Shown one piece after another: positions 1 through 64,000 of a DNA stretch of 64,000 bases. The position numbers and the translations under genes were made by a program. Below the pieces are notes generated by a model. It was not told the origin of the DNA. It searched no databases and worked only from the letters and a program-made list of their open reading frames with translations. The stretch's first letter is position 1, and every line of letters begins with the position of its first letter. Origin of the DNA: Mycolicibacterium helvum (GTDB lineage: Bacteria; Actinomycetota; Actinomycetes; Mycobacteriales; Mycobacteriaceae); NCBI RefSeq assembly GCF_010731895.1, contig NZ_AP022596.1:6336812-6400811 (forward strand), read 5' to 3'.

Positions 1-777
1 GACAAGCTCATCGCCCATCAAGCCCGTCTGCTCAAGGCCCCGCGCATCGCCGAGCACTACCACCGGCTGGCCGAACAGGGCCGCGACGCCGGCTGGTCAC
101 TGGAGGACTACCTCGGAGCAGTGCTCGCCGTCGAGTCCAATGCGCGTGCGGAATCCGGAGCGCGGCAACGCATCCGATACGCGGGATTCCCGGCGATCAA
201 GACGATCACCGACTTCGACTTCACCGCCCAACCCGCCGTCGACCGCGCTCAGATCGCCCGCCTGGAAGCCGGCGGCTGGCTGGCCGAAGCTCGCAACATC
301 GTCCTGCTCGGCCCACCGGGCACCGGCAAAACGCATCTAGCCACCGCGCTGGCGATCGCGGCCGCCCACGCCGGGCACCGCGTCGCTTTCGCCCCGGCCA
401 CCGGTTGGATCACCCGCCTGGCCGAAGCACACCGAACCAACCGCCTCGAGGCCGAACTGCGCAAAATCAGCCGCTACGGGCTCATCGTGATCGACGAGGT
501 CGGCTACATCCCGTTCGACACCGAAGCGGCCAATCTGTTCTTCCAGCTGGTCTCCACCCGATACGAGAAGTCTTCGATCGTGCTGACCTCCAACCTGCCG
601 TTCTCCCGCTGGGGACAGGTCTTCGGCGAGGCCACCATCGCCTCGGCGATGATCGACCGGATCGTGCATCACGCCGACGTCATCGCCCTCAAAGGTGCCA
701 GCTACCGCATCAAACACACCGCGATCGAGTCCCTGCCCTCCGTGGAAGCCGATCGTCAGGCAGACTCAACCCCGTAA
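1..777 (+). CDS. istB: IS21-family helper ATPase IstB (5' end outside window)
   Basis: AAA+ ATPase that helps the IS21-family transposase IstA choose its target. The frame is open from base 1, so the start lies before the window. Visible motifs are Walker A (GPPGTGKTH) and Walker B followed by sensor residues (LIVIDEVGYIPF), then the family's usual 'LTSNLPFSRWG' segment. About 259 residues are present, close to full IstB length (~250-260), so little is missing. The partner istA is expected immediately upstream, outside the window. Family assignment is firm; which IS is not determined. Confidence 0.93.
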   Translation, partial: DKLIAHQARLLKAPRIAEHYHRLAEQGRDAGWSLEDYLGAVLAVESNARAESGARQRIRYAGFPAIKTITDFDFTAQPAVDRAQIARLEAGGWLAEARNIVLLGPPGTGKTHLATALAIAAAHAGHRVAFAPATGWITRLAEAHRTNRLEAELRKISRYGLIVIDEVGYIPFDTEAANLFFQLVSTRYEKSSIVLTSNLPFSRWGQVFGEATIASAMIDRIVHHADVIALKGASYRIKHTAIESLPSVEADRQADSTP

Positions 778-779
778 AC

Positions 780-826
780 CTGCTCATTTTTCAACCGGAG
801 CAGGCTGCTCAGGATTCAACCGGAGC
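780..826. repeat. Two 22-bp direct repeats at the IS21-type end
   Basis: Two near-identical 22-bp copies lie at 780-801 and 805-826, right after istB. Each begins CTGCTCA and ends TTCAACCGGAGC. Multiple short direct repeats near the termini are typical of IS21-family ends, where IstA binds. The exact IS terminus and target duplication cannot be fixed without the other end. Confidence 0.6.
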
Positions 827-921
827 CGACAACCGTTCGGGGTCTGGGATGACAGTGGCCGGCTGACCTGAAGTTTTGCTTGCGAATCGGTCGGAATTTG
901 AACACTAAAGCGAGGTCGTAG

Positions 922-990
922 GGTGCGCGGGTCGCCTATGTCCGCACCGTGAAGACGGCCTCGGGGACGGCAGCGGTGCAGGGCGTGTGA
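922..990 (+). pseudogene. Possible remnant of a transposase N-terminus
   Basis: An in-frame stretch reads VAYVRTVKTASGTAAVQ and then stops at 988-990. This resembles, from memory, the opening residues of IS1634-type transposases. Nothing downstream continues the protein. It sits in the roughly 370-bp interval after istB (778-1145), which otherwise shows only the IS end repeats and a 35-codon open frame at 987-1094 that I do not recognise. Confidence 0.3.
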
Positions 991-1145
991 TCCTGGTGGC
1001 CCGCACCAACACAGGCGAAGTCAACGTGACCACCGCATACGCCGCGACATTCTCAGCCAATAGCTATATCGACAACATGCGAAACGCGATCTAATGAAGG
1101 TGATCGGGACCAATAAGGGCAGCGAGTGGGCGGCGCAAAAAGCAT

Positions 1146-1865
1146 ATGAACCCCGCAAATATCGCGACAGCGATCGTCGCTGGACTGACCCTCATTACGA
1201 CTTTGGTCATAGCCTGGCGACAACACCATCGCCTGCAGAAGGCCTACCTCGTGTTGGGTCTGACTCTTGGGAAAGTGAACGACGGCCAGCTCATAGTCCA
1301 CACCTCCCTTGACAATCGTTCCATGTTCAAGAAGCACATCCATGCGGTTCAACTACTTGTCTGCCCGTATGACGAAAAACCCGAGGACGCGGCGAACATT
1401 TTATGGCCGAAGCCGCCTAAGACGCTGACGGACATGCGCGACATAGCGAACACTGATCGATCGAGTCCTCTGCTCGATGAGGAGCGAGTGTGGCTGCCGC
1501 TTGACTATTACACCGTGGATAATCTCTGGGTTGCTGACGAAATCCTCACCTACGACGCGGTCATCAACGTCAGCAAATTCAAGCCAGGCAAGGCCTACAG
1601 CGTCAGACTGGTTTTGGTCGGACCCGAGCGACTGACTCGCACCAAGCCGTACAACATGCTGTACGACGCCGTTCGCTGGGTTGGCTCCAAGCTGTACCGC
1701 GGCGTTCGCAGGGTTTTTTTCCTGCCCATCGACCAAACTCCTCTCCCCAAAGGCGCCCGGTATCCTAATCCCGACGCCGGGTTGTACCGCGTGGTTCATA
1801 GGTCATTTGTCTGTCCCTCGACAACCTCCGTTGCCGTCGACAACGCTCATGCACCGAACATTTGA
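1146..1865 (+). CDS. Membrane-anchored protein of unknown function
   Basis: 239 residues. One N-terminal hydrophobic segment (about residues 5-23, NIATAIVAGLTLITTLVIAW) is followed by a basic stretch, suggesting a single membrane anchor with most of the protein on one side. The remainder is soluble-looking with no motif I recognise. The next gene may start at an overlapping TTGA, which suggests translational coupling. Base composition is less GC-rich than the core genes, in line with acquired DNA. Function unknown. Confidence 0.6.
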   Translation: MNPANIATAIVAGLTLITTLVIAWRQHHRLQKAYLVLGLTLGKVNDGQLIVHTSLDNRSMFKKHIHAVQLLVCPYDEKPEDAANILWPKPPKTLTDMRDIANTDRSSPLLDEERVWLPLDYYTVDNLWVADEILTYDAVINVSKFKPGKAYSVRLVLVGPERLTRTKPYNMLYDAVRWVGSKLYRGVRRVFFLPIDQTPLPKGARYPNPDAGLYRVVHRSFVCPSTTSVAVDNAHAPNI

Positions 1866-2194
1866 GCAACTCGGCGCACTCGAAGCTAGATAGCTCGGGT
1901 ATGACAATTGGCACGCAGTCACCGAAAATAGCTGCTTCAATTTCGACCATGGAATGGATCCAGTTCGGCGAGAACGAGTACGGTACGCCGACATCCGAGG
2001 ACGGTACGTCCTACATAGTTCACAAGGGTGCCGGGCAAGAGCGATGGGAGGTTCTCCAACACCTCGGCTGGCCTAAGCCAAGAAAATTCCTCGAACCGCC
2101 TCCACCAGGCGCAAGGACGGTCACGCGTTACGCATCAACACTGGAGGAAGGCCAAGAACTTGCCGAACGGATCGAGCGCGATCGAACCCACTGA
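1862..2194 (+). CDS. Hypothetical protein
   Basis: 110 residues if begun at the TTG that overlaps the upstream stop codon (TTGA). An ATG at 1901 (MTIGTQSPKIAAS...) is an equally reasonable start and gives 97 residues. The protein is acidic and polar, with a proline run (EPPPPGAR) and no recognised domain. It probably forms a two-gene unit with the membrane-anchored protein upstream. No function can be assigned. Confidence 0.45.
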   Translation: MSNSAHSKLDSSGMTIGTQSPKIAASISTMEWIQFGENEYGTPTSEDGTSYIVHKGAGQERWEVLQHLGWPKPRKFLEPPPPGARTVTRYASTLEEGQELAERIERDRTH

Positions 2195-2570
2195 CCCTGA
2201 CAGTCGTGGTGGCGAATCAGGCCCCAAAGACACAATCGACTTCCTGATCATTATCGCCCCGGGATTAGCCTGGCCCTGCTCTTTCGAACTATTTTTCAGT
2301 CGCCAAATATGTGAACAGCAGACGACCACGATCCGAGCGCGGCCTCTTGGTTATGAGCTACGCACCGGGCGTTTTCGTCGCTACGCCAGATTCCATAACC
2401 ACTGGTCAATCGGTTGCTTAGGTCCGCTCAGTACCGCTGGGTCCCATCCGTTTGGGCCAGTTTCGCAGCGTTGTGTTCCCAAAAGTGTTCTCAATCTGGG
2501 CCTTACCCCGGCCCGTCCAGACCAGGCGCCTTCCGGCAGGCCAACGCAGCGACTATTCCAACTGGAGCCC
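2195..2570. other. No supported gene
   Basis: About 375 bases between two open frames. Open frames exist on both strands but none has protein-like composition or a good start. I see no RNA gene, repeat or IS end here. Confidence 0.4.
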
Positions 2571-3075
2571 ATGAACTTCAGCGTCGCGCTCTCCAAGAAG
2601 CCTTACAAGGAAGTCTGGGACGGACCGGCCCTCTTTGACAAAGATGGTTCCCTCTGGATCGGCCGGGAGCCATTCGTATCCGCCCGGCCACTGGGAGAAG
2701 ATCACCGTCACGGCCTTGGGCCAGGGGCCGTTGTCCGTTTGCAATCGGCAAGCTCAGTACGACTCGATGGTCGCTCAGTTTGCGGATCAAAAGTTGAGGG
2801 CTGAGCCGGCCACAACCGACATCTATTTTGAGATCGAGACTAGTGACGGCCAGCTGATCCAGCGGCGAGGAACACCCACCTTCAGTGGCGAGAGTCTGGA
2901 CGTCGACGATCAGCAGTGGCCCGCAGGCCGCTGGAAGCGTCTGACGGTTCATCCGTCGGGCTGGGCGCCGCCGAGGACCGCGACACCCTCTAGTGCTCCA
3001 CGCCCGAAAGGTTTGTCGTCGTGGACCACACAACGCGTCGCTAGCCCTTCGTCGAATGAAGGTATGGCCCAATAA
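2571..3075 (+). pseudogene. Frameshifted hypothetical gene with two related W-rich segments
   Basis: Reading from ATG 2571 gives a plausible protein ('WDGPALFDKDGSLWIGREPF'), which then turns into low-quality sequence. The +1 frame from about 2672 continues sensibly ('YPPGHWEKITVTALGQ') to a stop at 3075. The two halves look like one gene with a one-base shift near 2675. The segments 'PPGHWEKITVT' and 'PAGRWKRLTV' look like two copies of a short repeat about 80 residues apart. No family recognised. The shift could be real or a sequence error. Confidence 0.4.
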
Positions 3076-3172
3076 TGCCGTGGATTCCGCGGCCAACACG
3101 TACTCCTTCCGTACGACATCAGCAGGGGTGCATTAGCAAGCAAGGATCAGCGCAAGTACGCCTGACTGTCTA

Positions 3173-3361
3173 TTACTGCTGAGCTTGCTCGACATCACCT
3201 GGTTCCTTGTTTATCGGTTTCTTCTTAGCGGTATCGATGATCGTCAGGTTAGGGTTCTCAATAGGCTCATCGGATCCGATTGCGCCGCCAGCATTTACGA
3301 CGCCAACTCCAACGATGACGAGGTCTGAATCGGTGTCGTTGGAGTATTGATACTTAGTCAT
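3173..3361 (-). CDS. Small acidic hypothetical protein
   Basis: 62 residues with coherent composition: MTKYQYSNDTDSDLVIVGVG, then a glycine-rich turn and a lysine/glutamate-rich tail. The sequence AAAGGGA lies just before the ATG as a possible ribosome-binding site. The style resembles short accessory or minor structural proteins of mycobacteriophages, but that is only a resemblance. It stands alone on the minus strand between plus-strand genes. Confidence 0.5.
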   Translation of the reverse strand: MTKYQYSNDTDSDLVIVGVGVVNAGGAIGSDEPIENPNLTIIDTAKKKPINKEPGDVEQAQQ

Positions 3362-3440
3362 TCCCTTTAATGTGTTTCAACGCTTTGAGTTTGCCAATAG
3401 CGATCGAATAATCAGTTGCGCTACATGAGACACTGGTCGA

Positions 3441-4289
3441 ATGCTTGAGACTGAAGCACTAGAGACTGGGGTATGGCAAGCGTTCGATGGTTGGCTGACC
3501 ATCTTTAACGACACGCTAGAACTCACCGCGGCGGTACCGCACGCGTTCAAGTATGTCGTCGATTCTGTGGACACGGATAAGTGGGCACATATCAACCGCA
3601 TACTCGGCATGATCGCCGGTCAAACCTATGACGCCTGTAAGAACGTCATCGACCGCGAGCATGAGACGCTCCACGTCCTGTGCCTTCTGGCCTCCTGGGG
3701 TGCATTCGAAGCGTTCATCGAGGAGGCAACGAAAGCCGCCTTGCGAGCAGAACCCGCACTCCTCGCAAAGCCTGAGTTCGCCAGAACAACAAGGAAAGTG
3801 GCAGAGAAGAATCTATCCCCGGACGACAGTCGGGAGGAGATCATCGACAAAGTTGTGAACGGCCAGCGCGGGCCGCTGACCGAGGACGGCGACGGCAAAT
3901 ACGAAGACCAACTGCGACTCGCCGACCTCGGGGATCAGGTCCCGCGTGACCTCGCGAAGGCGCTCATGGAGGCGCAGCAGGTCCGCAATGTCTGGGCACA
4001 CAATAGCGGGCGGGCCGACGACGTGCTGATGAGACAAGCGCCTGGACTCGGGGTCCAGATCGGAGACACGGTCAAGGTCGACCTAAAGATGCTCGGGACG
4101 TACATCCTGGCACAAAACACCTACGCCACAATCATCATCAACCGCTTTCGCAGTAAGCACGGGCTGCCAGCGATGGAATGCCACGGCGGCGTGAACATGT
4201 TCAAGTCATCTTTTGACCAACTGTATCCTAGCGCTCTATCTGCCTATGAGCTGCAGAAAAGCGTAAAAGCGGAACGGAGGCAGAAATGA
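3441..4289 (+). CDS. HEPN-like protein, first of a tandem paralogous pair
   Basis: 282 residues. The key feature is RNVWAH at residues 182-187, an R-x4-H motif of the kind forming the RNase active site in HEPN-superfamily proteins. It sits in a helical context (EAQQVRNVWAHNSGRADD). An upstream helical block (LLASWGAFEAFIEE, ~82-95) is also seen in the neighbour. The next gene starts at an ATGA overlap and carries a closely similar core, so the two are tandem paralogues probably made in equal amounts. HEPN proteins are common toxins in abortive-infection and toxin-antitoxin systems. The family is inferred from the motif and predicted helices, not from a search. Confidence 0.65.
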   Translation: MLETEALETGVWQAFDGWLTIFNDTLELTAAVPHAFKYVVDSVDTDKWAHINRILGMIAGQTYDACKNVIDREHETLHVLCLLASWGAFEAFIEEATKAALRAEPALLAKPEFARTTRKVAEKNLSPDDSREEIIDKVVNGQRGPLTEDGDGKYEDQLRLADLGDQVPRDLAKALMEAQQVRNVWAHNSGRADDVLMRQAPGLGVQIGDTVKVDLKMLGTYILAQNTYATIIINRFRSKHGLPAMECHGGVNMFKSSFDQLYPSALSAYELQKSVKAERRQK

Positions 4290-4984
4290 GCGAGGATGAC
4301 TCAGCCGTCGATCCGGCACAGCTGGCGTTCCAACGGTTTACAGAGCTGATAGGTGAATTTACGCATTTCAGCGTGTCTGCCTTTGGTGGAATCAAATTGG
4401 CTAACGACGCCCATAACTTGGGGCGCACTATCGGCATGCATGAAAAGCCGCGCAAAGATACAGGAGCCCAATTCGAATATCTTCGCGGTCTGATGCTCCT
4501 CGCGCTATGGGCAGGGTTCGAAGCATTCTTCGAGGATTTCTGCAAGGGAGTGCTGATGCGGACAATCTCAGCGCAGGAGGCTCAGTCTCAGTACGTCAAG
4601 ATCTTCAACAAGTCGCGGTCAAAGCGAAAGACCTCACTAACCAAGTTCGAGGCAATCCTCGAGCCACTTGCTCGTCATGGCGACATACCGCCCAACCTAC
4701 TCACCGCGTTCAAAGAAGCCGAAGCCATCCGAAATATCTGGGCCCACAACGCAGGCCGCGTCGATGAGAAGTTCCTTCACGATGCACCTGGGCTTGAGCT
4801 GACCCTCGGCGACAAAGTCAACATGGACGTGGACCAGTACATCAAATACATCCAAGCGATCTCGATGTACTCCATAGTGATCAGCACGCGGGACACGATC
4901 GCACTCGGATACGCCGCGCTTCCAGAGGATTACATGGGGGACGGCCAGTTCAGGGCTGACTACGCCACGCTGTTCTGTTCTTAG
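4286..4984 (+). CDS. HEPN-like protein, second of a tandem paralogous pair
   Basis: 232 residues, starting inside the stop codon of the preceding gene (ATGA) with GGAGG upstream. It shares with that gene the block LALWAGFEAFFED (~72-84), the R-x4-H motif RNIWAH (149-154) and the tract after it (APGLELTLGDKVNMDV versus APGLGVQIGDTVKVDL). The N-termini differ. Two divergent HEPN proteins in one operon could form a heterodimer, or one could restrain the other; the sequence does not decide. Both keep R and H, so neither is an obvious dead copy. Function unknown, toxin or defence role inferred. Confidence 0.65.
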   Translation: MSEDDSAVDPAQLAFQRFTELIGEFTHFSVSAFGGIKLANDAHNLGRTIGMHEKPRKDTGAQFEYLRGLMLLALWAGFEAFFEDFCKGVLMRTISAQEAQSQYVKIFNKSRSKRKTSLTKFEAILEPLARHGDIPPNLLTAFKEAEAIRNIWAHNAGRVDEKFLHDAPGLELTLGDKVNMDVDQYIKYIQAISMYSIVISTRDTIALGYAALPEDYMGDGQFRADYATLFCS

Positions 4985-5268
4985 ACCCGGTTCGGAATGA
5001 GGTACGGGAGGGTCAGCGTCAGATGACCTTCCTCTGTGATCACGCCCTCGGATCGCGGTAGAACGCCGAGTTCAAACCGCATTGACTGGCCGAGTGCGAT
5101 CTGCCGGCGAGTGGTCGGCTCGGGTACGCGAAACTTGTTCATCAAGGCGTACTTCACCGTCGATGAGTCGTAGCCACCATCAACTCCCCTGGCTTCCACC
5201 AAATCTCGAATGTCAGTAGTCGAGAAACGTGCTAACCCAAAGTCCAGGAGTGGAAATCGACTTGGACT
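4981..5268 (-). pseudogene. C-terminal fragment of a gene cut by the IS256 insertion
   Basis: An open minus-strand frame runs without a start from the left end of the IS256-family element (5268) to a stop at 4981, about 95 codons. The composition is protein-like (FSTTDIRDLVEARGVDGGYD ... LTLTLPYLIPNRV). Its 3' end overlaps the convergent HEPN gene by four bases. I read it as the tail of a gene whose 5' part was removed when the IS arrived, because no matching part is seen beyond the IS. Family not recognised. Confidence 0.5.
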
Positions 5269-6654
5269 GGGACTGTGGATTTAACGGTGTTTCGGGCCTG
5301 ACACGCTGAGCGATGCTCGGTGAGAAAGGTGCCGTGATGACGACACTGGACGATGTGGCGAAGAAGAAGGCGGTTGAGCAGTCCGCGGAGCAGAAGGCTG
5401 CGGTCGAGCTAGTCCGGCTGGCCCGGGAGCAGGGCCTGTCGCTGATCGGGCCTGACGGGTTGCTCAAGCAGCTGACCAAGACGGTCCTGGAGACCGCTCT
5501 CAATGAGGAGATGACCGAGCATCTCGGTTATGAAAAGAACGACCCGCCCGGGGCGGGGACGGGCAACGTCCGTGACGGCACCCGGACCAAGACGGTGCTG
5601 ACCGACACTACCGGCGCAGTCGAGCTCGAGGTGCCGCGGGATCGGGCCGCGACTTTTGAGCCGCAGATCGTCAAGAAACGTCAGCGCCGGCTCTGCGGTG
5701 TCGACGAAGTCGTACTCTCGCTCTACGCGAAAGGGCTGACTACCGGGGAGATTTCGGCGCACTTCGCTGAGATCTACGGTGCGTCGGTCTCGAAGGAGAC
5801 GATCAGCCGGATCACCGACAAGGTGATTGAGGAGATGAACGACTGGGCGGTGCGACCCCTTGATGAGACCTACGCCGCCGTGTTCATCGACGCGATCGTG
5901 GTGAAGGTCCGCGACGGCCAGGTCGCCAACCGCCCCTTCTACGCCGCGATCGGAGTGACCCTCGGCGGGGAACGCGACATCCTCGGATTGTGGGCCGGCA
6001 TCGGCGGGGAGGGCGCCAAGTTCTGGATGAGCGTGCTCACCGACCTGCGCAACCGCGGCGTCAAGGACACGTTCTTCGTCGTCTGCGACGGCCTCAAGGG
6101 ACTGCCCGAGGTGGTCGGCAACGTCTGGCCACAGGCCATCGTGCAGACCTGCATCATTCACCTGTTGCGCAACACGTTTCGGCTCACTTCCCGTAAGTAC
6201 TGGGACGAGATCAAGCGGGACGTGAAGCCGATCTACACCGCAGTCAACGCTACCGCGGCCCGTGCGGCGTTTGACGAGCTGGCCGAGAAATGGGGGCAGC
6301 GCTACCCGGCAGTGATCCGATTGTGGGACAACGCCTGGAACGAGTTCATCCCGTTCCTGGACTACGACGTGGAGATCCGCCGAGTGATCTGCTCGACCAA
6401 TGCGATCGAGTCGCTCAACGCCCGCTACCGCCGCGCGATCAAGGCCCGCGGACACTTCCCGTCCGAGCAGGCCGCCCTGAAGTGCCTTTATCTGGTGACC
6501 CGATCTCTAGACCCGACCGGCGTCGGCAGGGCACGATGGACGATGCGGTGGAAACCTGCCCTGAATGCGTTCGCAATCACCTTCGGCGACCGATTCCCGG
6601 CAGCCGAAACCTACTGATGAAAACCGCCGGAAACACCGTTAACGAGATAGTCCC
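5269..6654 (+). mobile_element. IS256-family insertion sequence
   Basis: The transposase gene is framed by imperfect inverted ends. The left end begins GGGACT at 5269 and the right end reads AGTCCC to 6654; both contain TTAACGGTGTTTC about 12 bases inside. Total length near 1.39 kb fits the family. I find no 8-9 bp target duplication (left flank CTTGGACT, right flank GTGCCAGT), so insertion was probably followed by a deletion or recombination on one side. It separates a truncated gene on the left from a truncated integrase on the right. Confidence 0.85.
5313..6617 (+). CDS. IS256-family transposase (mutator type)
   Basis: 434 residues, or 427 from the ATG at 5334-5340, which follows a GAGAAAGG-like site. 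It is a DDE transposase: the first Asp is in 'VFIDAIVVKVRDG', the second in 'FVVCDGLKGLPEVV', and the Glu in 'ICSTNAIESLNARYRRA', the strongly conserved family signature. Full length with no frameshift, so probably functional. It moves the surrounding IS by copy-out circularisation, as known for the family. Confidence 0.95.
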   Translation: MLGEKGAVMTTLDDVAKKKAVEQSAEQKAAVELVRLAREQGLSLIGPDGLLKQLTKTVLETALNEEMTEHLGYEKNDPPGAGTGNVRDGTRTKTVLTDTTGAVELEVPRDRAATFEPQIVKKRQRRLCGVDEVVLSLYAKGLTTGEISAHFAEIYGASVSKETISRITDKVIEEMNDWAVRPLDETYAAVFIDAIVVKVRDGQVANRPFYAAIGVTLGGERDILGLWAGIGGEGAKFWMSVLTDLRNRGVKDTFFVVCDGLKGLPEVVGNVWPQAIVQTCIIHLLRNTFRLTSRKYWDEIKRDVKPIYTAVNATAARAAFDELAEKWGQRYPAVIRLWDNAWNEFIPFLDYDVEIRRVICSTNAIESLNARYRRAIKARGHFPSEQAALKCLYLVTRSLDPTGVGRARWTMRWKPALNAFAITFGDRFPAAETY

Positions 6655-6858
6655 GTGCCAGTAGGAACTTGGGGGTGAGACGGATGAGACGTATTGGTGT
6701 AAGCGTAATGGAGACAGGGAGTTTGGGACGCCTTGGCATGTATGAATGTGTGGCGCGATGGGCAGATCATGACGATGGAGAGCGTTGGATAAAGGACATG
6801 AGGGTAGGAACAAGAGCTGCTGTCCCAACGCAGGACGTCTGCGTGACGGCGACATCGA

Positions 6859-7887
6859 ATGGCGCCGATGATCGACGCATTGGTCATTCTTCGGCTCGAA
6901 GGGAAGCCCGTCGCGCAACGGGAAAGACGGGGTCGACGCTCAGCCGAGGTGCTCGCATTCCTCCGCAGCCACCCCGAAGGGGCGCAGTACTCGGATATGT
7001 ATGCCGCTCTGGGCAATTCGGGTATAAAGGCGCTGGATCGTCTGGTGGCAAGCGGCGACATGCTGAAGCCAGCCCGAGGCCGTTACGTCGCGACACAACC
7101 GGCGGATCCTCAGCGCCCGAAGGTCCCCGGCGGAGTCACAGCGCGAACGGTGGTGAGCATGCTGGTTGTCCTGTCAGCGGCGCTCGACGATGCGATGAGA
7201 CAGGGCTTAGTGACCCGCAACGTCGCACGCATGGTCAAGCGTCCAGCCATCAAGCACCACGAGATGGCCACGTGGACACCTCAACAAGCGACGCAGTTCC
7301 GGGACCACATCCGAGATGATCGACTGGCAGCATGCTGGCTGCTGACCCTCCTAGGGCTGCGGCGATCAGAAATCCTGGGACTGCGGTGGTCTGATGTGGA
7401 CTTCGATGTGGGCACGGTGACAGTGGCCCGGGGGCGCGTTGTCGTCCAAGGTGTTGGAACGGTGACAGGTGATCCCAAGTCGAAGCGATCACGGCGCGTG
7501 CTGCCGATGCCTCCCGACATCTTCGCCGCATTACGCACGTTTAAGGTTCAGCAGGCCGCTGAGCGGCTCGCGTTCGGGAACGGTTACCAAGACAGCGGAC
7601 TGGTTGCAGTCAACGAGAACGGTTCACCGATTCGACCAGAAACCTACTCGTCGGAATTTGCGCGCCAGTCGAAATCTGCTGGGGTGCCTGCAATTCGGCT
7701 ACACGACGTCCGCCACACAGCTGCAACCATGCTGCTCGACGGTGGCACCACCGCGATCGCGACTGCGAAGTGGCTGGGCCACGATCCTGCCATCACACTG
7801 CGGGTGTACGGGCACGTCTATGACGATGCTTTGGCGGCGGCCGGCGACGCACTGATGGGTCGGACTCGTGCGACCGAACTGCGATAG
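6859..7887 (+). CDS. Tyrosine integrase of element A, N-terminally truncated
   Basis: 342 residues. The catalytic domain is complete: R168 (LLGLRRSEI), H282-x-x-R285 (LHDVRHTAAT), H308 (WLGHDP) and Y317. It lacks roughly 130 N-terminal residues present in the second integrase of this window, namely the arm-binding domain and part of the core-binding domain. An in-frame stop lies just upstream (6844-6846), and the IS256 element ends 204 bp before the start. Residues 27-78 form a winged-helix-like insert, also seen in the other integrase. It belongs to the element whose att core is at 11304-11353. Probably inactive. Confidence 0.8.
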   Translation: MAPMIDALVILRLEGKPVAQRERRGRRSAEVLAFLRSHPEGAQYSDMYAALGNSGIKALDRLVASGDMLKPARGRYVATQPADPQRPKVPGGVTARTVVSMLVVLSAALDDAMRQGLVTRNVARMVKRPAIKHHEMATWTPQQATQFRDHIRDDRLAACWLLTLLGLRRSEILGLRWSDVDFDVGTVTVARGRVVVQGVGTVTGDPKSKRSRRVLPMPPDIFAALRTFKVQQAAERLAFGNGYQDSGLVAVNENGSPIRPETYSSEFARQSKSAGVPAIRLHDVRHTAATMLLDGGTTAIATAKWLGHDPAITLRVYGHVYDDALAAAGDALMGRTRATELR

Positions 7888-8040
7888 ACGGGGCACGCTG
7901 GATGGCTGATAGCGAAGAATCAAGGGCCGCACGTGACTCTGAGGCGCTCCGAAATACAGCCAGCACAGGAGTAATCAGTTACGACCTTTGACTTCACCAT
8001 GTGGCAGGCAACGTGTCATGTAACCGTTACGATGCCCGAC

Positions 8041-8388
8041 ATGACTCGGGGAAGCGCGACGTGGGCACTGTGCTGGTTCTTCGCCGTCATCGGCGTGATC
8101 GCAGTATCGATCGGCATAGTGTTCATCGTCGCCGTTCCGATATCAGCGAGCGACAGCGACGGATTAACGTTGTCGTGCGGCACCACCATGAAAATCGACG
8201 AACAATCATTTGATCGATACGCCGAGATGCGACTCTCGAACCCGGACCCGTCAGGTCCGCCGCCTGACTGCGTCGGAGCAATCAGGACGCGACGCACATG
8301 GGCCATCACCACCGCGGGGGTCGGCGCCGCACTCCTCGTGTCAGCATTAGCGTTAGGGCGGAGCTCTAGACGGGCTGACGCTGTTTGA
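8041..8388 (+). CDS. Small two-TM membrane protein
   Basis: 115 residues from ATG 8041 (MTRGSATWALCWFF). Two hydrophobic helices are clear: about residues 8-35 (ALCWFFAVIGVIAVSIGIVF onward) and 86-105 (WAITTAGVGAALLVSALALG). The polar loop between them contains two cysteines that could pair. A start at 7999 is possible but less convincing. It lies between the integrase of element A and the protease/HEPN cassette and is transcribed toward that cassette. Function unknown. Confidence 0.55.
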   Translation: MTRGSATWALCWFFAVIGVIAVSIGIVFIVAVPISASDSDGLTLSCGTTMKIDEQSFDRYAEMRLSNPDPSGPPPDCVGAIRTRRTWAITTAGVGAALLVSALALGRSSRRADAV

Positions 8389-8410
8389 TCCCTAGATGGA
8401 AAGTCGACCG

Positions 8411-8947
8411 CTACGCCGAGCCGATGGCTAGATTCGCCGACGCAATGGGTTTGGACGTGTAGGTCCGCCCGCCGCTTTCTACAGTCGCGATGATGCGTTG
8501 TCGGCGTGGATCGATCACTCCGCTGGCGGCGGACAGCGCGCGGATATTTACGACGCCGGTGAAGAACGTCGCTTCCGCGCCGGGTGCGATGTCGTGCGGG
8601 ACCGACGGGCACCCCAGTGGGTCGTCAACGGAGACAAACGAGGTGCGGGCGGGGTCGGCTCTTAATGCCCACTTCGCGACGTGGAAAGGTGCGCGTCCCG
8701 CGTTGACGATGTTGACGCCGACGACAAACTGCCCGCCCTGTGGAAACTGCGAGATGGACGTGCGGAGCGACTCCCGTACGTCGCGGCTCGCGTCGTTCGT
8801 CAGCAATCCGCCGCCGTAGTGGTAGCCGACGACCGGTGTCAGCTTGGGCCGCGCGCCCTGCATGAGGAAGGTGTACACCTGCCAGGTCAACGAGGAGACG
8901 GCAACGCCGAACCCCAGTAGACCGAGTATGAACGCGGCGATGGTCAT
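8411..8947 (-). CDS. Membrane-anchored partner protein of the HEPN cassette
   Basis: 178 residues. One N-terminal transmembrane helix (TIAAFILGLLGFGVAVSSLT, ~2-21) is followed by a soluble beta-rich domain with a Gly-rich tract (GYHYGGGLL). The start codon overlaps the stop of the HEPN gene (ATGA), so the two are translationally coupled. The soluble part ('VGVNIVNAGRAPFHVAKWALR') resembles small immunoglobulin-like or anchored sensor domains, but I cannot name a family. It probably tethers the system to the membrane or acts as its restraint or target. That role is inference. Confidence 0.65.
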   Translation of the reverse strand: MTIAAFILGLLGFGVAVSSLTWQVYTFLMQGARPKLTPVVGYHYGGGLLTNDASRDVRESLRTSISQFPQGGQFVVGVNIVNAGRAPFHVAKWALRADPARTSFVSVDDPLGCPSVPHDIAPGAEATFFTGVVNIRALSAASGVIDPRRQRIIATVESGGRTYTSKPIASANLAIGSA

Positions 8948-9807
8948 GACAGGTCCCTGACTGACGCATGAGGTGCCTCGATGAGGTCACACGCGTCGAC
9001 CCATCGTGCAAGCAGGCTGAGAACCGATAGCCGTTCGACGGCCTCCTGCGGGGTCATCTCGCCCGGACCGTGTGTCGCCGGGTTCCGGATCGTCATTTGC
9101 GCACCTGGGGCAAACCGGCGCAGTCCGTCGTTCATCGAAACCACGGTCCGGTCGGTCTGGTCGGCTGGCCACCGCAGCCTCGGCCTGCCCGGTTCAGGGT
9201 CCTTCTCGGAGAAGGCTTGATTCCACCGGGTCGTATCGTCGAGTTCCGGTCCGCCCGTCCGCGACTTGACCAATTGCACGACGCCATCCGCGGCCGCCTG
9301 CACCGCGTGCCGATAGTGGCCGTCCCGCCATAGCCGTGCCGCCTGACCCCACACCGCTGGATGCATCTGAGCAACGTCGACCGTAGGCGGTGCCTCGGCC
9401 TCGGCTTGGGCCGCCATGTCCTCCAACGACCCGATCATCTGATCGCAGGCGTCGATGATGTTGGCCGGTTCAAGCAAAGGCTTCGGTTGCGTCACGGTGT
9501 GCCAGGCTGCGATCGGGTCAACTACGTCGGGCTTGCCACCGGCGGGGTCTCGGACGCCGAAAACGCAGCCGGTCAGCGCAGGTGCACGACGGGCGCGGCC
9601 CGCCGCCTCGAACGTTCGGGCACGGCGGACTTCGATCTCTGCCGGATCGGACTCGTCTAGCGGGGAAACGGCCGGGAAGATACCGACACCAGGTCCTCTA
9701 TAAGTCGGCGTGTGAAGTTCGAGGAACGACCGGAACGCGTCCCTGAATACCGCGACATGCCCGGCAAGGTCGCGAAGATAGGTGGGGTTGCGGTCTGCGT
9801 CCGCCAT
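8944..9807 (-). CDS. TIGR02391 (Ymh)-type HEPN protein
   Basis: 287 residues. The C-terminal ~140 residues match the TIGR02391/Hypoth_ymh pattern as I know it: HYRHAVQAAADGVVQLV (~164-180), then the strongly conserved MTIRNPATHGPGEM with R241-N-P-A-T-H246, an R-x4-H HEPN catalytic motif. The N-terminal ~140 residues are a separate helical region. It starts at ATG 9807 (MADADRN), 84 bp after the protease stop, and overlaps the membrane protein by four bases. HEPN proteins of this type are linked to defence loci and are presumed RNases. Activity here is inferred from intact R and H. Confidence 0.75.
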   Translation of the reverse strand: MADADRNPTYLRDLAGHVAVFRDAFRSFLELHTPTYRGPGVGIFPAVSPLDESDPAEIEVRRARTFEAAGRARRAPALTGCVFGVRDPAGGKPDVVDPIAAWHTVTQPKPLLEPANIIDACDQMIGSLEDMAAQAEAEAPPTVDVAQMHPAVWGQAARLWRDGHYRHAVQAAADGVVQLVKSRTGGPELDDTTRWNQAFSEKDPEPGRPRLRWPADQTDRTVVSMNDGLRRFAPGAQMTIRNPATHGPGEMTPQEAVERLSVLSLLARWVDACDLIEAPHASVRDLS

Positions 9808-9862
9808 GGTTAAAGACGCTACTTTCGACCGTGCCGACTACCACACCACGACATACCGCTGC
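9808..9862 (-). promoter_or_regulatory. Leader of HEPN gene, copy of conserved block
   Basis: Read on the minus strand, a CAGCGGTATGTCG block is followed 25 bases later by AGTAGCGTC and then 7 bases later by the ATG. The same two blocks at the same spacing precede the protease gene. TAGCGT fits the mycobacterial -10 pattern TANNNT and ends 8 bases before the ATG, which would place the transcript start at or near the start codon (leaderless). The upstream block is too far for a normal -35 and may bind a regulator. Confidence 0.5.
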
Positions 9863-9891
9863 TGCGTTCGCCTAGAGCGGACACACGCGGG

Positions 9892-11115
9892 CTACGTTCC
9901 GGGGAGCGCATCCATCTCGAGAATGCCGCCGAAACCCATCTCATCGAGCGCGCGGACGACCTCGCTCGACGGGATACCGCGATAGAACGACGGGGCGAAC
10001 GCCTTCTCTTTCAGCTCCGCGACGTCGCGGTCTAGGCGTTCGAGCCGTTCGGGCGTGGAGCGCGGTGGTGGCTCTATTTGGTCGTCGCCGCCTGCACCGG
10101 CGCGTGTGGACGTTCCGCTGTCTTCGACAACTAGACCGATGACCCGCCCGTCCTGCGCAACGATCGGTCCACCGCTGTTACCGGGGCGTGCGATCGCCGA
10201 ATACAGGAATATCTTCTGCCGCTCGAACGTCAAAGCGGCCGGGTTGACCACCTCGCCGCGCTGTACCGTGATCGCCATCTCTGCCGTCATTGGCACCCGC
10301 GGGTAGCCGAAAACGAAGACCTCATCGGCCCAGTCGGGGTCACGAAACCCCATGCCACCAAGGCGAGGGATCAACTTGCCTTCAGGCATGTCGAACTCGA
10401 TCACGGCGACGTCGAGTGTGTGATGTGGGTGAGCTGTACCGACGACGGACACTTTCTCTGCTTTGGACAGGTCGCCTGCGGGAGACACCGTCAGGCCCGC
10501 GCTCCTGCCGACGAGTCCGGTCACGACGTGCTTGTTGGTGACGACATGCTTGTTGTCAATGATTAGGCCTGTACCCCAGCTGCCGACCGGGTCACCATGC
10601 TCATCGTGACCGGCCAGCTGCAACGTCACCGCCCGGTAGCTCGGGATGATCAGCGCAGCTCCGAACACCGGCGATAACCAGAGGTTTCCGCCTAGCTGCC
10701 CCTTCGAAATGTGGCCCGTGGAGTAGTAGCGCTCGCCCATGATTGGCAGTTGAGGGTCGCGGCCTACCAACCACAGGAGCCCAGCGCGTTCGAGTTCACT
10801 GAGCAGCTTGGTGAGTTGGATCGCGTTATTCGCACTCGGTACTCGCTGAGCGTCGAGATATCGGGAGAAATCCAGGATGCTCCACGGATCGAACGGCATC
10901 GCATTGCGCGGGTCTCCGGCCGTCGCCGATGAGTCGCCAGCCGGAGGGATAGGTTTGCCGATCGCTTCGGCGACTTGGGGATCATGTGCAACGCTGAAGA
11001 ATTGGTGGGCACACATCGCTACGATGACGCGCCAGTCAGGTGTGCCCGGTTTCAATTCGGCAAGTGTCTGTGCCGGTCGCGGAGGCACGGCCGCCTCATC
11101 GTCGGTATCCGCCAT
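9892..11115 (-). CDS. Trypsin-like serine protease with N-terminal helical domain
   Basis: 407 residues from ATG 11115 (MADTDDEAAV). I chose this start because its upstream sequence matches that of the HEPN gene; a second ATG at 11121 is two codons earlier. The open frame continues far upstream across the att repeat, but that part is not protein-like. The S1-type triad is H196 (VVTNKHVVTG), D235 (HTLDVAVIEF) and S314 (ARPGNSGGPI). Residues ~70-125 form a helical, wing-like domain (LTKLLSELERAGLLWLV), perhaps for partner binding. Residues ~355-372 look coiled-coil (ERLERLDRDVAELKEK). No signal peptide, so cytoplasmic. First gene of the cassette; likely processes or senses something upstream of the HEPN effector (inference). 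Confidence 0.8.
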   Translation of the reverse strand: MADTDDEAAVPPRPAQTLAELKPGTPDWRVIVAMCAHQFFSVAHDPQVAEAIGKPIPPAGDSSATAGDPRNAMPFDPWSILDFSRYLDAQRVPSANNAIQLTKLLSELERAGLLWLVGRDPQLPIMGERYYSTGHISKGQLGGNLWLSPVFGAALIIPSYRAVTLQLAGHDEHGDPVGSWGTGLIIDNKHVVTNKHVVTGLVGRSAGLTVSPAGDLSKAEKVSVVGTAHPHHTLDVAVIEFDMPEGKLIPRLGGMGFRDPDWADEVFVFGYPRVPMTAEMAITVQRGEVVNPAALTFERQKIFLYSAIARPGNSGGPIVAQDGRVIGLVVEDSGTSTRAGAGGDDQIEPPPRSTPERLERLDRDVAELKEKAFAPSFYRGIPSSEVVRALDEMGFGGILEMDALPGT

Positions 11116-11170
11116 GGCCATCGACGCTACTGGCGGCTGGCCGAGTTCTCGTGCTTCGACATGCCGCTGT
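11116..11170 (-). promoter_or_regulatory. Leader of protease gene, copy of conserved block
   Basis: On the minus strand CAGCGGCATGTCG, a 25-base spacer, AGTAGCGTC and 7 bases precede the ATG. This arrangement and spacing are identical to the leader of the HEPN gene (9808-9862), while the spacer sequences differ. Conserved blocks in an unconserved background suggest functional sites: a TANNNT -10 (TAGCGT) near a leaderless start, and a regulator or activator site upstream. Confidence 0.5.
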
Positions 11171-11230
11171 GCCGTAGGTGGGCCGCAAGCGAATGCGCGC
11201 TGACACACCCAACCCAGCACTCGCAAACTG

Positions 11231-11249
11231 TTGGCACACTCTTGGCACA
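11231..11249 (+). repeat. Integrase arm-type direct repeats, element A side
   Basis: Two copies of TTGGCACA start at 11231 and 11242, 11 bp apart, 55-73 bp before the att core. An equivalent pair with TTGGGACA, also 11 bp apart, lies beside the other core (26952-26970). They are probably recognised by the N-terminal domain of the integrases. Their presence left of the left core indicates that another element, not host DNA, adjoins there. Confidence 0.6.
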
Positions 11250-11303
11250 ACGGGGGTTCAGGATTCTGAGGAGAAGCCAACTTGCAAAGCCCTGAACTGA
11301 GGA

Positions 11304-11353
11304 TTTGATGGTGGGCGCGGACGGTATCGAACCGCCGACCGCTGGTGTGTAAA
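11304..11353. repeat. Left 50-bp att core (partial tRNA-Val copy)
   Basis: Exact 50-bp copy of the 3' half of the tRNA-Val gene plus five bases beyond its CCA, identical to 27037-27086. It covers the T arm, variable region and part of the anticodon arm and stops inside the anticodon loop, so it is not a functional tRNA. This is the attL side of element B and at the same time the right junction of element A. Confidence 0.92.
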
Positions 11354-11383
11354 GGGACCGGAGAAAGTGAACACACGTTCTGG

Positions 11384-11427
11384 CGTGTCCACCGCGTGCA
11401 GGTCAGCGTTGGTGGCCGTGTCCACCC
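11384..11427 (+). repeat. Possible second-arm integrase sites (CGTGTCCACC repeats)
   Basis: CGTGTCCACC occurs at 11384 and again at 11417, inside element B just right of the left core. TGTCC is related to the complement of the TTGGGACA arm sites. Position and pairing suggest P'-arm integrase or excisionase sites. The interval 11354-11527 has no gene. Confidence 0.35.
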
Positions 11428-11527
11428 GGTGCCACCGCGTCTATGGGGTTCGGTCGCGTAGTGGGACACTGGCGGCCCACTGACGAACGGATGTTCGGGC
11501 AGTTTGGGGTGCGCCTGGCCCCGCTGG

Positions 11528-12301
11528 TCAAGCGGGCGGGAATGGCTTCCAAGCCCACCCGGCGCGGCGGCTCCATGTGAGCACCTGCCGATAGCCTCCG
11601 GTGACCCAGAGGTGCGTCGCGGCGAAGTGCTCCCCTGGCGCGTACTCAGGCACATAGCCGCTCGGCGAAAGCAACTGGTCGAACAGATCGAACCCCGGCC
11701 CATAGTGGTGGACGCCGACGGCGAGGTGCCGTTCGGTGACGCCGTCGTGGTCTCGGAGCTTGTTCAGCTTCGACGTAATGCGTGGGTTCGAGAGCATTCG
11801 GTGCAAATCGTGGTCCAGATTCTCATCGCGGGGAAAGCCTACGGTTGGCGGCATCCGCACAGCTACGGCGCCGGGAGCGGCCATCGCGCTGGGCGACAGC
11901 CCGAGATCCGACTCGATGAACCACTGAACGTCTTCGCTGTCCTCACTGAGCGGTAGTTGCACGGGGTCATCGACCCCGTGACGGTCACATGCAGCGATAA
12001 CCGCAGGCAGTCGCTTTCGCAGCTGATCGATTCTCGTGCGAAGCTCAACCCTGACCATCCACCCACGAGGACTATCAACGGTGATCGTTTCACCGTCGGC
12101 GTTCAGCTTGGATTGCAGCGCCGCAGCCCGTCCATCGCGATAGGTGGTCATCTCCACAGCCCCGGTCGCACCTTCGGATGAGGTGAACACGTAGTCGACT
12201 GCCCGCTGGCGTCCGTCACGGTCGAACTGTTCTAGCTCGACGTTGTGCAGAAGCTCGATGAGCACCCGCAGGTACTTCTCTTCCTGACGTTCGTCACCCA
12301 C
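11528..12301 (-). CDS. Hypothetical protein, possible PD-(D/E)XK-like nuclease fold
   Basis: 257 residues, first gene inside attL and transcribed toward it. The N-terminal part reads RAVDYVFTSSEGATGAVEMTTY. An acidic residue followed about 15 residues later by V-E-M-T is reminiscent of the Asp and E-x-T/K positions of restriction-like nucleases, but I cannot confirm the fold. The C-terminal half is rich in His and aromatic residues (HHYGPGFDLFDQLL). No transmembrane segment. Its isolated position at the element edge suggests cargo rather than a phage core gene. Confidence 0.55.
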   Translation of the reverse strand: MGDERQEEKYLRVLIELLHNVELEQFDRDGRQRAVDYVFTSSEGATGAVEMTTYRDGRAAALQSKLNADGETITVDSPRGWMVRVELRTRIDQLRKRLPAVIAACDRHGVDDPVQLPLSEDSEDVQWFIESDLGLSPSAMAAPGAVAVRMPPTVGFPRDENLDHDLHRMLSNPRITSKLNKLRDHDGVTERHLAVGVHHYGPGFDLFDQLLSPSGYVPEYAPGEHFAATHLWVTGGYRQVLTWSRRAGWAWKPFPPA

Positions 12302-12337
12302 TGCTGCACCGTAGCGAATGCGACCGCGTTGACGCCT

Positions 12338-12607
12338 TCACGCGACCTTCCGCGTCTTCGGTGGTTTGATCCCTGCCGCTTTGGCGGTCCACAGGTCGGC
12401 ACGCGTCCGCTGATTCCCGCAGGCGACGCAGAAGTAATCGCAAATCAGGGCCTTGCCGCCGTGCCAGGTGACGGCGTCGGGCTCCGTCAGCGTGGCCGCG
12501 CGTGTCCGGCTGTCGGCGTTGTGCCCCAGCGGGTTACAGCCTGGGCAGTAGTCGGTCAGCCAGAAGTCATGGAACGGGCTGGCTTCAGTGGCGGTGTTTA
12601 CGGTCAT
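12338..12607 (-). CDS. Small zinc-finger-like phage protein
   Basis: 89 residues with two cysteine pairs, CPGC (~21-24) and CDYFCVAC (~56-63), probably a zinc-binding knuckle, followed by a basic tail (KPPKTRKVA). Such short zinc proteins are frequent between structural and early genes of actinobacteriophages. It probably ends the leftward gene string that begins at 15363. Precise role unknown. Confidence 0.6.
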   Translation of the reverse strand: MTVNTATEASPFHDFWLTDYCPGCNPLGHNADSRTRAATLTEPDAVTWHGGKALICDYFCVACGNQRTRADLWTAKAAGIKPPKTRKVA

Positions 12608-12679
12608 GGCGGGGCTCCTCGGTTGTGCTGTCGTTGGGTGAGGTGGTGAGGCCCGTGGTTGTCGGGTATCGGCCCGCTG

Positions 12680-13261
12680 TCAGGCGGGCACGCGCTTCTT
12701 CTTCGCAGTCATCGGCGGTACAGACCGCAAGCCGGAGCGAAGACACGCCAGCTGCGCTGACGTGTGCCCGCCGCCGTCGGTGATGTCGAGGGCGGCGAGC
12801 ACGTCGGCGTGGCGGACCTCGCCATGAGCGAGGAGCTTCTGGGCTGTCCTGATGATTGCGGGCCAACATCTCTCCAGCAGCGGCACGACGTCACGCCCGG
12901 TGTGCCAACCGTCAGCGGGAGCACTCGCGATCAGCACCCGATCGTCGTCATGGCCGGTGGTCCGCAATGCTGTGAACACCTGGCGCTGGCTCGGGCAGCG
13001 ACCCCCAGCGCCGAACTTCGCCTCGCCGTACGGTCCCGCGTACGCCACCTCGGCATTGCGATGCTCGGGAAAGTCGTCGGGCTCAAACCTGGTGAGACCG
13101 TGCATGCCGGTGACGCGACCACCGGCGACTACAGCGCGATGCAGCTGTGCCCCGAGAGCAACTCCGACCACAGCGTGGGACGCCTCATGAACACACAGGT
13201 CCAGGTGTTCCCGGTCGGCGGCGCTGAGATCCGCCAGCGTGAGCGGCCTGGATCGGGTCAC
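12680..13261 (-). CDS. M41-like HEXXH metallopeptidase-type protein
   Basis: 193 residues from a GTG at 13261 that overlaps the upstream stop (GTGA). The motif HEASHAVVGVALG (~21-33) matches the FtsH/M41-type zinc-binding H-E-x-x-H helix; a downstream 'AEVAYAGPYGEAKFG' segment carries the acidic residues expected for the third metal ligand region. Proteins of this type occur in actinobacteriophages and prophages and may act on regulators or capsid parts. The longer frame upstream of 13261 overlaps another gene and is rejected. Confidence 0.6.
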   Translation of the reverse strand: MTRSRPLTLADLSAADREHLDLCVHEASHAVVGVALGAQLHRAVVAGGRVTGMHGLTRFEPDDFPEHRNAEVAYAGPYGEAKFGAGGRCPSQRQVFTALRTTGHDDDRVLIASAPADGWHTGRDVVPLLERCWPAIIRTAQKLLAHGEVRHADVLAALDITDGGGHTSAQLACLRSGLRSVPPMTAKKKRVPA

Positions 13262-13620
13262 CGGTGTGCTCCGTCTGTGCTGGCGGTTATTGCGTGTTGG
13301 ATCGGTCGGCGTCGGGACGGTGGCGCGGTACACAACGCAGGTCCGCCACCGTCCCGGCGCCGACCACCACTGACCGGAGTCGAGTCTGTGTAGTTGGCGC
13401 GAGATAGTCTGTGCAGCAAGCGTTCCCGCTCTTTGCGGTCTTTGGCGTCGGCCCGCGCGGCGCTGGCGTCGAGGTATCGCCCGATGCAGGCCAAGCACCG
13501 CCACCCGTGGACCGAGCCCTTGTAGGTCGCGCACGGCCCCCCGCACTCCCAGCAGAGCGCCCCGACATATTCGTCGGCGCCAGTCATGGCGCTTTCGAGG
13601 GCCGCAGTCGCAGCGATCAT
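13258..13620 (-). CDS. Zinc-ribbon-like hypothetical phage protein
   Basis: 120 residues. Cysteine pairs CWEC (~23-26) and CLAC (~42-45) with GGPC between them suggest a small zinc ribbon. A charged helical stretch follows (ARADAKDRKERERLLHRL). Its 3' end is coupled by a four-base GTGA overlap to the HEXXH gene and its 5' end overlaps the preceding head-module gene by four bases, so it is part of one operon. Function unknown. Confidence 0.55.
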   Translation of the reverse strand: MIAATAALESAMTGADEYVGALCWECGGPCATYKGSVHGWRCLACIGRYLDASAARADAKDRKERERLLHRLSRANYTDSTPVSGGRRRDGGGPALCTAPPSRRRPIQHAITASTDGAHR

Positions 13621-14429
13621 GGCGTCACCGTCGCTGCGCCGACGAGCTTCTCGTAGCCGATGACAGCTGATCGTTCAGCCACCGCGATGAACGTGTTGTT
13701 GTGGGCGTCGATGGCATCACGCAACTGGACCTCACTGCGCCAACCGAACGGCTGACTGGTGGCCACCAGGGTGTCGCCGAGGCCGTCGATGTATCCCCCG
13801 CCGAACACCCAACGGTGACCGAGCGGTGTGGTGAAGCCGGTTCCGGTGCGGGTCAACAGATTGTCGCGAGCTGCCCGTGCCGCCCACCCCGTCGAGGCGT
13901 GGACGAACCCCAGAGTGTTGGTGCGGCCCAACGCGTCCTCCAGCGCGGAAACAGCGTCAACGAGATCACCGGCGCTACCCGGACTACCGGCGTCGGCGAG
14001 CAGCCTTGTCGCGAATTGGCGCTCGACTGCGTTCTGTTCTTCGAGGCGAAACACCTGGGCGGCACGCTGTCTCACCTCGGCTCGGCTGGGCGCGGTCAGG
14101 TCGCATTCGTCTGCCGCCCAGACCGTCATGGCCGCGAAGGGGTCGCCAATCTGGGGACGCAGCGCCGCCTTGCGATCCTCCGGCGTCAGATCGTCCAGGC
14201 TGGCACACCAGTCAGCCACCCAGACGCCAAAGGACTGCCCGCCGCCGTAGTTGCCCACGGGGCGCATTTCGATGCCGCTGTCGAGCCAGCGAGTCGGCCC
14301 AGACTCCGGTATCCACTCGGTTGCCGCATACAGACCGTTGGGTGAGGGATTGAGCGGCGGCGGCGCGAAACGCACCGGCAGCATGGCCGAGTACGTATCG
14401 ACTGGGAAGTCGGGCAACGAGACGGTCAT
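13617..14429 (-). CDS. Phage head-structural-like protein
   Basis: 270 residues. Its pattern ('WVADWCASLDDLTPEDRKAALRP' style N-terminal half, 'MTVWAADECDLTAPSRAEVRQRA' centre, 'LGHRWVFGGGYIDGLGDTLVATS' C-terminal part) looks to me like a family of actinobacteriophage head proteins found near capsid genes. That is recognition by eye, not a search. Overlaps of four bases on both sides place it in a tight operon. Small size for a major capsid protein leaves decoration, minor head or satellite capsid as options. Confidence 0.5.
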   Translation of the reverse strand: MTVSLPDFPVDTYSAMLPVRFAPPPLNPSPNGLYAATEWIPESGPTRWLDSGIEMRPVGNYGGGQSFGVWVADWCASLDDLTPEDRKAALRPQIGDPFAAMTVWAADECDLTAPSRAEVRQRAAQVFRLEEQNAVERQFATRLLADAGSPGSAGDLVDAVSALEDALGRTNTLGFVHASTGWAARAARDNLLTRTGTGFTTPLGHRWVFGGGYIDGLGDTLVATSQPFGWRSEVQLRDAIDAHNNTFIAVAERSAVIGYEKLVGAATVTP

Positions 14430-15094
14430 AGTGTCACTCCCAGTGATTCGAGTTCGGCACGCGCACGTTCGGTTTCAGTCGCGGGCTTACTCTTTGCAGC
14501 TCGGTGAGCGCGGGCCTTCTCGTCGCGGTCGAGGCGGCGCTCCAGGGCCAGCGCTGCGCGGTCGACTTCACGCAGCGCGGTCAGCACTCGGTCGGACACC
14601 GCCGAGGTCAGCGCATTGCCGAGAAGGTCGGCCAGCTCGGTTGAGTAGGGCTCGACCAGCAGGATCAGAGTCGCCGACCAGGTGCCCGCCGCCAGCGCAT
14701 CGTCGGTGACCTCGGGCAGCGTGGGGCGCTCGGTTAGGTCGACCAGAATGCGGATGCTGCGGCCCCGTTGATCGATACCGAGGTGGGCGGTCCTGCGCCG
14801 GGCGTCACGCTCGGCCAGCAAGCCGACGGCGGCGTGCACCAAGCCGTGCACACCCAGCGCTAGGTCATCGACCAGATGCCAGTACGTGGCCGCAACGGGC
14901 GAGGTACCGACCCGCTGGGCCAACGGGTCACAGATCGCGGCTATCTCGGCTGTCAGACTCCAGCCCCCGCCGAGAGCGACGATGAGTCCAGCACGGCGCC
15001 GGTCTCGCCGCTCTGCCTGGCTGTAATCCGGCACCGGCTTCGGACGCCGGGCAGCGAGCGCGGCGTGAGTCCGATTGTGGGCGCGGACGGTCAT
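14426..15094 (-). CDS. Hypothetical protein of head module
   Basis: 222 residues, mostly helical, with basic N-terminus (RRPKPVPDYSQAERRDRRRAG) and a C-terminal charged helix (ALERRLDRDEKARAHRAAKS) that could be a coiled coil, as in scaffold-like proteins. Coupled by four-base overlaps to both neighbours. No family recognised. Its position directly upstream of the head-like gene would fit an assembly role (inference). Confidence 0.55.
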   Translation of the reverse strand: MTVRAHNRTHAALAARRPKPVPDYSQAERRDRRRAGLIVALGGGWSLTAEIAAICDPLAQRVGTSPVAATYWHLVDDLALGVHGLVHAAVGLLAERDARRRTAHLGIDQRGRSIRILVDLTERPTLPEVTDDALAAGTWSATLILLVEPYSTELADLLGNALTSAVSDRVLTALREVDRAALALERRLDRDEKARAHRAAKSKPATETERARAELESLGVTL

Positions 15095-15363
15095 CGGGAC
15101 ACCGCCGGGTGGGCGTGCTCGAGCAGTTCTGTCAGAGCTGGCACGTGCGCCGGATTCAGATGCTCGCGGTCGGCGTCAAGCACCCGCCGGACTCGCCAAT
15201 ACGCTAGGGCGGCGAGACATTCTGCGACCCGCATATCAGTGTCAGTCGCTCCCCGGGAGCGCAGCGCGGCTAACCGGCCCGACCATTGCGCCGGGGTCAG
15301 CGTGCCGGGATCGGTCGCATATGTGCACGAAATCGTGGCGGTCACGACACCATGAGAACACAT
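15091..15363 (-). CDS. Small hypothetical protein, first gene of head module
   Basis: 90 residues, first gene of the leftward string of overlapping genes (15363 down to 12680). It has a helical middle (RVAECLAALAYWRVRRVLDAD). Overlaps the next gene by four bases. The divergent HEPN-like gene starts about 165 bp away, so the interval 15364-15527 should hold promoters for both directions. No function can be assigned. Confidence 0.5.
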   Translation of the reverse strand: MCSHGVVTATISCTYATDPGTLTPAQWSGRLAALRSRGATDTDMRVAECLAALAYWRVRRVLDADREHLNPAHVPALTELLEHAHPAVSR

Positions 15364-15527
15364 GACAATGCAGCGGGGCAGCTCCGCAGCCGCGGCGGGC
15401 GTGTCAACTAGATATGTTGTACCCCAACAGATTTAGTGGACACGGTAGACACTCACGACCGCTCGAATTAAACGGCTAGGCCAGGCCGCGAAACCACGCG
15501 AACCCACGCGCATGATGAACTGGATTG

Positions 15528-16469
15528 ATGATCCCCGCCCCAGTCGGACGCGAGCGAACCAGCGGCGACGGTTGCCGTCGGTACATGCCGCTGCACTATA
15601 CGTTCGATACACGGAACACCCTGATGGACCATGAGGAGGAGTACGGCGCCAGCTGGGAGCCGGATATCCGAGCTCAATGGCGCCAAAATCTGAGGCAATT
15701 CACCGTGGAGCTGATCCATGAGTTTGGCGCTGCGGACTTCGAGGCGAAGTTCACTGACTATCGAGCTCTCGGCGCGAAGCCGATGAGTGTTGTCGCTCTG
15801 CACAATGTCTTTTTGGCTCAGATTCGGACCGCTTTCGCCGCAGGCGCTTATTACCCAGCTCTTGTCGGAGCTAGCGCATTAGGCGAGCGGATTCTCAATC
15901 AGCTAGTGGTGGTGCTGCGCAACGACTATCGCGGCCATCCGGCGACGACGGACGAAATTGCTGGTTGGCGGTCATTCACCAAGTGGGGTCAATGTACCGA
16001 CGCGCTGGCAGGCTGGGGCGTGCTGTCGGACGAACTCGTTGACCAGTTCACTCGACTAGGGAAGCTGCGTCACCGCGCCGTGCACTACAACCCCGGGCTG
16101 GACAACACCGACGCCCGAGACCCCGCGATCGACGCCGTCCGTCTGATCCAGGACATCATTCGGGAGCTCTTTCCGCCGTTCGGTGGTCCGCCGCGCTTTA
16201 TCGAGGGCACCACCGGCCAATCATTTCTCAGTTCGAACGCTGAAACACAGCCACTGATCAGGCGTTTCTATCTCCCGGCATGTGTCCTCGTTTCTCCCCG
16301 CTACGAGATGCGACCAATGCGGCGCGAGGATGGACGCCCGTGGTTCGACGTGTACGACGATGGTGACTACCAGATCCGCTACCCGACTTTGACTGACGCG
16401 GAGTACGCCGACCACTGCAATGACATCGCACGCTTTTGGCCGGAATCGACTGACGGACAGTCAGACTGA
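15528..16469 (+). CDS. Lone HEPN-like protein inside satellite prophage
   Basis: 313 residues from ATG 15528; the ATG at 15585 (MPLHYTFDTRN) is also a plausible start. The motif LRHRAVHYN (R and H at ~181 and 186 when counted from 15528) is an R-x4-H HEPN signature in a helical context, following a long helical block (YPALVGASALGERILNQLVV). The C-terminal ~110 residues are a separate, beta-rich part. It is the only plus-strand gene in a long minus-strand block and ends convergently, overlapping the next gene by nine bases. That is typical of an acquired cargo gene. Defence or superinfection role is inferred. Confidence 0.6.
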   Translation: MIPAPVGRERTSGDGCRRYMPLHYTFDTRNTLMDHEEEYGASWEPDIRAQWRQNLRQFTVELIHEFGAADFEAKFTDYRALGAKPMSVVALHNVFLAQIRTAFAAGAYYPALVGASALGERILNQLVVVLRNDYRGHPATTDEIAGWRSFTKWGQCTDALAGWGVLSDELVDQFTRLGKLRHRAVHYNPGLDNTDARDPAIDAVRLIQDIIRELFPPFGGPPRFIEGTTGQSFLSSNAETQPLIRRFYLPACVLVSPRYEMRPMRREDGRPWFDVYDDGDYQIRYPTLTDAEYADHCNDIARFWPESTDGQSD

Positions 16470-16895
16470 ACGCAGCGGAGACCCGTGGTAGGGGCAGCGC
16501 CGCTGCGCGAGCGCACCTCGCTGCGAGGTCGGAGAGTCGGTGAACAACGGGCTCAAGTGCCCGCACTGCTCGCACTCCTCGCAGCCGCGAAAATCGACCT
16601 TGCCCAGGCAAAAGAGCGTTGCCACGCGGGGTGATACATGGTTCAACACTGCGTCGGCGTCGGCGTCGGCATCGGACATCGGACGCTCGACACCCGTGCA
16701 ATTGCGACATCCGCAGCCACGTCCCTCGCTATCGGCGCGCTCCGGCTCTGAGATGAGGAATGCGCGCAGCTGCTCGCGGCCACCGCGGGCGAGGTTGCCC
16801 TCCTTATCCCCGTACAGACAGCCGGGATCGTGATGGCACACCGCAACATCGCCGATGTCGGGCGTACAAAGTGAGCGGTCAATCTGGTCGGTCAT
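16461..16895 (-). CDS. Cysteine-rich phage protein with DA repeat
   Basis: 144 residues with many cysteine pairs (CGCRNC, CEECEQC) implying zinc binding. In between lies a short (Asp-Ala)4 run encoded by a GCGTCG-type microsatellite near 16650-16675. Its start overlaps the terminase stop by four bases, so it is co-transcribed with the packaging gene. Possibly an HNH-like or zinc-knuckle packaging accessory, but no HNH triad is evident. Confidence 0.5.
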   Translation of the reverse strand: MTDQIDRSLCTPDIGDVAVCHHDPGCLYGDKEGNLARGGREQLRAFLISEPERADSEGRGCGCRNCTGVERPMSDADADADAVLNHVSPRVATLFCLGKVDFRGCEECEQCGHLSPLFTDSPTSQRGALAQRRCPYHGSPLRSV

Positions 16896-18451
16896 GGTCG
16901 GTCTCCAATCCGTCGCCGCATCCAGGCTGGAGGCGGTGGCATACGGCCCTCGCGTGCGCGGCGCGCAACCCCGATGGGGCTGACGAAGTGTGAATGACCC
17001 CCGTGCACCAGCACGTCATGGGCGATCACCGCTGCCGCAACGCAGTCGGGCTGGTGCTGCCCGGCCTGCCATCGAGTGGCCTGACCCTCAAGGCTTTCGA
17101 GGTGGCCGACGAGGCGCACCGTACCGGTTTCAAGCCCTTGGATCAGCTTGGCCGAGCGCGCCAGCGCGTCGCCCCGGCCCCGCCCGCTGCGGTTGCTCTT
17201 GGGTGGCCACGACGTGACACGGATCGGGTGCGCCAGACGGTAGCGGCGCAAGGTGGTGTTGAGCACCGACAGATAACCCTCGCGTGCGGTAAATGTCTCG
17301 ACGGCGATCTCGCTGGCACCGGTGTCGATGGCGAGTTGGACCGCCGCCCGTGCCCACGCCTCGGGGGTCATCGGCTTACTGATGTCTCGGTGGACGGCCA
17401 CCACGCCCTCGCGAGTCAGACTGGCCGCAACGATTCCCGCCGCGTCGCCTTGGCCGCTGTCGCTCGGATCAACCGCGACCACGGTGCGCACCGGATCGGC
17501 GGGCATTGCGGACATCCGCCAGACGTCTAGCCACGCGCGCCGGATCACGTTGCCCTCGGGCGACGTTGGTACGCCCTGAAACTCGGCCCACCACATGCGC
17601 TCCCCCACCGCTCGGCGCAGGTCGGCGAAGTGCTCGGCGGTGCGCCCAACGGCGGAGACCATGACCTCGCCGGGCGCGCGACCGAGCGAATCGGGCACAC
17701 CGGAGTCGGCCACCGCCGGGACGCTGACCACCCGCCACCGCTCAGGCTCCTCGGCGAGCAGCGTGCCGATCAAATCCTCGGGATGCCAACGTGTTCCGAT
17801 GACGACCACAGACGCGCCGGGCTCGGTGCGGGTCAACAGCGTGCTGCGAAACTCGGCGACCACGCGGCGGCGGTAGGTCGGCGAGTCGGCCTCGGTCATG
17901 TTCTTCACCACGTCGTCCACGATCAGCAGCCCATCGGTGCCATGGCCGGTCAGTCCCGACAGCAGACCCGACGCCAGCAGCCCGCCCCGGTGTCCGTCGA
18001 GGGTCCATTGCCCGGCACTCGCCTTGTCTGGAGACAGGGCGAGGCCGAGCAGGTAGCCGTGTTCGGCGATGAGCTGGCGCGCCTCACGGCTGTGCTTCTC
18101 GGCAAGTTCATCGGCATAGGACGCCAGGATGATTCGGGCATCGGGGTTACCACGCAGCGCGGTCAAGGTGCCCAGCACTGCGGTGGTGGTTGACTTCCCC
18201 TCACGCGGCGGCATGACGATAATGAGCCGCTGGTCGGGCTCGCGGATCGCGCGGTCGATTTCCTGCCCGATGAGCGCTACCGCTGGCGTGACCCTGTAGC
18301 CGCGCATGATGCGCCGACCGAGTTCGTGAGGTGTGGTCGGCACCCGCCGTGCGCGCAGTTGCGCCAGGTGCTCGGCCTCGGCCAGCGCTTGGGCGGCCTG
18401 CTCGATGCTGCCGAACACGAGAGCGTCTGAGCTGGCATTATGCCCCGTCAT
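16892..18451 (-). CDS. terL: Phage terminase large subunit
   Basis: 519 residues, normal for the family. DNA-packaging motor with N-terminal ATPase and C-terminal nuclease. Walker A-like PPREGKST at 81-88, Walker B LLIVDD at 175-180, coupling motif 'VVIGTRWHPEDL' nearby. The nuclease domain begins with VVAVDPSDSGQGDAAG and continues 'EIAVETFTAREGY', giving the expected acidic residues of the RNase H-like fold. Intact frame. The gene means element B can probably direct packaging of its own DNA, perhaps into helper-provided or self-made heads. Confidence 0.93.
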   Translation of the reverse strand: MTGHNASSDALVFGSIEQAAQALAEAEHLAQLRARRVPTTPHELGRRIMRGYRVTPAVALIGQEIDRAIREPDQRLIIVMPPREGKSTTTAVLGTLTALRGNPDARIILASYADELAEKHSREARQLIAEHGYLLGLALSPDKASAGQWTLDGHRGGLLASGLLSGLTGHGTDGLLIVDDVVKNMTEADSPTYRRRVVAEFRSTLLTRTEPGASVVVIGTRWHPEDLIGTLLAEEPERWRVVSVPAVADSGVPDSLGRAPGEVMVSAVGRTAEHFADLRRAVGERMWWAEFQGVPTSPEGNVIRRAWLDVWRMSAMPADPVRTVVAVDPSDSGQGDAAGIVAASLTREGVVAVHRDISKPMTPEAWARAAVQLAIDTGASEIAVETFTAREGYLSVLNTTLRRYRLAHPIRVTSWPPKSNRSGRGRGDALARSAKLIQGLETGTVRLVGHLESLEGQATRWQAGQHQPDCVAAAVIAHDVLVHGGHSHFVSPIGVARRAREGRMPPPPAWMRRRIGDRP

Positions 18452-18601
18452 CGGTGGTCCGTTCGATCGACTATCAAGTGGTCGCCAGGTTGGCCGGCTG
18501 GTGTCCTCGCAGGTCAGACCGCACTTTTTCCGGGCCTCGGACGCTCTCAGCGCACTGGGTGACCCAAGTCTGTCCCATCGAGCGGTGGCGCTGCGGGTCC
18601 A

Positions 18602-18901
18602 CTATGAGGGCCATAGCACCTCACCCGGCCTGTATCCGGCGCGCCAGGTAGCGGCATCGCGCTGGCGTTGGGTTGTGGTCGGCCCAGCCAGGCCACGCAG
18701 CACCCGCTCTCCGGTGCAGCCGCGCGTTTGCATGAGTTCGGCGAAGCTCATGCGGACGCGGTACTGCGATCCGAATAGGTGCTCGCGGCGCAGTGTTTCG
18801 GGCGCTGGCGCAGCGATCGGCACGCGGTCAGGCGCGGTGGCTGCGGTGGTCCTGCTGCGGAGGCGGTCGAGCAATCTGCGGCGGTGGCGGTTATCGGGCA
18901 T
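18602..18901 (-). CDS. Small hypothetical basic protein
   Basis: 99 residues, Arg-rich N-terminus (PDNRHRRRLLDRLRSR) then a compact helical part. It overlaps the preceding gene by 11 bases and lies 150 bp upstream of the large terminase. Short basic proteins at this position can be HNH-like or packaging accessories, but no such motif is visible. The 150-bp interval to the terminase shows no gene. Confidence 0.45.
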   Translation of the reverse strand: MPDNRHRRRLLDRLRSRTTAATAPDRVPIAAPAPETLRREHLFGSQYRVRMSFAELMQTRGCTGERVLRGLAGPTTTQRQRDAATWRAGYRPGEVLWPS

Positions 18902-19421
18902 CGGTCTCCCCCTCTCGCTGTCGGCGGCGGTACCGGTCGATCACTGCCAGCGCCGCCGCTTCTGCCTGGGCCAGTACCTCCTCCGGCACATCGGCGAACT
19001 CGTCATTGTCCGTGGTGTCCACGGTGTCTATTTGTGGCGCAACACGCTTCAGCTCAGCCCCGGCGTCAGGCTCAGCATCGTGGGAATCGGGGCTGCGCGC
19101 GCCAGACAGCGACGAAACTGAGGCGGGCGAGTAAGTGCCCGCACCGCCGGGGTTCTCGCGGTTCCTGGCCACACTCAGCCACTGGGCCAGCTCGCCCGCC
19201 GGGAGTCCACTGTGGCCGAGCACCGCCCGGCACAGATCGACGTGCACCGGCCAGAGCGGATCGGTCGGACCGTCGCACTGGCCGAACACCTCGCGGCACC
19301 GTTGTACCGCCCGGTCGGCCATTGTCGCGGCGGTCAGGGTCCCCTCGGACACCTCGGTCATCAGGACCGCCACCGCCTCGGCGGCTGCAACGTCGGGGAC
19401 GGGACGTGCCGGGGCGGTCAC
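18891..19421 (-). CDS. Hypothetical protein in packaging module
   Basis: 176 residues from a GTG at 19421 overlapping the upstream stop (GTGA). The longer upstream frame is an out-of-frame shadow of the preceding gene. N-terminal half helical (AAAEAVAVLMTEVSEGTLTA), C-terminal part acidic (DTVDTTDNDEFADVPEEVL) and ending in a basic helix (IDRYRRRQREG). No domain recognised. Tight coupling with the small-terminase-like gene suggests a packaging or DNA-binding accessory. Confidence 0.55.
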   Translation of the reverse strand: MTAPARPVPDVAAAEAVAVLMTEVSEGTLTAATMADRAVQRCREVFGQCDGPTDPLWPVHVDLCRAVLGHSGLPAGELAQWLSVARNRENPGGAGTYSPASVSSLSGARSPDSHDAEPDAGAELKRVAPQIDTVDTTDNDEFADVPEEVLAQAEAAALAVIDRYRRRQREGETDAR

Positions 19422-19918
19422 CGGACCACCTCGCCGTCGATGACCACCGACGCGCGCGCCAGGGCCCCGGGCTGACTGCCATCGCTCACCGCAGCGGCGG
19501 CAGCAGAAACCTGGCGCAGCCACTCGGCGGTGGCCAGGGCCGGGGCGGTGTCCACGGACACGCTCACGTTCTGCGGTGCGTAATACCCCGCCGCCTTGGC
19601 CAGCTGGTCGTCCACGCGGTCGATCTCCCGAGACAGTTGCCCCACCGCCTGCGAGTCGTTGGCACCCTCGGCAACAGACAGTTGACGGCACAGCCGCGCC
19701 CGTAGCCGTCGCTTGCCGTCGACCCACTTGCGCCGCGCGATGCTGGACGGGTCCGGCGTCGTCTCGGCGAGATGGCGCTGGACGGCTTTCTGCGCTCCCG
19801 AGCGACCACGAAAGCCGAGGGCGTGGGCGATCTCGGCCCAGGTGTGCCCGTCGAGGTGCATCGAGTACGCCTGCTCGGCGCGGGCGCGGCTGTCGCGGTG
19901 TCGCATGACGGGGGCCAT
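19418..19918 (-). CDS. HTH protein, probable terminase small subunit
   Basis: 166 residues from ATG 19918 (MAPVMRHRDS). The N-terminal helix-turn-helix (~22-50, DGHTWAEIAHALGFRGRSGA) is the kind of DNA-recognition domain found in small terminases; the C-terminal ~110 residues are helical and could form the oligomerisation part. It opens the leftward packaging operon that leads to the large terminase 1 kb downstream. No sequence search was possible, so another HTH role cannot be excluded. Confidence 0.55.
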   Translation of the reverse strand: MAPVMRHRDSRARAEQAYSMHLDGHTWAEIAHALGFRGRSGAQKAVQRHLAETTPDPSSIARRKWVDGKRRLRARLCRQLSVAEGANDSQAVGQLSREIDRVDDQLAKAAGYYAPQNVSVSVDTAPALATAEWLRQVSAAAAAVSDGSQPGALARASVVIDGEVVR

Positions 19919-20423
19919 GTACCCATTATGTAGACAATCCGACGAAGCCGTCGCAACCAATGCTGTTGCGCGCGTTGACAATCCCGACAAAGGTGGGGAA
20001 CTCGGCAATGGGTCGAGGGTGCCGCCGCCGTGCCCCATCAAGAGCACCACCGCCTCGGCAGCCCGCACCCCGGCACCGAGGGCGGAGTGTGTCGTGGTTG
20101 GTTGTCGTCGGTCCGCGACCGTCCACTGTCCGGCCCGTCCACGGGGCACCCTAAAGGGATGCCCGCTCCCGTGGACATTGGGGAAGGCGAAAGAGACAGG
20201 TGGAGACATTTTGGAAGTTCCCAGGTCAGTAAGCATTTTCAGACCTCATGGACGCGGGTGGACGGCGGTGGACAAGACTGGCGGTGTCTCCGGCTGTCCA
20301 CGACACTCGAAACACAACCTGAACTGCGGCGTCGCTGATTTGTCTCGCGGTGACGGAGCAGCGTGGACAAGTTGTTGGAAAATCGCAGCTCGGTAAGCGT
20401 TTTCGCGGCCTCTCGTAAGGCGT
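19919..20423. other. 505-bp intergenic region, possible replication origin or control region
   Basis: No convincing gene on either strand. It contains two degenerate direct repeats (see 20211-20410), several GTGGACA-type words and the promoter for the leftward packaging operon. Its place between the replication ATPase and packaging genes is where an origin or control region would be expected. Confidence 0.4.
20211..20410 (+). repeat. Pair of ~35-bp degenerate direct repeats
   Basis: Segments 20211-20245 and 20375-20410 align at 24 of the first 30 positions. Shared words are TTGGAA, then GTAAGC, then TTTTC at equal spacing. They are 164 bp apart. They could be iteron-like replication sites or operators for the element's regulator. 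Confidence 0.45.
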
Positions 20424-22490
20424 TCACCTCGTTGCCCCGCTCGCGAGCTTCTCCACCTCGCCGGGGTCGGTCGGACGGTTGACCGACCACCGCCCCCACG
20501 CTTCGGCGAACGGCACGACGTGGCCACCGACCAGCCTGTGCGCGTCGGTCTTGGCCGTGTCGTCGGTTATGCGTCCCTCGGCCTTGCGCAGGCACAGCGC
20601 GGTGAGGATGGTCTCCACCGCCTCGGTGTAGGTCGGCGAGCCGACGACGGTCACACCGTCCCCGGCGTTCGTGGCGTTCTCGGTGAGGGCTCGCACGGCG
20701 AGCCGTTGTGTGCCCGCGACCCTGACGAGTTGCTTGCCGTCGTCGTGGAGTGCGGCCACCGCCTTATAGATCGCGCTTCGCGAGCCCAACCCCTGCTCGG
20801 TAGCGAACTTGACGATTTCGCTTCGGGTGAGCCCGTCTCCGCCACCGTGCTCGGCGACGAGGGCAAGGATTTCGGCCTGCGTGACGCTGAGACTCTGCTC
20901 CTCGTCCGGCTCATCGGTGTAGGGGTCAATCCCGGCCAGCACCAGCGTTGAACGCTGCAAGGCAGTGGCTTCGGGCATCAGCGGCTCGCCGACGGTGTGA
21001 TCGGTGAGACGGAACTCATGGGTGCACCCGTCAGACCACTCCTTATGTTTGACGCAATTGATCTCGACCTTGCGGGACTTCTTGGCCTTCTTGCCCCCGC
21101 TGCGGGTCAGTAGCAGCGACGACCACACCGCCCCGTCCCACGCCGTTGTCCCCCGCGCCCGCTCGCCCCCGGCGGCAGTGTGGTGCACGACGAGAACCGC
21201 CGCGCCGGTCTGCTGGTTGATGTCGTCGGCGTTCGCGATGACCCGCCCGTGGTCGGTCGCCGAATTTTCCTCGACGCCAACGGTGCAACGTGCGCGGGTG
21301 TCGAACACGACCAGGGCCACACCGTGGCGCTTCACCACGTCGAGGACTTGGGCCATGTGCCCTTCGTCGCCCATCTGGACTGCACGCGGAGCGATGATGA
21401 ACGTGTCCTCGATCGACTCGGGCGCAACCCTGTTGGCTTCGCACCATGCGAGGAGCCGGGCACGGATGCCTGAGGCACCCTCGGCAGCGACGTAAAGGAC
21501 CGGCGCGCGCTCGGGCACCGCATGCCCGCACCACGTTCTGCCGGAGGCAATTGCAGCCGCCATGCTCACCGCCGCCATCGTTTTGCCTGCGCCGGGCTGT
21601 CCGTTGAGATCGGCGAGCTGGCCCCGTGGAAGAAAGCCCTCGATGAGCGGGCGCACCGCTTCGAGCTTGGCGAGCCCCGAGAGCGTCAAGACCTCGGCGT
21701 CGAGGTCGAGCGCGGGCACGCCGCCCGCCCGTGCGCGCGCGGTGATGCCGTCGTTGTACCGAATTCGCGCGATCGACAGTTCAGCGAGGGCGGCATTGCG
21801 CTCAGCCGCGGTCGCCTTCGTCATCGCCGCGATGACTTCGACCGGCACGCCGATGGGGCCGACCAGCTCGGCGGCAGTCATCACGTATTCGTGCTCGCGG
21901 AAGCTGTGCGGCTTCGGGTGCGACCAAGCTTTGCGATTGGCGTCATCGATCTGCTGCCTGCACTTCCCTGCGACCTCGGGTCCGGCAACCGCGTCAATTT
22001 CGCCGAGGGTGTAGGCAGTGCTGGCCGGAATTTTCCTGGCATTAAGAGCGTCGTCGGTCCGCTTCTTGCGGTCGAACCGGTCCCACCGCGCCCTCTTGAG
22101 CCGCTCCCCGATGAGATGCGGGTCATCGGTAATGGTGTCGGCGGCGAACTCGATGACCTGCGCGCGGGTGAAAATCACCTTGGGTCTGGCGGTGTGGACG
22201 ACCGCAGTCGGCAGTGCGTCGAAGTCGAGGAACGCCATGCTGCTGGCGCCATCAGGCAAGTACATCGTGACGTCGTACTGGCGGCAGAACTTTCGCACCG
22301 CGTTCCATGTCTCGGCACCGAGCACGTCGGCGATGGGCGTTTCGGGATCGACGTTGAGCGCGTCGGCCCACTGCATGCCGCTGACCCATTCTGCTCGCGC
22401 GTCGGGGCCATCGCTGGGGGCGCCTGGCCCGCGCCCGTTGGTCGCCGATGGCGCGGCAGTTGTCGTAAAATCGGCCCTGTCGATGGGCAT
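20424..22490 (-). CDS. RepA/DnaB-type replication ATPase of element B
   Basis: 688 residues. RecA-fold ATPase in the middle: Walker A GQPGAGKT (297-304), Walker B VALVVFDT (~394), then 'VVHHTAAGGERARGTTAWDG', a typical RepA/AAA_25 tract. The N-terminal ~270 residues probably hold a DNA-binding or primase-recruiting part, and the C-terminal ~120 a winged helix (LTRSEIVKFATEQGLGSRSA). Such proteins unwind origin DNA in actinobacterial prophages and satellites and allow replication after excision. Transcribed leftward from the control region shared with the excisionase-like gene. Confidence 0.85.
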   Translation of the reverse strand: MPIDRADFTTTAAPSATNGRGPGAPSDGPDARAEWVSGMQWADALNVDPETPIADVLGAETWNAVRKFCRQYDVTMYLPDGASSMAFLDFDALPTAVVHTARPKVIFTRAQVIEFAADTITDDPHLIGERLKRARWDRFDRKKRTDDALNARKIPASTAYTLGEIDAVAGPEVAGKCRQQIDDANRKAWSHPKPHSFREHEYVMTAAELVGPIGVPVEVIAAMTKATAAERNAALAELSIARIRYNDGITARARAGGVPALDLDAEVLTLSGLAKLEAVRPLIEGFLPRGQLADLNGQPGAGKTMAAVSMAAAIASGRTWCGHAVPERAPVLYVAAEGASGIRARLLAWCEANRVAPESIEDTFIIAPRAVQMGDEGHMAQVLDVVKRHGVALVVFDTRARCTVGVEENSATDHGRVIANADDINQQTGAAVLVVHHTAAGGERARGTTAWDGAVWSSLLLTRSGGKKAKKSRKVEINCVKHKEWSDGCTHEFRLTDHTVGEPLMPEATALQRSTLVLAGIDPYTDEPDEEQSLSVTQAEILALVAEHGGGDGLTRSEIVKFATEQGLGSRSAIYKAVAALHDDGKQLVRVAGTQRLAVRALTENATNAGDGVTVVGSPTYTEAVETILTALCLRKAEGRITDDTAKTDAHRLVGGHVVPFAEAWGRWSVNRPTDPGEVEKLASGATR

Positions 22491-22572
22491 TCCTAGGTGT
22501 CCTCGTTTCGGTGATAGGTCGCCCCCGGTCCGGTGTCGTTGTCGGGCCGGGGCGCTCTACGTTTCGGATCTG

Positions 22573-22833
22573 TCAGTCCTCGCCCAGCACCCGCAGCAGG
22601 CTCGCCGATTTGACCCGAACGCGCTTCTCTCCCAACGTGATTGCGTCAAGCTCGCCTGCGTGGGTTAGCTGGTAGGCGTAAGCCCGACTGACGCCCAGCA
22701 GCAATGCGGCTTGTTCAACGCTGACGGTCGGGTGCACACGCAGGTAGTCGACGGTGACGGGTCCGCGCCGGATGACCGGGCACGCGGCCCCGCCCGGCGC
22801 GGCGGGGGACGTCGTGGTCGTGATGGTTGCCAT
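22573..22833 (-). CDS. Excisionase-like HTH DNA-binding protein
   Basis: 86 residues from ATG 22833 (MATITTTTSPAAP). The second half is an excisionase/MerR-like winged HTH: VSVEQAALLLGVSRAYAYQLTHAG followed by KRVRV. Such small proteins bend att DNA for excision and often repress. It is divergent from the HTH gene that precedes the integrase and shares the intergenic operator region. An upstream ATG at 22875 exists but would overlap the operator-like repeat. Confidence 0.7.
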   Translation of the reverse strand: MATITTTTSPAAPGGAACPVIRRGPVTVDYLRVHPTVSVEQAALLLGVSRAYAYQLTHAGELDAITLGEKRVRVKSASLLRVLGED

Positions 22834-22856
22834 GGCGTCCACTATGTGCCGAATCG

Positions 22857-22906
22857 TTGATAATTGCCACAGCATTCGGTTATCATTTATTTGTGCTCAC
22901 CGATAA
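22857..22906. promoter_or_regulatory. Divergent operator/promoter region with GATAA half-sites
   Basis: Between the leftward excisionase-like gene and rightward HTH gene. GATAA at 22859-22863 and its complement TTATC at 22880-22884 form an inverted repeat, and a third GATAA occurs at 22902-22906. The A/T-rich stretch is unusual here and fits a repressor-controlled early promoter pair, the element's likely lysis/lysogeny-style switch. Confidence 0.5.
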
Positions 22907-23468
22907 CCCCGACATGGCCCGGAATGCCCGCGCAATCAAAGGCGACGTGATGACCGACGCCATCCGGCGTGTGACGGGCGAGCCCGGCAGCACCGACGGT
23001 CTGATCGAGATTCCGTTAGTAGGCCACCGCCACCGCTACCGCGTGCGGATCGACGGCAGCGGCGCTGCCCCTCGCCTCGTAGAGCTTCAACTCATCAGCG
23101 ATGGCGACGTCGCCGAGATCGACCCCGACACGATCCGCCAGATTCCCGTCCGCCGGCTGGCCAAGGCGGCGGCTCGCTTCGTCAGCCTCAGCGAGCGCAG
23201 CATTGGCATTGCGGGCGATGAATACGACCCGACTAATCTGCTGCGCCCAGATCATGAGCCTGGGCGGCGAACGCTCGATGATGTGCATTACCGTCAGGTC
23301 GCCAATCTGCTGACGATGGCCCGTGAGTATGGCCTTTCACCGCGCGAATATGTCGCTGACCGGCTGAGCGCATCGCTGCCGACCGTTGACCGATGGATTA
23401 AGGAAGCCAAGCGACGTGGATACCTGCGCCGCGACTGGAGCACCACCACGACCGAGGACGACCAATGA
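22893..23468 (+). CDS. HTH regulator upstream of integrase
   Basis: 191 residues from GTG 22893; ATG 22914 (MARNARAIKG) is an alternative. The C-terminal part holds a helix-turn-helix (HYRQVANLLTMAREYGLSPREY, then SLPTVDRWIKEAKRRGYL), a layout common for regulators next to integrases in actinobacterial elements. It overlaps the integrase start by four bases (ATGA), so the two are co-expressed. Likely binds the GATAA sites just upstream (inference). Confidence 0.65.
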   Translation: MLTDNPDMARNARAIKGDVMTDAIRRVTGEPGSTDGLIEIPLVGHRHRYRVRIDGSGAAPRLVELQLISDGDVAEIDPDTIRQIPVRRLAKAAARFVSLSERSIGIAGDEYDPTNLLRPDHEPGRRTLDDVHYRQVANLLTMAREYGLSPREYVADRLSASLPTVDRWIKEAKRRGYLRRDWSTTTTEDDQ

Positions 23469-24874
23469 CCGACCACCCAGTCGCCGACACGCGCGAAGCC
23501 GAGCAGAGCAAGGCCAAGCGCACCCGACGCGCCGAGCCGATCAGCAAGCGCGTCGCGAAGAACGGCACGGTGAGCTACGAGTTCCGCGCCGACCTCGGGG
23601 CCAAGCCGGACGGCAGCCGCGACCGGAGGCGGTTCACTTACCGCACACTGGCCGAGGCCCGTAAAGAGCTGCGACGCATCACTTCCGAGGTGGCGGCGGG
23701 CATCTACAACCGCCCGACCCCGATGACCGTGGACGAGGCCTGCGACGAGTGGTTGGCCGGTCGGCGTGGCATCCGGCGCGTGACGCTCTACAGCTACGAA
23801 ATGGACCTGAAGCCGGTACGCCGCTACCTCGGCGGCCGCAAGCTGCAACAGCTCACAAAGGCCGACAGCGACGCCCTGGTGCGGTGGATGCTGACTGAGG
23901 CGCGCACGTCGCCAAAACACTTTCGGGACGGCTCGCTGGCGAGCCAGGTGGTTGCGCTGGTGTCCAAGCACCCCGAGGGCATCGCCGCCGCCGAACTCGC
24001 CGCCGCGCTGCCCGGCGACGTGCACTCGGCCCTGTCCGCACTGTTGGCGACGCGACGGGTTACCCGCGTTCGGCGCGGTGTCTATGCACCCGCGCAGCCC
24101 GAGACCACCGCCGCCGCCGAGAAGCGCGGTCTCAGCCCCCAGACCGTCCGCTCGACGCTGACGACGTTCGGCGCGGTGGTCCAGAGCTACACCGATCAGG
24201 GTGTGTTGCCGCGCAACGTCATTGCATTGGTCGAGCGACCGAAGGACGCTCACACCGACGACGGCACTGAGCCCGTCGAGGAGTCGTGGACGCTGGCCGA
24301 GGTGGTCAGGTTTCGCGAGTCGGTGGCCGATCACCGCCTCTACGCCTGCTGGCTGCTGTCCTGCTACGGGATGCGCCGCTCGGAGGTGCTCGGGTTGCGC
24401 TGGAGCGCAGTCGATCTCGACACAGGCACCCTATCGGTCCGCCGAGGCCGTGTCGCCGTCGGCAACGAGGCTGTCGAGGGTGGACCGAAGTCGAGGCGCA
24501 GCCGTCGCGATCTACCGCTACCGGCGGACGTGACCGAGGCGTTGCGTGCACTCAGGACGGCACAAAAGCGTGAGGCGATGGCGGTTGGGGTTGCATGGTC
24601 GGATGACCGTCTGGTGGCCGTGCGTGAGGACGGCGAACCGCTGCGCCCTGAGTCCTACTCCGACGAGTTCCAGCGATTACGCTCGCGGGCGGGACTGCGG
24701 CGCATCAAACTGCACGGTCTGCGCCACACGGCAGGGTCGTTGATGCTCGACCAGGGTCAGCCTCCGCACATCGTCGCGGCCTGGCTCGGTCACGACCCGG
24801 CGGTGCTGCTGTCGATCTACGCGCACGCCAAGCCCGACGAGTTACGGGCCGTGGGTGCTTCACTATTTGGATGA
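23465..24874 (+). CDS. int: Tyrosine integrase of element B
   Basis: 469 residues. Site-specific recombinase for tRNA-Val insertion. N-terminal arm-binding domain (~30-80, SYEFRADLGAKPDGSRDRRRF), core-binding SAM-like domain (~85-255) and catalytic domain with R304 (YGMRRSEVL), H417-x-x-R420 (LHGLRHTAG), H443 (WLGHDP) and Y452. A winged-helix-like insert (~157-212, VVALVSKHPEGIAAAELAAALPG) splits the core-binding domain; the same insert occurs in the truncated integrase at 6859. Intact, so element B is probably mobile. Confidence 0.93.
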   Translation: MTDHPVADTREAEQSKAKRTRRAEPISKRVAKNGTVSYEFRADLGAKPDGSRDRRRFTYRTLAEARKELRRITSEVAAGIYNRPTPMTVDEACDEWLAGRRGIRRVTLYSYEMDLKPVRRYLGGRKLQQLTKADSDALVRWMLTEARTSPKHFRDGSLASQVVALVSKHPEGIAAAELAAALPGDVHSALSALLATRRVTRVRRGVYAPAQPETTAAAEKRGLSPQTVRSTLTTFGAVVQSYTDQGVLPRNVIALVERPKDAHTDDGTEPVEESWTLAEVVRFRESVADHRLYACWLLSCYGMRRSEVLGLRWSAVDLDTGTLSVRRGRVAVGNEAVEGGPKSRRSRRDLPLPADVTEALRALRTAQKREAMAVGVAWSDDRLVAVREDGEPLRPESYSDEFQRLRSRAGLRRIKLHGLRHTAGSLMLDQGQPPHIVAAWLGHDPAVLLSIYAHAKPDELRAVGASLFG

Positions 24875-24995
24875 GCCAGGGTGGTTGGTGCTAGCAACCC
24901 ATTCGAATGTCGTCCCTCCGCGGGTTTCCACTTCCGGCCCGCTACGGTGGCGGCATACGCACTACCAATGGCATTACAACTGAGGCAGGGCAACA

Positions 24996-26387
24996 ATGCT
25001 GACCCGACTTGAACTAGCGAATTTTAAGAGCTGGCGCGATACCGGGAGGATCGAGCTTGCGCCGGTCACTGCATTCTTCGGAGCCAATTCCTCGGGCAAA
25101 ACAAGCATCCTGCAAAGCCTGCTCATGCTTCGCCAGACAGTAGAGAATCCCGATCGCAACCAGACGCTTGCCTTAAGCGGGCTCGCGGATCTGGGCACCT
25201 ACCAGGACATCATTTATGGGCACCGGGAGGAGTCGCCACTCAGGCTATTTCTCAAGTGGCAGTCCGAAGAACCCGTCGAGGTATTCAACATCATCGAGCG
25301 GGCCCGCAAAAAGTCCTCAGTCGTGGAAGTAAGCAATGAGCTCTCTCTCAATGCGGAGATTGACATACGGTCGACCCAAGCCAACGTGAGGGAAATGACC
25401 TACGCAGTAGGAGACACTACGTTCAGCATGATCCGCAAAGCGGATAACGAGTATGAGCTGATGTCGAACCGATACGAATTCAAACGGACCCAGGGCCGCG
25501 CCTGGCCACTTCCCCATCCGAATAAATTCTACAGTTTCCCGGACCAAGTCCGCCTATACTATCAAAATGCCAGCTTCCTGAGTGAGATCGAATTCGGGTT
25601 CGAGACCGCTTGCCGAAATATTCGCTACCTCGGGCCGCTGCGAGAAGATCCACGACGAGAGTACATCTTCAGTGGGGGCGCGCCTCGCGACGTCGGCACT
25701 AGAGGTGAGCTGTCCATAAATGCACTAATTGCGTCACGAATATCGGAGCGGAAAATTTCGCGCGGGTGGACTGGCCCAAATCACAATCGCCGACTTCGCC
25801 GAATTCCAATCGAGCAAGTAATCGCCCAGTGGCTATCCGAACTCGGTCTTATATCTTCCTTTGAATTGGAATCCCTCGATGATCGCGGGACCCTGTACCG
25901 CGTCAGCGTTAGACAGCGTCCTAGGTCAACGCCGGTACTGCTCACAGATGTTGGTTTTGGAGTGAGCCAGGTGCTGCCCGTTCTCGTGCTCCTCGCATAC
26001 GCCCAAAGCGGTGATACATTGATTCTTGAGCAGCCGGAGATACACCTGCACCCGGCAGTCCAGTCTGGTCTCGCGGACATCATTTTGGAGACGGCACTAA
26101 CGCGCAACATCCAGGTGATTTTGGAGAGCCACAGCGAGCACTTACTCACCCGTCTTCAACGACGCATCGCGGAGTCCCACTTCGGCCATCACCTGCGCGT
26201 CAAGTCCACCGACGTCGCGCTGTATTTCTGCAAGCAGGTTGAAGGCGAGAGTACCCTCGATCAGCTAGAGGTCGATCTATTTGGAAATATTGCTAATTGG
26301 CCCGAGGAATTCTTCGGCGACCCGCTTGCTGACCGAATCGCCATGCTGGAGGCCGAGCGGCGCCGAAAGGCGGGGTCGAACGCGTGA
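24996..26387 (+). CDS. OLD/ABC-type AAA ATPase, cargo at attR
   Basis: 463 residues. SMC/ABC-like ATPase of the AAA_15/AAA_21 (DUF3696-like) type. Walker A GANSSGKT at 29-36, ABC-signature-like 'GFGVSQVLPVL', Walker B LILEQPEIHLHP, and switch His in ILESHSEHLL. No TOPRIM domain is fused. The next gene is coupled by an ATGA overlap and encodes a PIN-like nuclease, so the pair is probably an ATPase sensor plus nuclease effector. Lower GC than the phage genes suggests separate acquisition. Similar ATPase-effector pairs act in phage defence. Confidence 0.85.
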   Translation: MLTRLELANFKSWRDTGRIELAPVTAFFGANSSGKTSILQSLLMLRQTVENPDRNQTLALSGLADLGTYQDIIYGHREESPLRLFLKWQSEEPVEVFNIIERARKKSSVVEVSNELSLNAEIDIRSTQANVREMTYAVGDTTFSMIRKADNEYELMSNRYEFKRTQGRAWPLPHPNKFYSFPDQVRLYYQNASFLSEIEFGFETACRNIRYLGPLREDPRREYIFSGGAPRDVGTRGELSINALIASRISERKISRGWTGPNHNRRLRRIPIEQVIAQWLSELGLISSFELESLDDRGTLYRVSVRQRPRSTPVLLTDVGFGVSQVLPVLVLLAYAQSGDTLILEQPEIHLHPAVQSGLADIILETALTRNIQVILESHSEHLLTRLQRRIAESHFGHHLRVKSTDVALYFCKQVEGESTLDQLEVDLFGNIANWPEEFFGDPLADRIAMLEAERRRKAGSNA

Positions 26388-26890
26388 AGCGTGTGGTCAT
26401 CGACACCAATGTCCTGATTGTCGCTAATCGTGCAAGTGAACAGGCTGATGACGATTGCGAGTTGGAGGCGGCACGCACACTGTACGAAGCAATGAAGCAG
26501 CATATTGTTTTGATCGACACGCACACGCTCGCCACTTCTGAATACGAAACTTATTGCCGACGCTCTGGCCAACCAGGTGTCGGTGATCTCTTTTTCAAGT
26601 CTCTTCTGGACAATATTGCTAACGAGTCCCGCGTGTTGCGAGTTGAAATCGGCTCCGCGCCGGAAGAAATTGATGCGGCGATACCGCCGGTGCTGGCCAA
26701 CTTCGATCCGAGTGACCGGAAGTGGATAGCGCTACACCTCGTGGGGTCAGCAGACGCAATCGTCAACGCCACAGACTCTGACTGGGCGCAGCGGAAGAGC
26801 GACCTGGAAACCGCAGGCGTTCGTGTGCTCGAACTATGCCCCCATTGCCTCAGCGACCGCAAGATTCGTCGGTCGAAGTCGGCGGGGTAG
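26384..26890 (+). CDS. PIN-domain-like nuclease partner of AAA ATPase
   Basis: 168 residues, coupled to the ATPase gene by a four-base overlap. It opens with MKRVVIDTNVLI, the first PIN motif with catalytic Asp7, and continues with acidic residues in 'LATSEYETYC' and 'FDPSDRKWIALHLVGSADAIVNATDSDW', matching PIN motifs 2-4. PIN proteins are metal-dependent RNases in toxin-antitoxin and defence systems. No antitoxin-like gene is present, so the ATPase probably restrains or triggers it. Last gene before attR. Confidence 0.75.
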   Translation: MKRVVIDTNVLIVANRASEQADDDCELEAARTLYEAMKQHIVLIDTHTLATSEYETYCRRSGQPGVGDLFFKSLLDNIANESRVLRVEIGSAPEEIDAAIPPVLANFDPSDRKWIALHLVGSADAIVNATDSDWAQRKSDLETAGVRVLELCPHCLSDRKIRRSKSAG

Positions 26891-26951
26891 CGCCACGTCT
26901 AGCCACGCTTCCCTGGGGGACCTGCTAAGTCACCAAATTGCTGAAACCAAC

Positions 26952-26970
26952 TTGGGACATTCTTGGGACA
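26952..26970 (+). repeat. Integrase arm-type direct repeats, element B side
   Basis: TTGGGACA at 26952 and 26963, spacing 11 bp, 67-85 bp before the right att core. It mirrors the TTGGCACA pair at 11231-11249. Likely arm-type binding sites of the integrase at 23465. Confidence 0.6.
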
Positions 26971-27036
26971 CTCCATCCCAAGGACGAGGTAGCGCGACGT
27001 TGAGCCGTGCCCAGTTATGAAGGCTGACCTCGACGT

Positions 27037-27086
27037 TTGATGGTGGGCGCGGACGGTATCGAACCGCCGACCGCTGGTGTGTAAAA
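27037..27086. repeat. Right 50-bp att core (attR)
   Basis: Overlaps the 3' half of the intact tRNA-Val gene and is identical over 50 bp to 11304-11353. Identity ends inside the anticodon loop (A at 27087 versus G at 11354). The functional tRNA is on this side, so its 3' half was supplied by the incoming element. Confidence 0.92.
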
Positions 27087-27116
27087 CCAGAGCTCTACCA
27101 CTGAGCTACGCGCCCG
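27045..27116 (-). tRNA. tRNA-Val (anticodon UAC)
   Basis: On the minus strand the acceptor stem GGGCGCG pairs with the 3' CGCGCCC, the D arm reads GCTCAGTGGTAGAGC, and the anticodon stem CTGGT/ACCAG encloses loop TTTACAC-type bases with anticodon TAC. The T arm contains GGTTCGATACC. A CCA follows at 27044-27042. It is the integration site of both elements to its left and marks the start of conserved host DNA to its right. Confidence 0.95.
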
Positions 27117-27162
27117 TGCCCGGGCAGGTTACACGGCGGGCGCCGGTGCAGGGAAATCCTGG

Positions 27163-27627
27163 TCAGGCTGACAGCGCGGCCAACGCCTCGGTCCAGACCC
27201 CCTGATCGCGCGCTTCACCAGGCTGCTTGCACTCGGCGAACCGGACGATCCCGGCGCGATCGATCACGAAGGTGCCGCGGTTGGCGACGCCGGCGTCGGC
27301 GTTGAACACCCCGTACTCCTGGGCGACCGCGCCGTGCGGCCAGAAATCGGACAGCACGGGGAACAGGAATCCGCTCTGCATCGCCCACACCTTGTGCGTC
27401 GGCGGCGGGCCGACAGAGATCGCCAGCGTCGCGGTCTCGTCGTTGGAGTAGACCGGCAGATGGTCACGAATGGCGTCAAGCTCACCCTGGCAGATGCCGG
27501 TGAACGCCAGCGGGAAGAACACCAGCAGCACGTTCTTGGCACCGCGGAAATCGCCGAGCGTGACGAACTGGCCGTTCTGGTCTTTCAGCGTGAAGTCAGG
27601 GGCGAGTGATCCAACCCCAACCGTCAC
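27163..27627 (-). CDS. ahpE: Peroxiredoxin AhpE
   Basis: 154 residues, one-cysteine peroxiredoxin that reduces peroxides and is recycled through mycothiol/mycoredoxin in mycobacteria. The peroxidatic cysteine is C46 in [12 protein letters not shown], with the T-x-x-C pattern (T43). Length and the '[12 protein letters not shown]' and 'SDFWPHGAV' segments match M. tuberculosis Rv2238c as I know it. Cytoplasmic. Its start overlaps the stop of the upstream DUF3052 gene by four bases, so the two are co-transcribed. Confidence 0.93.
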
Positions 27628-28070
27628 GAGTGCCTCCCGGCCGCCTTCGACTTCGGCTGCACCAACCGGCTTGCGCTCCAGTCCCCCAGATTGGCCGAGG
27701 AGGTCTGCATCAATCCCGCGGTCGGCGCCGATTCGGCGATCTCAGCGGGAAGCACGTGCCCGGGCTTGCCGGTCTTGGGTGTCAACACCCAGATAATGCC
27801 ATCGTCGGCCAGCGGCGCTATTGCGTCCATGAGCCGATCTACCAGGTCACCGTCACCGTCGCGCCACCACAGCAGCACCACGTCGACGACCTCGTCAGCA
27901 TCCTCGTCGAGCAGTTCCCCGCCACTGGCATCCTCGACGTCGGCGCGAATATCGTCGTCGCTGTCCTCGTCCCAGCCCAGTTCCTGCACGACCTGATCTT
28001 TTTGAACACCCAACTTCTGGGCGTAACCCGGGGGGCCACCCTCCGCGACCACCGTCGGAACCTCCTTCAA
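27624..28070 (-). CDS. DUF3052 family protein (Rv2239c-like)
   Basis: 148 residues. Acidic first half ([28 protein letters not shown]) followed by '[22 protein letters not shown]' and '[15 protein letters not shown]', the recognisable DUF3052 pattern of actinobacteria. Function not known to me. Operon partner of ahpE, same order as in M. tuberculosis. Confidence 0.88.
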
Positions 28071-28135
28071 TTCAGGGTCGGCTGTCTAGGCCTATCGTCG
28101 CACGACAGCGATGAATACTCGCTGTGCGGTAGGAA

Positions 28136-28705
28136 TCAATACGTCGCGTCGCACAAGCTCAGCGCATTCGACCTGGTGTCGTTGAGGTCTTGGATCGTCT
28201 TGTTGAACTCTCCAGGGCCTGCGTGCGCCAGGATTGCCTTGGCTGTCGCGCGCGCACCGTCGACCCAGTCCTTGAACGCTGCTTTCAGCTCAGTCGGGAT
28301 CGCGTCGGTGACACTGGCGGCGACGGCATCGGCGCTTTTGTTGAGCGAATCCACCGCCGGACCCTCGGTGCCCGACACATCGGTGGCACCCGAGTTGAAG
28401 GCGCTGACGTAGGCATTCACCGCGTCGATCGCCGCAGCGCTGGAGGTGGACAGGGTCTCGCAGGTGTCGTGCATGGCCTGCGTGGTCAGCGACGCCTGAC
28501 GTTCGGACTCTCGAGCGCTGGAAGAGGCCGCCGACTGCGAGATCGACACCGCCATCGAGGTTCGGTAGGCCGGTGCTTCGCCGGCATTGACCCCCGCGTG
28601 GCCCCCCGTGACGGAGGTGCAGCCGACGATGCCGGCAGTCACTGCCGCAGCGCAGCCGACCAGCATTCCGCCGATCCGCAGCCCCCGGGCAGTTCTGATC
28701 AGCAC
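28136..28705 (-). CDS. Probable lipoprotein (Rv2240c-like)
   Basis: 189 residues from GTG 28705; the longer frame to 28864 would overlap the aceE start. The N-terminus VLIRTARGLRIGGMLVGCAAAVTAGIVGC is a signal sequence ending in a lipobox-like V-G-C, so a lipid-anchored exported protein is likely. The rest is Ala/Ser-rich and helical. Divergent from aceE. Start choice is uncertain because no clear ribosome-binding site is seen. Confidence 0.7.
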   Translation of the reverse strand: MLIRTARGLRIGGMLVGCAAAVTAGIVGCTSVTGGHAGVNAGEAPAYRTSMAVSISQSAASSSARESERQASLTTQAMHDTCETLSTSSAAAIDAVNAYVSAFNSGATDVSGTEGPAVDSLNKSADAVAASVTDAIPTELKAAFKDWVDGARATAKAILAHAGPGEFNKTIQDLNDTRSNALSLCDATY

Positions 28706-28856
28706 AGCCCGGAGGTTACCGGGTGACAGCCATGCTCGGCGCGCTGCGAGAAATTCACCGGTCCCCCGACGTTCCCTACTCGTCGGTACCCCCTCAAGTG
28801 CGGCACGATAGGGGGCAGAGGGTGCAAAACCTGCGCCAGCTACTAAGGAGCTGAAG

Positions 28857-31646
<2,790 letters not shown>

Positions 31647-31659
31647 GCGCGCTGTTCAC

Positions 31660-31682
31660 CGCCAATCGGCAAATTTGGCGGG
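31660..31682 (+). terminator. Possible terminator hairpin after aceE
   Basis: CCGCCAA at 31660-31666 pairs with TTGGCGG at 31676-31682, loop of nine bases, 14 bp after the aceE stop. No U tract follows, as is common for proposed mycobacterial terminators. It separates aceE from mabR. Confidence 0.4.
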
Positions 31683-31713
31683 AACATCCAGAAATCCGGC
31701 GTAGATTTTAGGG

Positions 31714-32994
31714 GTGATCGACAACACGCCGCTTGAGCCGCCGCGGTCGCCCCTGCAGTTACTCGAGACCGTGCCGGAGTCGACGCTGCGTCGGCTCAAG
31801 CAGCACTCCGGCCGCCTGGCCAGCGAGGCAGTGGCGGCCATGACCGAGCACCTGCCGTTTTTCGGCGAATTGGAGGCTTCCCAACGCGCCAGCGTGCAAC
31901 TGGTGCTGCAAACCGCGGTGGTCAACTTCGCAGAATGGGTGCGTAACCCGCTGAGCAACGTCGGCTACACCGCCGAGGCATTCGCGCTGGTCCCCCAGGA
32001 GCTGACCCGCCGCATCGCACTGGCGCAGACCGTAGACATGGTGCGGGTGAGTATGGAGTACTTCGAGGCGGCCTTGCCCTCGCTGGGGCGCAATGAGGAG
32101 CAGCGCGTCGCCCTGTCGGTCGGCATCCTGCGCTACAGCCGCGACCTGGCCTTCGCCGCGGCGTCTTCCTACGCCGACGCCGCTGAGGCTCGCGGCGCCT
32201 GGGACAGCCGGATGGAGGCAAGCGTCGTCGACGCCGTCGTCCGTGGCGATACCGGGCAGGAACTGCTGTCCCGGGCCGCCGCACTGAACTGGGACACCAC
32301 CGCCCCCGCGACGGTGGTGGTGGGCACACCGCCGGCCGGGCGGGAGCAACTAGCCAGCGAGGATGTCCGCGAGATCGCCGCACGGCACGGCCGGGGGGCG
32401 CTGGCCGACGTGCACGGCACCTGGCTCATCGGCATCATTTCCGGCCCGGTCGGGCCGACCGACCGGTTCTTCACCGATCTGATCAACGCCTTCGCCGACA
32501 GTCCGGTGGTGATCGGACCGACCGCACCCATGCTCAGCGCGGCCCACCACAGCGCCAGCGAGGCGATATCGGGGATGAACGCCGTCGCCGGCTGGACCGG
32601 CGCCCCCCGACCGGTCCTGGCCCGAGAGCTGTTGCCGGAGCGCGCACTTCTGGGCGATCCCTCCGCAATCACCGCGTTGCACACCGAGATCATGCGACCG
32701 CTGGCCGATGCCGGACCGGCGCTCACCGAGACCTTGGACGCCTATCTCGACAGCGGCGGCGCGATCGAAGCTTGCGCCAGAAAATTGTTCGTTCATCCAA
32801 ATACGGTCCGCTACCGCCTGAGGCGGATCACCGACTTCACCGGGCGTGATCCCACTGTGCCGCGCGATGCGTATGTCCTGCGCGTGGCGTCTACCGTGGC
32901 CCGCCTGGGTTACCCAGCGCCCACCCACACCACGGCAAACAGTTCTGTTGCCCAGCTCACACCGCCATTGGTCGGCACCGTGGGGGTCAATTAA
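31714..32994 (+). CDS. mabR: PucR-type regulator MabR of the FAS-II operon
   Basis: 426 residues. Central GGDEF-like/PucR middle region and C-terminal PucR helix-turn-helix (GAIEACARKLFVHPNTVRYRLRRITDF, ~347-373). Orthologue by position and length of Rv2242, known as MabR, which binds the promoter of fabD-acpM-kasA-kasB-accD6 and controls mycolate synthesis. It lies directly upstream of fabD on the same strand. An inverted repeat in the gap is the probable operator. Confidence 0.9.
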   Translation: MIDNTPLEPPRSPLQLLETVPESTLRRLKQHSGRLASEAVAAMTEHLPFFGELEASQRASVQLVLQTAVVNFAEWVRNPLSNVGYTAEAFALVPQELTRRIALAQTVDMVRVSMEYFEAALPSLGRNEEQRVALSVGILRYSRDLAFAAASSYADAAEARGAWDSRMEASVVDAVVRGDTGQELLSRAAALNWDTTAPATVVVGTPPAGREQLASEDVREIAARHGRGALADVHGTWLIGIISGPVGPTDRFFTDLINAFADSPVVIGPTAPMLSAAHHSASEAISGMNAVAGWTGAPRPVLARELLPERALLGDPSAITALHTEIMRPLADAGPALTETLDAYLDSGGAIEACARKLFVHPNTVRYRLRRITDFTGRDPTVPRDAYVLRVASTVARLGYPAPTHTTANSSVAQLTPPLVGTVGVN

Positions 32995-33044
32995 GTCCGC
33001 AGGTAGATCGCGGCAAGGTATCAACGGAGTCGCATCACATGCAC

Positions 33045-33065
33045 TTTTGTGGAGACCCCACAAAA
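33045..33065. promoter_or_regulatory. Palindrome in fabD promoter, likely MabR operator
   Basis: Perfect inverted repeat TTTTGTGG - 5 bases - CCACAAAA, 66 bp before fabD. It is the only strong A/T-rich palindrome between mabR and fabD. A CATAAT -10-like box follows it. MabR is known to bind this promoter, so this is the best candidate site. Confidence 0.65.
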
Positions 33066-33130
33066 ACATAAGACAAGGTTCATAATCTCTTACACCGTGC
33101 AAATCCGGTTTCACAATGTTCTCTTAAAGA

Positions 33131-34066
33131 GTGGCTCCTCAACCCGTGATCGCAGTGCTGGCTCCAGGCCAGGGATCCCAGACCCCCGGCATGCTCGCCG
33201 AATGGCTCGAGCTGCCTGGTGCCGCCGATCAGATCAAGACCTGGTCTGACATTGCCGGCCTGGACCTGGCCCGATTGGGCACCACCGCGACCGCCGATGA
33301 GATCACCGACACCGCGGTCACTCAGCCCCTGGTCGTGGCGGCCACCCTGCTCGCCAACGGCGAACTGGTCAAGCGCGGCGTGCTGGCCGGCAAGAAGACC
33401 GTCGTCGCAGGCCACTCGGTCGGCGAGATCGCGGCCTACGCCATCGCCGGCGTCATCTCAGCCGACGACGCGGTGAAACTCGCCGCCGTTCGCGGTGCCG
33501 AGATGGCCAAGGCCTGCGCCATCGAGCCGACCGGCATGTCGGCCGTCCTGGGCGGCGACGAGTCCGAAGTATTGGAAGCGCTGGCACGTCTGGACCTGGT
33601 TCCCGCCAACCGCAACGCCGCCGGCCAGATCGTGGCCGCCGGAGCGGTCGCCGCCCTGGAGAAGCTGGCCGAGGATCCGCCGGCCAAGGCCCGGGTGCGC
33701 CAGCTGGCCACCGCCGGCGCCTTCCACACGCACTACATGGCCTCCGCGCTCGACGGCTATGCCGCCGCAGCCGCCGAGGTCGTCACCGGCGAGCCCACCA
33801 CCACGCTGTTGAGCAACGCCGACGGCCAGCCGGTATCTTCGGCAGCGGACGCGATGGAGAAGCTCGTCGCCCAATTGACCCGCCCGGTGCGCTGGGATTT
33901 GTGCACCGAAACCATGCGGACGCTCTTTGAGAATGCAGAGGGCTCGGCGATCGTGGAATTCCCACCAGCGGGAACTCTGGCCGGGATCGCCAAACGAGAA
34001 CTTCGGGGCGTCGCGACGCGCGCTATCAAGACACCCGCAGATCTGGACGGACTCTCCGAGCTCTGA
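33131..34066 (+). CDS. fabD: Malonyl-CoA:ACP transacylase
   Basis: 311 residues. Transfers malonyl from CoA to AcpM, the first step for FAS-II elongation. Nucleophile serine in VVAGHSVGEIAAY (~97), with family tracts 'LAPGQGSQTPGM' and 'FHTHYMASA'. GTG start. First gene of the FAS-II operon, followed after 74 bp by acpM. Matches Rv2243. Confidence 0.96.
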   Translation: MAPQPVIAVLAPGQGSQTPGMLAEWLELPGAADQIKTWSDIAGLDLARLGTTATADEITDTAVTQPLVVAATLLANGELVKRGVLAGKKTVVAGHSVGEIAAYAIAGVISADDAVKLAAVRGAEMAKACAIEPTGMSAVLGGDESEVLEALARLDLVPANRNAAGQIVAAGAVAALEKLAEDPPAKARVRQLATAGAFHTHYMASALDGYAAAAAEVVTGEPTTTLLSNADGQPVSSAADAMEKLVAQLTRPVRWDLCTETMRTLFENAEGSAIVEFPPAGTLAGIAKRELRGVATRAIKTPADLDGLSEL

Positions 34067-34140
34067 GGAGCCGGCCCGTCCAGAACAACCACATATAAAG
34101 CGTTTCATCAAGTCACACAACAAATTACGAAGGAGCCATT

Positions 34141-34437
34141 GTGCCCGCCTCTCAGGATGAAATCATCGCCGGCCTCGCCGAGATCATCGAAGAAGTCACC
34201 GGTATCGAGCCTTCCGAGGTCACCCCGGAGAAGTCGTTCGTCGACGATCTGGACATCGACTCGCTGTCGATGGTGGAGATCGCCGTGCAGACCGAGGACA
34301 AGTACGGCGTGAAGATCCCCGACGAGGACCTCGCCGGTCTGCGCACCGTCGGTGACGTCGTCTCCTACATCCAGAAGCTCGAAGAAGAGAACCCCGAGGC
34401 TGCTGCCGCCCTGCGCGAGAAGTTCGCTGGCGAATGA
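34141..34437 (+). CDS. acpM: Meromycolate-extension acyl carrier protein
   Basis: 98 residues. Carries growing meromycolyl chains on phosphopantetheine attached to the serine of [10 protein letters not shown] (~S41). The extended acidic C-terminus ([15 protein letters not shown]) is typical of mycobacterial AcpM compared with ordinary ACP. GTG start with GAAGGAG upstream. Its stop overlaps the kasA start (ATGA). Confidence 0.96.
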
Positions 34438-35684
34438 CCAGGCCTTCCACTGCTAACGGCGGTTTCCCCAACGTAGTCGTGACCGCCGTCACGGCGACCA
34501 CATCGCTTGCGGGCGACATCGAGAGCACGTGGAAGGGTCTGCTGGCAGGCGAAAGTGGCATCCGCGTACTCGAAGACGATTTCGTCACCAAGTGGGACCT
34601 CCAGGTCAAGATCGGCGGGCACCTCAAGGAGCCCCTCGACCCACAGATGGGTCGACTGGATATGCGGCGCATGTCGTATGTCCAGCGGATGTCGAAGTTC
34701 CTCGGTAACCAGCTTTGGGAGACCGCGGGCAGCCCTGAGGTCGACCCCGACCGGTTCTCGGTAGTCATCGGGACCGGGCTGGGTGGTGGCGAGAAGATCG
34801 TCGAGATGTACGACGCGATGAACGAGGGCGGCCCCCGCAAGGTGTCCCCGCTCGCCGTTCAGATGGTCATGCCGAACGGTGCCGCCGCGGTGGTCGGTCT
34901 CGAGTTGGGCGCGCGCGCCGGGGTCATCACCCCGGTGTCGGCCTGCTCGTCCGGTTCGGAGGGCATCGCTCACGCGTGGCGACAGATCGTCATGGGTGAC
35001 GCCGATATCGCGGTCTGCGGCGGCGTCGAGGGCACCATCGAGGCGCTGCCGATCGCGGCGTTCTCGATGATGCGTGCCATGTCGACCCGCAACGACGACC
35101 CCGAGGGCGCGTCGCGTCCGTTCGACAAGAACCGCGACGGATTCGTATTCGGCGAGGCGGGTGCGCTCATGGTCATCGAGACCGAGGAGCACGCGTTGGC
35201 ACGTGGTGCCAAGCCGCTTGCCCGTCTGCTCGGTGCGGGTATCTCTTCGGACGCCTACCACATGGTGGCGCCCGCACCCGACGGCCTGCGGGCCGGCCAC
35301 GCGATGAAGCGTGCGATGGAGACGGCGGGGTTGTCGCCCAAGGACATCAACCACGTCAACGCCCATGCCACGTCGACGTCGATCGGCGACATCGCCGAAG
35401 CCAACGCCATCCGGGTGGCTGGTGTGGAGCATGCAGCGGTGTACGCACCGAAGTCTGCTTTGGGCCACTCGATCGGTGCGGTCGGCGCGTTGGAGTCGAT
35501 CCTCACGGTGCTGGCTCTGCGTGACGGCGTCATCCCGCCGACCCTCAATTACGAGACACCTGATCCGGAGATCGATCTGGATGTCGTCGCGGGCGAACCG
35601 CGTTATGGCGATTACCAGTACGCGATCAACAACTCATTCGGATTTGGCGGACACAACGTAGCGCTGGCGTTTGGGCGCTACTGA
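34434..35684 (+). CDS. kasA: Beta-ketoacyl-ACP synthase KasA
   Basis: 416 residues. Condenses malonyl-AcpM with acyl chains in mycolate elongation; essential in mycobacteria and known target of thiolactomycin. Catalytic Cys in [12 protein letters not shown] (~171), His in NAHATST (~311) and GHSIGAV (~345). Four-base overlap with acpM. Intact. Confidence 0.96.
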
Positions 35685-35718
35685 CACCGATCCGGGGGGA
35701 AAGGACTGGCAGGAAGCA

Positions 35719-36990
35719 ATGACAGGGTTGACGCAATTGACCCGGTTATCCACGGGGAATGGCTTCCCCAACGTGGTCGTCACCGGAGTTGCGATGACGA
35801 CCGCCCTGGCATCCGACGCCGAAGGCACCTGGAAACGGTTGCTGGACGGTCAAAGCGGTATTCGGCTTCTCGATGACGACTTCGTCGAGATGTACGACCT
35901 GCCGGTCCGCATCGGGGGGCACCTGCTCGAGGAGTTCGACGGTGAGCTGACACGGGTCGAACTGCGCAGGATGTCATATCTACAGAAGATGGCCACTGTC
36001 ATCGGCCGGCGGGCTTGGCAGAACGCCGGCTCACCGGAAGTCGATTCCAAGCGGCTGATGGTGGCGCTCGGAACCGGGATCGGCTCATCCGAGGAACTGC
36101 TGTTCGCCTACGAGGCGATGCGCGCCAAGGGCCTGCGGGCCGTGTCACCGTTGGCAGTCCAGATGTACATGCCCAACGCCGCAGCGGCGGCCGTCGGGTT
36201 GGAGCTCAAGGCGAAGGCCGGGGTCATCACCCCGGTCTCGGCTTGCGCGTCAGGCTCGGAGGCCATCGCGCAGGCATGGCGGCAGATCGTTCTCGGTGAA
36301 GCCGACATCGCAATATGCGGTGGCGTCGAGACCAAGATCGAGGCCGTGCCGATCGCAGGATTCGCACAGATGCGAATTGTCTTGTCCACCACAAACGACG
36401 ACCCGGCCGGCGCTTGTCGGCCGTTCGACAAAGATCGCAACGGGTTCGTCTTCGGTGAGGGCGGCGCGATGATGATCATCGAGACCGAGGAACACGCCAA
36501 GGCGCGCGGGGCCACCATCCTCGCCCGCATCATGGGGGCGGGCATCACCTCCGACGGGTACCACATCGTGGCGCCCGACCCCAACGGTGAACAGGCGGGG
36601 CACGCAATCACGCGGGCAATTCAGCTCGCCGGCTTGCAGCCCTCTGACATCGATCACATCAACGCCCATGCGACGGGCACCCAGGTGGGCGATGTCGCGG
36701 AGGCCAAGGCGATCAACAATGCTGTCGGCACTCATCGGCCTGCGGTCTACGCGCCCAAATCGGCGCTGGGTCACTCGGTGGGTGCCGTCGGTGCGGTGGA
36801 GTCGATCCTCACCGTGCTCGCGCTGCGGGACGGCGTCGTGCCGGCCACGCTCAACCTGCGCAACCTCGATCCGGAGATCGATCTGGACGTGGTGGCCGGC
36901 GAACCCCGGCCAGGCAACTACCAGTACGCGATCAACAACTCGTTCGGATTCGGTGGTCACAACGTGGCGATCGCCTTCGGGAAGTACTGA
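35719..36990 (+). CDS. kasB: Beta-ketoacyl-ACP synthase KasB
   Basis: 423 residues from ATG 35719 ([13 protein letters not shown]), chosen over the upstream in-frame GTG-type start at 35671 because the latter overlaps kasA. Extends meromycolate to full length. Cys in [12 protein letters not shown], His in [11 protein letters not shown] and GHSVGAV. Closely similar to the KasA neighbour, an old duplication. Matches Rv2246. Confidence 0.95.
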
Positions 36991-37048
36991 CAACACCAGA
37001 CGTGTTGACGGTGCCGACTGATATCCAGTGCGCATATAGGAGATTCAG

Positions 37049-38470
37049 ATGACGACCATCGCCCCCGAGACAGTCGGCGAATCGCTCGACCCACGTGACC
37101 CGCTGCTGCGGCTGTCCACGTTCTTCGACGACGGCAGCGTGGAGCTGCTGCACGAGCGTGACCGGTCCGGTGTGCTGTCCGCGGCCGGGACTGTCAACGG
37201 CGTGCGTACCGTCGCCTTCTGCACCGACGGCACCGTCATGGGTGGCGCCATGGGAGTCGAGGGCTGCCAGCACATCGTCAACGCCTACGACGCCGCCATC
37301 GAGGAGCAGGCCCCGATCGTGGGCATCTGGCACTCCGGTGGCGCCCGGCTCGCCGAGGGCGTCAAGGCGCTGCACGCGGTGGGTCTGGTCTTCGAGGCCA
37401 TGATCCGGGCATCGGGCTACATCCCGCAGATCTCGGTCGTGGTCGGCTTCGCCGCCGGCGGCGCGGCCTACGGTCCCGCGCTGACCGACGTCGTCATCAT
37501 GGCGTCGGAGGGCCGGGTGTTCGTGACCGGCCCCGACGTGGTGCGCAGCGTGACCGGCGAGGACGTCGACATGGCCTCCCTCGGCGGCCCCGACACCCAC
37601 CACAAGAAGTCCGGTGTGTGCCACATCGTCGCCACCGACGAACTCGACGCCTACGCCCGCGGTCGCCGGTTGATCGGATTGTTCTCCCAGCAGGGCCATT
37701 TCGACAAGAGCAAGGCTGAGGCCGGCGACTCCGACCTGCACGCGCTGCTGCCCGAGTCGCCCCGTCGCGCCTATGACGTGCACCCGCTGGTGGAGGCGCT
37801 GCTGGACGCGGACACTCCGTTCGAGGAATTCCAGGGCAAGTGGGCACCGTCGATCGTCGTCGGTCTGGGCCGGCTGTCCGGTCGCACCGTCGGTGTCATC
37901 GCGAACAACCCGCTGCGCCTCGGAGGCTGCCTGAACTCCGAAAGTGCGGAGAAATCAGCACGTTTCGTGCGCCTGTGTGACGCCTTCGGCATCCCATTGG
38001 TCGTCGTCGTGGACGTCCCCGGTTACTTGCCCGGCGTGGACCAGGAGTGGGGCGGGGTCGTGCGCCGCGGCGCCAAGCTGCTGCACGCCTTCGGTGAAGC
38101 GAGCGTTCCGCGGGTGACGCTGGTGACGCGAAAGATCTACGGCGGGGCCTACATTGCGATGAACTCGCGGTCGCTGGGCGCCACCAAGGTGTTCGCCTGG
38201 CCGGACGCCGAGGTCGCCGTCATGGGCGCCAAAGCTGCCGTCGGCATCCTGCACAAGAGGAAGCTGGCCGCCGCACCGGATCACGAGCGTGAAGCCCTGC
38301 ACGAAGAACTGGCCACCGAGCATGAGCGGATCGCCGGCGGCGTGGACAGCGCGGTCGAGATCGGCGTGGTCGACGAGAAGATCGACCCGGCCCACACTCG
38401 CAGCAAGCTGACCCAGGCACTCGCCGAGGCTCCCGCCCGCCGCGGGCGGCACAAGAACATCCCGCTGTAG
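37049..38470 (+). CDS. accD6: Acyl-CoA carboxylase beta subunit AccD6
   Basis: 473 residues. Carboxyltransferase subunit giving malonyl-CoA for FAS-I/FAS-II. Family tracts include WHSGGARLAEGV, 'VVVGFAAGGAAYGPALTD' and 'VDVPGYLPGVDQEWGG'. Last gene of the FAS-II operon, with AGGAG before the ATG. Convergent with glpD, only one base separating the two stops. Confidence 0.95.
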   Translation: MTTIAPETVGESLDPRDPLLRLSTFFDDGSVELLHERDRSGVLSAAGTVNGVRTVAFCTDGTVMGGAMGVEGCQHIVNAYDAAIEEQAPIVGIWHSGGARLAEGVKALHAVGLVFEAMIRASGYIPQISVVVGFAAGGAAYGPALTDVVIMASEGRVFVTGPDVVRSVTGEDVDMASLGGPDTHHKKSGVCHIVATDELDAYARGRRLIGLFSQQGHFDKSKAEAGDSDLHALLPESPRRAYDVHPLVEALLDADTPFEEFQGKWAPSIVVGLGRLSGRTVGVIANNPLRLGGCLNSESAEKSARFVRLCDAFGIPLVVVVDVPGYLPGVDQEWGGVVRRGAKLLHAFGEASVPRVTLVTRKIYGGAYIAMNSRSLGATKVFAWPDAEVAVMGAKAAVGILHKRKLAAAPDHEREALHEELATEHERIAGGVDSAVEIGVVDEKIDPAHTRSKLTQALAEAPARRGRHKNIPL

Positions 38471-40006
38471 TCAGGCGCGGGCCAGCAGGTCTTCAGCCAC
38501 AGCGATGACCTGGTGGCGGTCAGCCTCGACCAGCCCGATGCGGGTGCGTCGGTCCACGATGTCGTCGGCGGTCAACGCCCCTTCGTGGGTCACCGCGAAC
38601 TCGAATTCCGCACGGGTGACGTCGATTCCGTCGGCGACCGGGTCAGTCGGCCGGTCACACCGCGCCGAGGCGATGACGTTCGGCGACTCGGCGCCGTATC
38701 GGGCGACCAGCGAGCTGGGCAGGTGGCTCGTGGTACGCAGTGTGGCAACAGGATTGGCGGGCGCGCCGACCAGCGGCAGATTGCGGGTGCGGCACGGCTG
38801 GGCGGTGATCGACCGGGCCGTCAGCGCGCGGTCCACGGCGTCCTCGGCCATGTACCGGTACTCGGTGAGCTTGCCACCGACGATGCTGAACACCCCGGAG
38901 TCCGATTCGATGACCGCGTGCTCGCGCGACAGGTCAGACGTGCGGCCTTGACCGGTGTCGATCAGCGGGCGCAATCCGGCATACGCACCCTTGATGTCCG
39001 CGTTGGCCAGCGCGGTTCCCAGCGCGGTGTTGACGGTGTCGAGCAGGAAGCTGACCTCGGCGGGAGTCGGTTCGGGCACATCGGGAATCGGACCGGGGGC
39101 GTCCTCGTCGGTGAGCCCGAGATAGACGCGGTCGAGCTGCTCGGGCATCGCGAACACGAACCGGTTGATCTCACCGGGGATTGGAATGGTCAGCGCAGCA
39201 GTCGGATTGCCGAACGACGCGGCGTCGAACACCAGGTGCGTGCCCCGACTCGGACGCAGTTTGATCGCGGAATCCACCTCGCCGGCCCACACGCCGGTCG
39301 CGTTGATCACCACGCGGGCCGCCACCTCCAGCGACTCGCCGGTCAGCTCGTCACGCAGTCGCACCGACGTGCCGGTGGCGGTCACCGCGGACACCCGGGT
39401 CAGGATCCGCGCACCGTACTGAGCGGCGGTGCGGGTGACCGCGACGACCAGTCTGGCGTCGTCGATCAGCTGCCCGTCGTAGGCCAGCAGGCCGCCGTCG
39501 AGGCCGTCGCGGCGCACGGTCGGCACCATCGCGATGGCCTGCGATGCACCGATGCGCCGAGATCGCGGCAGCGTCGAAGACTTGGTGCCCGCCAAGATCC
39601 GCAGCGCGTCACCGGCTACGAAACCGGTTCGTATCAAAGCTCGTTGGGATCGACCCATCGACGGCAGCAGCGGAACCAGCTGCGGCATCGAGCTCACCAG
39701 ATGCGGGGCGTTGCGGGTCATCAGGATTCCGCGTTCGACGGCACTGCGCCGCGCGATGCCGACGTTGCCGGTGGCCAGATAGCGCAGTCCACCGTGGACC
39801 AGCTTGGAGCTCCAACGGCTGGTGCCGAAGGCCAGGTCGTGTTTCTCGACGAGCAGCACCGACAGGCCGCGGCTGGCGGCGTCGAGGGCGATGCCGGCCC
39901 CGGTGATGCCGCCGCCGATGACGACGACGTCGACGCGGCCGTCGTCACCCAGCTCGGTCAGTTCGGTGGTTCGCCGGGCGGCGCTGAGGGCGGTGAGGTC
40001 ACTCAT
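38471..40006 (-). CDS. glpD1: Glycerol-3-phosphate dehydrogenase (FAD)
   Basis: 511 residues. Oxidises glycerol-3-phosphate to DHAP at the membrane with FAD. Rossmann motif GGGITGAGIALDAASRG near residue 31 and 'SRWSSKLVHGGLRYL', a strong DAO-family signature. Same place as Rv2249c. Its start overlaps the upstream TetR gene stop by four bases, so regulator and enzyme are one transcript. Confidence 0.93.
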   Translation of the reverse strand: MSDLTALSAARRTTELTELGDDGRVDVVVIGGGITGAGIALDAASRGLSVLLVEKHDLAFGTSRWSSKLVHGGLRYLATGNVGIARRSAVERGILMTRNAPHLVSSMPQLVPLLPSMGRSQRALIRTGFVAGDALRILAGTKSSTLPRSRRIGASQAIAMVPTVRRDGLDGGLLAYDGQLIDDARLVVAVTRTAAQYGARILTRVSAVTATGTSVRLRDELTGESLEVAARVVINATGVWAGEVDSAIKLRPSRGTHLVFDAASFGNPTAALTIPIPGEINRFVFAMPEQLDRVYLGLTDEDAPGPIPDVPEPTPAEVSFLLDTVNTALGTALANADIKGAYAGLRPLIDTGQGRTSDLSREHAVIESDSGVFSIVGGKLTEYRYMAEDAVDRALTARSITAQPCRTRNLPLVGAPANPVATLRTTSHLPSSLVARYGAESPNVIASARCDRPTDPVADGIDVTRAEFEFAVTHEGALTADDIVDRRTRIGLVEADRHQVIAVAEDLLARA

Positions 40007-40584
40007 GGGGCGAGGTATCCATTCAGGGCACGGGACAGCTCGACGCTCAGGGCGTCGCCGTCGAGGATGGGTTCGACGATCTGAGCGGACTGGATCGTGG
40101 ACTGCCCGATCAGCAGCACCATCGCCGACATCTGCCGGACGTCGCCGGCCCGGACGCTGCCGTCGGCTTGGGCGGCGCGCAGTGCGTCGACGAGCAAGTC
40201 GATCAGGATCTGCTGGCTGGTGCCGAGGCGTCCGGCGATATAGACCATCGCCAGGTCGGGGGCCGACCTCAGTACCGAGGTGATGAGTTCGTCGTCGCGC
40301 AGCAGACGGGCCACCTCGACAATCCGCTCCACCACGCCGGCGCGGCCTGGGCTGACCGCCGAGACCGCGCGCCAGGCGCCGGTGATCCGGTCGGTGAGCA
40401 GCGACGCCACGATCGTGTTGGTGTCCGGCCAGCGGCGATACACCGTCGGACGGCTCACCCCCGCCCGGCGGGCGATCTCGGCCAGCGTGACGCGCTCGAC
40501 CCCGAAGTCGCGGACACAGCTGGCCGCGGCGGCCATGATCCGGTCGCCGATGTCCACCGATTCGTCGTTACTGATTGACAGCAT
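40003..40584 (-). CDS. TetR-family regulator (Rv2250c-like)
   Basis: 193 residues. N-terminal HTH VTLAEIARRAGVSRPTVYRRW (~34-54) is a textbook TetR recognition domain; the C-terminal ligand domain is not assignable. Divergent from the flavoprotein gene with only 17 bp between starts, where an inverted repeat sits. Probably controls both glpD and the divergent gene. Confidence 0.9.
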   Translation of the reverse strand: MLSISNDESVDIGDRIMAAAASCVRDFGVERVTLAEIARRAGVSRPTVYRRWPDTNTIVASLLTDRITGAWRAVSAVSPGRAGVVERIVEVARLLRDDELITSVLRSAPDLAMVYIAGRLGTSQQILIDLLVDALRAAQADGSVRAGDVRQMSAMVLLIGQSTIQSAQIVEPILDGDALSVELSRALNGYLAP

Positions 40585-40600
40585 CTGTAATACTGTAACG
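40566..40600. promoter_or_regulatory. Divergent operator between TetR gene and flavoprotein gene
   Basis: CGTTAC at 40566-40571 and GTAACG at 40595-40600 form an inverted repeat spanning the TetR start codon, and CTGTAA occurs at 40585 and 40593 with 8-bp spacing. The arrangement suits autorepression by the TetR protein. Confidence 0.5.
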
Positions 40601-40601
40601 C

Positions 40602-42212
40602 ATGAGCGACGATGCCCGCACCCTGGTTCCCCCGATGGCCTGGAACGCCTGGGGCGATCCCGAAGCCGCCAAACCCCTCTCGGACGGCATTCGGGGGCTG
40701 CTTGAGCAGGCGCTCGGGGTGACCGTCAGCGAGGTTCCCGCCCCGTCGATCGCCGAGGTACAGGTGCGGCCGTCTACATTGGCCGACGCGCACCGCGATG
40801 CGCTCGCGGAATTCGTGGGCGCCGACTACATCCGGACCGACGATCAGGGCCGGCTGTTGTACGCCGGCGGCAAGTCCACCCTGGATCTGTTGCGCCGGAA
40901 GCTTATCCACCAGGATGCGCCCGACGCGGTGTTGCTCCCCGGCAACGAGGACGAGATTGCGACCGTGCTGCGCTACTGCTCGCAGCACGGTATCGCTGTG
41001 GTGCCCTTCGGCGGCGGCACCAGCGTGGTCGGCGGGCTGGACCCGATCCGTGGTGATTTCGCCGCCGTCATCTCACTGGACCTGCGCCGGCTCGATGCGC
41101 TGCACTCGCTGGACGAGACGTCGATGCAGGCCGAACTGGGCGCGGGCGTCACCGGGCCGGACGCCGAGCGGCTACTGGGTGAGCACGGCTTCTCACTGGG
41201 GCACTTCCCGCAGAGCTTCCGGTTCGCCACCATCGGCGGGTACGCGGCCACCCGCTCCTCGGGGCAGGACTCCGCCGGGTATGGCCGCTTCAACGACATG
41301 ATCCGCGGGCTGACCGTGGTCACCCCGGTCGGCGTCCTGGATCTCGGCCGGGCGCCGGAGACCGCCGCGGGGCCGGATCTGCGCGAACTGTTCTCCGGGT
41401 CCGAGGGTGTCTTCGGGGTCATCACCCGGGTTCGACTGCGGGTGCATCCGGTCCCGGAAACGACGCGCTACGAGGCCTGGTCGTTCCCCGACTTCGCCAC
41501 CGGCGCGGCCGCCCTTCGCGCTGTCGTCCAGATTGGCACCGGGCCCACCGTGCTGAGGTTGTCCGACGAGGCAGAGACCGGCGTGAATCTCGCAACCACC
41601 GGCAACATCGGTGAGCAGAGCATCACCGGCGGCTGCCTGGGGCTGACGCTGTTCGAGGGAAGTGCGGCGCACACCGAAAGCCGGCATGTCGAGACCCGCG
41701 CGGTGGTCGAAGCCCACGGCGGCACGTCGCTGGGCGAGGCCCCGGCGCGGGCCTGGGAGCACGGCCGATTCGACGCACCGTATCTGCGCGACTCGCTGCT
41801 GGCGGCGGGCGCGTTGTGCGAGACGCTGGAGACCGCAACAACCTGGGCCAACCTCACCGCGCTGAAAACCGCGGTGACGGAGGCGCTGACGAATTCCCTG
41901 TCCGAGAGCGGCACACCGGCGTTGGTGATGTGCCATATTTCGCATGTGTATCCCACCGGGGCATCGCTGTACTTCACCGTCGTGGCCGGGCAACGCGGCG
42001 ACGTCGCCAAACAGTGGCTGGCCGCTAAAGTTGCTGCCTCCGATGCCATTTCACGCACCGGTGGCACCATCACCCACCACCACGCGGTCGGGGCCGATCA
42101 TCGTCTGTGGATGGCCGCGGAGATCGGCGACCTCGGCGTGAAGGTATTGCGGGCCGTCAAAGATGCGGTCGACCCGGCCGGAATCCTGAACCCCGGCAAG
42201 CTGATTCCATGA
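40602..42212 (+). CDS. FAD-binding alkyl-DHAP-synthase-like oxidase (Rv2251-like)
   Basis: 536 residues. FAD_binding_4 domain with PFGGGTSVVGGL (~143) and 'SFRFATIGGYAATRSSGQDSAGYGR', as in alkyldihydroxyacetonephosphate synthases, plus C-terminal oxidase domain with 'HHHAVGADHR'. Likely an ether-lipid or glycolate-type flavoenzyme; substrate is not fixed by sequence. Overlaps the next gene by four bases. Confidence 0.88.
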   Translation: MSDDARTLVPPMAWNAWGDPEAAKPLSDGIRGLLEQALGVTVSEVPAPSIAEVQVRPSTLADAHRDALAEFVGADYIRTDDQGRLLYAGGKSTLDLLRRKLIHQDAPDAVLLPGNEDEIATVLRYCSQHGIAVVPFGGGTSVVGGLDPIRGDFAAVISLDLRRLDALHSLDETSMQAELGAGVTGPDAERLLGEHGFSLGHFPQSFRFATIGGYAATRSSGQDSAGYGRFNDMIRGLTVVTPVGVLDLGRAPETAAGPDLRELFSGSEGVFGVITRVRLRVHPVPETTRYEAWSFPDFATGAAALRAVVQIGTGPTVLRLSDEAETGVNLATTGNIGEQSITGGCLGLTLFEGSAAHTESRHVETRAVVEAHGGTSLGEAPARAWEHGRFDAPYLRDSLLAAGALCETLETATTWANLTALKTAVTEALTNSLSESGTPALVMCHISHVYPTGASLYFTVVAGQRGDVAKQWLAAKVAASDAISRTGGTITHHHAVGADHRLWMAAEIGDLGVKVLRAVKDAVDPAGILNPGKLIP

Positions 42213-43111
42213 TTTCCCACGTCACCGTCCTGACGAACCCCAAATCGGGTCACGGCAATGCACCGCATGCCGGCGAGAAAGCGGTGGCTCGCTTCCAGGA
42301 GCTCGGAATCAACGTGACCGGCATCGTCGGCCGCGACGCCGCCCATGCCCGCGAACTCCTCGACGAGGCACTGACCCGGGAGACCGACGCACTGGTCGTT
42401 GTCGGCGGCGACGGGGTGATCCGCCTGGCGCTACAGGCATTGGCGCGCAACGATATTCCGCTGGGCATAGTGCCGGCGGGCACCGGTAACGACCATGCCC
42501 GCGAGTACCGGCTGCCGCAGGCCGATCCGGCGGCAGCCGTCGACGTGATTGCCGCCGGGTATACCGAGACCGTCGACCTCGGGCTCATCAAGGGCGCCGA
42601 CGGGAGCAGCACCTGGTTCGGGACGGTGGCGGCGACGGGGTTCGACTCGCTGGTCAGTGATCGCGTCAACCGAATGAGCTGGCCGCACGGCCGGATGCGC
42701 TACAACGTCGCGCTGGTTGCCGAGATTTCGCAGTTGCGGCCGTTGCCCTTTCGCCTGGTGCTCGACGGCGAGCGTGAGATCGTCGCCGATCTCACGTTGG
42801 CGGCGTTCGGCAACACCCGCAGCTACGGCGGCGGCATGTTGATCACGCCGGGGGCCGATCACAGCGACGGAATGCTGGACATCACGATGGTGCACTCGTC
42901 GTCACGCACGAAGCTGATCCGGTTGTTCCCAACGGTGTTCAAGGGCACCCATGTCAATCTCCCCCAGGTCACCACCGCCCGGGCCCGCACCATCACCGTC
43001 GACTCCCCCGGTATCAACGCCTACGCCGACGGCGACTATGTGTGCCCACTTCCTGCCGAGATATCCGCGGTTCCAGGTGCGCTGAAAATTATTGTCCCGG
43101 AATCGGTCTAG
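42209..43111 (+). CDS. Diacylglycerol kinase-like lipid kinase (Rv2252-like)
   Basis: 300 residues from ATG 42209 (MISHVTVLTNPKSG), overlapping the upstream stop; the longer frame is discarded. DAGK catalytic domain with VVGGDGVIRLAL (nucleotide loop) and PAGTGNDHARE. Phosphorylates diacylglycerol-type lipids; Rv2252 is linked to phosphatidylinositol mannoside synthesis. Paired with the flavoprotein gene in an operon. Confidence 0.92.
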   Translation: MISHVTVLTNPKSGHGNAPHAGEKAVARFQELGINVTGIVGRDAAHARELLDEALTRETDALVVVGGDGVIRLALQALARNDIPLGIVPAGTGNDHAREYRLPQADPAAAVDVIAAGYTETVDLGLIKGADGSSTWFGTVAATGFDSLVSDRVNRMSWPHGRMRYNVALVAEISQLRPLPFRLVLDGEREIVADLTLAAFGNTRSYGGGMLITPGADHSDGMLDITMVHSSSRTKLIRLFPTVFKGTHVNLPQVTTARARTITVDSPGINAYADGDYVCPLPAEISAVPGALKIIVPESV

Positions 43112-43545
43112 CGTTCCAACCCCTTCGCGCAGCCATCCAGGACAGCCCTGAAGTTCCACGGCAGCAGCCGCGAGGTGAGCGCCTCCATCGCCTTGCCACC
43201 GCCTTTCGCCGGATGCGTGTAGCTGCTGACCCAGTCGACGTGGGTGCCATCGCCGTCTGGGGTGAATGTCAGTGTGCCGCCCTCGTGCTCGAAGGCCGGA
43301 ACCGATTTGACGATCACATACGTGTAGCTGTGCGGCGGGTCGTAGGCGGTGATCTCCTCACGAAACCACAGGCCGATCGCGAACCCGGTCCGGATGGCGC
43401 CCAGCCCGCTGGGCGCGGGTGAGTCGTCCGCCCAGTGGGCCGTGACGATCAACGGAGCGGTCTTGAGATTCACGGGGTCGGCCAGCCAGGCGAAGACCTT
43501 CTCGGGCGGCGCATCGATCGTCTTCTCGACGTGGAGATTGACCAT
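43108..43545 (-). CDS. SRPBCC/polyketide-cyclase-like protein
   Basis: 145 residues. START-like fold pattern: VNLHVEKTIDAPPEKVFAWLADPVNL at the start, beta strands with 'YTYVIVKSVPAFEHEGGTLTFTP' and a long C-terminal helix. Binds a hydrophobic ligand or acts as cyclase; no partner is evident. Convergent, overlapping the lipid kinase stop by four bases. The 268 bp upstream (43546-43813) shows no gene. Confidence 0.85.
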   Translation of the reverse strand: MVNLHVEKTIDAPPEKVFAWLADPVNLKTAPLIVTAHWADDSPAPSGLGAIRTGFAIGLWFREEITAYDPPHSYTYVIVKSVPAFEHEGGTLTFTPDGDGTHVDWVSSYTHPAKGGGKAMEALTSRLLPWNFRAVLDGCAKGLER

Positions 43546-43813
43546 GGCTTCAGGCTAGGCGCTGGCCAAGCTCTGGAGCGCGAACGTCGCCGCGCGATGC
43601 CAACACGATGACGGCGACAACGCCCTGCAGCAGGCTGCACAGGGATGTTCATCCGCAGACCCGAAGGTATGTCGTGGCGGGATCCAAGCGAGTGTCGACG
43701 CTAGGCGGGCAGCGATTTCCGTCAGACCCCAGTGACATACTCGAACATGTGTTCGATGAACAGTGGACATCCGAGGCCCGTGCCCGGCTGCTAGCCGACA
43801 TGAGAGGCGATCG

Positions 43814-45256
43814 GTGAACGACACGTCGGCGGCCGCGATGGTCGCGATCAAAGACGGTGCCCGGATGGCGGCCCAGGGAGACGGGCGTCGGCTGGCGGGG
43901 ATCGCGGAGTTGGTTCGCCTGCGCTGCGCTGGTGAGGAGCACGCGTGGTGGGCTTGCGACGACTGGGACGCGGCCGCCGCCGAGATCTCGGCGATCTTGG
44001 GGGTGACGCACGGGCGGGCGTCGGCACAGATGCACCTGGCACTGTCGCTACGCGATCGGCTCCCGCGGGTTAATGCCATGTTGATGGCCGGGACATTGAG
44101 CTATCGGTTTTGTGAGGCCATTGTGAACCGCACCGATTTGATCGCAGACAAGGCGACGTTGGCGCTCGTTGATCGCGCGATCGCCGAGCACGCGTTGTCG
44201 TGGGGGCCGATGTCGAACCTCAAGTTGCAGCGAGCCATCGACTTCTGGGTCGATCGCTACGACCCAGGGGCATTGCGCCAGAACCAGACTCAGTCGCGCG
44301 ACCGTGAAATCGGCATTGGCATCCGCGGCGCGCGGGGCGGAATCGCCGAGATCTGGGGACGACTCCACCTTTCCGATGCAGCGACGCTTGATCGGCAGCT
44401 CACCGCGATGGCGTTCGGGGTATGTGAAGACGACCCTCGCACGATCGGTCAACGCCGCGCCGACGCGATGGGTGCACTGGCCGCAGGATCAGATCGGCTG
44501 GCCTGCGGCTGCGCCAACCCCGAATGCCCCGCCGCCGAACCCGACGGGCGCGCCGCCAATGTGGTGGTACACGTCGTGGCTGATGCCGAGGTGTTGGACA
44601 ACGAGCCTGATCCGGCAATGCACGGGGAGAAGCCCGATGCCGAGTCGGCGTCAGGCAGCCCGCGGGTGGCGGGCGGGGTCCTGACCGGCAACAGAGGCAT
44701 CATCCCCGCCCCACTGCTAGCCGAACTCATCAAGTCAGGCGCGAAAGTGCGGCCGCTCCGTCGGCCGAGCGACGAGCCCGAGCCGGGCTATCGCCCCTCG
44801 ACGGCGTTGGATGAGTTCGTTCGGATGCGCGATATGACGTGTCGGTTCCCCAACTGCGATATGCCGGCCGAGTTCTGCGATGTCGACCACACCATCGCCT
44901 GGCCCTGGGGACCGACCCACGCTTCCAACCTGGCCTGCATCTGCCGAAAACACCACCTGCTCAAGACTTTTTGGGCCGGGTGGCGCGATAAGCAACACCC
45001 TGACGGCTCAATCGTGTGGACCTCACCCACCGGACACACCTACCTCACTCAACCCGGCAGCCGATTGCTGATCCCCCAGTGGAACGTCACCACCGCGACA
45101 CTGCCCGCACCCGTGGGCCAACCGCCGCCCACCATCGGCATCATGATGCCCACCCGGCGACGCACCCGCGCGGCCCAATGGGCCTATCGCATCGCCGCCG
45201 AACGCAAACTCAACGATGCCCGCGTCACCGAACGGAACCGACCACCACCGTTTTGA
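43814..45256 (+). CDS. DUF222/HNH endonuclease (13E12 repeat family)
   Basis: 480 residues from GTG 43814, preceded by GAGAGG; ATG 43763 is less likely. N-terminal DUF222 helical region and a C-terminal HNH domain with CRFPNCDMPAEFCDVDHTI and later CRKHH, i.e. the zinc cysteines and the HNH histidines are present. Mycobacterial 13E12-family genes are multi-copy and probably mobile-intron-like or selfish nucleases; biological role unclear. Confidence 0.9.
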   Translation: MNDTSAAAMVAIKDGARMAAQGDGRRLAGIAELVRLRCAGEEHAWWACDDWDAAAAEISAILGVTHGRASAQMHLALSLRDRLPRVNAMLMAGTLSYRFCEAIVNRTDLIADKATLALVDRAIAEHALSWGPMSNLKLQRAIDFWVDRYDPGALRQNQTQSRDREIGIGIRGARGGIAEIWGRLHLSDAATLDRQLTAMAFGVCEDDPRTIGQRRADAMGALAAGSDRLACGCANPECPAAEPDGRAANVVVHVVADAEVLDNEPDPAMHGEKPDAESASGSPRVAGGVLTGNRGIIPAPLLAELIKSGAKVRPLRRPSDEPEPGYRPSTALDEFVRMRDMTCRFPNCDMPAEFCDVDHTIAWPWGPTHASNLACICRKHHLLKTFWAGWRDKQHPDGSIVWTSPTGHTYLTQPGSRLLIPQWNVTTATLPAPVGQPPPTIGIMMPTRRRTRAAQWAYRIAAERKLNDARVTERNRPPPF

Positions 45257-45317
45257 CGACGGTCAGGGACGGTGGCCGCACGGCCGGATGAGGCACAACA
45301 CCACGCTGGTCTGGCTG

Positions 45318-45406
45318 TGATCGTGAATGTTGGCGTCATCTGATCGTGAATTTCAGCGTCACCCCGGCTTGGTTGTTTTGCGATGTGATCGCGAAATTCA
45401 GCGTCA
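45318..45406 (+). repeat. Three 21-bp direct repeats, solo IS21-type end
   Basis: Copies at 45318-45338, 45341-45361 and 45386-45406, each TGATCG(T/C)GAA...GCGTCA. Clusters of such repeats form the ends of IS21-family elements. No istA/istB lies beside them here, so this is a leftover end. It sits in the 256-bp gap between the HNH gene and the methyltransferase. Confidence 0.5.
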
Positions 45407-45512
45407 GTTGCGACCCCCTCGTGCCGCTGGCGTGGTCGCCGTGGCTGAGGCCCAGGAGGTTTGGAGTCGTGCGGGTCCCGGACGGGACAGCCGGACAAGT
45501 CGACGACGCAGA

Positions 45513-46367
45513 TCATTGGGTGTCGGCCAACCGGAATAGGTTGAGCCGGTAGGTGCGTAGGTCTGGGATTATTCGGGCCAGTAGCGGTATTCCGTGTCGG
45601 TAGTGCAAGGGCCACGTTTTGGCGGCTTCGGGCTGGGGGTTGGCCCACGTGTGGCTGTCGACCAGGTGAAGTCCCCAGTCCACCAGTCTGCAAGGGTCGT
45701 CACAGGCCCATTGCATTTGGGCTTTGACGGCCTTTAATGCGTTCCGTTGCACGTTGTTGATGATTTTGGCGCCGTAGGTGTCGAACGCGATGAGCGAGCC
45801 GGGGAACCGCTCGGTGAGGTTAGTGACAATGTCGTGGACCTGTGTTTCGGTGAAGTAGGCGAACACGGCCTCGGCGACGAACAGATGCGGGCTCGGTCCA
45901 GCGTTGACGGTGTCAAACCAGTCGGTGTCGAGCGCCGATCCGGCGATCATGGTCTGCCGGTCGGTCTGGGTGAAGAATCCTTGCCGTAACTCGATGGTGT
46001 CGGGCAAATCGAGGTCGAACCAGCGGACCTGGCCGTTGTCGGTTCGCTCGAAGCGAGTGTTGAGACCGGTGCCGATCTCGACCACGGTACCGGCGGGGTG
46101 TCTACCGATGAACCCACGCACCCAGGCGTCAAACACCGAGGTACGCAGCACCGTTTGGAGCAACAACTCCCTGTCGAAGCGGGCGAAGTCGTAGTCGATG
46201 CCATCCACCAGTTCGCGGGCGCGCAGGTCGTTGAGAATTGACCGACGAGCTGTGGCATCACGGGCACGGCCGTAAAGCGGCACGAGCAGCGTTTCTTGCA
46301 CCTCACCGAGGTCAGGTTTCGCTTTACCCACGGGTAAACCACCTCCATGCGTGCGTGCCCGCATCAA
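45513..46367 (-). CDS. Leucine-carboxyl-methyltransferase-family SAM methyltransferase
   Basis: 284 residues; true start may be the GTG at about residue 13 (VGKAKPDLGE). LCM/PPM1-type: SAM loop VVEIGTGLNTRFER (~95), 'WFDLDLPDTIELR' and 'FVAEAVFAYFTETQV'. In mycobacteria these enzymes act on small molecules or polyketides; the substrate here is unknown. Single gene between IS21-end repeats and a small plus-strand gene. Confidence 0.85.
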   Translation of the reverse strand: MMRARTHGGGLPVGKAKPDLGEVQETLLVPLYGRARDATARRSILNDLRARELVDGIDYDFARFDRELLLQTVLRTSVFDAWVRGFIGRHPAGTVVEIGTGLNTRFERTDNGQVRWFDLDLPDTIELRQGFFTQTDRQTMIAGSALDTDWFDTVNAGPSPHLFVAEAVFAYFTETQVHDIVTNLTERFPGSLIAFDTYGAKIINNVQRNALKAVKAQMQWACDDPCRLVDWGLHLVDSHTWANPQPEAAKTWPLHYRHGIPLLARIIPDLRTYRLNLFRLADTQ

Positions 46368-46423
46368 GCTACCGCCTCGCCCACACCAAGGCCAGAACCG
46401 CGGCCACTGACTAAATTGAGTCG

Positions 46424-46669
46424 ATGAAGCTGACTTTCTACGTCTTATCGTGGTCGCATCCGGGTATGGACGATGCTCTCGTCGCCTATGAAGATGCCGT
46501 ATTGGGGTTGGTCAAAGAACACGACGGGCAAGTCGTAACGCGGGCACGTAGCGACGGCGCCGACGGCAGACCGCTGGAGATCCAGTTGTTTGAATGGGTA
46601 TCACAGACTGCGATGGACGGCTACATGAGCGATCCGCGTCGGAGCTGGCTGCTGGCACACCCAATCTGA
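46424..46669 (+). CDS. Small ABM/DUF1330-like protein
   Basis: 81 residues. Ferredoxin-like dimeric alpha/beta barrel style: MKLTFYVLSWSHPGMDDALVAYEDAVL, 'PLEIQLFEWVSQTAMDGYM'. A monooxygenase-type or DUF1330-like fold fits the length and pattern, but no catalytic residue can be named. Stands alone upstream of the dehydrogenase gene. Confidence 0.6.
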   Translation: MKLTFYVLSWSHPGMDDALVAYEDAVLGLVKEHDGQVVTRARSDGADGRPLEIQLFEWVSQTAMDGYMSDPRRSWLLAHPI

Positions 46670-46765
46670 GCCCGGCGAACAGTCGGGCGCGCGGTCATCC
46701 CTGCTCCCGCGGGATGCGAGCGCACTTCCAGTCGTGCCAGCCCGATTCGATTGAAGGTCTAGCGT

Positions 46766-47515
46766 TTGACTGTGAGCGAAAGCAGGCGCGTCGCGTTGGT
46801 AACCGGAGCGACGTCGGGGATAGGGCTGGCCATCGCACGCCGCCTCGCCGCACGCGGATATCGCGTGATCGTGCACTCCCGCTCGTCGACCGAGGCTGGG
46901 ATCGCGTTAGCTGCCGAACTCGGCGATGCTTCCTATGTTCAAGCGGACTTGGCAGACGATGCGGACAGGCAACGGCTCGTCGCTGATTCCATACGCATCG
47001 CTGGGAGTCTCGACGTCCTGGTCAACAACGCCGGCATGAGCGCGGTAATACCGCACTCTGATCTTCAGGCCGCTTCGACGACGGTGTGGCGGGAGTTGTA
47101 CGAGATCAACACGATCGCCCCCTTTCGTCTGGTCGCCGAGGCCGAACCGTATTTGCGCACTTCCGCAAGCAAGGGAAGGCCATCGACGGTCGTCAACATC
47201 AGCTCGCATGCCGGTGTGCGCCCCAAAGGAGCCTCAATCCCGTATTCGGCGAGCAAGGCCGCTCTCATCCACACCACCAAGCTCCTGGCACTCACGCTTG
47301 CCCCCGATATCCGGGTGAACGCGATCGCACCCGGCCTCGTGGATACCCCGATGACCACGGACTGGGCTGATGCGCAAGCACTGTGGCGCGAACGTGCCCC
47401 GATGCGGCGTCCGGCGACTCCGGACGATGTAGCCGATACCGCGCTTTCCCTCATCGAATCCAATTACATGACCGGCGAGATTTTGACCCTCGACGGCGGG
47501 CTCGGCCTCACCTGA
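46766..47515 (+). CDS. Short-chain dehydrogenase/reductase
   Basis: 249 residues from TTG 46766 with GAAGG eight bases upstream; GTG 46772 is an alternative. NAD(P) motif TGATSGIG (~14-21), NNAG (~92), catalytic Ser in VNISSHAG and Y-x-x-x-K in PYSASKAAL. Classical SDR, probably 3-oxoacyl-ACP-reductase-like. Substrate unknown. A truncated TetR start follows, perhaps its former regulator. Confidence 0.9.
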   Translation: MTVSESRRVALVTGATSGIGLAIARRLAARGYRVIVHSRSSTEAGIALAAELGDASYVQADLADDADRQRLVADSIRIAGSLDVLVNNAGMSAVIPHSDLQAASTTVWRELYEINTIAPFRLVAEAEPYLRTSASKGRPSTVVNISSHAGVRPKGASIPYSASKAALIHTTKLLALTLAPDIRVNAIAPGLVDTPMTTDWADAQALWRERAPMRRPATPDDVADTALSLIESNYMTGEILTLDGGLGLT

Positions 47516-47557
47516 CCGATCCGAGCGGGCGGGTACTGGCGTCGGGGCCGCCTGGAC

Positions 47558-47644
47558 GTGAACGACACGATGTCAGACGACAGCAGCCGCGCCGTCAGTG
47601 GGCGCGCAGCCACGGAGGCATTGCTCGACGCCGCAGGTATCTAA
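47558..47644 (+). pseudogene. Truncated TetR-like N-terminus
   Basis: A 28-codon frame from GTG ends SGRAATEALLDAAGI and stop. 'RAATEALLDAAG' is the usual opening of TetR regulators just before the HTH, but the HTH is missing. It lies directly after the dehydrogenase gene. Probably a leftover of a deleted regulator. Confidence 0.4.
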
Positions 47645-47681
47645 CCCAGCGGGTCGCCCACGAACTCATCGGGCAGACGGT

Positions 47682-48197
47682 CTAGCCGACTCCCCGGCTC
47701 AGCCAGCTGACCTCGCCGCCGTCGCCGCCATCGCGGTAGGGCTCCAACGCCTCATCCCAGGCTGTGCCCAGCACGGTGTCCAGTTCGGCCGCCAGCGCGT
47801 CGGCACCCGAGGCCATCATCGAGCGCAGCCGCATCTCGCCGACCATGATGTCGCCGTTGGCGCTCATCGCCCCAGCCCACAGACCCAGCTGCGGGGTATG
47901 GCAGAACCGCTCGCCGTCCACGCCGGCGCTGGGATCCTCGGTGACCTCGAATCGCAGGACCGACCACGAGCGCAGCGCATTGGCCAGCCGGGCGCCGGTG
48001 CCCACGGGACCAGTCCAATTGGTCACCGCACGCAGCTGGCCAGGCATGGCCGGCTGTGGCGTCCACTTCAAATTCGCCCTGGCATTCAGGGTCGACGAAA
48101 GTGCCCACTCGACATGTGGGCACACCGCTGCGGGAGAGGCGTGGATGTACACCACGCCAGTCGTCGCATCGGCGAACTGGTTCGACGCACGCATCAC
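47682..48197 (-). CDS. DUF3145 family protein
   Basis: 171 residues. Matches the actinobacterial DUF3145 pattern closely as I know it (MRASNQFADATTGVVYIHAS, 'CPHVEWALSSTL', 'LRAVTNWTGPVGTGARLANALRSW'). ATG-ATG start; the second Met is as likely. Conserved single-copy protein of unknown function, cytoplasmic. Confidence 0.9.
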   Translation of the reverse strand: MMRASNQFADATTGVVYIHASPAAVCPHVEWALSSTLNARANLKWTPQPAMPGQLRAVTNWTGPVGTGARLANALRSWSVLRFEVTEDPSAGVDGERFCHTPQLGLWAGAMSANGDIMVGEMRLRSMMASGADALAAELDTVLGTAWDEALEPYRDGGDGGEVSWLSRGVG

Positions 48198-48304
48198 CTA
48201 ACTCCTTCGGTTCCACGCAGGGACGTCTTCCCCAACGACCTGGTGTTTCGAAGGATGCAGTTGTTTCGTGCGTGTTTATTGTGCCTTGTGGGGCCCCTGT
48301 TGCG

Positions 48305-49128
48305 CTAGTGCGCTCCGTACACTCTCAGAACTTCATCAGAGACCGCGGGCCAGAGTGACTTGGCCCACTCGTCAAAATCCCGGTCCGTGAGCACTACCAG
48401 CGACAATGCCCGCTCCGGGTCCACCCAGAGGAACGTGCCGGTCTGACCGAAATGACCGAAGGTCCGCGGTGAGTTAGCAAAGCCTGTCCAGTGCGGCGAC
48501 TTCCCGTCGCGGATCTCGAAGCCCAGCCCCCAGTCATTGGGGCGCTGAACCCCAAATCCCGGCAGCACCCCGCTCAGGCCCGGAAACTGCACGCTCGTCG
48601 CGCATTCATGCAGCTGCGCTGACACCGTCCGCGGCGTCAGCAGGTCCTGCGCGAACATCGCCAGGTCAGCCACGGTGGACACCGCTCCGTAGCCGGCCGC
48701 CGCCGCGCCACCGTCCAGCCGCGAAGCAGCCATGCCCAGCGGCTCGAAGACCGCCTCGGTCAGATACTGGCCGAACTCGATGCCCCGCCCGCCTCGATCG
48801 CCTCGGCCAGCACCTGGAATCCGTAGTTCGAGTAAACCCGCCGCTTGCCGGGTTCAGCCATCACCTCGGCGGAATGCATGGACAGCCCCGACGCGTGGGC
48901 CAGCAGATGCCGGACCGTACTGCCCGGCGGACCCGCGGGGGTGTCCAACTCCACCACACCCTCTTCGATGGCCACCTGGGCGGCGCGTGCTGCGAGGGGC
49001 TTGGTCACCGACGCCAGCCGGAACTGCGCAGCGGTGTCGCCGTACTCGGCAATCACTCCGGTGCTGCCCACCACCGCCGCGGCGGCCGGCACGGGCCAGT
49101 CGGCGATCAGGTCGAGTGGCGTGGACAT
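48305..49128 (-). pseudogene. Beta-lactamase-family serine hydrolase, one frameshift
   Basis: Two open frames join into one class C/esterase-like protein. The first (49128 to ~48785) has S-x-x-K in LASVTKPLAA and Y-x-N in VYSNYGFQVL; the second (to 48305) continues 'LGMAASRLDGGAAAAGYGAVST' to the end. They meet within a GGCGGGGC tract, where one base out of place gives 'GIEFGQYLTEAVFEPLG', a perfect bridge. Either a sequence error or a fresh null mutation. Confidence 0.75.
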
Positions 49129-49138
49129 CCAGAGCAGG

Positions 49139-50119
49139 CTACCGGCCCGAACTCGCCGTCCCGAGACCGCGGCGCGCCTGTGCCATCCACTCGTAGACCT
49201 CGGCCCCCTCGTACCCCGACCGCCGCAGCGCTGCCTGCAACACCGCTAGTGCCTCGCGGTAGTGACCTTGACCAAGCAGTACGGCCCCGCGCAGCAGGTC
49301 ATCGACGGCCCCAACGGACTCGAGCTCCCCCAGGTACCTGTCCGCCTCATCGAGATCGCCTCCCGCCAAAGCGATCTGGACCGCGCCCCGCAGCAGCCGG
49401 GGCAGATCAGCCCGGTCGGCCGCCTCGATCGCCGCCCGCACCTCGGCGCGGGCGGTATCCACATCGCCCAGCGCGCAGCGCAATAACGCTTCGCCAGGCT
49501 GGGGCGCGACACCCAAGTCGTGGGCCCTGGCGTAGGCGGCGAACGCGCCGTCGACATCGCCGCGGCGGCGCCGCACCTCACCGAGTTGGTAGTACGCCTC
49601 ACCGGCCACCGCAGTCGACTTACGCGCCAGCGACATCTGCTGCAATACCGCCGACCGTTCGGCCGCCAGGTCGACGTCCTCGCTGAGCACCGCCACGACG
49701 GTTTCCAGGTAGGTCAGCCTCACCAGCGTCGGACTCTCGGGTGCACCGGCAAGCAAGCCGCGTGCCCGGCGGATCCAGCTCTGGCCGATGGCCCACTCAC
49801 CCCGCGACAACCACGCCGAGCCGAGTTCGACTGCCTTCCCCGCCGCCGCATTGGGGTCGGTGCGAGTCAGCCGGACATAGACGAGTTCACCGACCCGCAT
49901 GGCCTCCCGGGAGTGACCAAGCATCGCCGCGGCGAACGCCATCGCATCGAGATCATCGATCGCCAACGGGCCCACGGAACCGGCCCGGGAGAACGCCGCA
50001 TAGCTGGTTTCGAAGTCGCCGCCGCGATAGGCGGCACGGGCCATGACCAGCAGGTCGGTCTGGGTTTCAACTCTCGCGGTAAGCAAGCCTTCACCGTATC
50101 GCCCGACCGACACCGGCAC
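49139..50119 (-). CDS. TPR-repeat protein
   Basis: 326 residues made of helical pairs with TPR-like spacing ([20 protein letters not shown], '[25 protein letters not shown]', '[18 protein letters not shown]'). Probably a scaffold or regulatory protein. Starts may lie at internal ATG codons (e.g. [10 protein letters not shown]). Leftward, downstream of it is the hydrolase gene. Partner unknown. Confidence 0.8.
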
Positions 50120-50154
50120 GACCCATTCCGCACCGTCACGCTAATGTTTGGCCC

Positions 50155-51240
50155 ATGAGTCAGACAGTGCGCGGTGTGATTTCTCGGTCTAAGAAGCAGC
50201 CGGTTGAGTTGGTCGACATCGTCATTCCCGATCCTGGGCCTGGTGAGGTGGTGGTCACGGTGATGGCGTGCGGTGTGTGTCATACCGATCTGACTTATCG
50301 CGAGGGCGGTATCAACGACGAGTATCCGTTCCTGCTGGGCCATGAGGCCGCGGGCACGGTGGAGTCGATTGGTGCCGGCGTGACCAATGTCGTGCCGGGT
50401 GATTTCGTGATCCTGAATTGGCGTGCGGTGTGTGGTCAGTGCCGGGCGTGTAAGCGTGGCCGCCCGTGGTACTGCTTCGATACCCATAACGCCACCCAGA
50501 AGATGACGTTGACCGACGGCACCGAGCTGACGCCGGCCCTGGGTATCGGTGCGTTCGCCGATAAGACCCTGGTCCATGAGGGGCAGTGCACCAAGGTTGA
50601 TCCGCAGGCTGACCCCGCGGTGGCGGGGTTGTTGGGCTGTGGGGTGATGGCCGGGCTGGGTGCGGCGGTCAACACCGGTGCCATTGGCCGCGACGACACT
50701 GTCGCGGTGATCGGCTGTGGTGGGGTCGGGGACGCCGCGATCGCCGGGGCCGCTCTGGTGGGTGCACGCACGATCATCGCGGTGGACACCGACAACACCA
50801 AACTGGCCTGGGCCCGTGAGTTCGGGGCCACCCACACCGTCAACGCCCGCGAGCTCGACGCGGTGGAGACCATCCAGGATCTGACCGACGGGTTCGGCGC
50901 CGATGTGGTGATCGACGCCGTCGGGCGCCCGGAGACCTGGAAGCAGGCGTTCTACGCCCGCGACCTTGCCGGAACCGTTGTCCTGGTGGGTGTTCCAACC
51001 CCGGACATGCGCCTGGACATGCCGTTGGTGGATTTCTTCTCCCGCGGCGGATCACTGAAGTCCTCCTGGTACGGCGACTGCCTACCCGAACGGGACTTCC
51101 CCACCCTGATCAGCCTCTACCGCCAGGGCCGCCTCCCGCTAGAGAAGTTCGTCTCCGAACGCATCGGCCTGGACGCCATCGAAGACGCCTTCCACAAGAT
51201 GCACACCGGCGAAGTCCTGCGCTCAGTAGTTGTTCTCTGA
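50155..51240 (+). CDS. mscR: S-(hydroxymethyl)mycothiol dehydrogenase
   Basis: 361 residues. Zinc/NAD-dependent MDR enzyme that removes formaldehyde as its mycothiol adduct and reduces S-nitrosomycothiol. Catalytic zinc Cys in [13 protein letters not shown] (~39), structural zinc cluster [18 protein letters not shown] loop [13 protein letters not shown]. Matches Rv2259. Overlaps the metallo-beta-lactamase gene by one base. Confidence 0.94.
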
Positions 51241-51863
51241 TGGCCGGCATCGAGCGGGTCGTCACCAGCGGCACCTTCGAACTCGATGGTGGCAGTTGGG
51301 AAGTCGACAACAACATCTGGATCGTCGGTGACGACTCCGAGGTGATCGTCATCGACGCCGCCCACAATGCCAAAGCCATCGAGGACGCCGTCGGCAACCG
51401 GCACGTCGTCGCGGTGGTATGCACCCACGGCCACAATGACCACATCACCGTCGCACCGCAGCTGTCCGCCGACCTCGACGCCCCCGTACTACTGAACCCG
51501 GCCGACGAAATGCTGTGGCGAATGACGCACGGCGACAAACAGTTCCACACCGTCGAGGACGGCCAGGTACTCAAAGCCGACGGCATCGAGCTGCACGCCA
51601 TCGCCACTCCCGGACACTCCCCCGGCTCCACCTGCCTATACGCCCCAGCGCTGGGCGCGGTCTTCTCCGGCGACACCCTGTTCCAGGGCGGCCCCGGCGC
51701 GACCGGCCGCTCGTTCTCCGACTTCCCCACCATCCTCGGGTCGATCAAGGACAAGCTGGGCAAACTGCCCGCCGACACCGTCGTCTACACCGGCCACGGC
51801 GACACCACCCGCATCGGCGACGAACTGGTCAACTACGACGACTGGGTAGCCAAGGGCAGTTAG
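51240..51863 (+). CDS. MBL-fold hydrolase downstream of mscR (Rv2260-like)
   Basis: 207 residues. Metal motif THGHNDH (~61-67) and ATPGHSPGSTC, then the C-terminal His in YTGHGDTT, as in glyoxalase II-like hydrolases. In the mscR operon it plausibly hydrolyses S-formylmycothiol, finishing formaldehyde detoxification; that role is inferred from context. Confidence 0.9.
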   Translation: MAGIERVVTSGTFELDGGSWEVDNNIWIVGDDSEVIVIDAAHNAKAIEDAVGNRHVVAVVCTHGHNDHITVAPQLSADLDAPVLLNPADEMLWRMTHGDKQFHTVEDGQVLKADGIELHAIATPGHSPGSTCLYAPALGAVFSGDTLFQGGPGATGRSFSDFPTILGSIKDKLGKLPADTVVYTGHGDTTRIGDELVNYDDWVAKGS

Positions 51864-53022
51864 GGCTGGGGCGCCGTCGTGGTACTGCGCGGATCGACCA
51901 GAATCTTGGCGTGCCGCTCCGGATCGCCCAACGCCTCGAACGCCGCCGCCACTCCGTCGAGCCCGACCTTACCGGTGACCAACGCCGACGCATCGAGCGC
52001 GCCGTCGGCCAGCATGTACAGGGTGTCGCGGAATTCCAGTGGGGTGTAGGCGAACACGAAGCGCATGTCGATCTCCTTGCCGAGCGCCATCGCAGGGCGC
52101 AGCTGGTCGGATCCCATGCAGACGCCGACGACGACGACTCGTGAGTTCAGCGGCGCCGCCGCGACGATCCCGTCGATCATTCCCGGCACGCCAACGCACT
52201 CAAAGATGATCGGCCGCTTGGGGCCTGCGGCTCCGAGTGCATCGACTGCGCGATAGATGTGCGACCAGCCGGGCAGCTTGCGCAGCTTCTCCATCGACCC
52301 GAGCCCGAGTTCGGCGAGCCCGGAGAAATCGGTCACCACGCCCTTGCCGGCCGCCTTCTCATAGGGCGAATCCACCGCGGGATCGACCACAACGTCGGCA
52401 CCACACCGCGTGGCCAGCGCCCGCCGACCAGGTGAGAAGTCGCTGGCCACAATAGTTGCGACGCCAAGGGCCTTGAGATGGCAGATGACCGCCAGTCCGA
52501 CGGGCCCACAGCCGATCACGATCGCGGTATCGCGCTTCTTGATCTCGCTGCGGCGCACCGCGTGCAGGGCAACGGCCATCGGCTCGGTCAGCGCCGCGGT
52601 ATCCAGCGATAGTCCGTTGGGCACCGGAAACGTCATTGCCGCTTCCACGAGCACCTGCTCGGCGTATCCGCCCGGCGCCAGCGGCGACAGGCCGGTCATC
52701 TGCACCGCCCCGGCCAGGCGCACCATCGGGAAGGACACCACCCTGGTGCCAACCTTGAACTCCTTGGCGGTCTTTCGGCCGCGTTCGGCCACCTCCCGGA
52801 GAACTCGTGGCCCATCACGGTCGGCGTACCGGCCCGCATCCCGTCCCGGTAGCCGACCTCGTCGAAGACCTCCGCCAGTTCGTCGGCGTGGTCCTTGGCG
52901 TGCAGATCCGATCCGCAGATCCCGCAACTGGCGACATTGAGCACCAGCTGGCCCTGGCCGGGCTCCGGCGCGGGCAGGTCGATCACCGATAGGGTCCCGT
53001 GCACACAACTGACAGCCTTCAC
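51860..53022 (-). pseudogene. Zinc-type alcohol dehydrogenase, one frameshift
   Basis: N-terminal part from 53022 (MKAVSCVHGTL) carries zinc ligands GICGSDLHAKDH and TVMGHEFSG; the remainder continues in another frame (GTRVVSFPMVRLAG ... VIGCGPVGLAVI). They meet near 52800 in TTCTCCGGGAGG, where one missing base would restore FSGEVAERG. As one gene it has 380-odd residues, normal for the MDR family. Convergent with the MBL gene. Confidence 0.75.
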
Positions 53023-53042
53023 GTATGCCGAGTGTAGACGCC

Positions 53043-53745
53043 CTATTCGCCGAGGATCCTGCGTTTCTCTGCGTCGAACTCCGCCTGCGTCAATGCCCCT
53101 GAATCACGCAGGGCAGCCAGGGTTTTCAGCTGGTCGAGGCGCACACCCTGGTCCGTGGGGGTGGGGATCGAGCGGAGGATCCGGCACCAGCGCCACCGTT
53201 CGGTCGCTGCCGCCCCGCTTGCGCAGGAACAACGACACGATCAGGTCGACCAACCCCAACCCGAACACCGCGGCGAAGATCCAGTGCAAATAGTCGTGGC
53301 CGCCGTCCTTGCCGAAGGCGAGCCGCGGATTGATGTAGCCGCCCACCTGGCCCTCGGTGCGGATCTGGTAGGTGCCGGCCACGGGGATCTCGACGGTCCA
53401 GATCCGGATGTGAGTGTCACTGTTGATAGTCGTTAGAGTGCCGTGGTTTTCGGTCAGCACCGGATCGGCAACACCGTCGGGCGGAATGATGCTCAGCCGC
53501 AGCGGCGGCATCGGAAACCCGCTCGACGGAGAACCCGTCACCGAGGTGTGGAAGCTGATCTGCGCTTGCCCGGCGGGTAGCTGAACCTGACCCGAGCCAG
53601 GGATGGGCACCTCGCCGTAGGCGTCGAACTCGTCGAGCACGAAGGCGTTCAGAATCATCACGATGATGAAGCCGACACCGCCGACCACCATCATGAGAAT
53701 TCCGGAGATCGTCAGGACGCGGGAGACAGTTCTGACGCCGGCCAT
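53043..53745 (-). pseudogene. Membrane protein with C-terminal SHOCT domain, one frameshift
   Basis: N-terminal TM helix (LTISGILMMVVGGVGFIIVM), a beta-rich extracytoplasmic part, a second TM (DYLHWIFAAVFGLGLVDLIVS is split here only by naming) near residue 175, then a frameshift near 53170. In the correct frame the tail reads DQLKTLAALRDSGALTQAEF ending RRILGE, a clear SHOCT oligomerisation motif, stop at 53043. The raw frame instead runs into proline-rich nonsense. Function unknown. Confidence 0.7.
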
Positions 53746-54001
53746 GGCCGAGAGTGTGTCACGCCGGGCGTTGTGCCGCGGCGCCTATCAGCCACGTCGA
53801 TAGCCCGGTTCACAGTCCGTTGACAAACCGGTCACGCGGTAGGTCCACCAACCTGCAGATCAGCGGGCGCTCGCACGGCCGCGACAAGCCAACCGCGCCG
53901 CCCGGGTTTCGACTATCCGAACAGCTCACCGGCGTGAGTTATCCGACGAATCAGCGGACAGCGACTAGCGTCAACCTCCTACCGACAAACGGGAGGTTGT
54001 C

Positions 54002-54241
54002 ATGTCCAGAGAGGAAGTCGCCAAGCCCGCCGGCGGTGCGGTGCGGCGTTTCGCTCTGCGCTACTGGCTGGCCATCACGCTGGTGGTGCTCGCGGCGATA
54101 TTCATCGCCCAGAACCGGGAGCGCCCACGGGTGCACATCCTATGGATCACCGTCGAGTCGCCGATGTGGCTGTTGTTGACCGCGATGCTGGTCGTGGGAA
54201 TCGCGGTGGGGCTGTTGCTGCACCGCCGCCGCAAGAACTGA
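54002..54241 (+). CDS. LapA-domain (DUF1049) small membrane protein
   Basis: 79 residues with two TM helices (YWLAITLVVLAAIFIAQ and MWLLLTAMLVVGIAVGLLL) and 'NRERPRVHILW' between, the LapA/DUF1049 pattern. GGGAGG upstream of the ATG. The 256 bp before it (53746-54001) show no gene. Next gene starts two bases later, so a small operon. Confidence 0.85.
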   Translation: MSREEVAKPAGGAVRRFALRYWLAITLVVLAAIFIAQNRERPRVHILWITVESPMWLLLTAMLVVGIAVGLLLHRRRKN

Positions 54242-54242
54242 C

Positions 54243-55355
54243 GTGCGCGAGTCCAGCATCGTGGTGCGTCCAGTGCCGACGGACAGCCACATCTACACTG
54301 AGTCCACCCGACTGCAGGCAGCTGGATTGCGCTCTGCCACAAAGCTTTTCGAAGAGGCAGCGCGCAACGTCGCCATCCCCAGGGCGCCGCAGCCCATCGC
54401 CATCGCCGACTACGGTGCGGCAATCGGCTACAACTCGCTACTGCCGATCGGCGCGGCCATTGCCGCCATCCGCAAGCGCACCCGCTCCGATCACGCGATC
54501 CTGGTGGCGCACACCGATGTCCCCGGCAACGACTTCACCGCGCTGTTCTCCACCCTGGCCGACGACCAGGACAGCTACCTCAAGAAGGACTCTGCCACCT
54601 ACGCCTCGGTAGTGGGGCGTTCGTTTTACACCCAGATCCTGCCCTCGGACAGCATCGCGCTGGGCTGGAGTTCATGGGCCATCCACTGGCTGCGCCGAGT
54701 GCCGATGCCGATCCCCGATCACGTGGAGATCTCCCACAGCAGAGACGAAGAAGCCCGCCGTGCCTACGCCCGCCAGGCCGCCGCGGACTGGCGTGACTTC
54801 GTCGCCTTCCGCGGCCGCGAGCTGGCGCCCGGGAGCCGGCTGGTGGTGCTGACCGTCGGCTTGGAACCTGACGGCAGTTCGGGATTCACGACAGCGTTCG
54901 ACGCGATCATGTCGGCGCTGGCCCAGTTCGTCGACGACGGCATCATCACCGCCGACGAGGTGCGCCGGATGTCGATACCGTCGACTGGCCGCGACGAGAA
55001 GGACTTCCGGGCGCCGTTCGCGCCGTCGGGACGATTCGAGGGCCTCGAGATCGAGCACCTGGAGATGATGGACGGCGAAGACCGGTTCTGGTCGCAGTTC
55101 CAGAGCGACAAAGACGACCGGGCCTTCGGCGCGAATTGGGCTGAGTTCCTTCGTACTTCGATGTTTCCCATCCTGGCTGCCGCGGTGGACGACGACGCCG
55201 ATGCCGATCACGACCGGGATCACACCGGCACGCGGCGTCGAGAATTCGTCCAACAACTGGAAGCTTCCGTCGCAGCGCAGCTGGCCGCGGCACCCGCACC
55301 GATGTCCATCCCGCTGGCCATGGTGGTCCTGGCCAAGCGGCGCCGCTCAGCCTGA
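54243..55355 (+). CDS. SABATH-type carboxyl methyltransferase
   Basis: 370 residues, GTG start. Pattern of the salicylate/jasmonate methyltransferase family (Methyltransf_7): IADYGAAIGYNSLLPIGAAI for SAM, HTDVPGNDFTALFSTL, 'SFYTQILPSDSIALGWSSWAIHWL'. SAM-dependent methylation of small carboxylic acids; natural substrate in mycobacteria unknown to me. Directly downstream of the LapA gene. Confidence 0.8.
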   Translation: MRESSIVVRPVPTDSHIYTESTRLQAAGLRSATKLFEEAARNVAIPRAPQPIAIADYGAAIGYNSLLPIGAAIAAIRKRTRSDHAILVAHTDVPGNDFTALFSTLADDQDSYLKKDSATYASVVGRSFYTQILPSDSIALGWSSWAIHWLRRVPMPIPDHVEISHSRDEEARRAYARQAAADWRDFVAFRGRELAPGSRLVVLTVGLEPDGSSGFTTAFDAIMSALAQFVDDGIITADEVRRMSIPSTGRDEKDFRAPFAPSGRFEGLEIEHLEMMDGEDRFWSQFQSDKDDRAFGANWAEFLRTSMFPILAAAVDDDADADHDRDHTGTRRREFVQQLEASVAAQLAAAPAPMSIPLAMVVLAKRRRSA

Positions 55356-57028
55356 CGGTGGCTGCACGACGATCTGCGGCAACCCGGGAATCGTGGGGAT
55401 CGGCGGAATCGTCGGGATGAACCGCGGCTGCTGCGTCGATGGCGCGACAGTCTGGGTCTCGGTCACCGGCGGTGGCGTCGAGACCTCGGTGGTGACGACG
55501 GTCGTCGTCTGCGTCTCGGTGACCGGTGGCGGCGGCGGCGCCTCGGTGGTGACCGGCGGCGCTTGCACGATCTGGGTTTGGATCACCGGCGCCGGCGTCT
55601 GCTGCGCCGACGACGGGGGCATCACTCGGCGCAGCGGACGCCGGCGCGGCCTGCGGGGTGGAAGTGATGCTTGGCGTGGGCGTGACGGGAGCGACGCTGC
55701 TCTCGGCAGTGAGCGCCACCGCTGTTCCGGCACCGGCCAGGACGATCACCCCCCAGGGCGGCGGCCACCACCGGCATCGGGCGCCGATACCAGGCCGGCG
55801 CGCGTTGCTTGGCACTGGCGGGGCCGACGGGATCGGGTTCGAAATCCAGCACGGGGCGGGCAATGGGCCCGACGGGTTCCGGTACCGGCATCGGCTCGGC
55901 CAGCGGTGCCAGGTCCGGCACGTCGGGCGCCGCGGACCAGGCCAGTGCGACGCCGGTCGCCGCGGCTTGTTCGATCGGTGCGACCGGCGCCGCGAGCGCG
56001 ACCGGGGCCGGCGCCATTGCGGTGGCACTCTCGTCGGCCGGTCCCCGCGCGGCGCGCAGCGCGCCACCGATCGCGGCGGTGAAGCCAGGGCGCGGGGTGC
56101 TGATCACCGGAACACGCAGGTGTTCGGACAGTGTCGTGGTGATCACCGGGGTGGCGGCGGCTCCGCCGATCGAGGCCACCGCGGCGAGGTCAGCGGGCCG
56201 TACTCCGGCGCGTTCCATGGTGTCCTGCAGCACGGCGACGAAGTCGGAGAGTGCACGGCCTATCGCGTCGTCGAGCTCGGTGCGCGTGAGCCGGACGTCG
56301 CCTCGGAAGTTCGGCAGCTCGGCGGGCAAGGCGGTGACCGTGACGGTCGACAGCCGCTCCTTGGCCGCCCTGCACTGGGCCCGCAGCCGGGTCAACGACC
56401 CGATCGCCGAGGTGCCGGTGACGTCGAGCGTTCCGCCGGCCGACAGCTCTGCGACCACGTGGGCCAGCAGGCCCCGATCGATCAGGTCACCGGAGAAGTC
56501 ATAGTGGCGCAGGGTCGGCCCGATAGGCGTGAGGCCGTCCACCAAAGTGACCGACGTCCCGCTGCCGCCGAAATCGCAGAGGGCGACCACGCCGCGGGTC
56601 GGCAGCCCGGGGTTGGCGGCCAGCGCGGTCAGCGCTGCGGTGGTGTCCGGCATCATCAGCGGTCCGTCGGCCGCCCACTCGGGGATCTGGCGGATCGCCG
56701 CGCGCAGCGCCTCGACGGCCGAGGGCCGCCAGTGTGCGGGGTAAGTGATCGCGGCGGCCGGCGGCAGTGGCCGGCCCGACGTGGCGGCGTACGCGAGTGA
56801 CCGCAACGATTCGGCCAGCAACGTCGCAGCGTGATGTACCGAGCCATCGGATGCCACGATGCCGACCGGGTCACCGACGCGGTCGACGAAATCACTGATC
56901 GCGATGCCGCCGGGCAGCGTGACCACCGGGGGGCGGGTGACGGAGTTATCGGCGGTGACCGCGGCCAATGTTGTTGCACCGACCGACAGGCCGACCGCTG
57001 GCCTCGTTGGGTCTGTCATGTCGTCCAA
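55347..57028 (-). pseudogene. Hsp70/actin-like ATPase with proline-rich tail, two frameshifts (Rv2264c-like)
   Basis: From 57028 the actin-like ATPase fold is seen (VGLSVGATTLAAVTADNS, 'VVALCDFGGSGTSVTLVDG', 'VASIGGAAATPVI'). Near 55755 the frame moves to a TM segment (VIVLAGAGTAVALTAESS), and near 55625 to the tail (APVIQTQIVQAPPVTTEAPP ... LPQIVVQPPSG). Joined, it is a membrane-anchored DnaK-like protein with an exported Pro/Thr-rich end. Both shifts lie in G/C runs, so sequence errors are likely. Confidence 0.7.
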
Positions 57029-57119
57029 TCCGGGCTGCCCCAGCCTGAACAGCAGGCATGCGGGTGGCCCCGTACTTCGGATTCACCAAAGATGTCGGGG
57101 CGGGCGGACCGGACGTTAC

Positions 57120-58189
57120 TCAGCGAATCGTGCCACGCCCCGGGATCAGGGGCAGTTCCAGCGGTGTGACCCAGCCCGGAGGCAGGTCGTTGACGGCCGG
57201 CACCGCGTTGAGCGCGCGGAGTCCGGTCGACAGACAGCCCGCGGTCGCGGCGTCGCGCCCGGAACCGTCTGTGAACCTAAACGCCGTCTCTTGGAAGATG
57301 CTGGGGGTGCCCTGGATATCGACTCGGTAGACGTCGTCCTGGGTGCCCGACGGCCAGTCCGGCGCGGCGTCCTGACCGATTCGGTTGACGTGTTCCAGCT
57401 GGATCCGGGTCTCCCCCTGGTAGACGCCGTTGATGGTGAACCGGACCGCGGCGACGTTGCCGGCCGGGATGACGCCCTTGACGGTCTTACGTTCGGTGGG
57501 GGTCACCCACTTCTCCCAGGTGGTGGTGATCTCGTCGAGCTCGATGCCGGCGGCGTAGGCGATCATCGGCACCGTCGCGCCCCAGGCGAACACCAGGATG
57601 TCGGAGTTCTCCAGTAACGGCTTGAACTCGGGCTCGCGGCCGATACCCATCTCGAACTCGTAGTCGCCCTCGTAGTTCGTGTAGTCCAGTAGCTCCGAGG
57701 CACGGACCAGACGCACCTGGGAGGTCAGACCCATCAGCGTCATCGGGAACAGGTCGTTGGCGAAGCCGGGATCGATCCCGGTGGTGAAGCACGACGACTG
57801 ACCGGCCTCGCAGGCCTGGGCGATCGGGTCGATCCAATTCGGCGGATTCAGATGCATCTTCGGCCACACCCACGGCGTCATGGCCGTCGAGCACACGTCG
57901 ATACCGGCCCGCAGGAACCGTGAAATCAGGTCGATGTTGGCATCCGCGTGCGCCGCGGTCGGCCCGTAATGCACCAGCGCATCGGGCTTCAACGCGATCA
58001 ACGCGTCGACGTCATCGGTGGCCGCAAGGCCGATTTCGGGGAGGTCGCAGATCGTTCCGACATCGACACCGACCTTGGCGGGTTGCTGACACCGACCCCG
58101 ACCAGCTCGAACTCGGGGTGCGCCAGGACTTCGGGAATGACCATCCGGCCGACAAAACCAGTACCCCAGATCACAATTCGCTTCGCCAT
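57120..58189 (-). pseudogene. Dihydrodipicolinate-reductase-like NAD(P) enzyme, one frameshift
   Basis: Starts MAKRIVIWGTGFVGRMVI with Rossmann motif GTGFVG and breaks near 58080; the other frame resumes KVGVDVGTICDLPEIGLAAT and runs to 57120. One added base in AACCCGCCAAGG gives 'SNPAKVGVDVG'. About 356 residues when joined, like mycobacterial DapB-related amine/opine-type dehydrogenases of unknown substrate. Adjacent MarR gene likely regulates it. Confidence 0.72.
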
Positions 58190-58224
58190 GGCTGGAGACT
58201 AGTCGCGCGGCGCGCGGCGTCAGG

Positions 58225-58667
58225 TCACTTGTCCCGATCCTTGGAAGTGCGGCTTTTGCGCGGCGCGGCCGAGCGGGTGGCCCGTCGCGCATGTGGTCTC
58301 GTACGCGACTCATGAGGTCGCTGAGGGTGCGTACATCCCGATCCGACAGCGAGCCGAACAACAGGTCAGCGACGACCTCGATATGGCCGGGCAACACCTT
58401 CGCCAGACGGGCTCGGCCCGCCTTGGTGATGTCGACGACGGTGGCTCGCTGGTCGACGGCGCTGGCCTCCCGGCGGATGAGGCCCGCAGATTCCAAGAGT
58501 CCAGCCTGATGGGTCAACCCACTGCGGCTGTAGACGACGCCGTCGGCCAGCTCGGTCATGGTGAGCGGCCGGTCGGCGTCGGTGAGCTTGGCCAAGATCT
58601 CGAACTGCACGTAGCTGAGCCCACCCTCGGCCCGCAGCTGCTTCGCAACGGCGTACCCCCAGTGCAA
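58225..58667 (-). pseudogene. MarR-family regulator with C-terminal frameshift
   Basis: N-terminal 130 residues hold the MarR winged helix (MTELADGVVYSRSGLTHQAGLLESAG, ~36-61). Near 58290 the frame shifts; the other frame ends RKSRTSKDRDK at a stop at 58225, a typical basic tail. The unshifted frame reads on into the reductase gene, producing an artificial 515-residue fusion. Divergent from the quinone reductase gene, which it probably regulates. Confidence 0.7.
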
Positions 58668-58705
58668 CTGCTTCAGATTCGAAGCAAATGACCGAGGAGG
58701 ACATC

Positions 58706-59597
58706 ATGAAGGCTGCGATCTACCACCGGTACGGCAGCAGCGAGGTGCTGCAGTACGAAGACGTCGAACGGCCGAAACCGGGTCCGGGGCAGGTTCTTCT
58801 GCAGGTGGCAGGAACGTCGTTCAACCCAGTCGATGCCGGCATTCGCGGTGGCTACCTGTCCGAGGTGTTCGCCATCAGCTTCCCGCACGTGCCGGGTATC
58901 GATGTCGCGGGAACGATCGCCGAACTCGGTGACGGGGCCGACACGTGGCATGTCGGAGTATGTGCTGGCTCCGGCGGAGGTACTGGCTCCCGCACCGCAG
59001 ACGGTGGCACTCCCCGATTCCGCGGCGTTACCGACCGTTGGGCTCACGGCCTGGCAGGCGCTGTTCGAGATTGCCGACCTGTTGGCCGGGCAGACAATTC
59101 TGATCAACGGCGCCGGCGGAGCGGTCGGCGGTTATGCGGTCCAACTCGCCAAACAAGCGGGTGCGGTCGTCACGGCGACGACGAAGCCCGCCAGCGCGGA
59201 GCGCCTGCGCCGCTACGGAGCCGACCGGCTGATCGACTACATCGACTACGACGCGGCGCCGGTGACGCTCGACGGACAACCCTTCGACGTGGTACTCAAC
59301 TTGATCAGTACTTCACCTGAGCAGACGGCGACATTGGCGAACGTCGTCGCCGACGGCGGATTCTTGGTCGGCACAATGACATCGGGCCCGGAAGATCCCC
59401 AGCGCGGGTTGCGCACGCAACGAATTTTTGTCCGGAGCGACGCCGCACAACTGGCCGACCTGGTCGCCCGCGTAGATGCCGGACAGCTGCAGATTGACGT
59501 CGCAGAGCGCCGTCCGCTGTCCGACATCGCGGCCGTGCACGATGCCGCCGACGCCGGGCGCCTGCCCGGCAAGACGATCCTCACACCCACCGATTAG
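58706..59597 (+). pseudogene. Quinone-oxidoreductase-like MDR gene with internal deletion
   Basis: Start ATG 58706 follows GAGGAGG. The first part (YHRYGSSEVLQYEDVERPKPG ... GTIAELGDG) and last part (SEYVLAPAEVLAPAPQTVAL, NAD loop INGAGGAVGGYA) are in different frames, meeting near 58950. Compared with the family about 15 residues ('VGDAVV...'-type strand) are missing, so this is a real small deletion or a larger assembly fault rather than one base. Divergent from marR. Confidence 0.7.
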
Positions 59598-60588
59598 CCG
59601 GATACGTTGTCGCGCAACGTAAATCGGCGCTCGGCGTAGGCCAGGTCGTCGCGCCACAGCCGGGCGGCCGCTAGGCGCATCAACGGAGTGATCAGTGGCG
59701 CGACACGCAGGGAGTGGCGGAACCCGGTGCGGTCGGATTGGGCGACGACGGCTTCGATCACCGCGGTGCGCGGACGCCCGTCGGGTCCCGGCCCCATCGG
59801 GGTGGCGTGAGTCTCGACGACGCTGCCGGTGCCCTCACCGTCGACGATCCGCATCACGATCGTTCGTGGCTCCGGTGCGGTGAATTCGGCGATCACCGGC
59901 ACGCCGAGGCGTCCCATCCGGAACGTGACCGCAACCAGGAACCGGTCGGCGTCCTCGCCGGCGTCGACCGGTGGTGCGCTGAGCACTTCCAGCTGGGTGA
60001 ACGAGTACGGATGGAACCATGCGCCATGCCAGGGGTCGAGCCGGTTGGCGATCACGTCGCACGGTTCGCACACCCCTTCGAGCCGAGCCACCGCGGCCAG
60101 CCGCGCGCCGGTGGGCCGGGCCGGCACGACGGGCGAATCCAGTGCCGGCTCACCCCCGACATCGTCGAGCCGGACCCACGCCAGCACACCGTCGTCGAAA
60201 GCCGGCAACGGCTTCCAGCCGTACTCCGTCCGCCGTCCAGCCGAAGACCGTGCCACGGGCAGATCAGACCGCCGCAGTTCACCTTCCCGGTGGTCAGGTC
60301 GGCGCCGAGGTGCGGACAGGCGGCAGGGCCGACGTGCAACTGGCGCTGCTGATCGCGCCACGCCACGACCTCGAGCCCGCCGACTCTGGCGCCGAACGGC
60401 CGGTCGGTGCGGATATCGATGCTGGCAGCGAACACATACCAGTTTCCGCTGGGCCGATCCTCGGCCCGCCGCAGCGCGGCCTCGATCACGGCCGGCTTGG
60501 CATCGGCGTACGTGGGTCGCTGGCGCGGCCAGTCCGCTTTCGGGATGACTTGCAATGGAACGTTTTTCATCCGTGACCGCAAGCTCAT
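59594..60588 (-). pseudogene. Rieske [2Fe-2S] protein of carotenoid cluster (DUF5914-like), one frameshift
   Basis: Starts at ATG 60588 inside the crtU stop codon. Rieske ligands are ACPHLGAD and CPWHGLRL. A one-base shift near 60235 separates this from the C-terminal domain (EYGWKPLPAFDDGVLAW ... FTLRDNVSG). Such Rieske/DUF5914 proteins commonly accompany crtU in actinobacteria and may modify the carotenoid end group. Last gene of the leftward cluster; ends four bases into the convergent reductase gene. Confidence 0.72.
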
Positions 60589-62120
60589 GACGCCCGCCTC
60601 TCCCGACTGGCCAGCCAGCGCAGTACCGGTGAGCGGCCCTGTACCGGAACCGTGTGCAGGGTGTGCCCGCCCAGTCCCCAGCCGACCAGCAATCGGTTGG
60701 CCGCTGACCATCCGGTGGTGGCTGCGCGCTCCATCAACGCGACCGGCAGGTCGATGCGAATCCCATCGCCAGCCAGCATCAAACCGGCGACCGGAGTGTG
60801 CACCGTCGGCCGTTCAGCGAAGGAGCCCGGGCTGAACAGCGGACAGTCATCGCGGACCAGCAGCGTCTCCCCCACGATGCCTGCCGTCGCCGTCTCCGGA
60901 TACAGCTGGTGCAGACGAGCCAACATGCTCTTACGCAGTTCGTCAGTGTTCGACGGATTCACCACCGAATAGGAGTGCACCTCGACCACCGAACCATGTT
61001 GTGCGCGTGCCCATTCCGCGGCTTGGGACTCGTAGTTACTGACCACGCTGATGTTGTCGATGGGCTCCAGGCCGCCGGTCCCCAGGAACGCCGGCCGGTC
61101 AAAGTTGACCGGCCGGTCCAGCCAGAGTCGCTGCACAGCGAACGCCGGCGCGGTCTGTAACCGCCGCACCTGCCCGCGCCAGCCCTCGTCCCCCAGCCCG
61201 GGCGAGGCGGCCACGATCCGTTGCAGCGCGGCAGTATCGGTGGCCAGCACCACACCGTCGGCGTCGATTGTCCGTCCGGTCGAGTCGTGCACCTGCAGAA
61301 CCCGGGATCCGCCGATGCTGACCGATTCCGCGGACACTTCAGTGCGCAACCCCACTTGCTGGCCGATCAGATACTGGCCCAACGGTTCCCATAATGCGGT
61401 GTTGAAGTTCGACTCGGCGACGTCGAAGACCAGCCCTTCGCTGGAGCCCAGGAAGTAGATGTGGAACATGGCCGCCAGCTCGGCCGCCGACAGCCGATCG
61501 GGCTTGGCGAAGAAACTGCGCGCGAACACCTCGAAGGCGAGATGGCGCGCGGCGACCGGAAAATTGATGTCGGTCAGGAACGTCTCGGCATCGAGGTCGT
61601 CGAGTTGTTGATAGATCTCGGGGACCGACACAGCGGCAAGGGGGGCTGCTGCAACGGCATTGAGCCGCACCAGGTCGCGCATCCGGAAGGTGGGACTGCG
61701 CAGCGCGAAGGCCAATGCGTTCCACGGTGGCGTCTTGGGCAACCCACGGAAGGTGTCGCGACGACCTTGGCCGTCGATCAGCGGGTAGTCCTCGACCGCC
61801 CGCAACCGCTCGAGTTCGGGGTCGGTGCGGCGCAACAGCATGCGCAGGTTGTAGTACTGGCGGAAGAACGCGTGAAAGCCGCGATTGTTCGCCACGAGGG
61901 AACCGTCACCCAGTTGTTCGGTCCAACCGCCGACGCGCCCACCGAGATAGTTCTTTGTTTCCAGGACTTCCACGGAGACACCGCGTTCGGCAAGTCCCGT
62001 CGCTGCCGCCAGCCCCGCGATGCCGGCCCCGACGACAACGACGTGTGGCTTTCGCGGCAGCGTGTTGGCATGCGGCGCCCCACGGGGAGCCGGATGGGCG
62101 ACACGGCGGCCGTCGATCAT
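60585..62120 (-). CDS. crtU: CrtU-type carotene desaturase/methylase
   Basis: 511 residues, intact. FAD amine-oxidase fold, dinucleotide motif VVVVGAGIAGLAAATGLAERG (split in mind at ~29-49) and YLGGRVGGW. The N-terminal 'HANTLPRKPH' tract and length match CrtU, which aromatises beta-carotene rings to isorenieratene (leprotene) in scotochromogenic mycobacteria. A phytoene desaturase (CrtI) is a less likely reading because of the N-terminal tract and neighbours. Coupled to the methyltransferase by four bases. Confidence 0.8.
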   Translation of the reverse strand: MIDGRRVAHPAPRGAPHANTLPRKPHVVVVGAGIAGLAAATGLAERGVSVEVLETKNYLGGRVGGWTEQLGDGSLVANNRGFHAFFRQYYNLRMLLRRTDPELERLRAVEDYPLIDGQGRRDTFRGLPKTPPWNALAFALRSPTFRMRDLVRLNAVAAAPLAAVSVPEIYQQLDDLDAETFLTDINFPVAARHLAFEVFARSFFAKPDRLSAAELAAMFHIYFLGSSEGLVFDVAESNFNTALWEPLGQYLIGQQVGLRTEVSAESVSIGGSRVLQVHDSTGRTIDADGVVLATDTAALQRIVAASPGLGDEGWRGQVRRLQTAPAFAVQRLWLDRPVNFDRPAFLGTGGLEPIDNISVVSNYESQAAEWARAQHGSVVEVHSYSVVNPSNTDELRKSMLARLHQLYPETATAGIVGETLLVRDDCPLFSPGSFAERPTVHTPVAGLMLAGDGIRIDLPVALMERAATTGWSAANRLLVGWGLGGHTLHTVPVQGRSPVLRWLASRERRAS

Positions 62121-62818
62121 CGCGGCGCCTCGGCCAGAAAGGTGTGCACGATGTCGCGCTGCCAGCCAGGCATCGTCTCGCTATGCACTCCGGTGAAGCC
62201 CGCCGCAGCCAGCCGTCGTTGGAACGCTGCGGCACCGTCGAAGGTGTTGACGCTACGCCACAGGTGTCGGTACAGCGTGCTGTCCCGGGTCTGTCGCCAA
62301 CCGGACGGAATGATGATCCCCCAGCAGACGGCATTCCAGATCGCCTTGGCGGCAGGCGAATCACGCACCGAATACTCATGCACGGCCAGCGTCCCGCCCG
62401 GCCGCAGGAGCTGCTGAAACGCTCGCAGTTGAGCGTCGGGGTCGGCGAGGTTACGCACGAGGTAGGCCGCGAAGATGCCGTCGAACGGACCGCGCACGCC
62501 GGCCTCGCTGATGGTCTCGATCGGGCTGTGCACGAACCGGACCGTATCGGGCCAGGATTTCGCGGTCGCCTCGGCCAGCATGCCTGCTGAGGCGTCGACG
62601 GCGACGATCTCGGCGTGCGGTGCCACTGCGAGTAGCGCGGCCGTCGACGCTGCCGTCCCGCAGCCGGCGTCGAGCAGGCGAACCCCACGCCCGCCGTGCG
62701 GAATTCGCATCCGCCGCGCCGATATTCGCAGATGATCGTGATAGCCGGGATTCGCGCCGACCAGCTTGTCGTAGGCGTGCGCGCCCACGTCGAAGGCGGC
62801 GGGAACGTCTATGGCCAT
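62117..62818 (-). CDS. Class I SAM methyltransferase of carotenoid cluster
   Basis: 233 residues from ATG 62818 (MAIDVPAAFDVG). SAM motif LLDAGCGTAAST (~50-61), 'VAVDASAGMLAEA' and 'GIFAAYLVRNLADPD', as in UbiE/COQ5-like enzymes. Lies between crtYd and crtU in one operon; probable carotenoid or isoprenoid modification. The longer frame upstream is a fused shadow of crtYd. Confidence 0.85.
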   Translation of the reverse strand: MAIDVPAAFDVGAHAYDKLVGANPGYHDHLRISARRMRIPHGGRGVRLLDAGCGTAASTAALLAVAPHAEIVAVDASAGMLAEATAKSWPDTVRFVHSPIETISEAGVRGPFDGIFAAYLVRNLADPDAQLRAFQQLLRPGGTLAVHEYSVRDSPAAKAIWNAVCWGIIIPSGWRQTRDSTLYRHLWRSVNTFDGAAAFQRRLAAAGFTGVHSETMPGWQRDIVHTFLAEAPR

Positions 62819-63136
62819 TGCTGGTCCTGATCCTTGGGGCGCTGCTTCTCCCACATCAGCAGCACCGCGGTAACCATCGCCCAGCCGAACAGGAAATCCT
62901 CCACCGGGATGTCCCACGGGAACCGCACCCCGCTGCTGTGCTGCTCGTTGTAGATGACGATCGGCGCCGACAGCTTGGTCAGCCACCCGTCGACGATCAC
63001 CTGGAATGCCACCACAATGGCAAAAAATCCAGTATGCGGCCTTCGCGAACAGCCCGGTGCGCAATACTGCGAGTTCCAGCGCAACGACCACCACCACCGC
63101 GACGACGGCGGGCAGGGTGTAACCGAGGCCCGTCAT
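62809..63136 (-). pseudogene. crtYd: Lycopene cyclase subunit CrtYd, T-run frameshift
   Basis: Small membrane cyclase subunit (~110 residues). Starts MTGLGYTLPAVVAVVVVVAL at 63136, overlapping the crtYc stop. At the six-T run (63022-63027 on the plus strand as A6) the frame shifts; one more T gives 'YWIFFAIVVAFQVIVDGWL', and then 'FPWDIPVEDFLFGWAM', the family motif. Homopolymer error is the simplest cause. Confidence 0.75.
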
Positions 63137-63454
63137 CGGCGGCCGCGCGGCATGGCGAGGATCGCGCTGACCGCCGAATAGGTCAGCAGGCCGCACACCG
63201 GGATGGCGATGAAAAACAACAACTCCTCCAAGGGAATCGAGAAGCCGACGTCGATGCCGCTAATGTAGCGCGGGTTGTAGGTCCATACGTGCCCGGCGAT
63301 CGCGATCGCATCAGGCGACGAACACCAGCGCGACCGGGCCGACCGACAACAGCAGTCGCACCGGTTGGCGGTAGACCCCGGATCCGAAGATCTCGAGCGG
63401 CGCCGTGATCAGCAGGCAGGCGCCCAGCACGATCAGGTACTGCCAACGATCCAT
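63133..63454 (-). pseudogene. crtYc: Lycopene cyclase subunit CrtYc, frameshift
   Basis: Starts MDRWQYLIVLGACLLITAPL at 63454. After 'VGPVALVFVA' near 63315 a stop appears; two bases more would give the family's A-W-D, and the other frame continues HVWTYNPRYISGIDV and IPLEELLFFIAIPV to a stop at 63133. CrtYc and CrtYd together cyclise lycopene to beta-carotene in the membrane. Confidence 0.75.
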
Positions 63455-63489
63455 CAGGCCGCACCGTACCCACGGGCACGGCGAGCGAA

Positions 63490-64000
63490 TCAGTCCCTGC
63501 GAGGACCTGTAGTCGCCGTCCAACGCCGACGGAGGCCCGCTGGCTGAACACCGCGAAATCGATGGCCTCGATGCGGTCCAGGATCTCGGAATACAACGTG
63601 AATGCTGTTGCCACACAGGGTCTCGACCGCGGGCAACAACGCGATACCCTTGCGGGCTTCCCGGTAGACCGCGCGGGCGACGTCATGCTGAGCGGCCAGT
63701 GCACGGCGCACCTTGGGGTCGGTCTGACGGTTTTGGTGACACCACGTCAGCACGTCGCGATCCACGTCGAAGGCGGCAAGTTCGTCCGCGGGCAGATACA
63801 CCCGGTCGCGTTCCAGGTCCTCGTCGACATCGCGCAGAAAATTTGTCAGCTGAAATGCCTGGCCCAGGGCCTCGGCATACGGCGCGGCCTCAGCTTCGGG
63901 CCCGACGGTTCCAAGGATCGGCAACATCTCCAGGCCGATCGCGGCGGCCGAGCCGCATGTAGCGGTTGAGCGCCGGACGGTCCGGATAGTCGGTGACGGT
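63490..64000 (-). pseudogene. crtB: Phytoene synthase CrtB, frameshifted and cut by window end
   Basis: The main frame holds AFQLTNFLRDVDEDLERDRVYLP (shown in part), the second Asp-rich motif region of phytoene synthase, which joins two geranylgeranyl diphosphates. Upstream, 'ALNRYMR' at ~63950 is out of frame by two bases relative to 'MLPILGTVG'; downstream, 'TLYSEILDRIEAIDFAVFS' near 63600 is in another frame. The 5' end lies beyond 64000 and the exact 3' end is unclear because of the shifts. First visible gene of the crt operon. Confidence 0.75.

Follow-up and report, generated by a model that had tools for sequence, protein, structure and literature searches.

The window analysed here, 64,000 nucleotides of the Mycolicibacterium helvum chromosome, contains three neighbouring leftward genes, coding for a protease, a HEPN protein and a protein with a single transmembrane helix (the TM protein). 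The question is whether they form one dedicated system, as a sequence-only reading had proposed, or a set of exchangeable parts carried by a mobile element. No description of the trio was found in a literature search that covered subscription journals thinly.

Three Genes and Their Products

An ORF check confirmed three intact leftward ORFs where the sequence-only reading had placed them (Table 1). As read in the sequence, the start codon of the TM gene overlaps the stop codon of the HEPN gene as ATGA. The intergenic gap between the protease and HEPN genes is 84 bp. The protease start is the ATG at 11115, with an alternative in-frame start at 11121. With dN/dS of 0.09–0.22 against two other species, all three genes appear to be under purifying selection.

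Table 1. Features of the cassette and of the elements around it.
Feature	Position	Strand	Remarks
Tyrosine integrase of the cassette-bearing element	6859..7887	+	PF00589; without the N-terminal part
Single-TM protein, 178 aa	8411..8947	-	Helix 3–29, then β-sandwich ~32–171
HEPN protein, 287 aa	8944..9807	-	TIGR02391/PF09509 (Hypoth_Ymh); HEPN domain residues 147–270, R241-x4-H246
Promoter-like element of the HEPN gene	9816..9854	-	ATGTCG-N27-TAGCGT, 8 nt before ATG
Winged-helix and trypsin-like serine protease, 407 aa	9892..11115	-	PF13365, E = 8.4e-17 (profile search)
Trypsin_2 catalytic domain of the protease	10132..10575	-	PF13365; residues 181–328
N-terminal winged-helix domain of the protease	10711..11052	-	Residues 22–135
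Promoter-like element of the protease gene	11124..11162	-	ATGTCG-N27-TAGCGT, 8 nt before ATG
att repeat, right end of the cassette-bearing element	11304..11353	-	3' end of tRNA-Val
att repeat, right end of the neighbouring tandem element	27036..27085	-	Inside intact tRNA-Val

Profile searches bore out both the HEPN and the protease assignment. The HEPN protein matches PF09509 at 2.5e-23 (82.6 bits; curated cut-off 25) and TIGR02391 at 3.4e-12 (46.6 bits; cut-off 39.45). Its R-x4-H motif is intact: R241, N242 and H246 are present in all 116 aligned sequences, query included. The effector status of this putative RNase is fairly well supported. Against PADLOC, the protein itself matches only marginally (PD-Lambda-3_B, 0.0015).

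The profile match and the His-Asp-Ser triad together place the first gene product among the trypsin-like serine proteases (PF13365/PF00089). H196 and D235 are conserved in 102/102 aligned sequences and S314 in 101/102; the alignment includes the query and was chosen by length from 120 relatives among the matches listed. The protease does have an N-terminal domain, which had been called helical; winged helix is the better description. PADLOC matches to RT-Protease_XI, PDC-M35A, HamA1 and similar models all fall on the trypsin domain and were not counted as evidence of membership.

The TM protein matches no family in Pfam, PADLOC, NCBIfam or PHROGs. Its structure model (mean pLDDT 90.9) predicts one helix followed by a β-sandwich. 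Among the matches listed there is no gasdermin, the pore protein that adjoins the protease in protease-activated gasdermin systems. In 38 of the 42 relatives scored (45 aligned), positive charge is higher on the C-terminal side of the helix than on the N-terminal side. This charge difference suggests that the β-sandwich is cytoplasmic.

The Integrative Element and Its Cargo

The att repeat is found at the two positions in Table 1 and in a third copy some 3.4 kb beyond the left edge of the window, which indicates two tandem tRNA-Val elements. The cassette occupies the tRNA-proximal end of the left-hand element, between the integrase and the tRNA-Val attachment site. This element contains insertion sequences and the truncated integrase, and the neighbouring element contains a terminase large subunit. 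The integrase is 91% and 87% identical to cassette-adjoining integrases in two other loci (L046 and L084, respectively). A TrwC relaxase gene is present near the integrase at the cassette locus of G136 and at a protease locus, that of G541.

A search of 198 genomes gave 34 further integrase-matching genomes, and 20 other integrase-tRNA slots from these were examined. Seven of the 20 contain proteins matching PADLOC models (Lamassu, bSEFIR, SoFic and others), and an eighth contains a RelA/SpoT protein resembling one in those seven. Six slots are without cargo, two scanned cargos gave no match to any model, and four were left out of the scan. The proposal that the genes sit in a cargo slot thus held: they are mobile cargo, in a position often filled with defence-type genes elsewhere. 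Cargo status is fairly well supported, and the matches to defence models in seven of 20 related slots make it likely that the cargo is of anti-phage type.

Distribution and Exchange of Partners

The exact trio is found in three of the 396 Mycobacterium genomes searched, its own included, and these represent one near-identical lineage. In the other two species (G136 and G239), it also lies between an integrase and tRNA-Val. In the genomes searched, co-occurrence of the three genes beside this tRNA-Val extends to two further species, all within one lineage. A dedicated system of three interdependent parts, in which the protease senses infection or processes the TM protein and so frees the HEPN protein to cut RNA, would account for a gene order conserved beside one tRNA-Val across three species. 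It would also fit the sequence element shared by the protease and HEPN genes (see below) and G264, where another TM gene overlaps a protease gene directly by 4 bp. Against it, HEPN and TM genes occur together without the protease in L085, L047 and L207, and where a full-length HEPN relative is present (20 genomes), the protease is found in only three and the TM protein in four. Protease relatives also accompany Hma genes, and one stands alone in G541 between an integrase (PF00589, 2.5e-21) and tRNA-Pro. A dedicated trio is consequently considered unlikely. A fixed three-gene arrangement was not kept as the default reading, since every part is also found with other partners or alone; the recurrence of the trio and the element common to two of its genes speak for the three-part proposal.

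The partners of the protease are varied. One protease subclade (FastTree support 0.995) includes forms with HEPN and TM genes, with a 287-aa family and a TM gene, with Hma, near reverse transcriptases (RT), and alone. Of 27 protease loci, 23 have neither a HEPN nor a TM relative nearby, and 18 are without an assigned defence partner.

The partners of the TM family are HEPN proteins, PycC with PycTM (2.8e-92 and 4.2e-29, respectively) and the 287-aa family. In 24 of the 36 loci examined, the TM gene lies at one conserved chromosomal site without any of these partners, and the family may therefore have a non-defence role. The plasmid collection has 47 records with HEPN relatives, two with TM relatives and two others with protease relatives; these counts hold at the E-value limits used.

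An Upstream Element Shared by Partner Genes

The sequence ATGTCG-N27-TAGCGT is common to the protease gene, the HEPN gene and the 287-aa TM-partner gene, some 8 nt upstream of the start codon. This shared element is newly observed here. The genome contains two exact copies, both in the cassette, where 0.4 would be expected from base composition. Among 1053 called genes in the loci, seven have the element (spacing 26–28), and all seven are HEPN, protease or 287-aa genes. In seven further genomes, the exact element gave eight matches versus three for the reversed control. It also precedes the HEPN gene of L085. The HEPN and TM genes of the Rhodococcus-type loci (L047 and L207) lack it, as do distant protease and HEPN genes.

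Relaxed forms are no commoner than chance: with up to one mismatch there are 19 matches in the genome versus 49 for the reversed control, and with up to two mismatches there are six in the window versus a shuffle mean of 4.7. The element is informative only in its exact form at a start codon. The exact element was found in 64 stretches of viral contigs, of which 52 distinct ones were checked. Seven of these have a start codon within 15 nt and an ORF of at least 60 codons, a number indistinguishable from chance, and by eye the first residues of the seven ORFs do not resemble the three cassette families. In positions 8250–11500, a sigma-70 scan found no promoters and nothing above shuffles, and a terminator scan found two terminator-like sites versus a shuffle mean of 1.6. 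The element could be a common promoter, probably leaderless. The protease's own winged helix was considered as its reader; this idea is weakened by G271, which has the element before a HEPN gene and no protease match (E ≤ 1e-18).

The element bears on two further explanations. The protease could be a stand-alone defence or stress gene that adjoins the HEPN and TM genes only through a common cargo slot, in keeping with the lone protease of G541 and the 23 loci without a nearby HEPN or TM relative. However, the identical element precedes the HEPN gene here, the protease gene, the L085 HEPN gene without a protease, and the 287-aa gene; in L102, moreover, TM and protease genes are coupled by 4 bp. 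Mere adjacency is thus held to be improbable. Alternatively, the HEPN and TM proteins could work as a toxin-antitoxin pair and thereby stabilise the element, the TM protein being a membrane antitoxin and the protease a separate passenger. The translational overlap, in which the toxin-like gene leads, is consistent with this, as is the description of HEPN families as RNase toxins in the available text of PMC3710099. The available text of PMC3898074 states that leaderless transcripts prevail among the toxin-antitoxin pairs of M. tuberculosis. A type II pair would have a dedicated neutralising partner; the TM protein may be one, although its family is shared with other partners. Against this reading, the TM family is not dedicated to HEPN: its genes also come after those of PycC or the 287-aa family, and mostly they occur without these partners. 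Plasmid-borne HEPN relatives mostly lie in records that lack a TM relative (47 records versus two), and the common element ties the protease to the HEPN gene. Such a toxin-antitoxin pair is considered unlikely.

A Proposed Modular Defence Cassette

The preferred reading, given an even chance of being right, is a modular anti-phage cassette of the abortive-infection type, with a HEPN-TM core, an accessory winged-helix protease and a common, probably leaderless promoter. The cassette would be the cargo of the tRNA-Val element. The HEPN protein would be the effector and would cut RNA. The TM protein would be an adaptor whose β-sandwich is held at the cytoplasmic side of the membrane, either keeping its partner inactive or coupling it to a membrane-proximal cue. 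The protease would be no fixed part but a mobile accessory that several defence modules have recruited, and could most simply be a cytoplasmic activating or processing protease. Because each has ATGTCG-N27-TAGCGT, the protease and the HEPN-TM pair might be co-expressed through an identical element set for a leaderless transcript.

It can be speculated further, as a possible but rather doubtful extension, that mycobacteria have a regulon for mobile defence. Here, the portable leaderless promoter would answer to a host regulator unlinked to the cassette, which would switch on unrelated acquired defence genes together: HEPN RNases, winged-helix proteases with or without Hma, and the 287-aa family. 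The protease would be a general activator, and the TM protein a general adaptor common to several effectors, Pycsar included.

If these proposals are correct, the membrane adaptor and the protease would be plug-in parts across RNase, cyclic-nucleotide and helicase-methylase defences. The short promoter signature could help to uncover additional hidden defence genes in mycobacteria, whose phylum is called understudied for anti-phage mechanisms in the available text of PMC10693628. The integrase-to-tRNA interval would be marked as a defence-cargo slot; comparable hotspots are known from P4-like satellites (PMC9122126, available text).

Comparison with Known Systems

Ymh (PF09509) HEPN proteins share with the cassette protein the family, the R-x4-H motif, and mobile and restriction-linked contexts (Anantharaman 2013, PMC3710099). 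In the available text of that work, they are solos or fusions to pMORC, AbiJ-NTD1/2 and AbiTii, and no membrane partner is named. The cassette protein differs from those described there by its two-domain form, conserved N-terminal half and membrane partner.

Hma (helicase-methylase-ATPase) is presented in the available text of PMC12839542 as a DUF499-centred, BREX-related system. At four mycobacterial loci, close protease relatives lie 14–130 bp before HmaA by gene-caller distances, and the ATGTCG box is intact in three of the four. Unlike Hma, the cassette gave no match to HmaA or HmaB models among its three proteins and the upstream neighbour. In G381 and G385, the cyclase gene of Pycsar (PycC and PycTM) is followed at a distance of 18 bp by a relative of the TM protein (54% and 53% identity, respectively). 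The cassette differs in having HEPN as the partner, and the same four proteins gave no PycC match.

The HEPN-TM immune system of phage-inducible chromosomal islands (PICIs; Fillol-Salom 2022, via PMC11087260 and PMC12948488) likewise combines a HEPN effector with a transmembrane protein and travels as cargo on small integrative elements. Here too, the HEPN and TM genes adjoin, with the ATGA overlap and the helix at residues 3–29 of the model. This likeness is drawn from the described architecture, and the available accounts name no protease for the PICI system. The cassette, in contrast, is actinobacterial, and its TM family also accompanies Pycsar and other partners.

Organization of the cassette and the tandem elements

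The three leftward genes described in the sequence-only reading, for a protease, a HEPN protein and a 178-aa protein with one transmembrane segment (TM), are present and intact in the window. Profile searches gave the protease and HEPN assignments proposed there; the same searches (Pfam, NCBIfam) found no family match for TM. In length-filtered alignments of relatives, query counted, the protease triad is intact (H196 and D235 in 102/102 sequences, S314 in 101/102), as is the HEPN catalytic motif (R241, N242 and H246 each in 116/116). The coupling noted there also holds: the HEPN stop and the TM start overlap as ATGA. The gap between the protease and HEPN genes is 84 bp. Against the copies in two other species (L084 in genome G239, L046 in G136), dN/dS of the three genes is 0.09–0.22.

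The 3' end of tRNA-Val is repeated over 50 nt at two sites in the window, and a third copy lies ~3.4 kb left of the window. These three copies indicate two elements (15.7 and 14.7 kb) in tandem at tRNA-Val. The left one carries the cassette as cargo on its tRNA side, in agreement with the earlier placement of the cassette in a cargo slot. The left integrase is without its N-terminal part and adjoins a Mutator/IS256-type transposase gene. It shares 91% (G136) and 87% (G239) identity with the integrases adjoining the same cassette, and both genomes have the genes arranged as integrase, TM, HEPN, protease, tRNA-Val.

Based on three PHROGs-matched genes, the right element looks like a phage satellite. 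It also encodes a 314-aa protein, HEPN-like in look (RHRAVHYN by eye), with no Pfam or PADLOC match. Two more genes of the left element, overlapping by 4 nt, each contain R-x4-H by eye (RNVWAH, RNIWAH). They have no Pfam match and one marginal PADLOC match, to the first gene; they are possibly a second HEPN pair within the same element.

Features of the window and of related loci
Feature	Location	Profile match
Putative HEPN gene pair, left element	window 3441-4984	
Integrase, left element	window 6859-7887	
TM	window 8411-8947	
HEPN	window 8944-9807	PF09509, 2.5e-23; TIGR02391, 3.4e-12
Protease	window 9892-11115	PF13365, E=8.4e-17
tRNA-Val repeat copies	window 11304-11353, 27036-27085	
Right element	window 11304-27085	
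314-aa protein	window 15525-16469	
Terminase large subunit, right element	window 16892-18451	PHROGs
Primase-helicase-like protein, right element	window 20424-22490	PHROGs
Integrase, right element	window 23465-24874	PHROGs
AAA ATPase and PIN-like protein, right slot	window 24996-26890	HEC-03B/HEC-03A, 2e-143 and 6.9e-36 (PADLOC)
TM-family gene at conserved site	L089:8460-8954	
PycTM, PycC, TM-family gene	L086:7705-9596	
287-aa gene	L102:8348-9211	
ThsB-like TIR gene	L173:5438-6294	
PF09509-like HEPN gene	L199:7436-8161	
PF09509-like HEPN gene	L200, 6340-7071 (after reverse complement)	

Distribution of the three parts

Among 396 Mycobacterium genomes, relatives of TM are seen in 39 (E<=1e-3), of the protease in 26 (E<=1e-18) and of HEPN in 38 (E<=1e-3), 20 of them near full-length at E<1e-40. 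The co-occurrence check proposed earlier shows the complete trio in three of these genomes (its own, G136 and G239). The 20 genomes with near full-length HEPN include four with TM and three with the protease. In a family-level sample of 201 genomes, six contain HEPN and three TM; G123 has HEPN and TM without a close protease. The plasmid collection has 47 records with a HEPN relative (E<=1e-10). TM relatives (E<=1e-5) turn up in two, both Rhodococcus plasmids carrying HEPN; on pNSL1 the two genes overlap. Protease relatives (E<=1e-20) are in two other records. Three fetched Streptomyces plasmids list no TM gene beside HEPN in their incomplete gene tables.

Partners of TM and of the protease

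The 36 TM loci (35 from the genus and G123; own locus apart, three fragment-only genomes left out) fall into several contexts. One conserved chromosomal site accounts for 24 (within the range L089-L117, in many mycobacteria). HEPN is the partner in four, two of them also with the protease, PycC and PycTM in two (PADLOC 2.8e-92 and 4.2e-29), and a 287-aa family in two, one of them with the protease; four have none of these. In L102 (genome G264), TM overlaps the 287-aa and protease genes by 4 bp. In the tree, the trio forms a separate clade (support 0.995); the remaining forms linked to HEPN group with those linked to Pycsar in one clade (0.972), although the exact join is weak (0.45).

In L086 and L088 (profiles for L086), the TM-family gene lies 18 bp downstream of the PycTM, PycC pair, and it may be an unrecorded Pycsar accessory. 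The 287-aa family (L102, L097) contains a DKHR stretch, is coupled to TM and matched no Pfam or PADLOC model; the upstream sequence treated below precedes the L102 copy.

The 27 protease loci (window, L046, L084, L102, L171-L193) are likewise diverse: three with HEPN and TM, one with the 287-aa gene and TM, and four preceding HmaA and HmaB (profiles in one, tblastn in all four). In one, the protease gene overlaps a DrmMI-like methylase gene, itself after a DpdE-like helicase gene. The remaining 18 have no assigned partner, including the solo form in L171 and, in L176, one near a reverse-transcriptase gene. One subclade (FastTree support 0.995) spans HEPN+TM, 287-aa+TM, Hma, reverse-transcriptase-near and solo forms.

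In L173 and L177 (profiles for L173), a ThsB-like TIR gene overlaps an 8xMP-family membrane-protein gene upstream of the protease-Hma block. A PF09509-like HEPN gene of another sort is seen in L199 and L200; with its 4-nt overlaps it looks to be part of a type I restriction operon, its neighbours judged by eye.

A shared upstream element

The protease, HEPN and 287-aa genes have in common ATGTCG, 27 bp, TAGCGT, ~8 nt and the start codon. TAGCGT agrees with the mycobacterial -10 box TANNNT, whose centre is placed 7–12 bp upstream of start sites in a passage of PMC3898074; the distance from TAGCGT to the start codon fits a leaderless transcript.

The own genome (6.4 Mb) contains two exact copies, both in the cassette, against 0.4 expected from base composition; with one mismatch, the element is not commoner than its reversed control (19 vs 49). 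Seven further genomes, picked for carrying one of these genes, contain eight exact matches vs three for the reversed control: six at a protease, HEPN or 287-aa start codon and two (G136) not near one. G531, among the seven, has none. Exact elements (spacing 26–28) precede 7 of 1053 called genes of the loci, and all seven are HEPN, protease or 287-aa genes. At homology-based starts, 8/27 proteases and 3/11 HEPN genes have the exact element; the L046 HEPN gene has 25-bp spacing by eye. Distant relatives of the protease and HEPN are without it. By eye, the 27-bp spacers vary between gene families with both boxes kept, near-identical copies not being independent. Because G271 has the element before HEPN with no protease detected, its regulator is probably something other than the protease.

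The integrase-to-tRNA slot

The right-element integrase, searched in 198 Mycobacterium genomes, matched in 37. Setting aside the own genome, G136 and G239 left 34, of which 20 were fetched (13 intervals at tRNA-Val, seven at tRNA-Pro). Seven intervals encode proteins with PADLOC matches, which are single profiles and not proof of whole systems: LmuA/LmuB; bSEFIR; SoFic; an Old/GajA-type ATPase; PDC-S33 with a RelA/SpoT domain; PDC-S59; and PDC-S23 adjoining a SocA/Panacea protein. An eighth (L242) encodes a RelA/SpoT protein resembling the PDC-S33 one (Pfam only). The cargos of L240 and L252 were scanned without a match; six slots are without cargo, and four, outside the scan, have only short or unclear ORFs. 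The right element's own slot carries a HEC-03 pair. In G541, outside this sample, the protease stands alone between integrase and tRNA-Pro. It is mainly the defence-model matches in these slots that lead us to read the cassette as defence cargo.

Possible mechanism and comparison with known systems

A part of PMC3710099 describes such HEPN families as RNases occurring in defence contexts. TM is modelled as a helix (3-29) and a beta-sandwich (~32-171), and in 38 of the 42 relatives scored the charges flanking the helix favour a cytoplasmic location of the sandwich. This would place the sandwich on the same side as HEPN and as the protease, whose sequence shows no signal sequence by eye. In the protease, the modelled winged helix could serve to bind nucleic acid or a partner. 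The anatomy is what has been shown; from it we infer that TM would hold or scaffold HEPN at the membrane, that infection would release or activate HEPN, and that RNA cleavage would then arrest growth; the protease would cut TM, HEPN or a phage protein.

Satellite defence hotspots are known from P4-like elements (a passage of PMC9122126). No description was found in the literature searched of a multi-partner TM family, a recruited winged-helix protease or a mycobacterial shared element, and as far as can be told these three are new. A HEPN-TM system, likewise HEPN and TM cargo, is cited as PICI cargo in passages of PMC11087260 and PMC12948488. By this analogy, the HEPN and TM pair of the cassette may work like a known kind.
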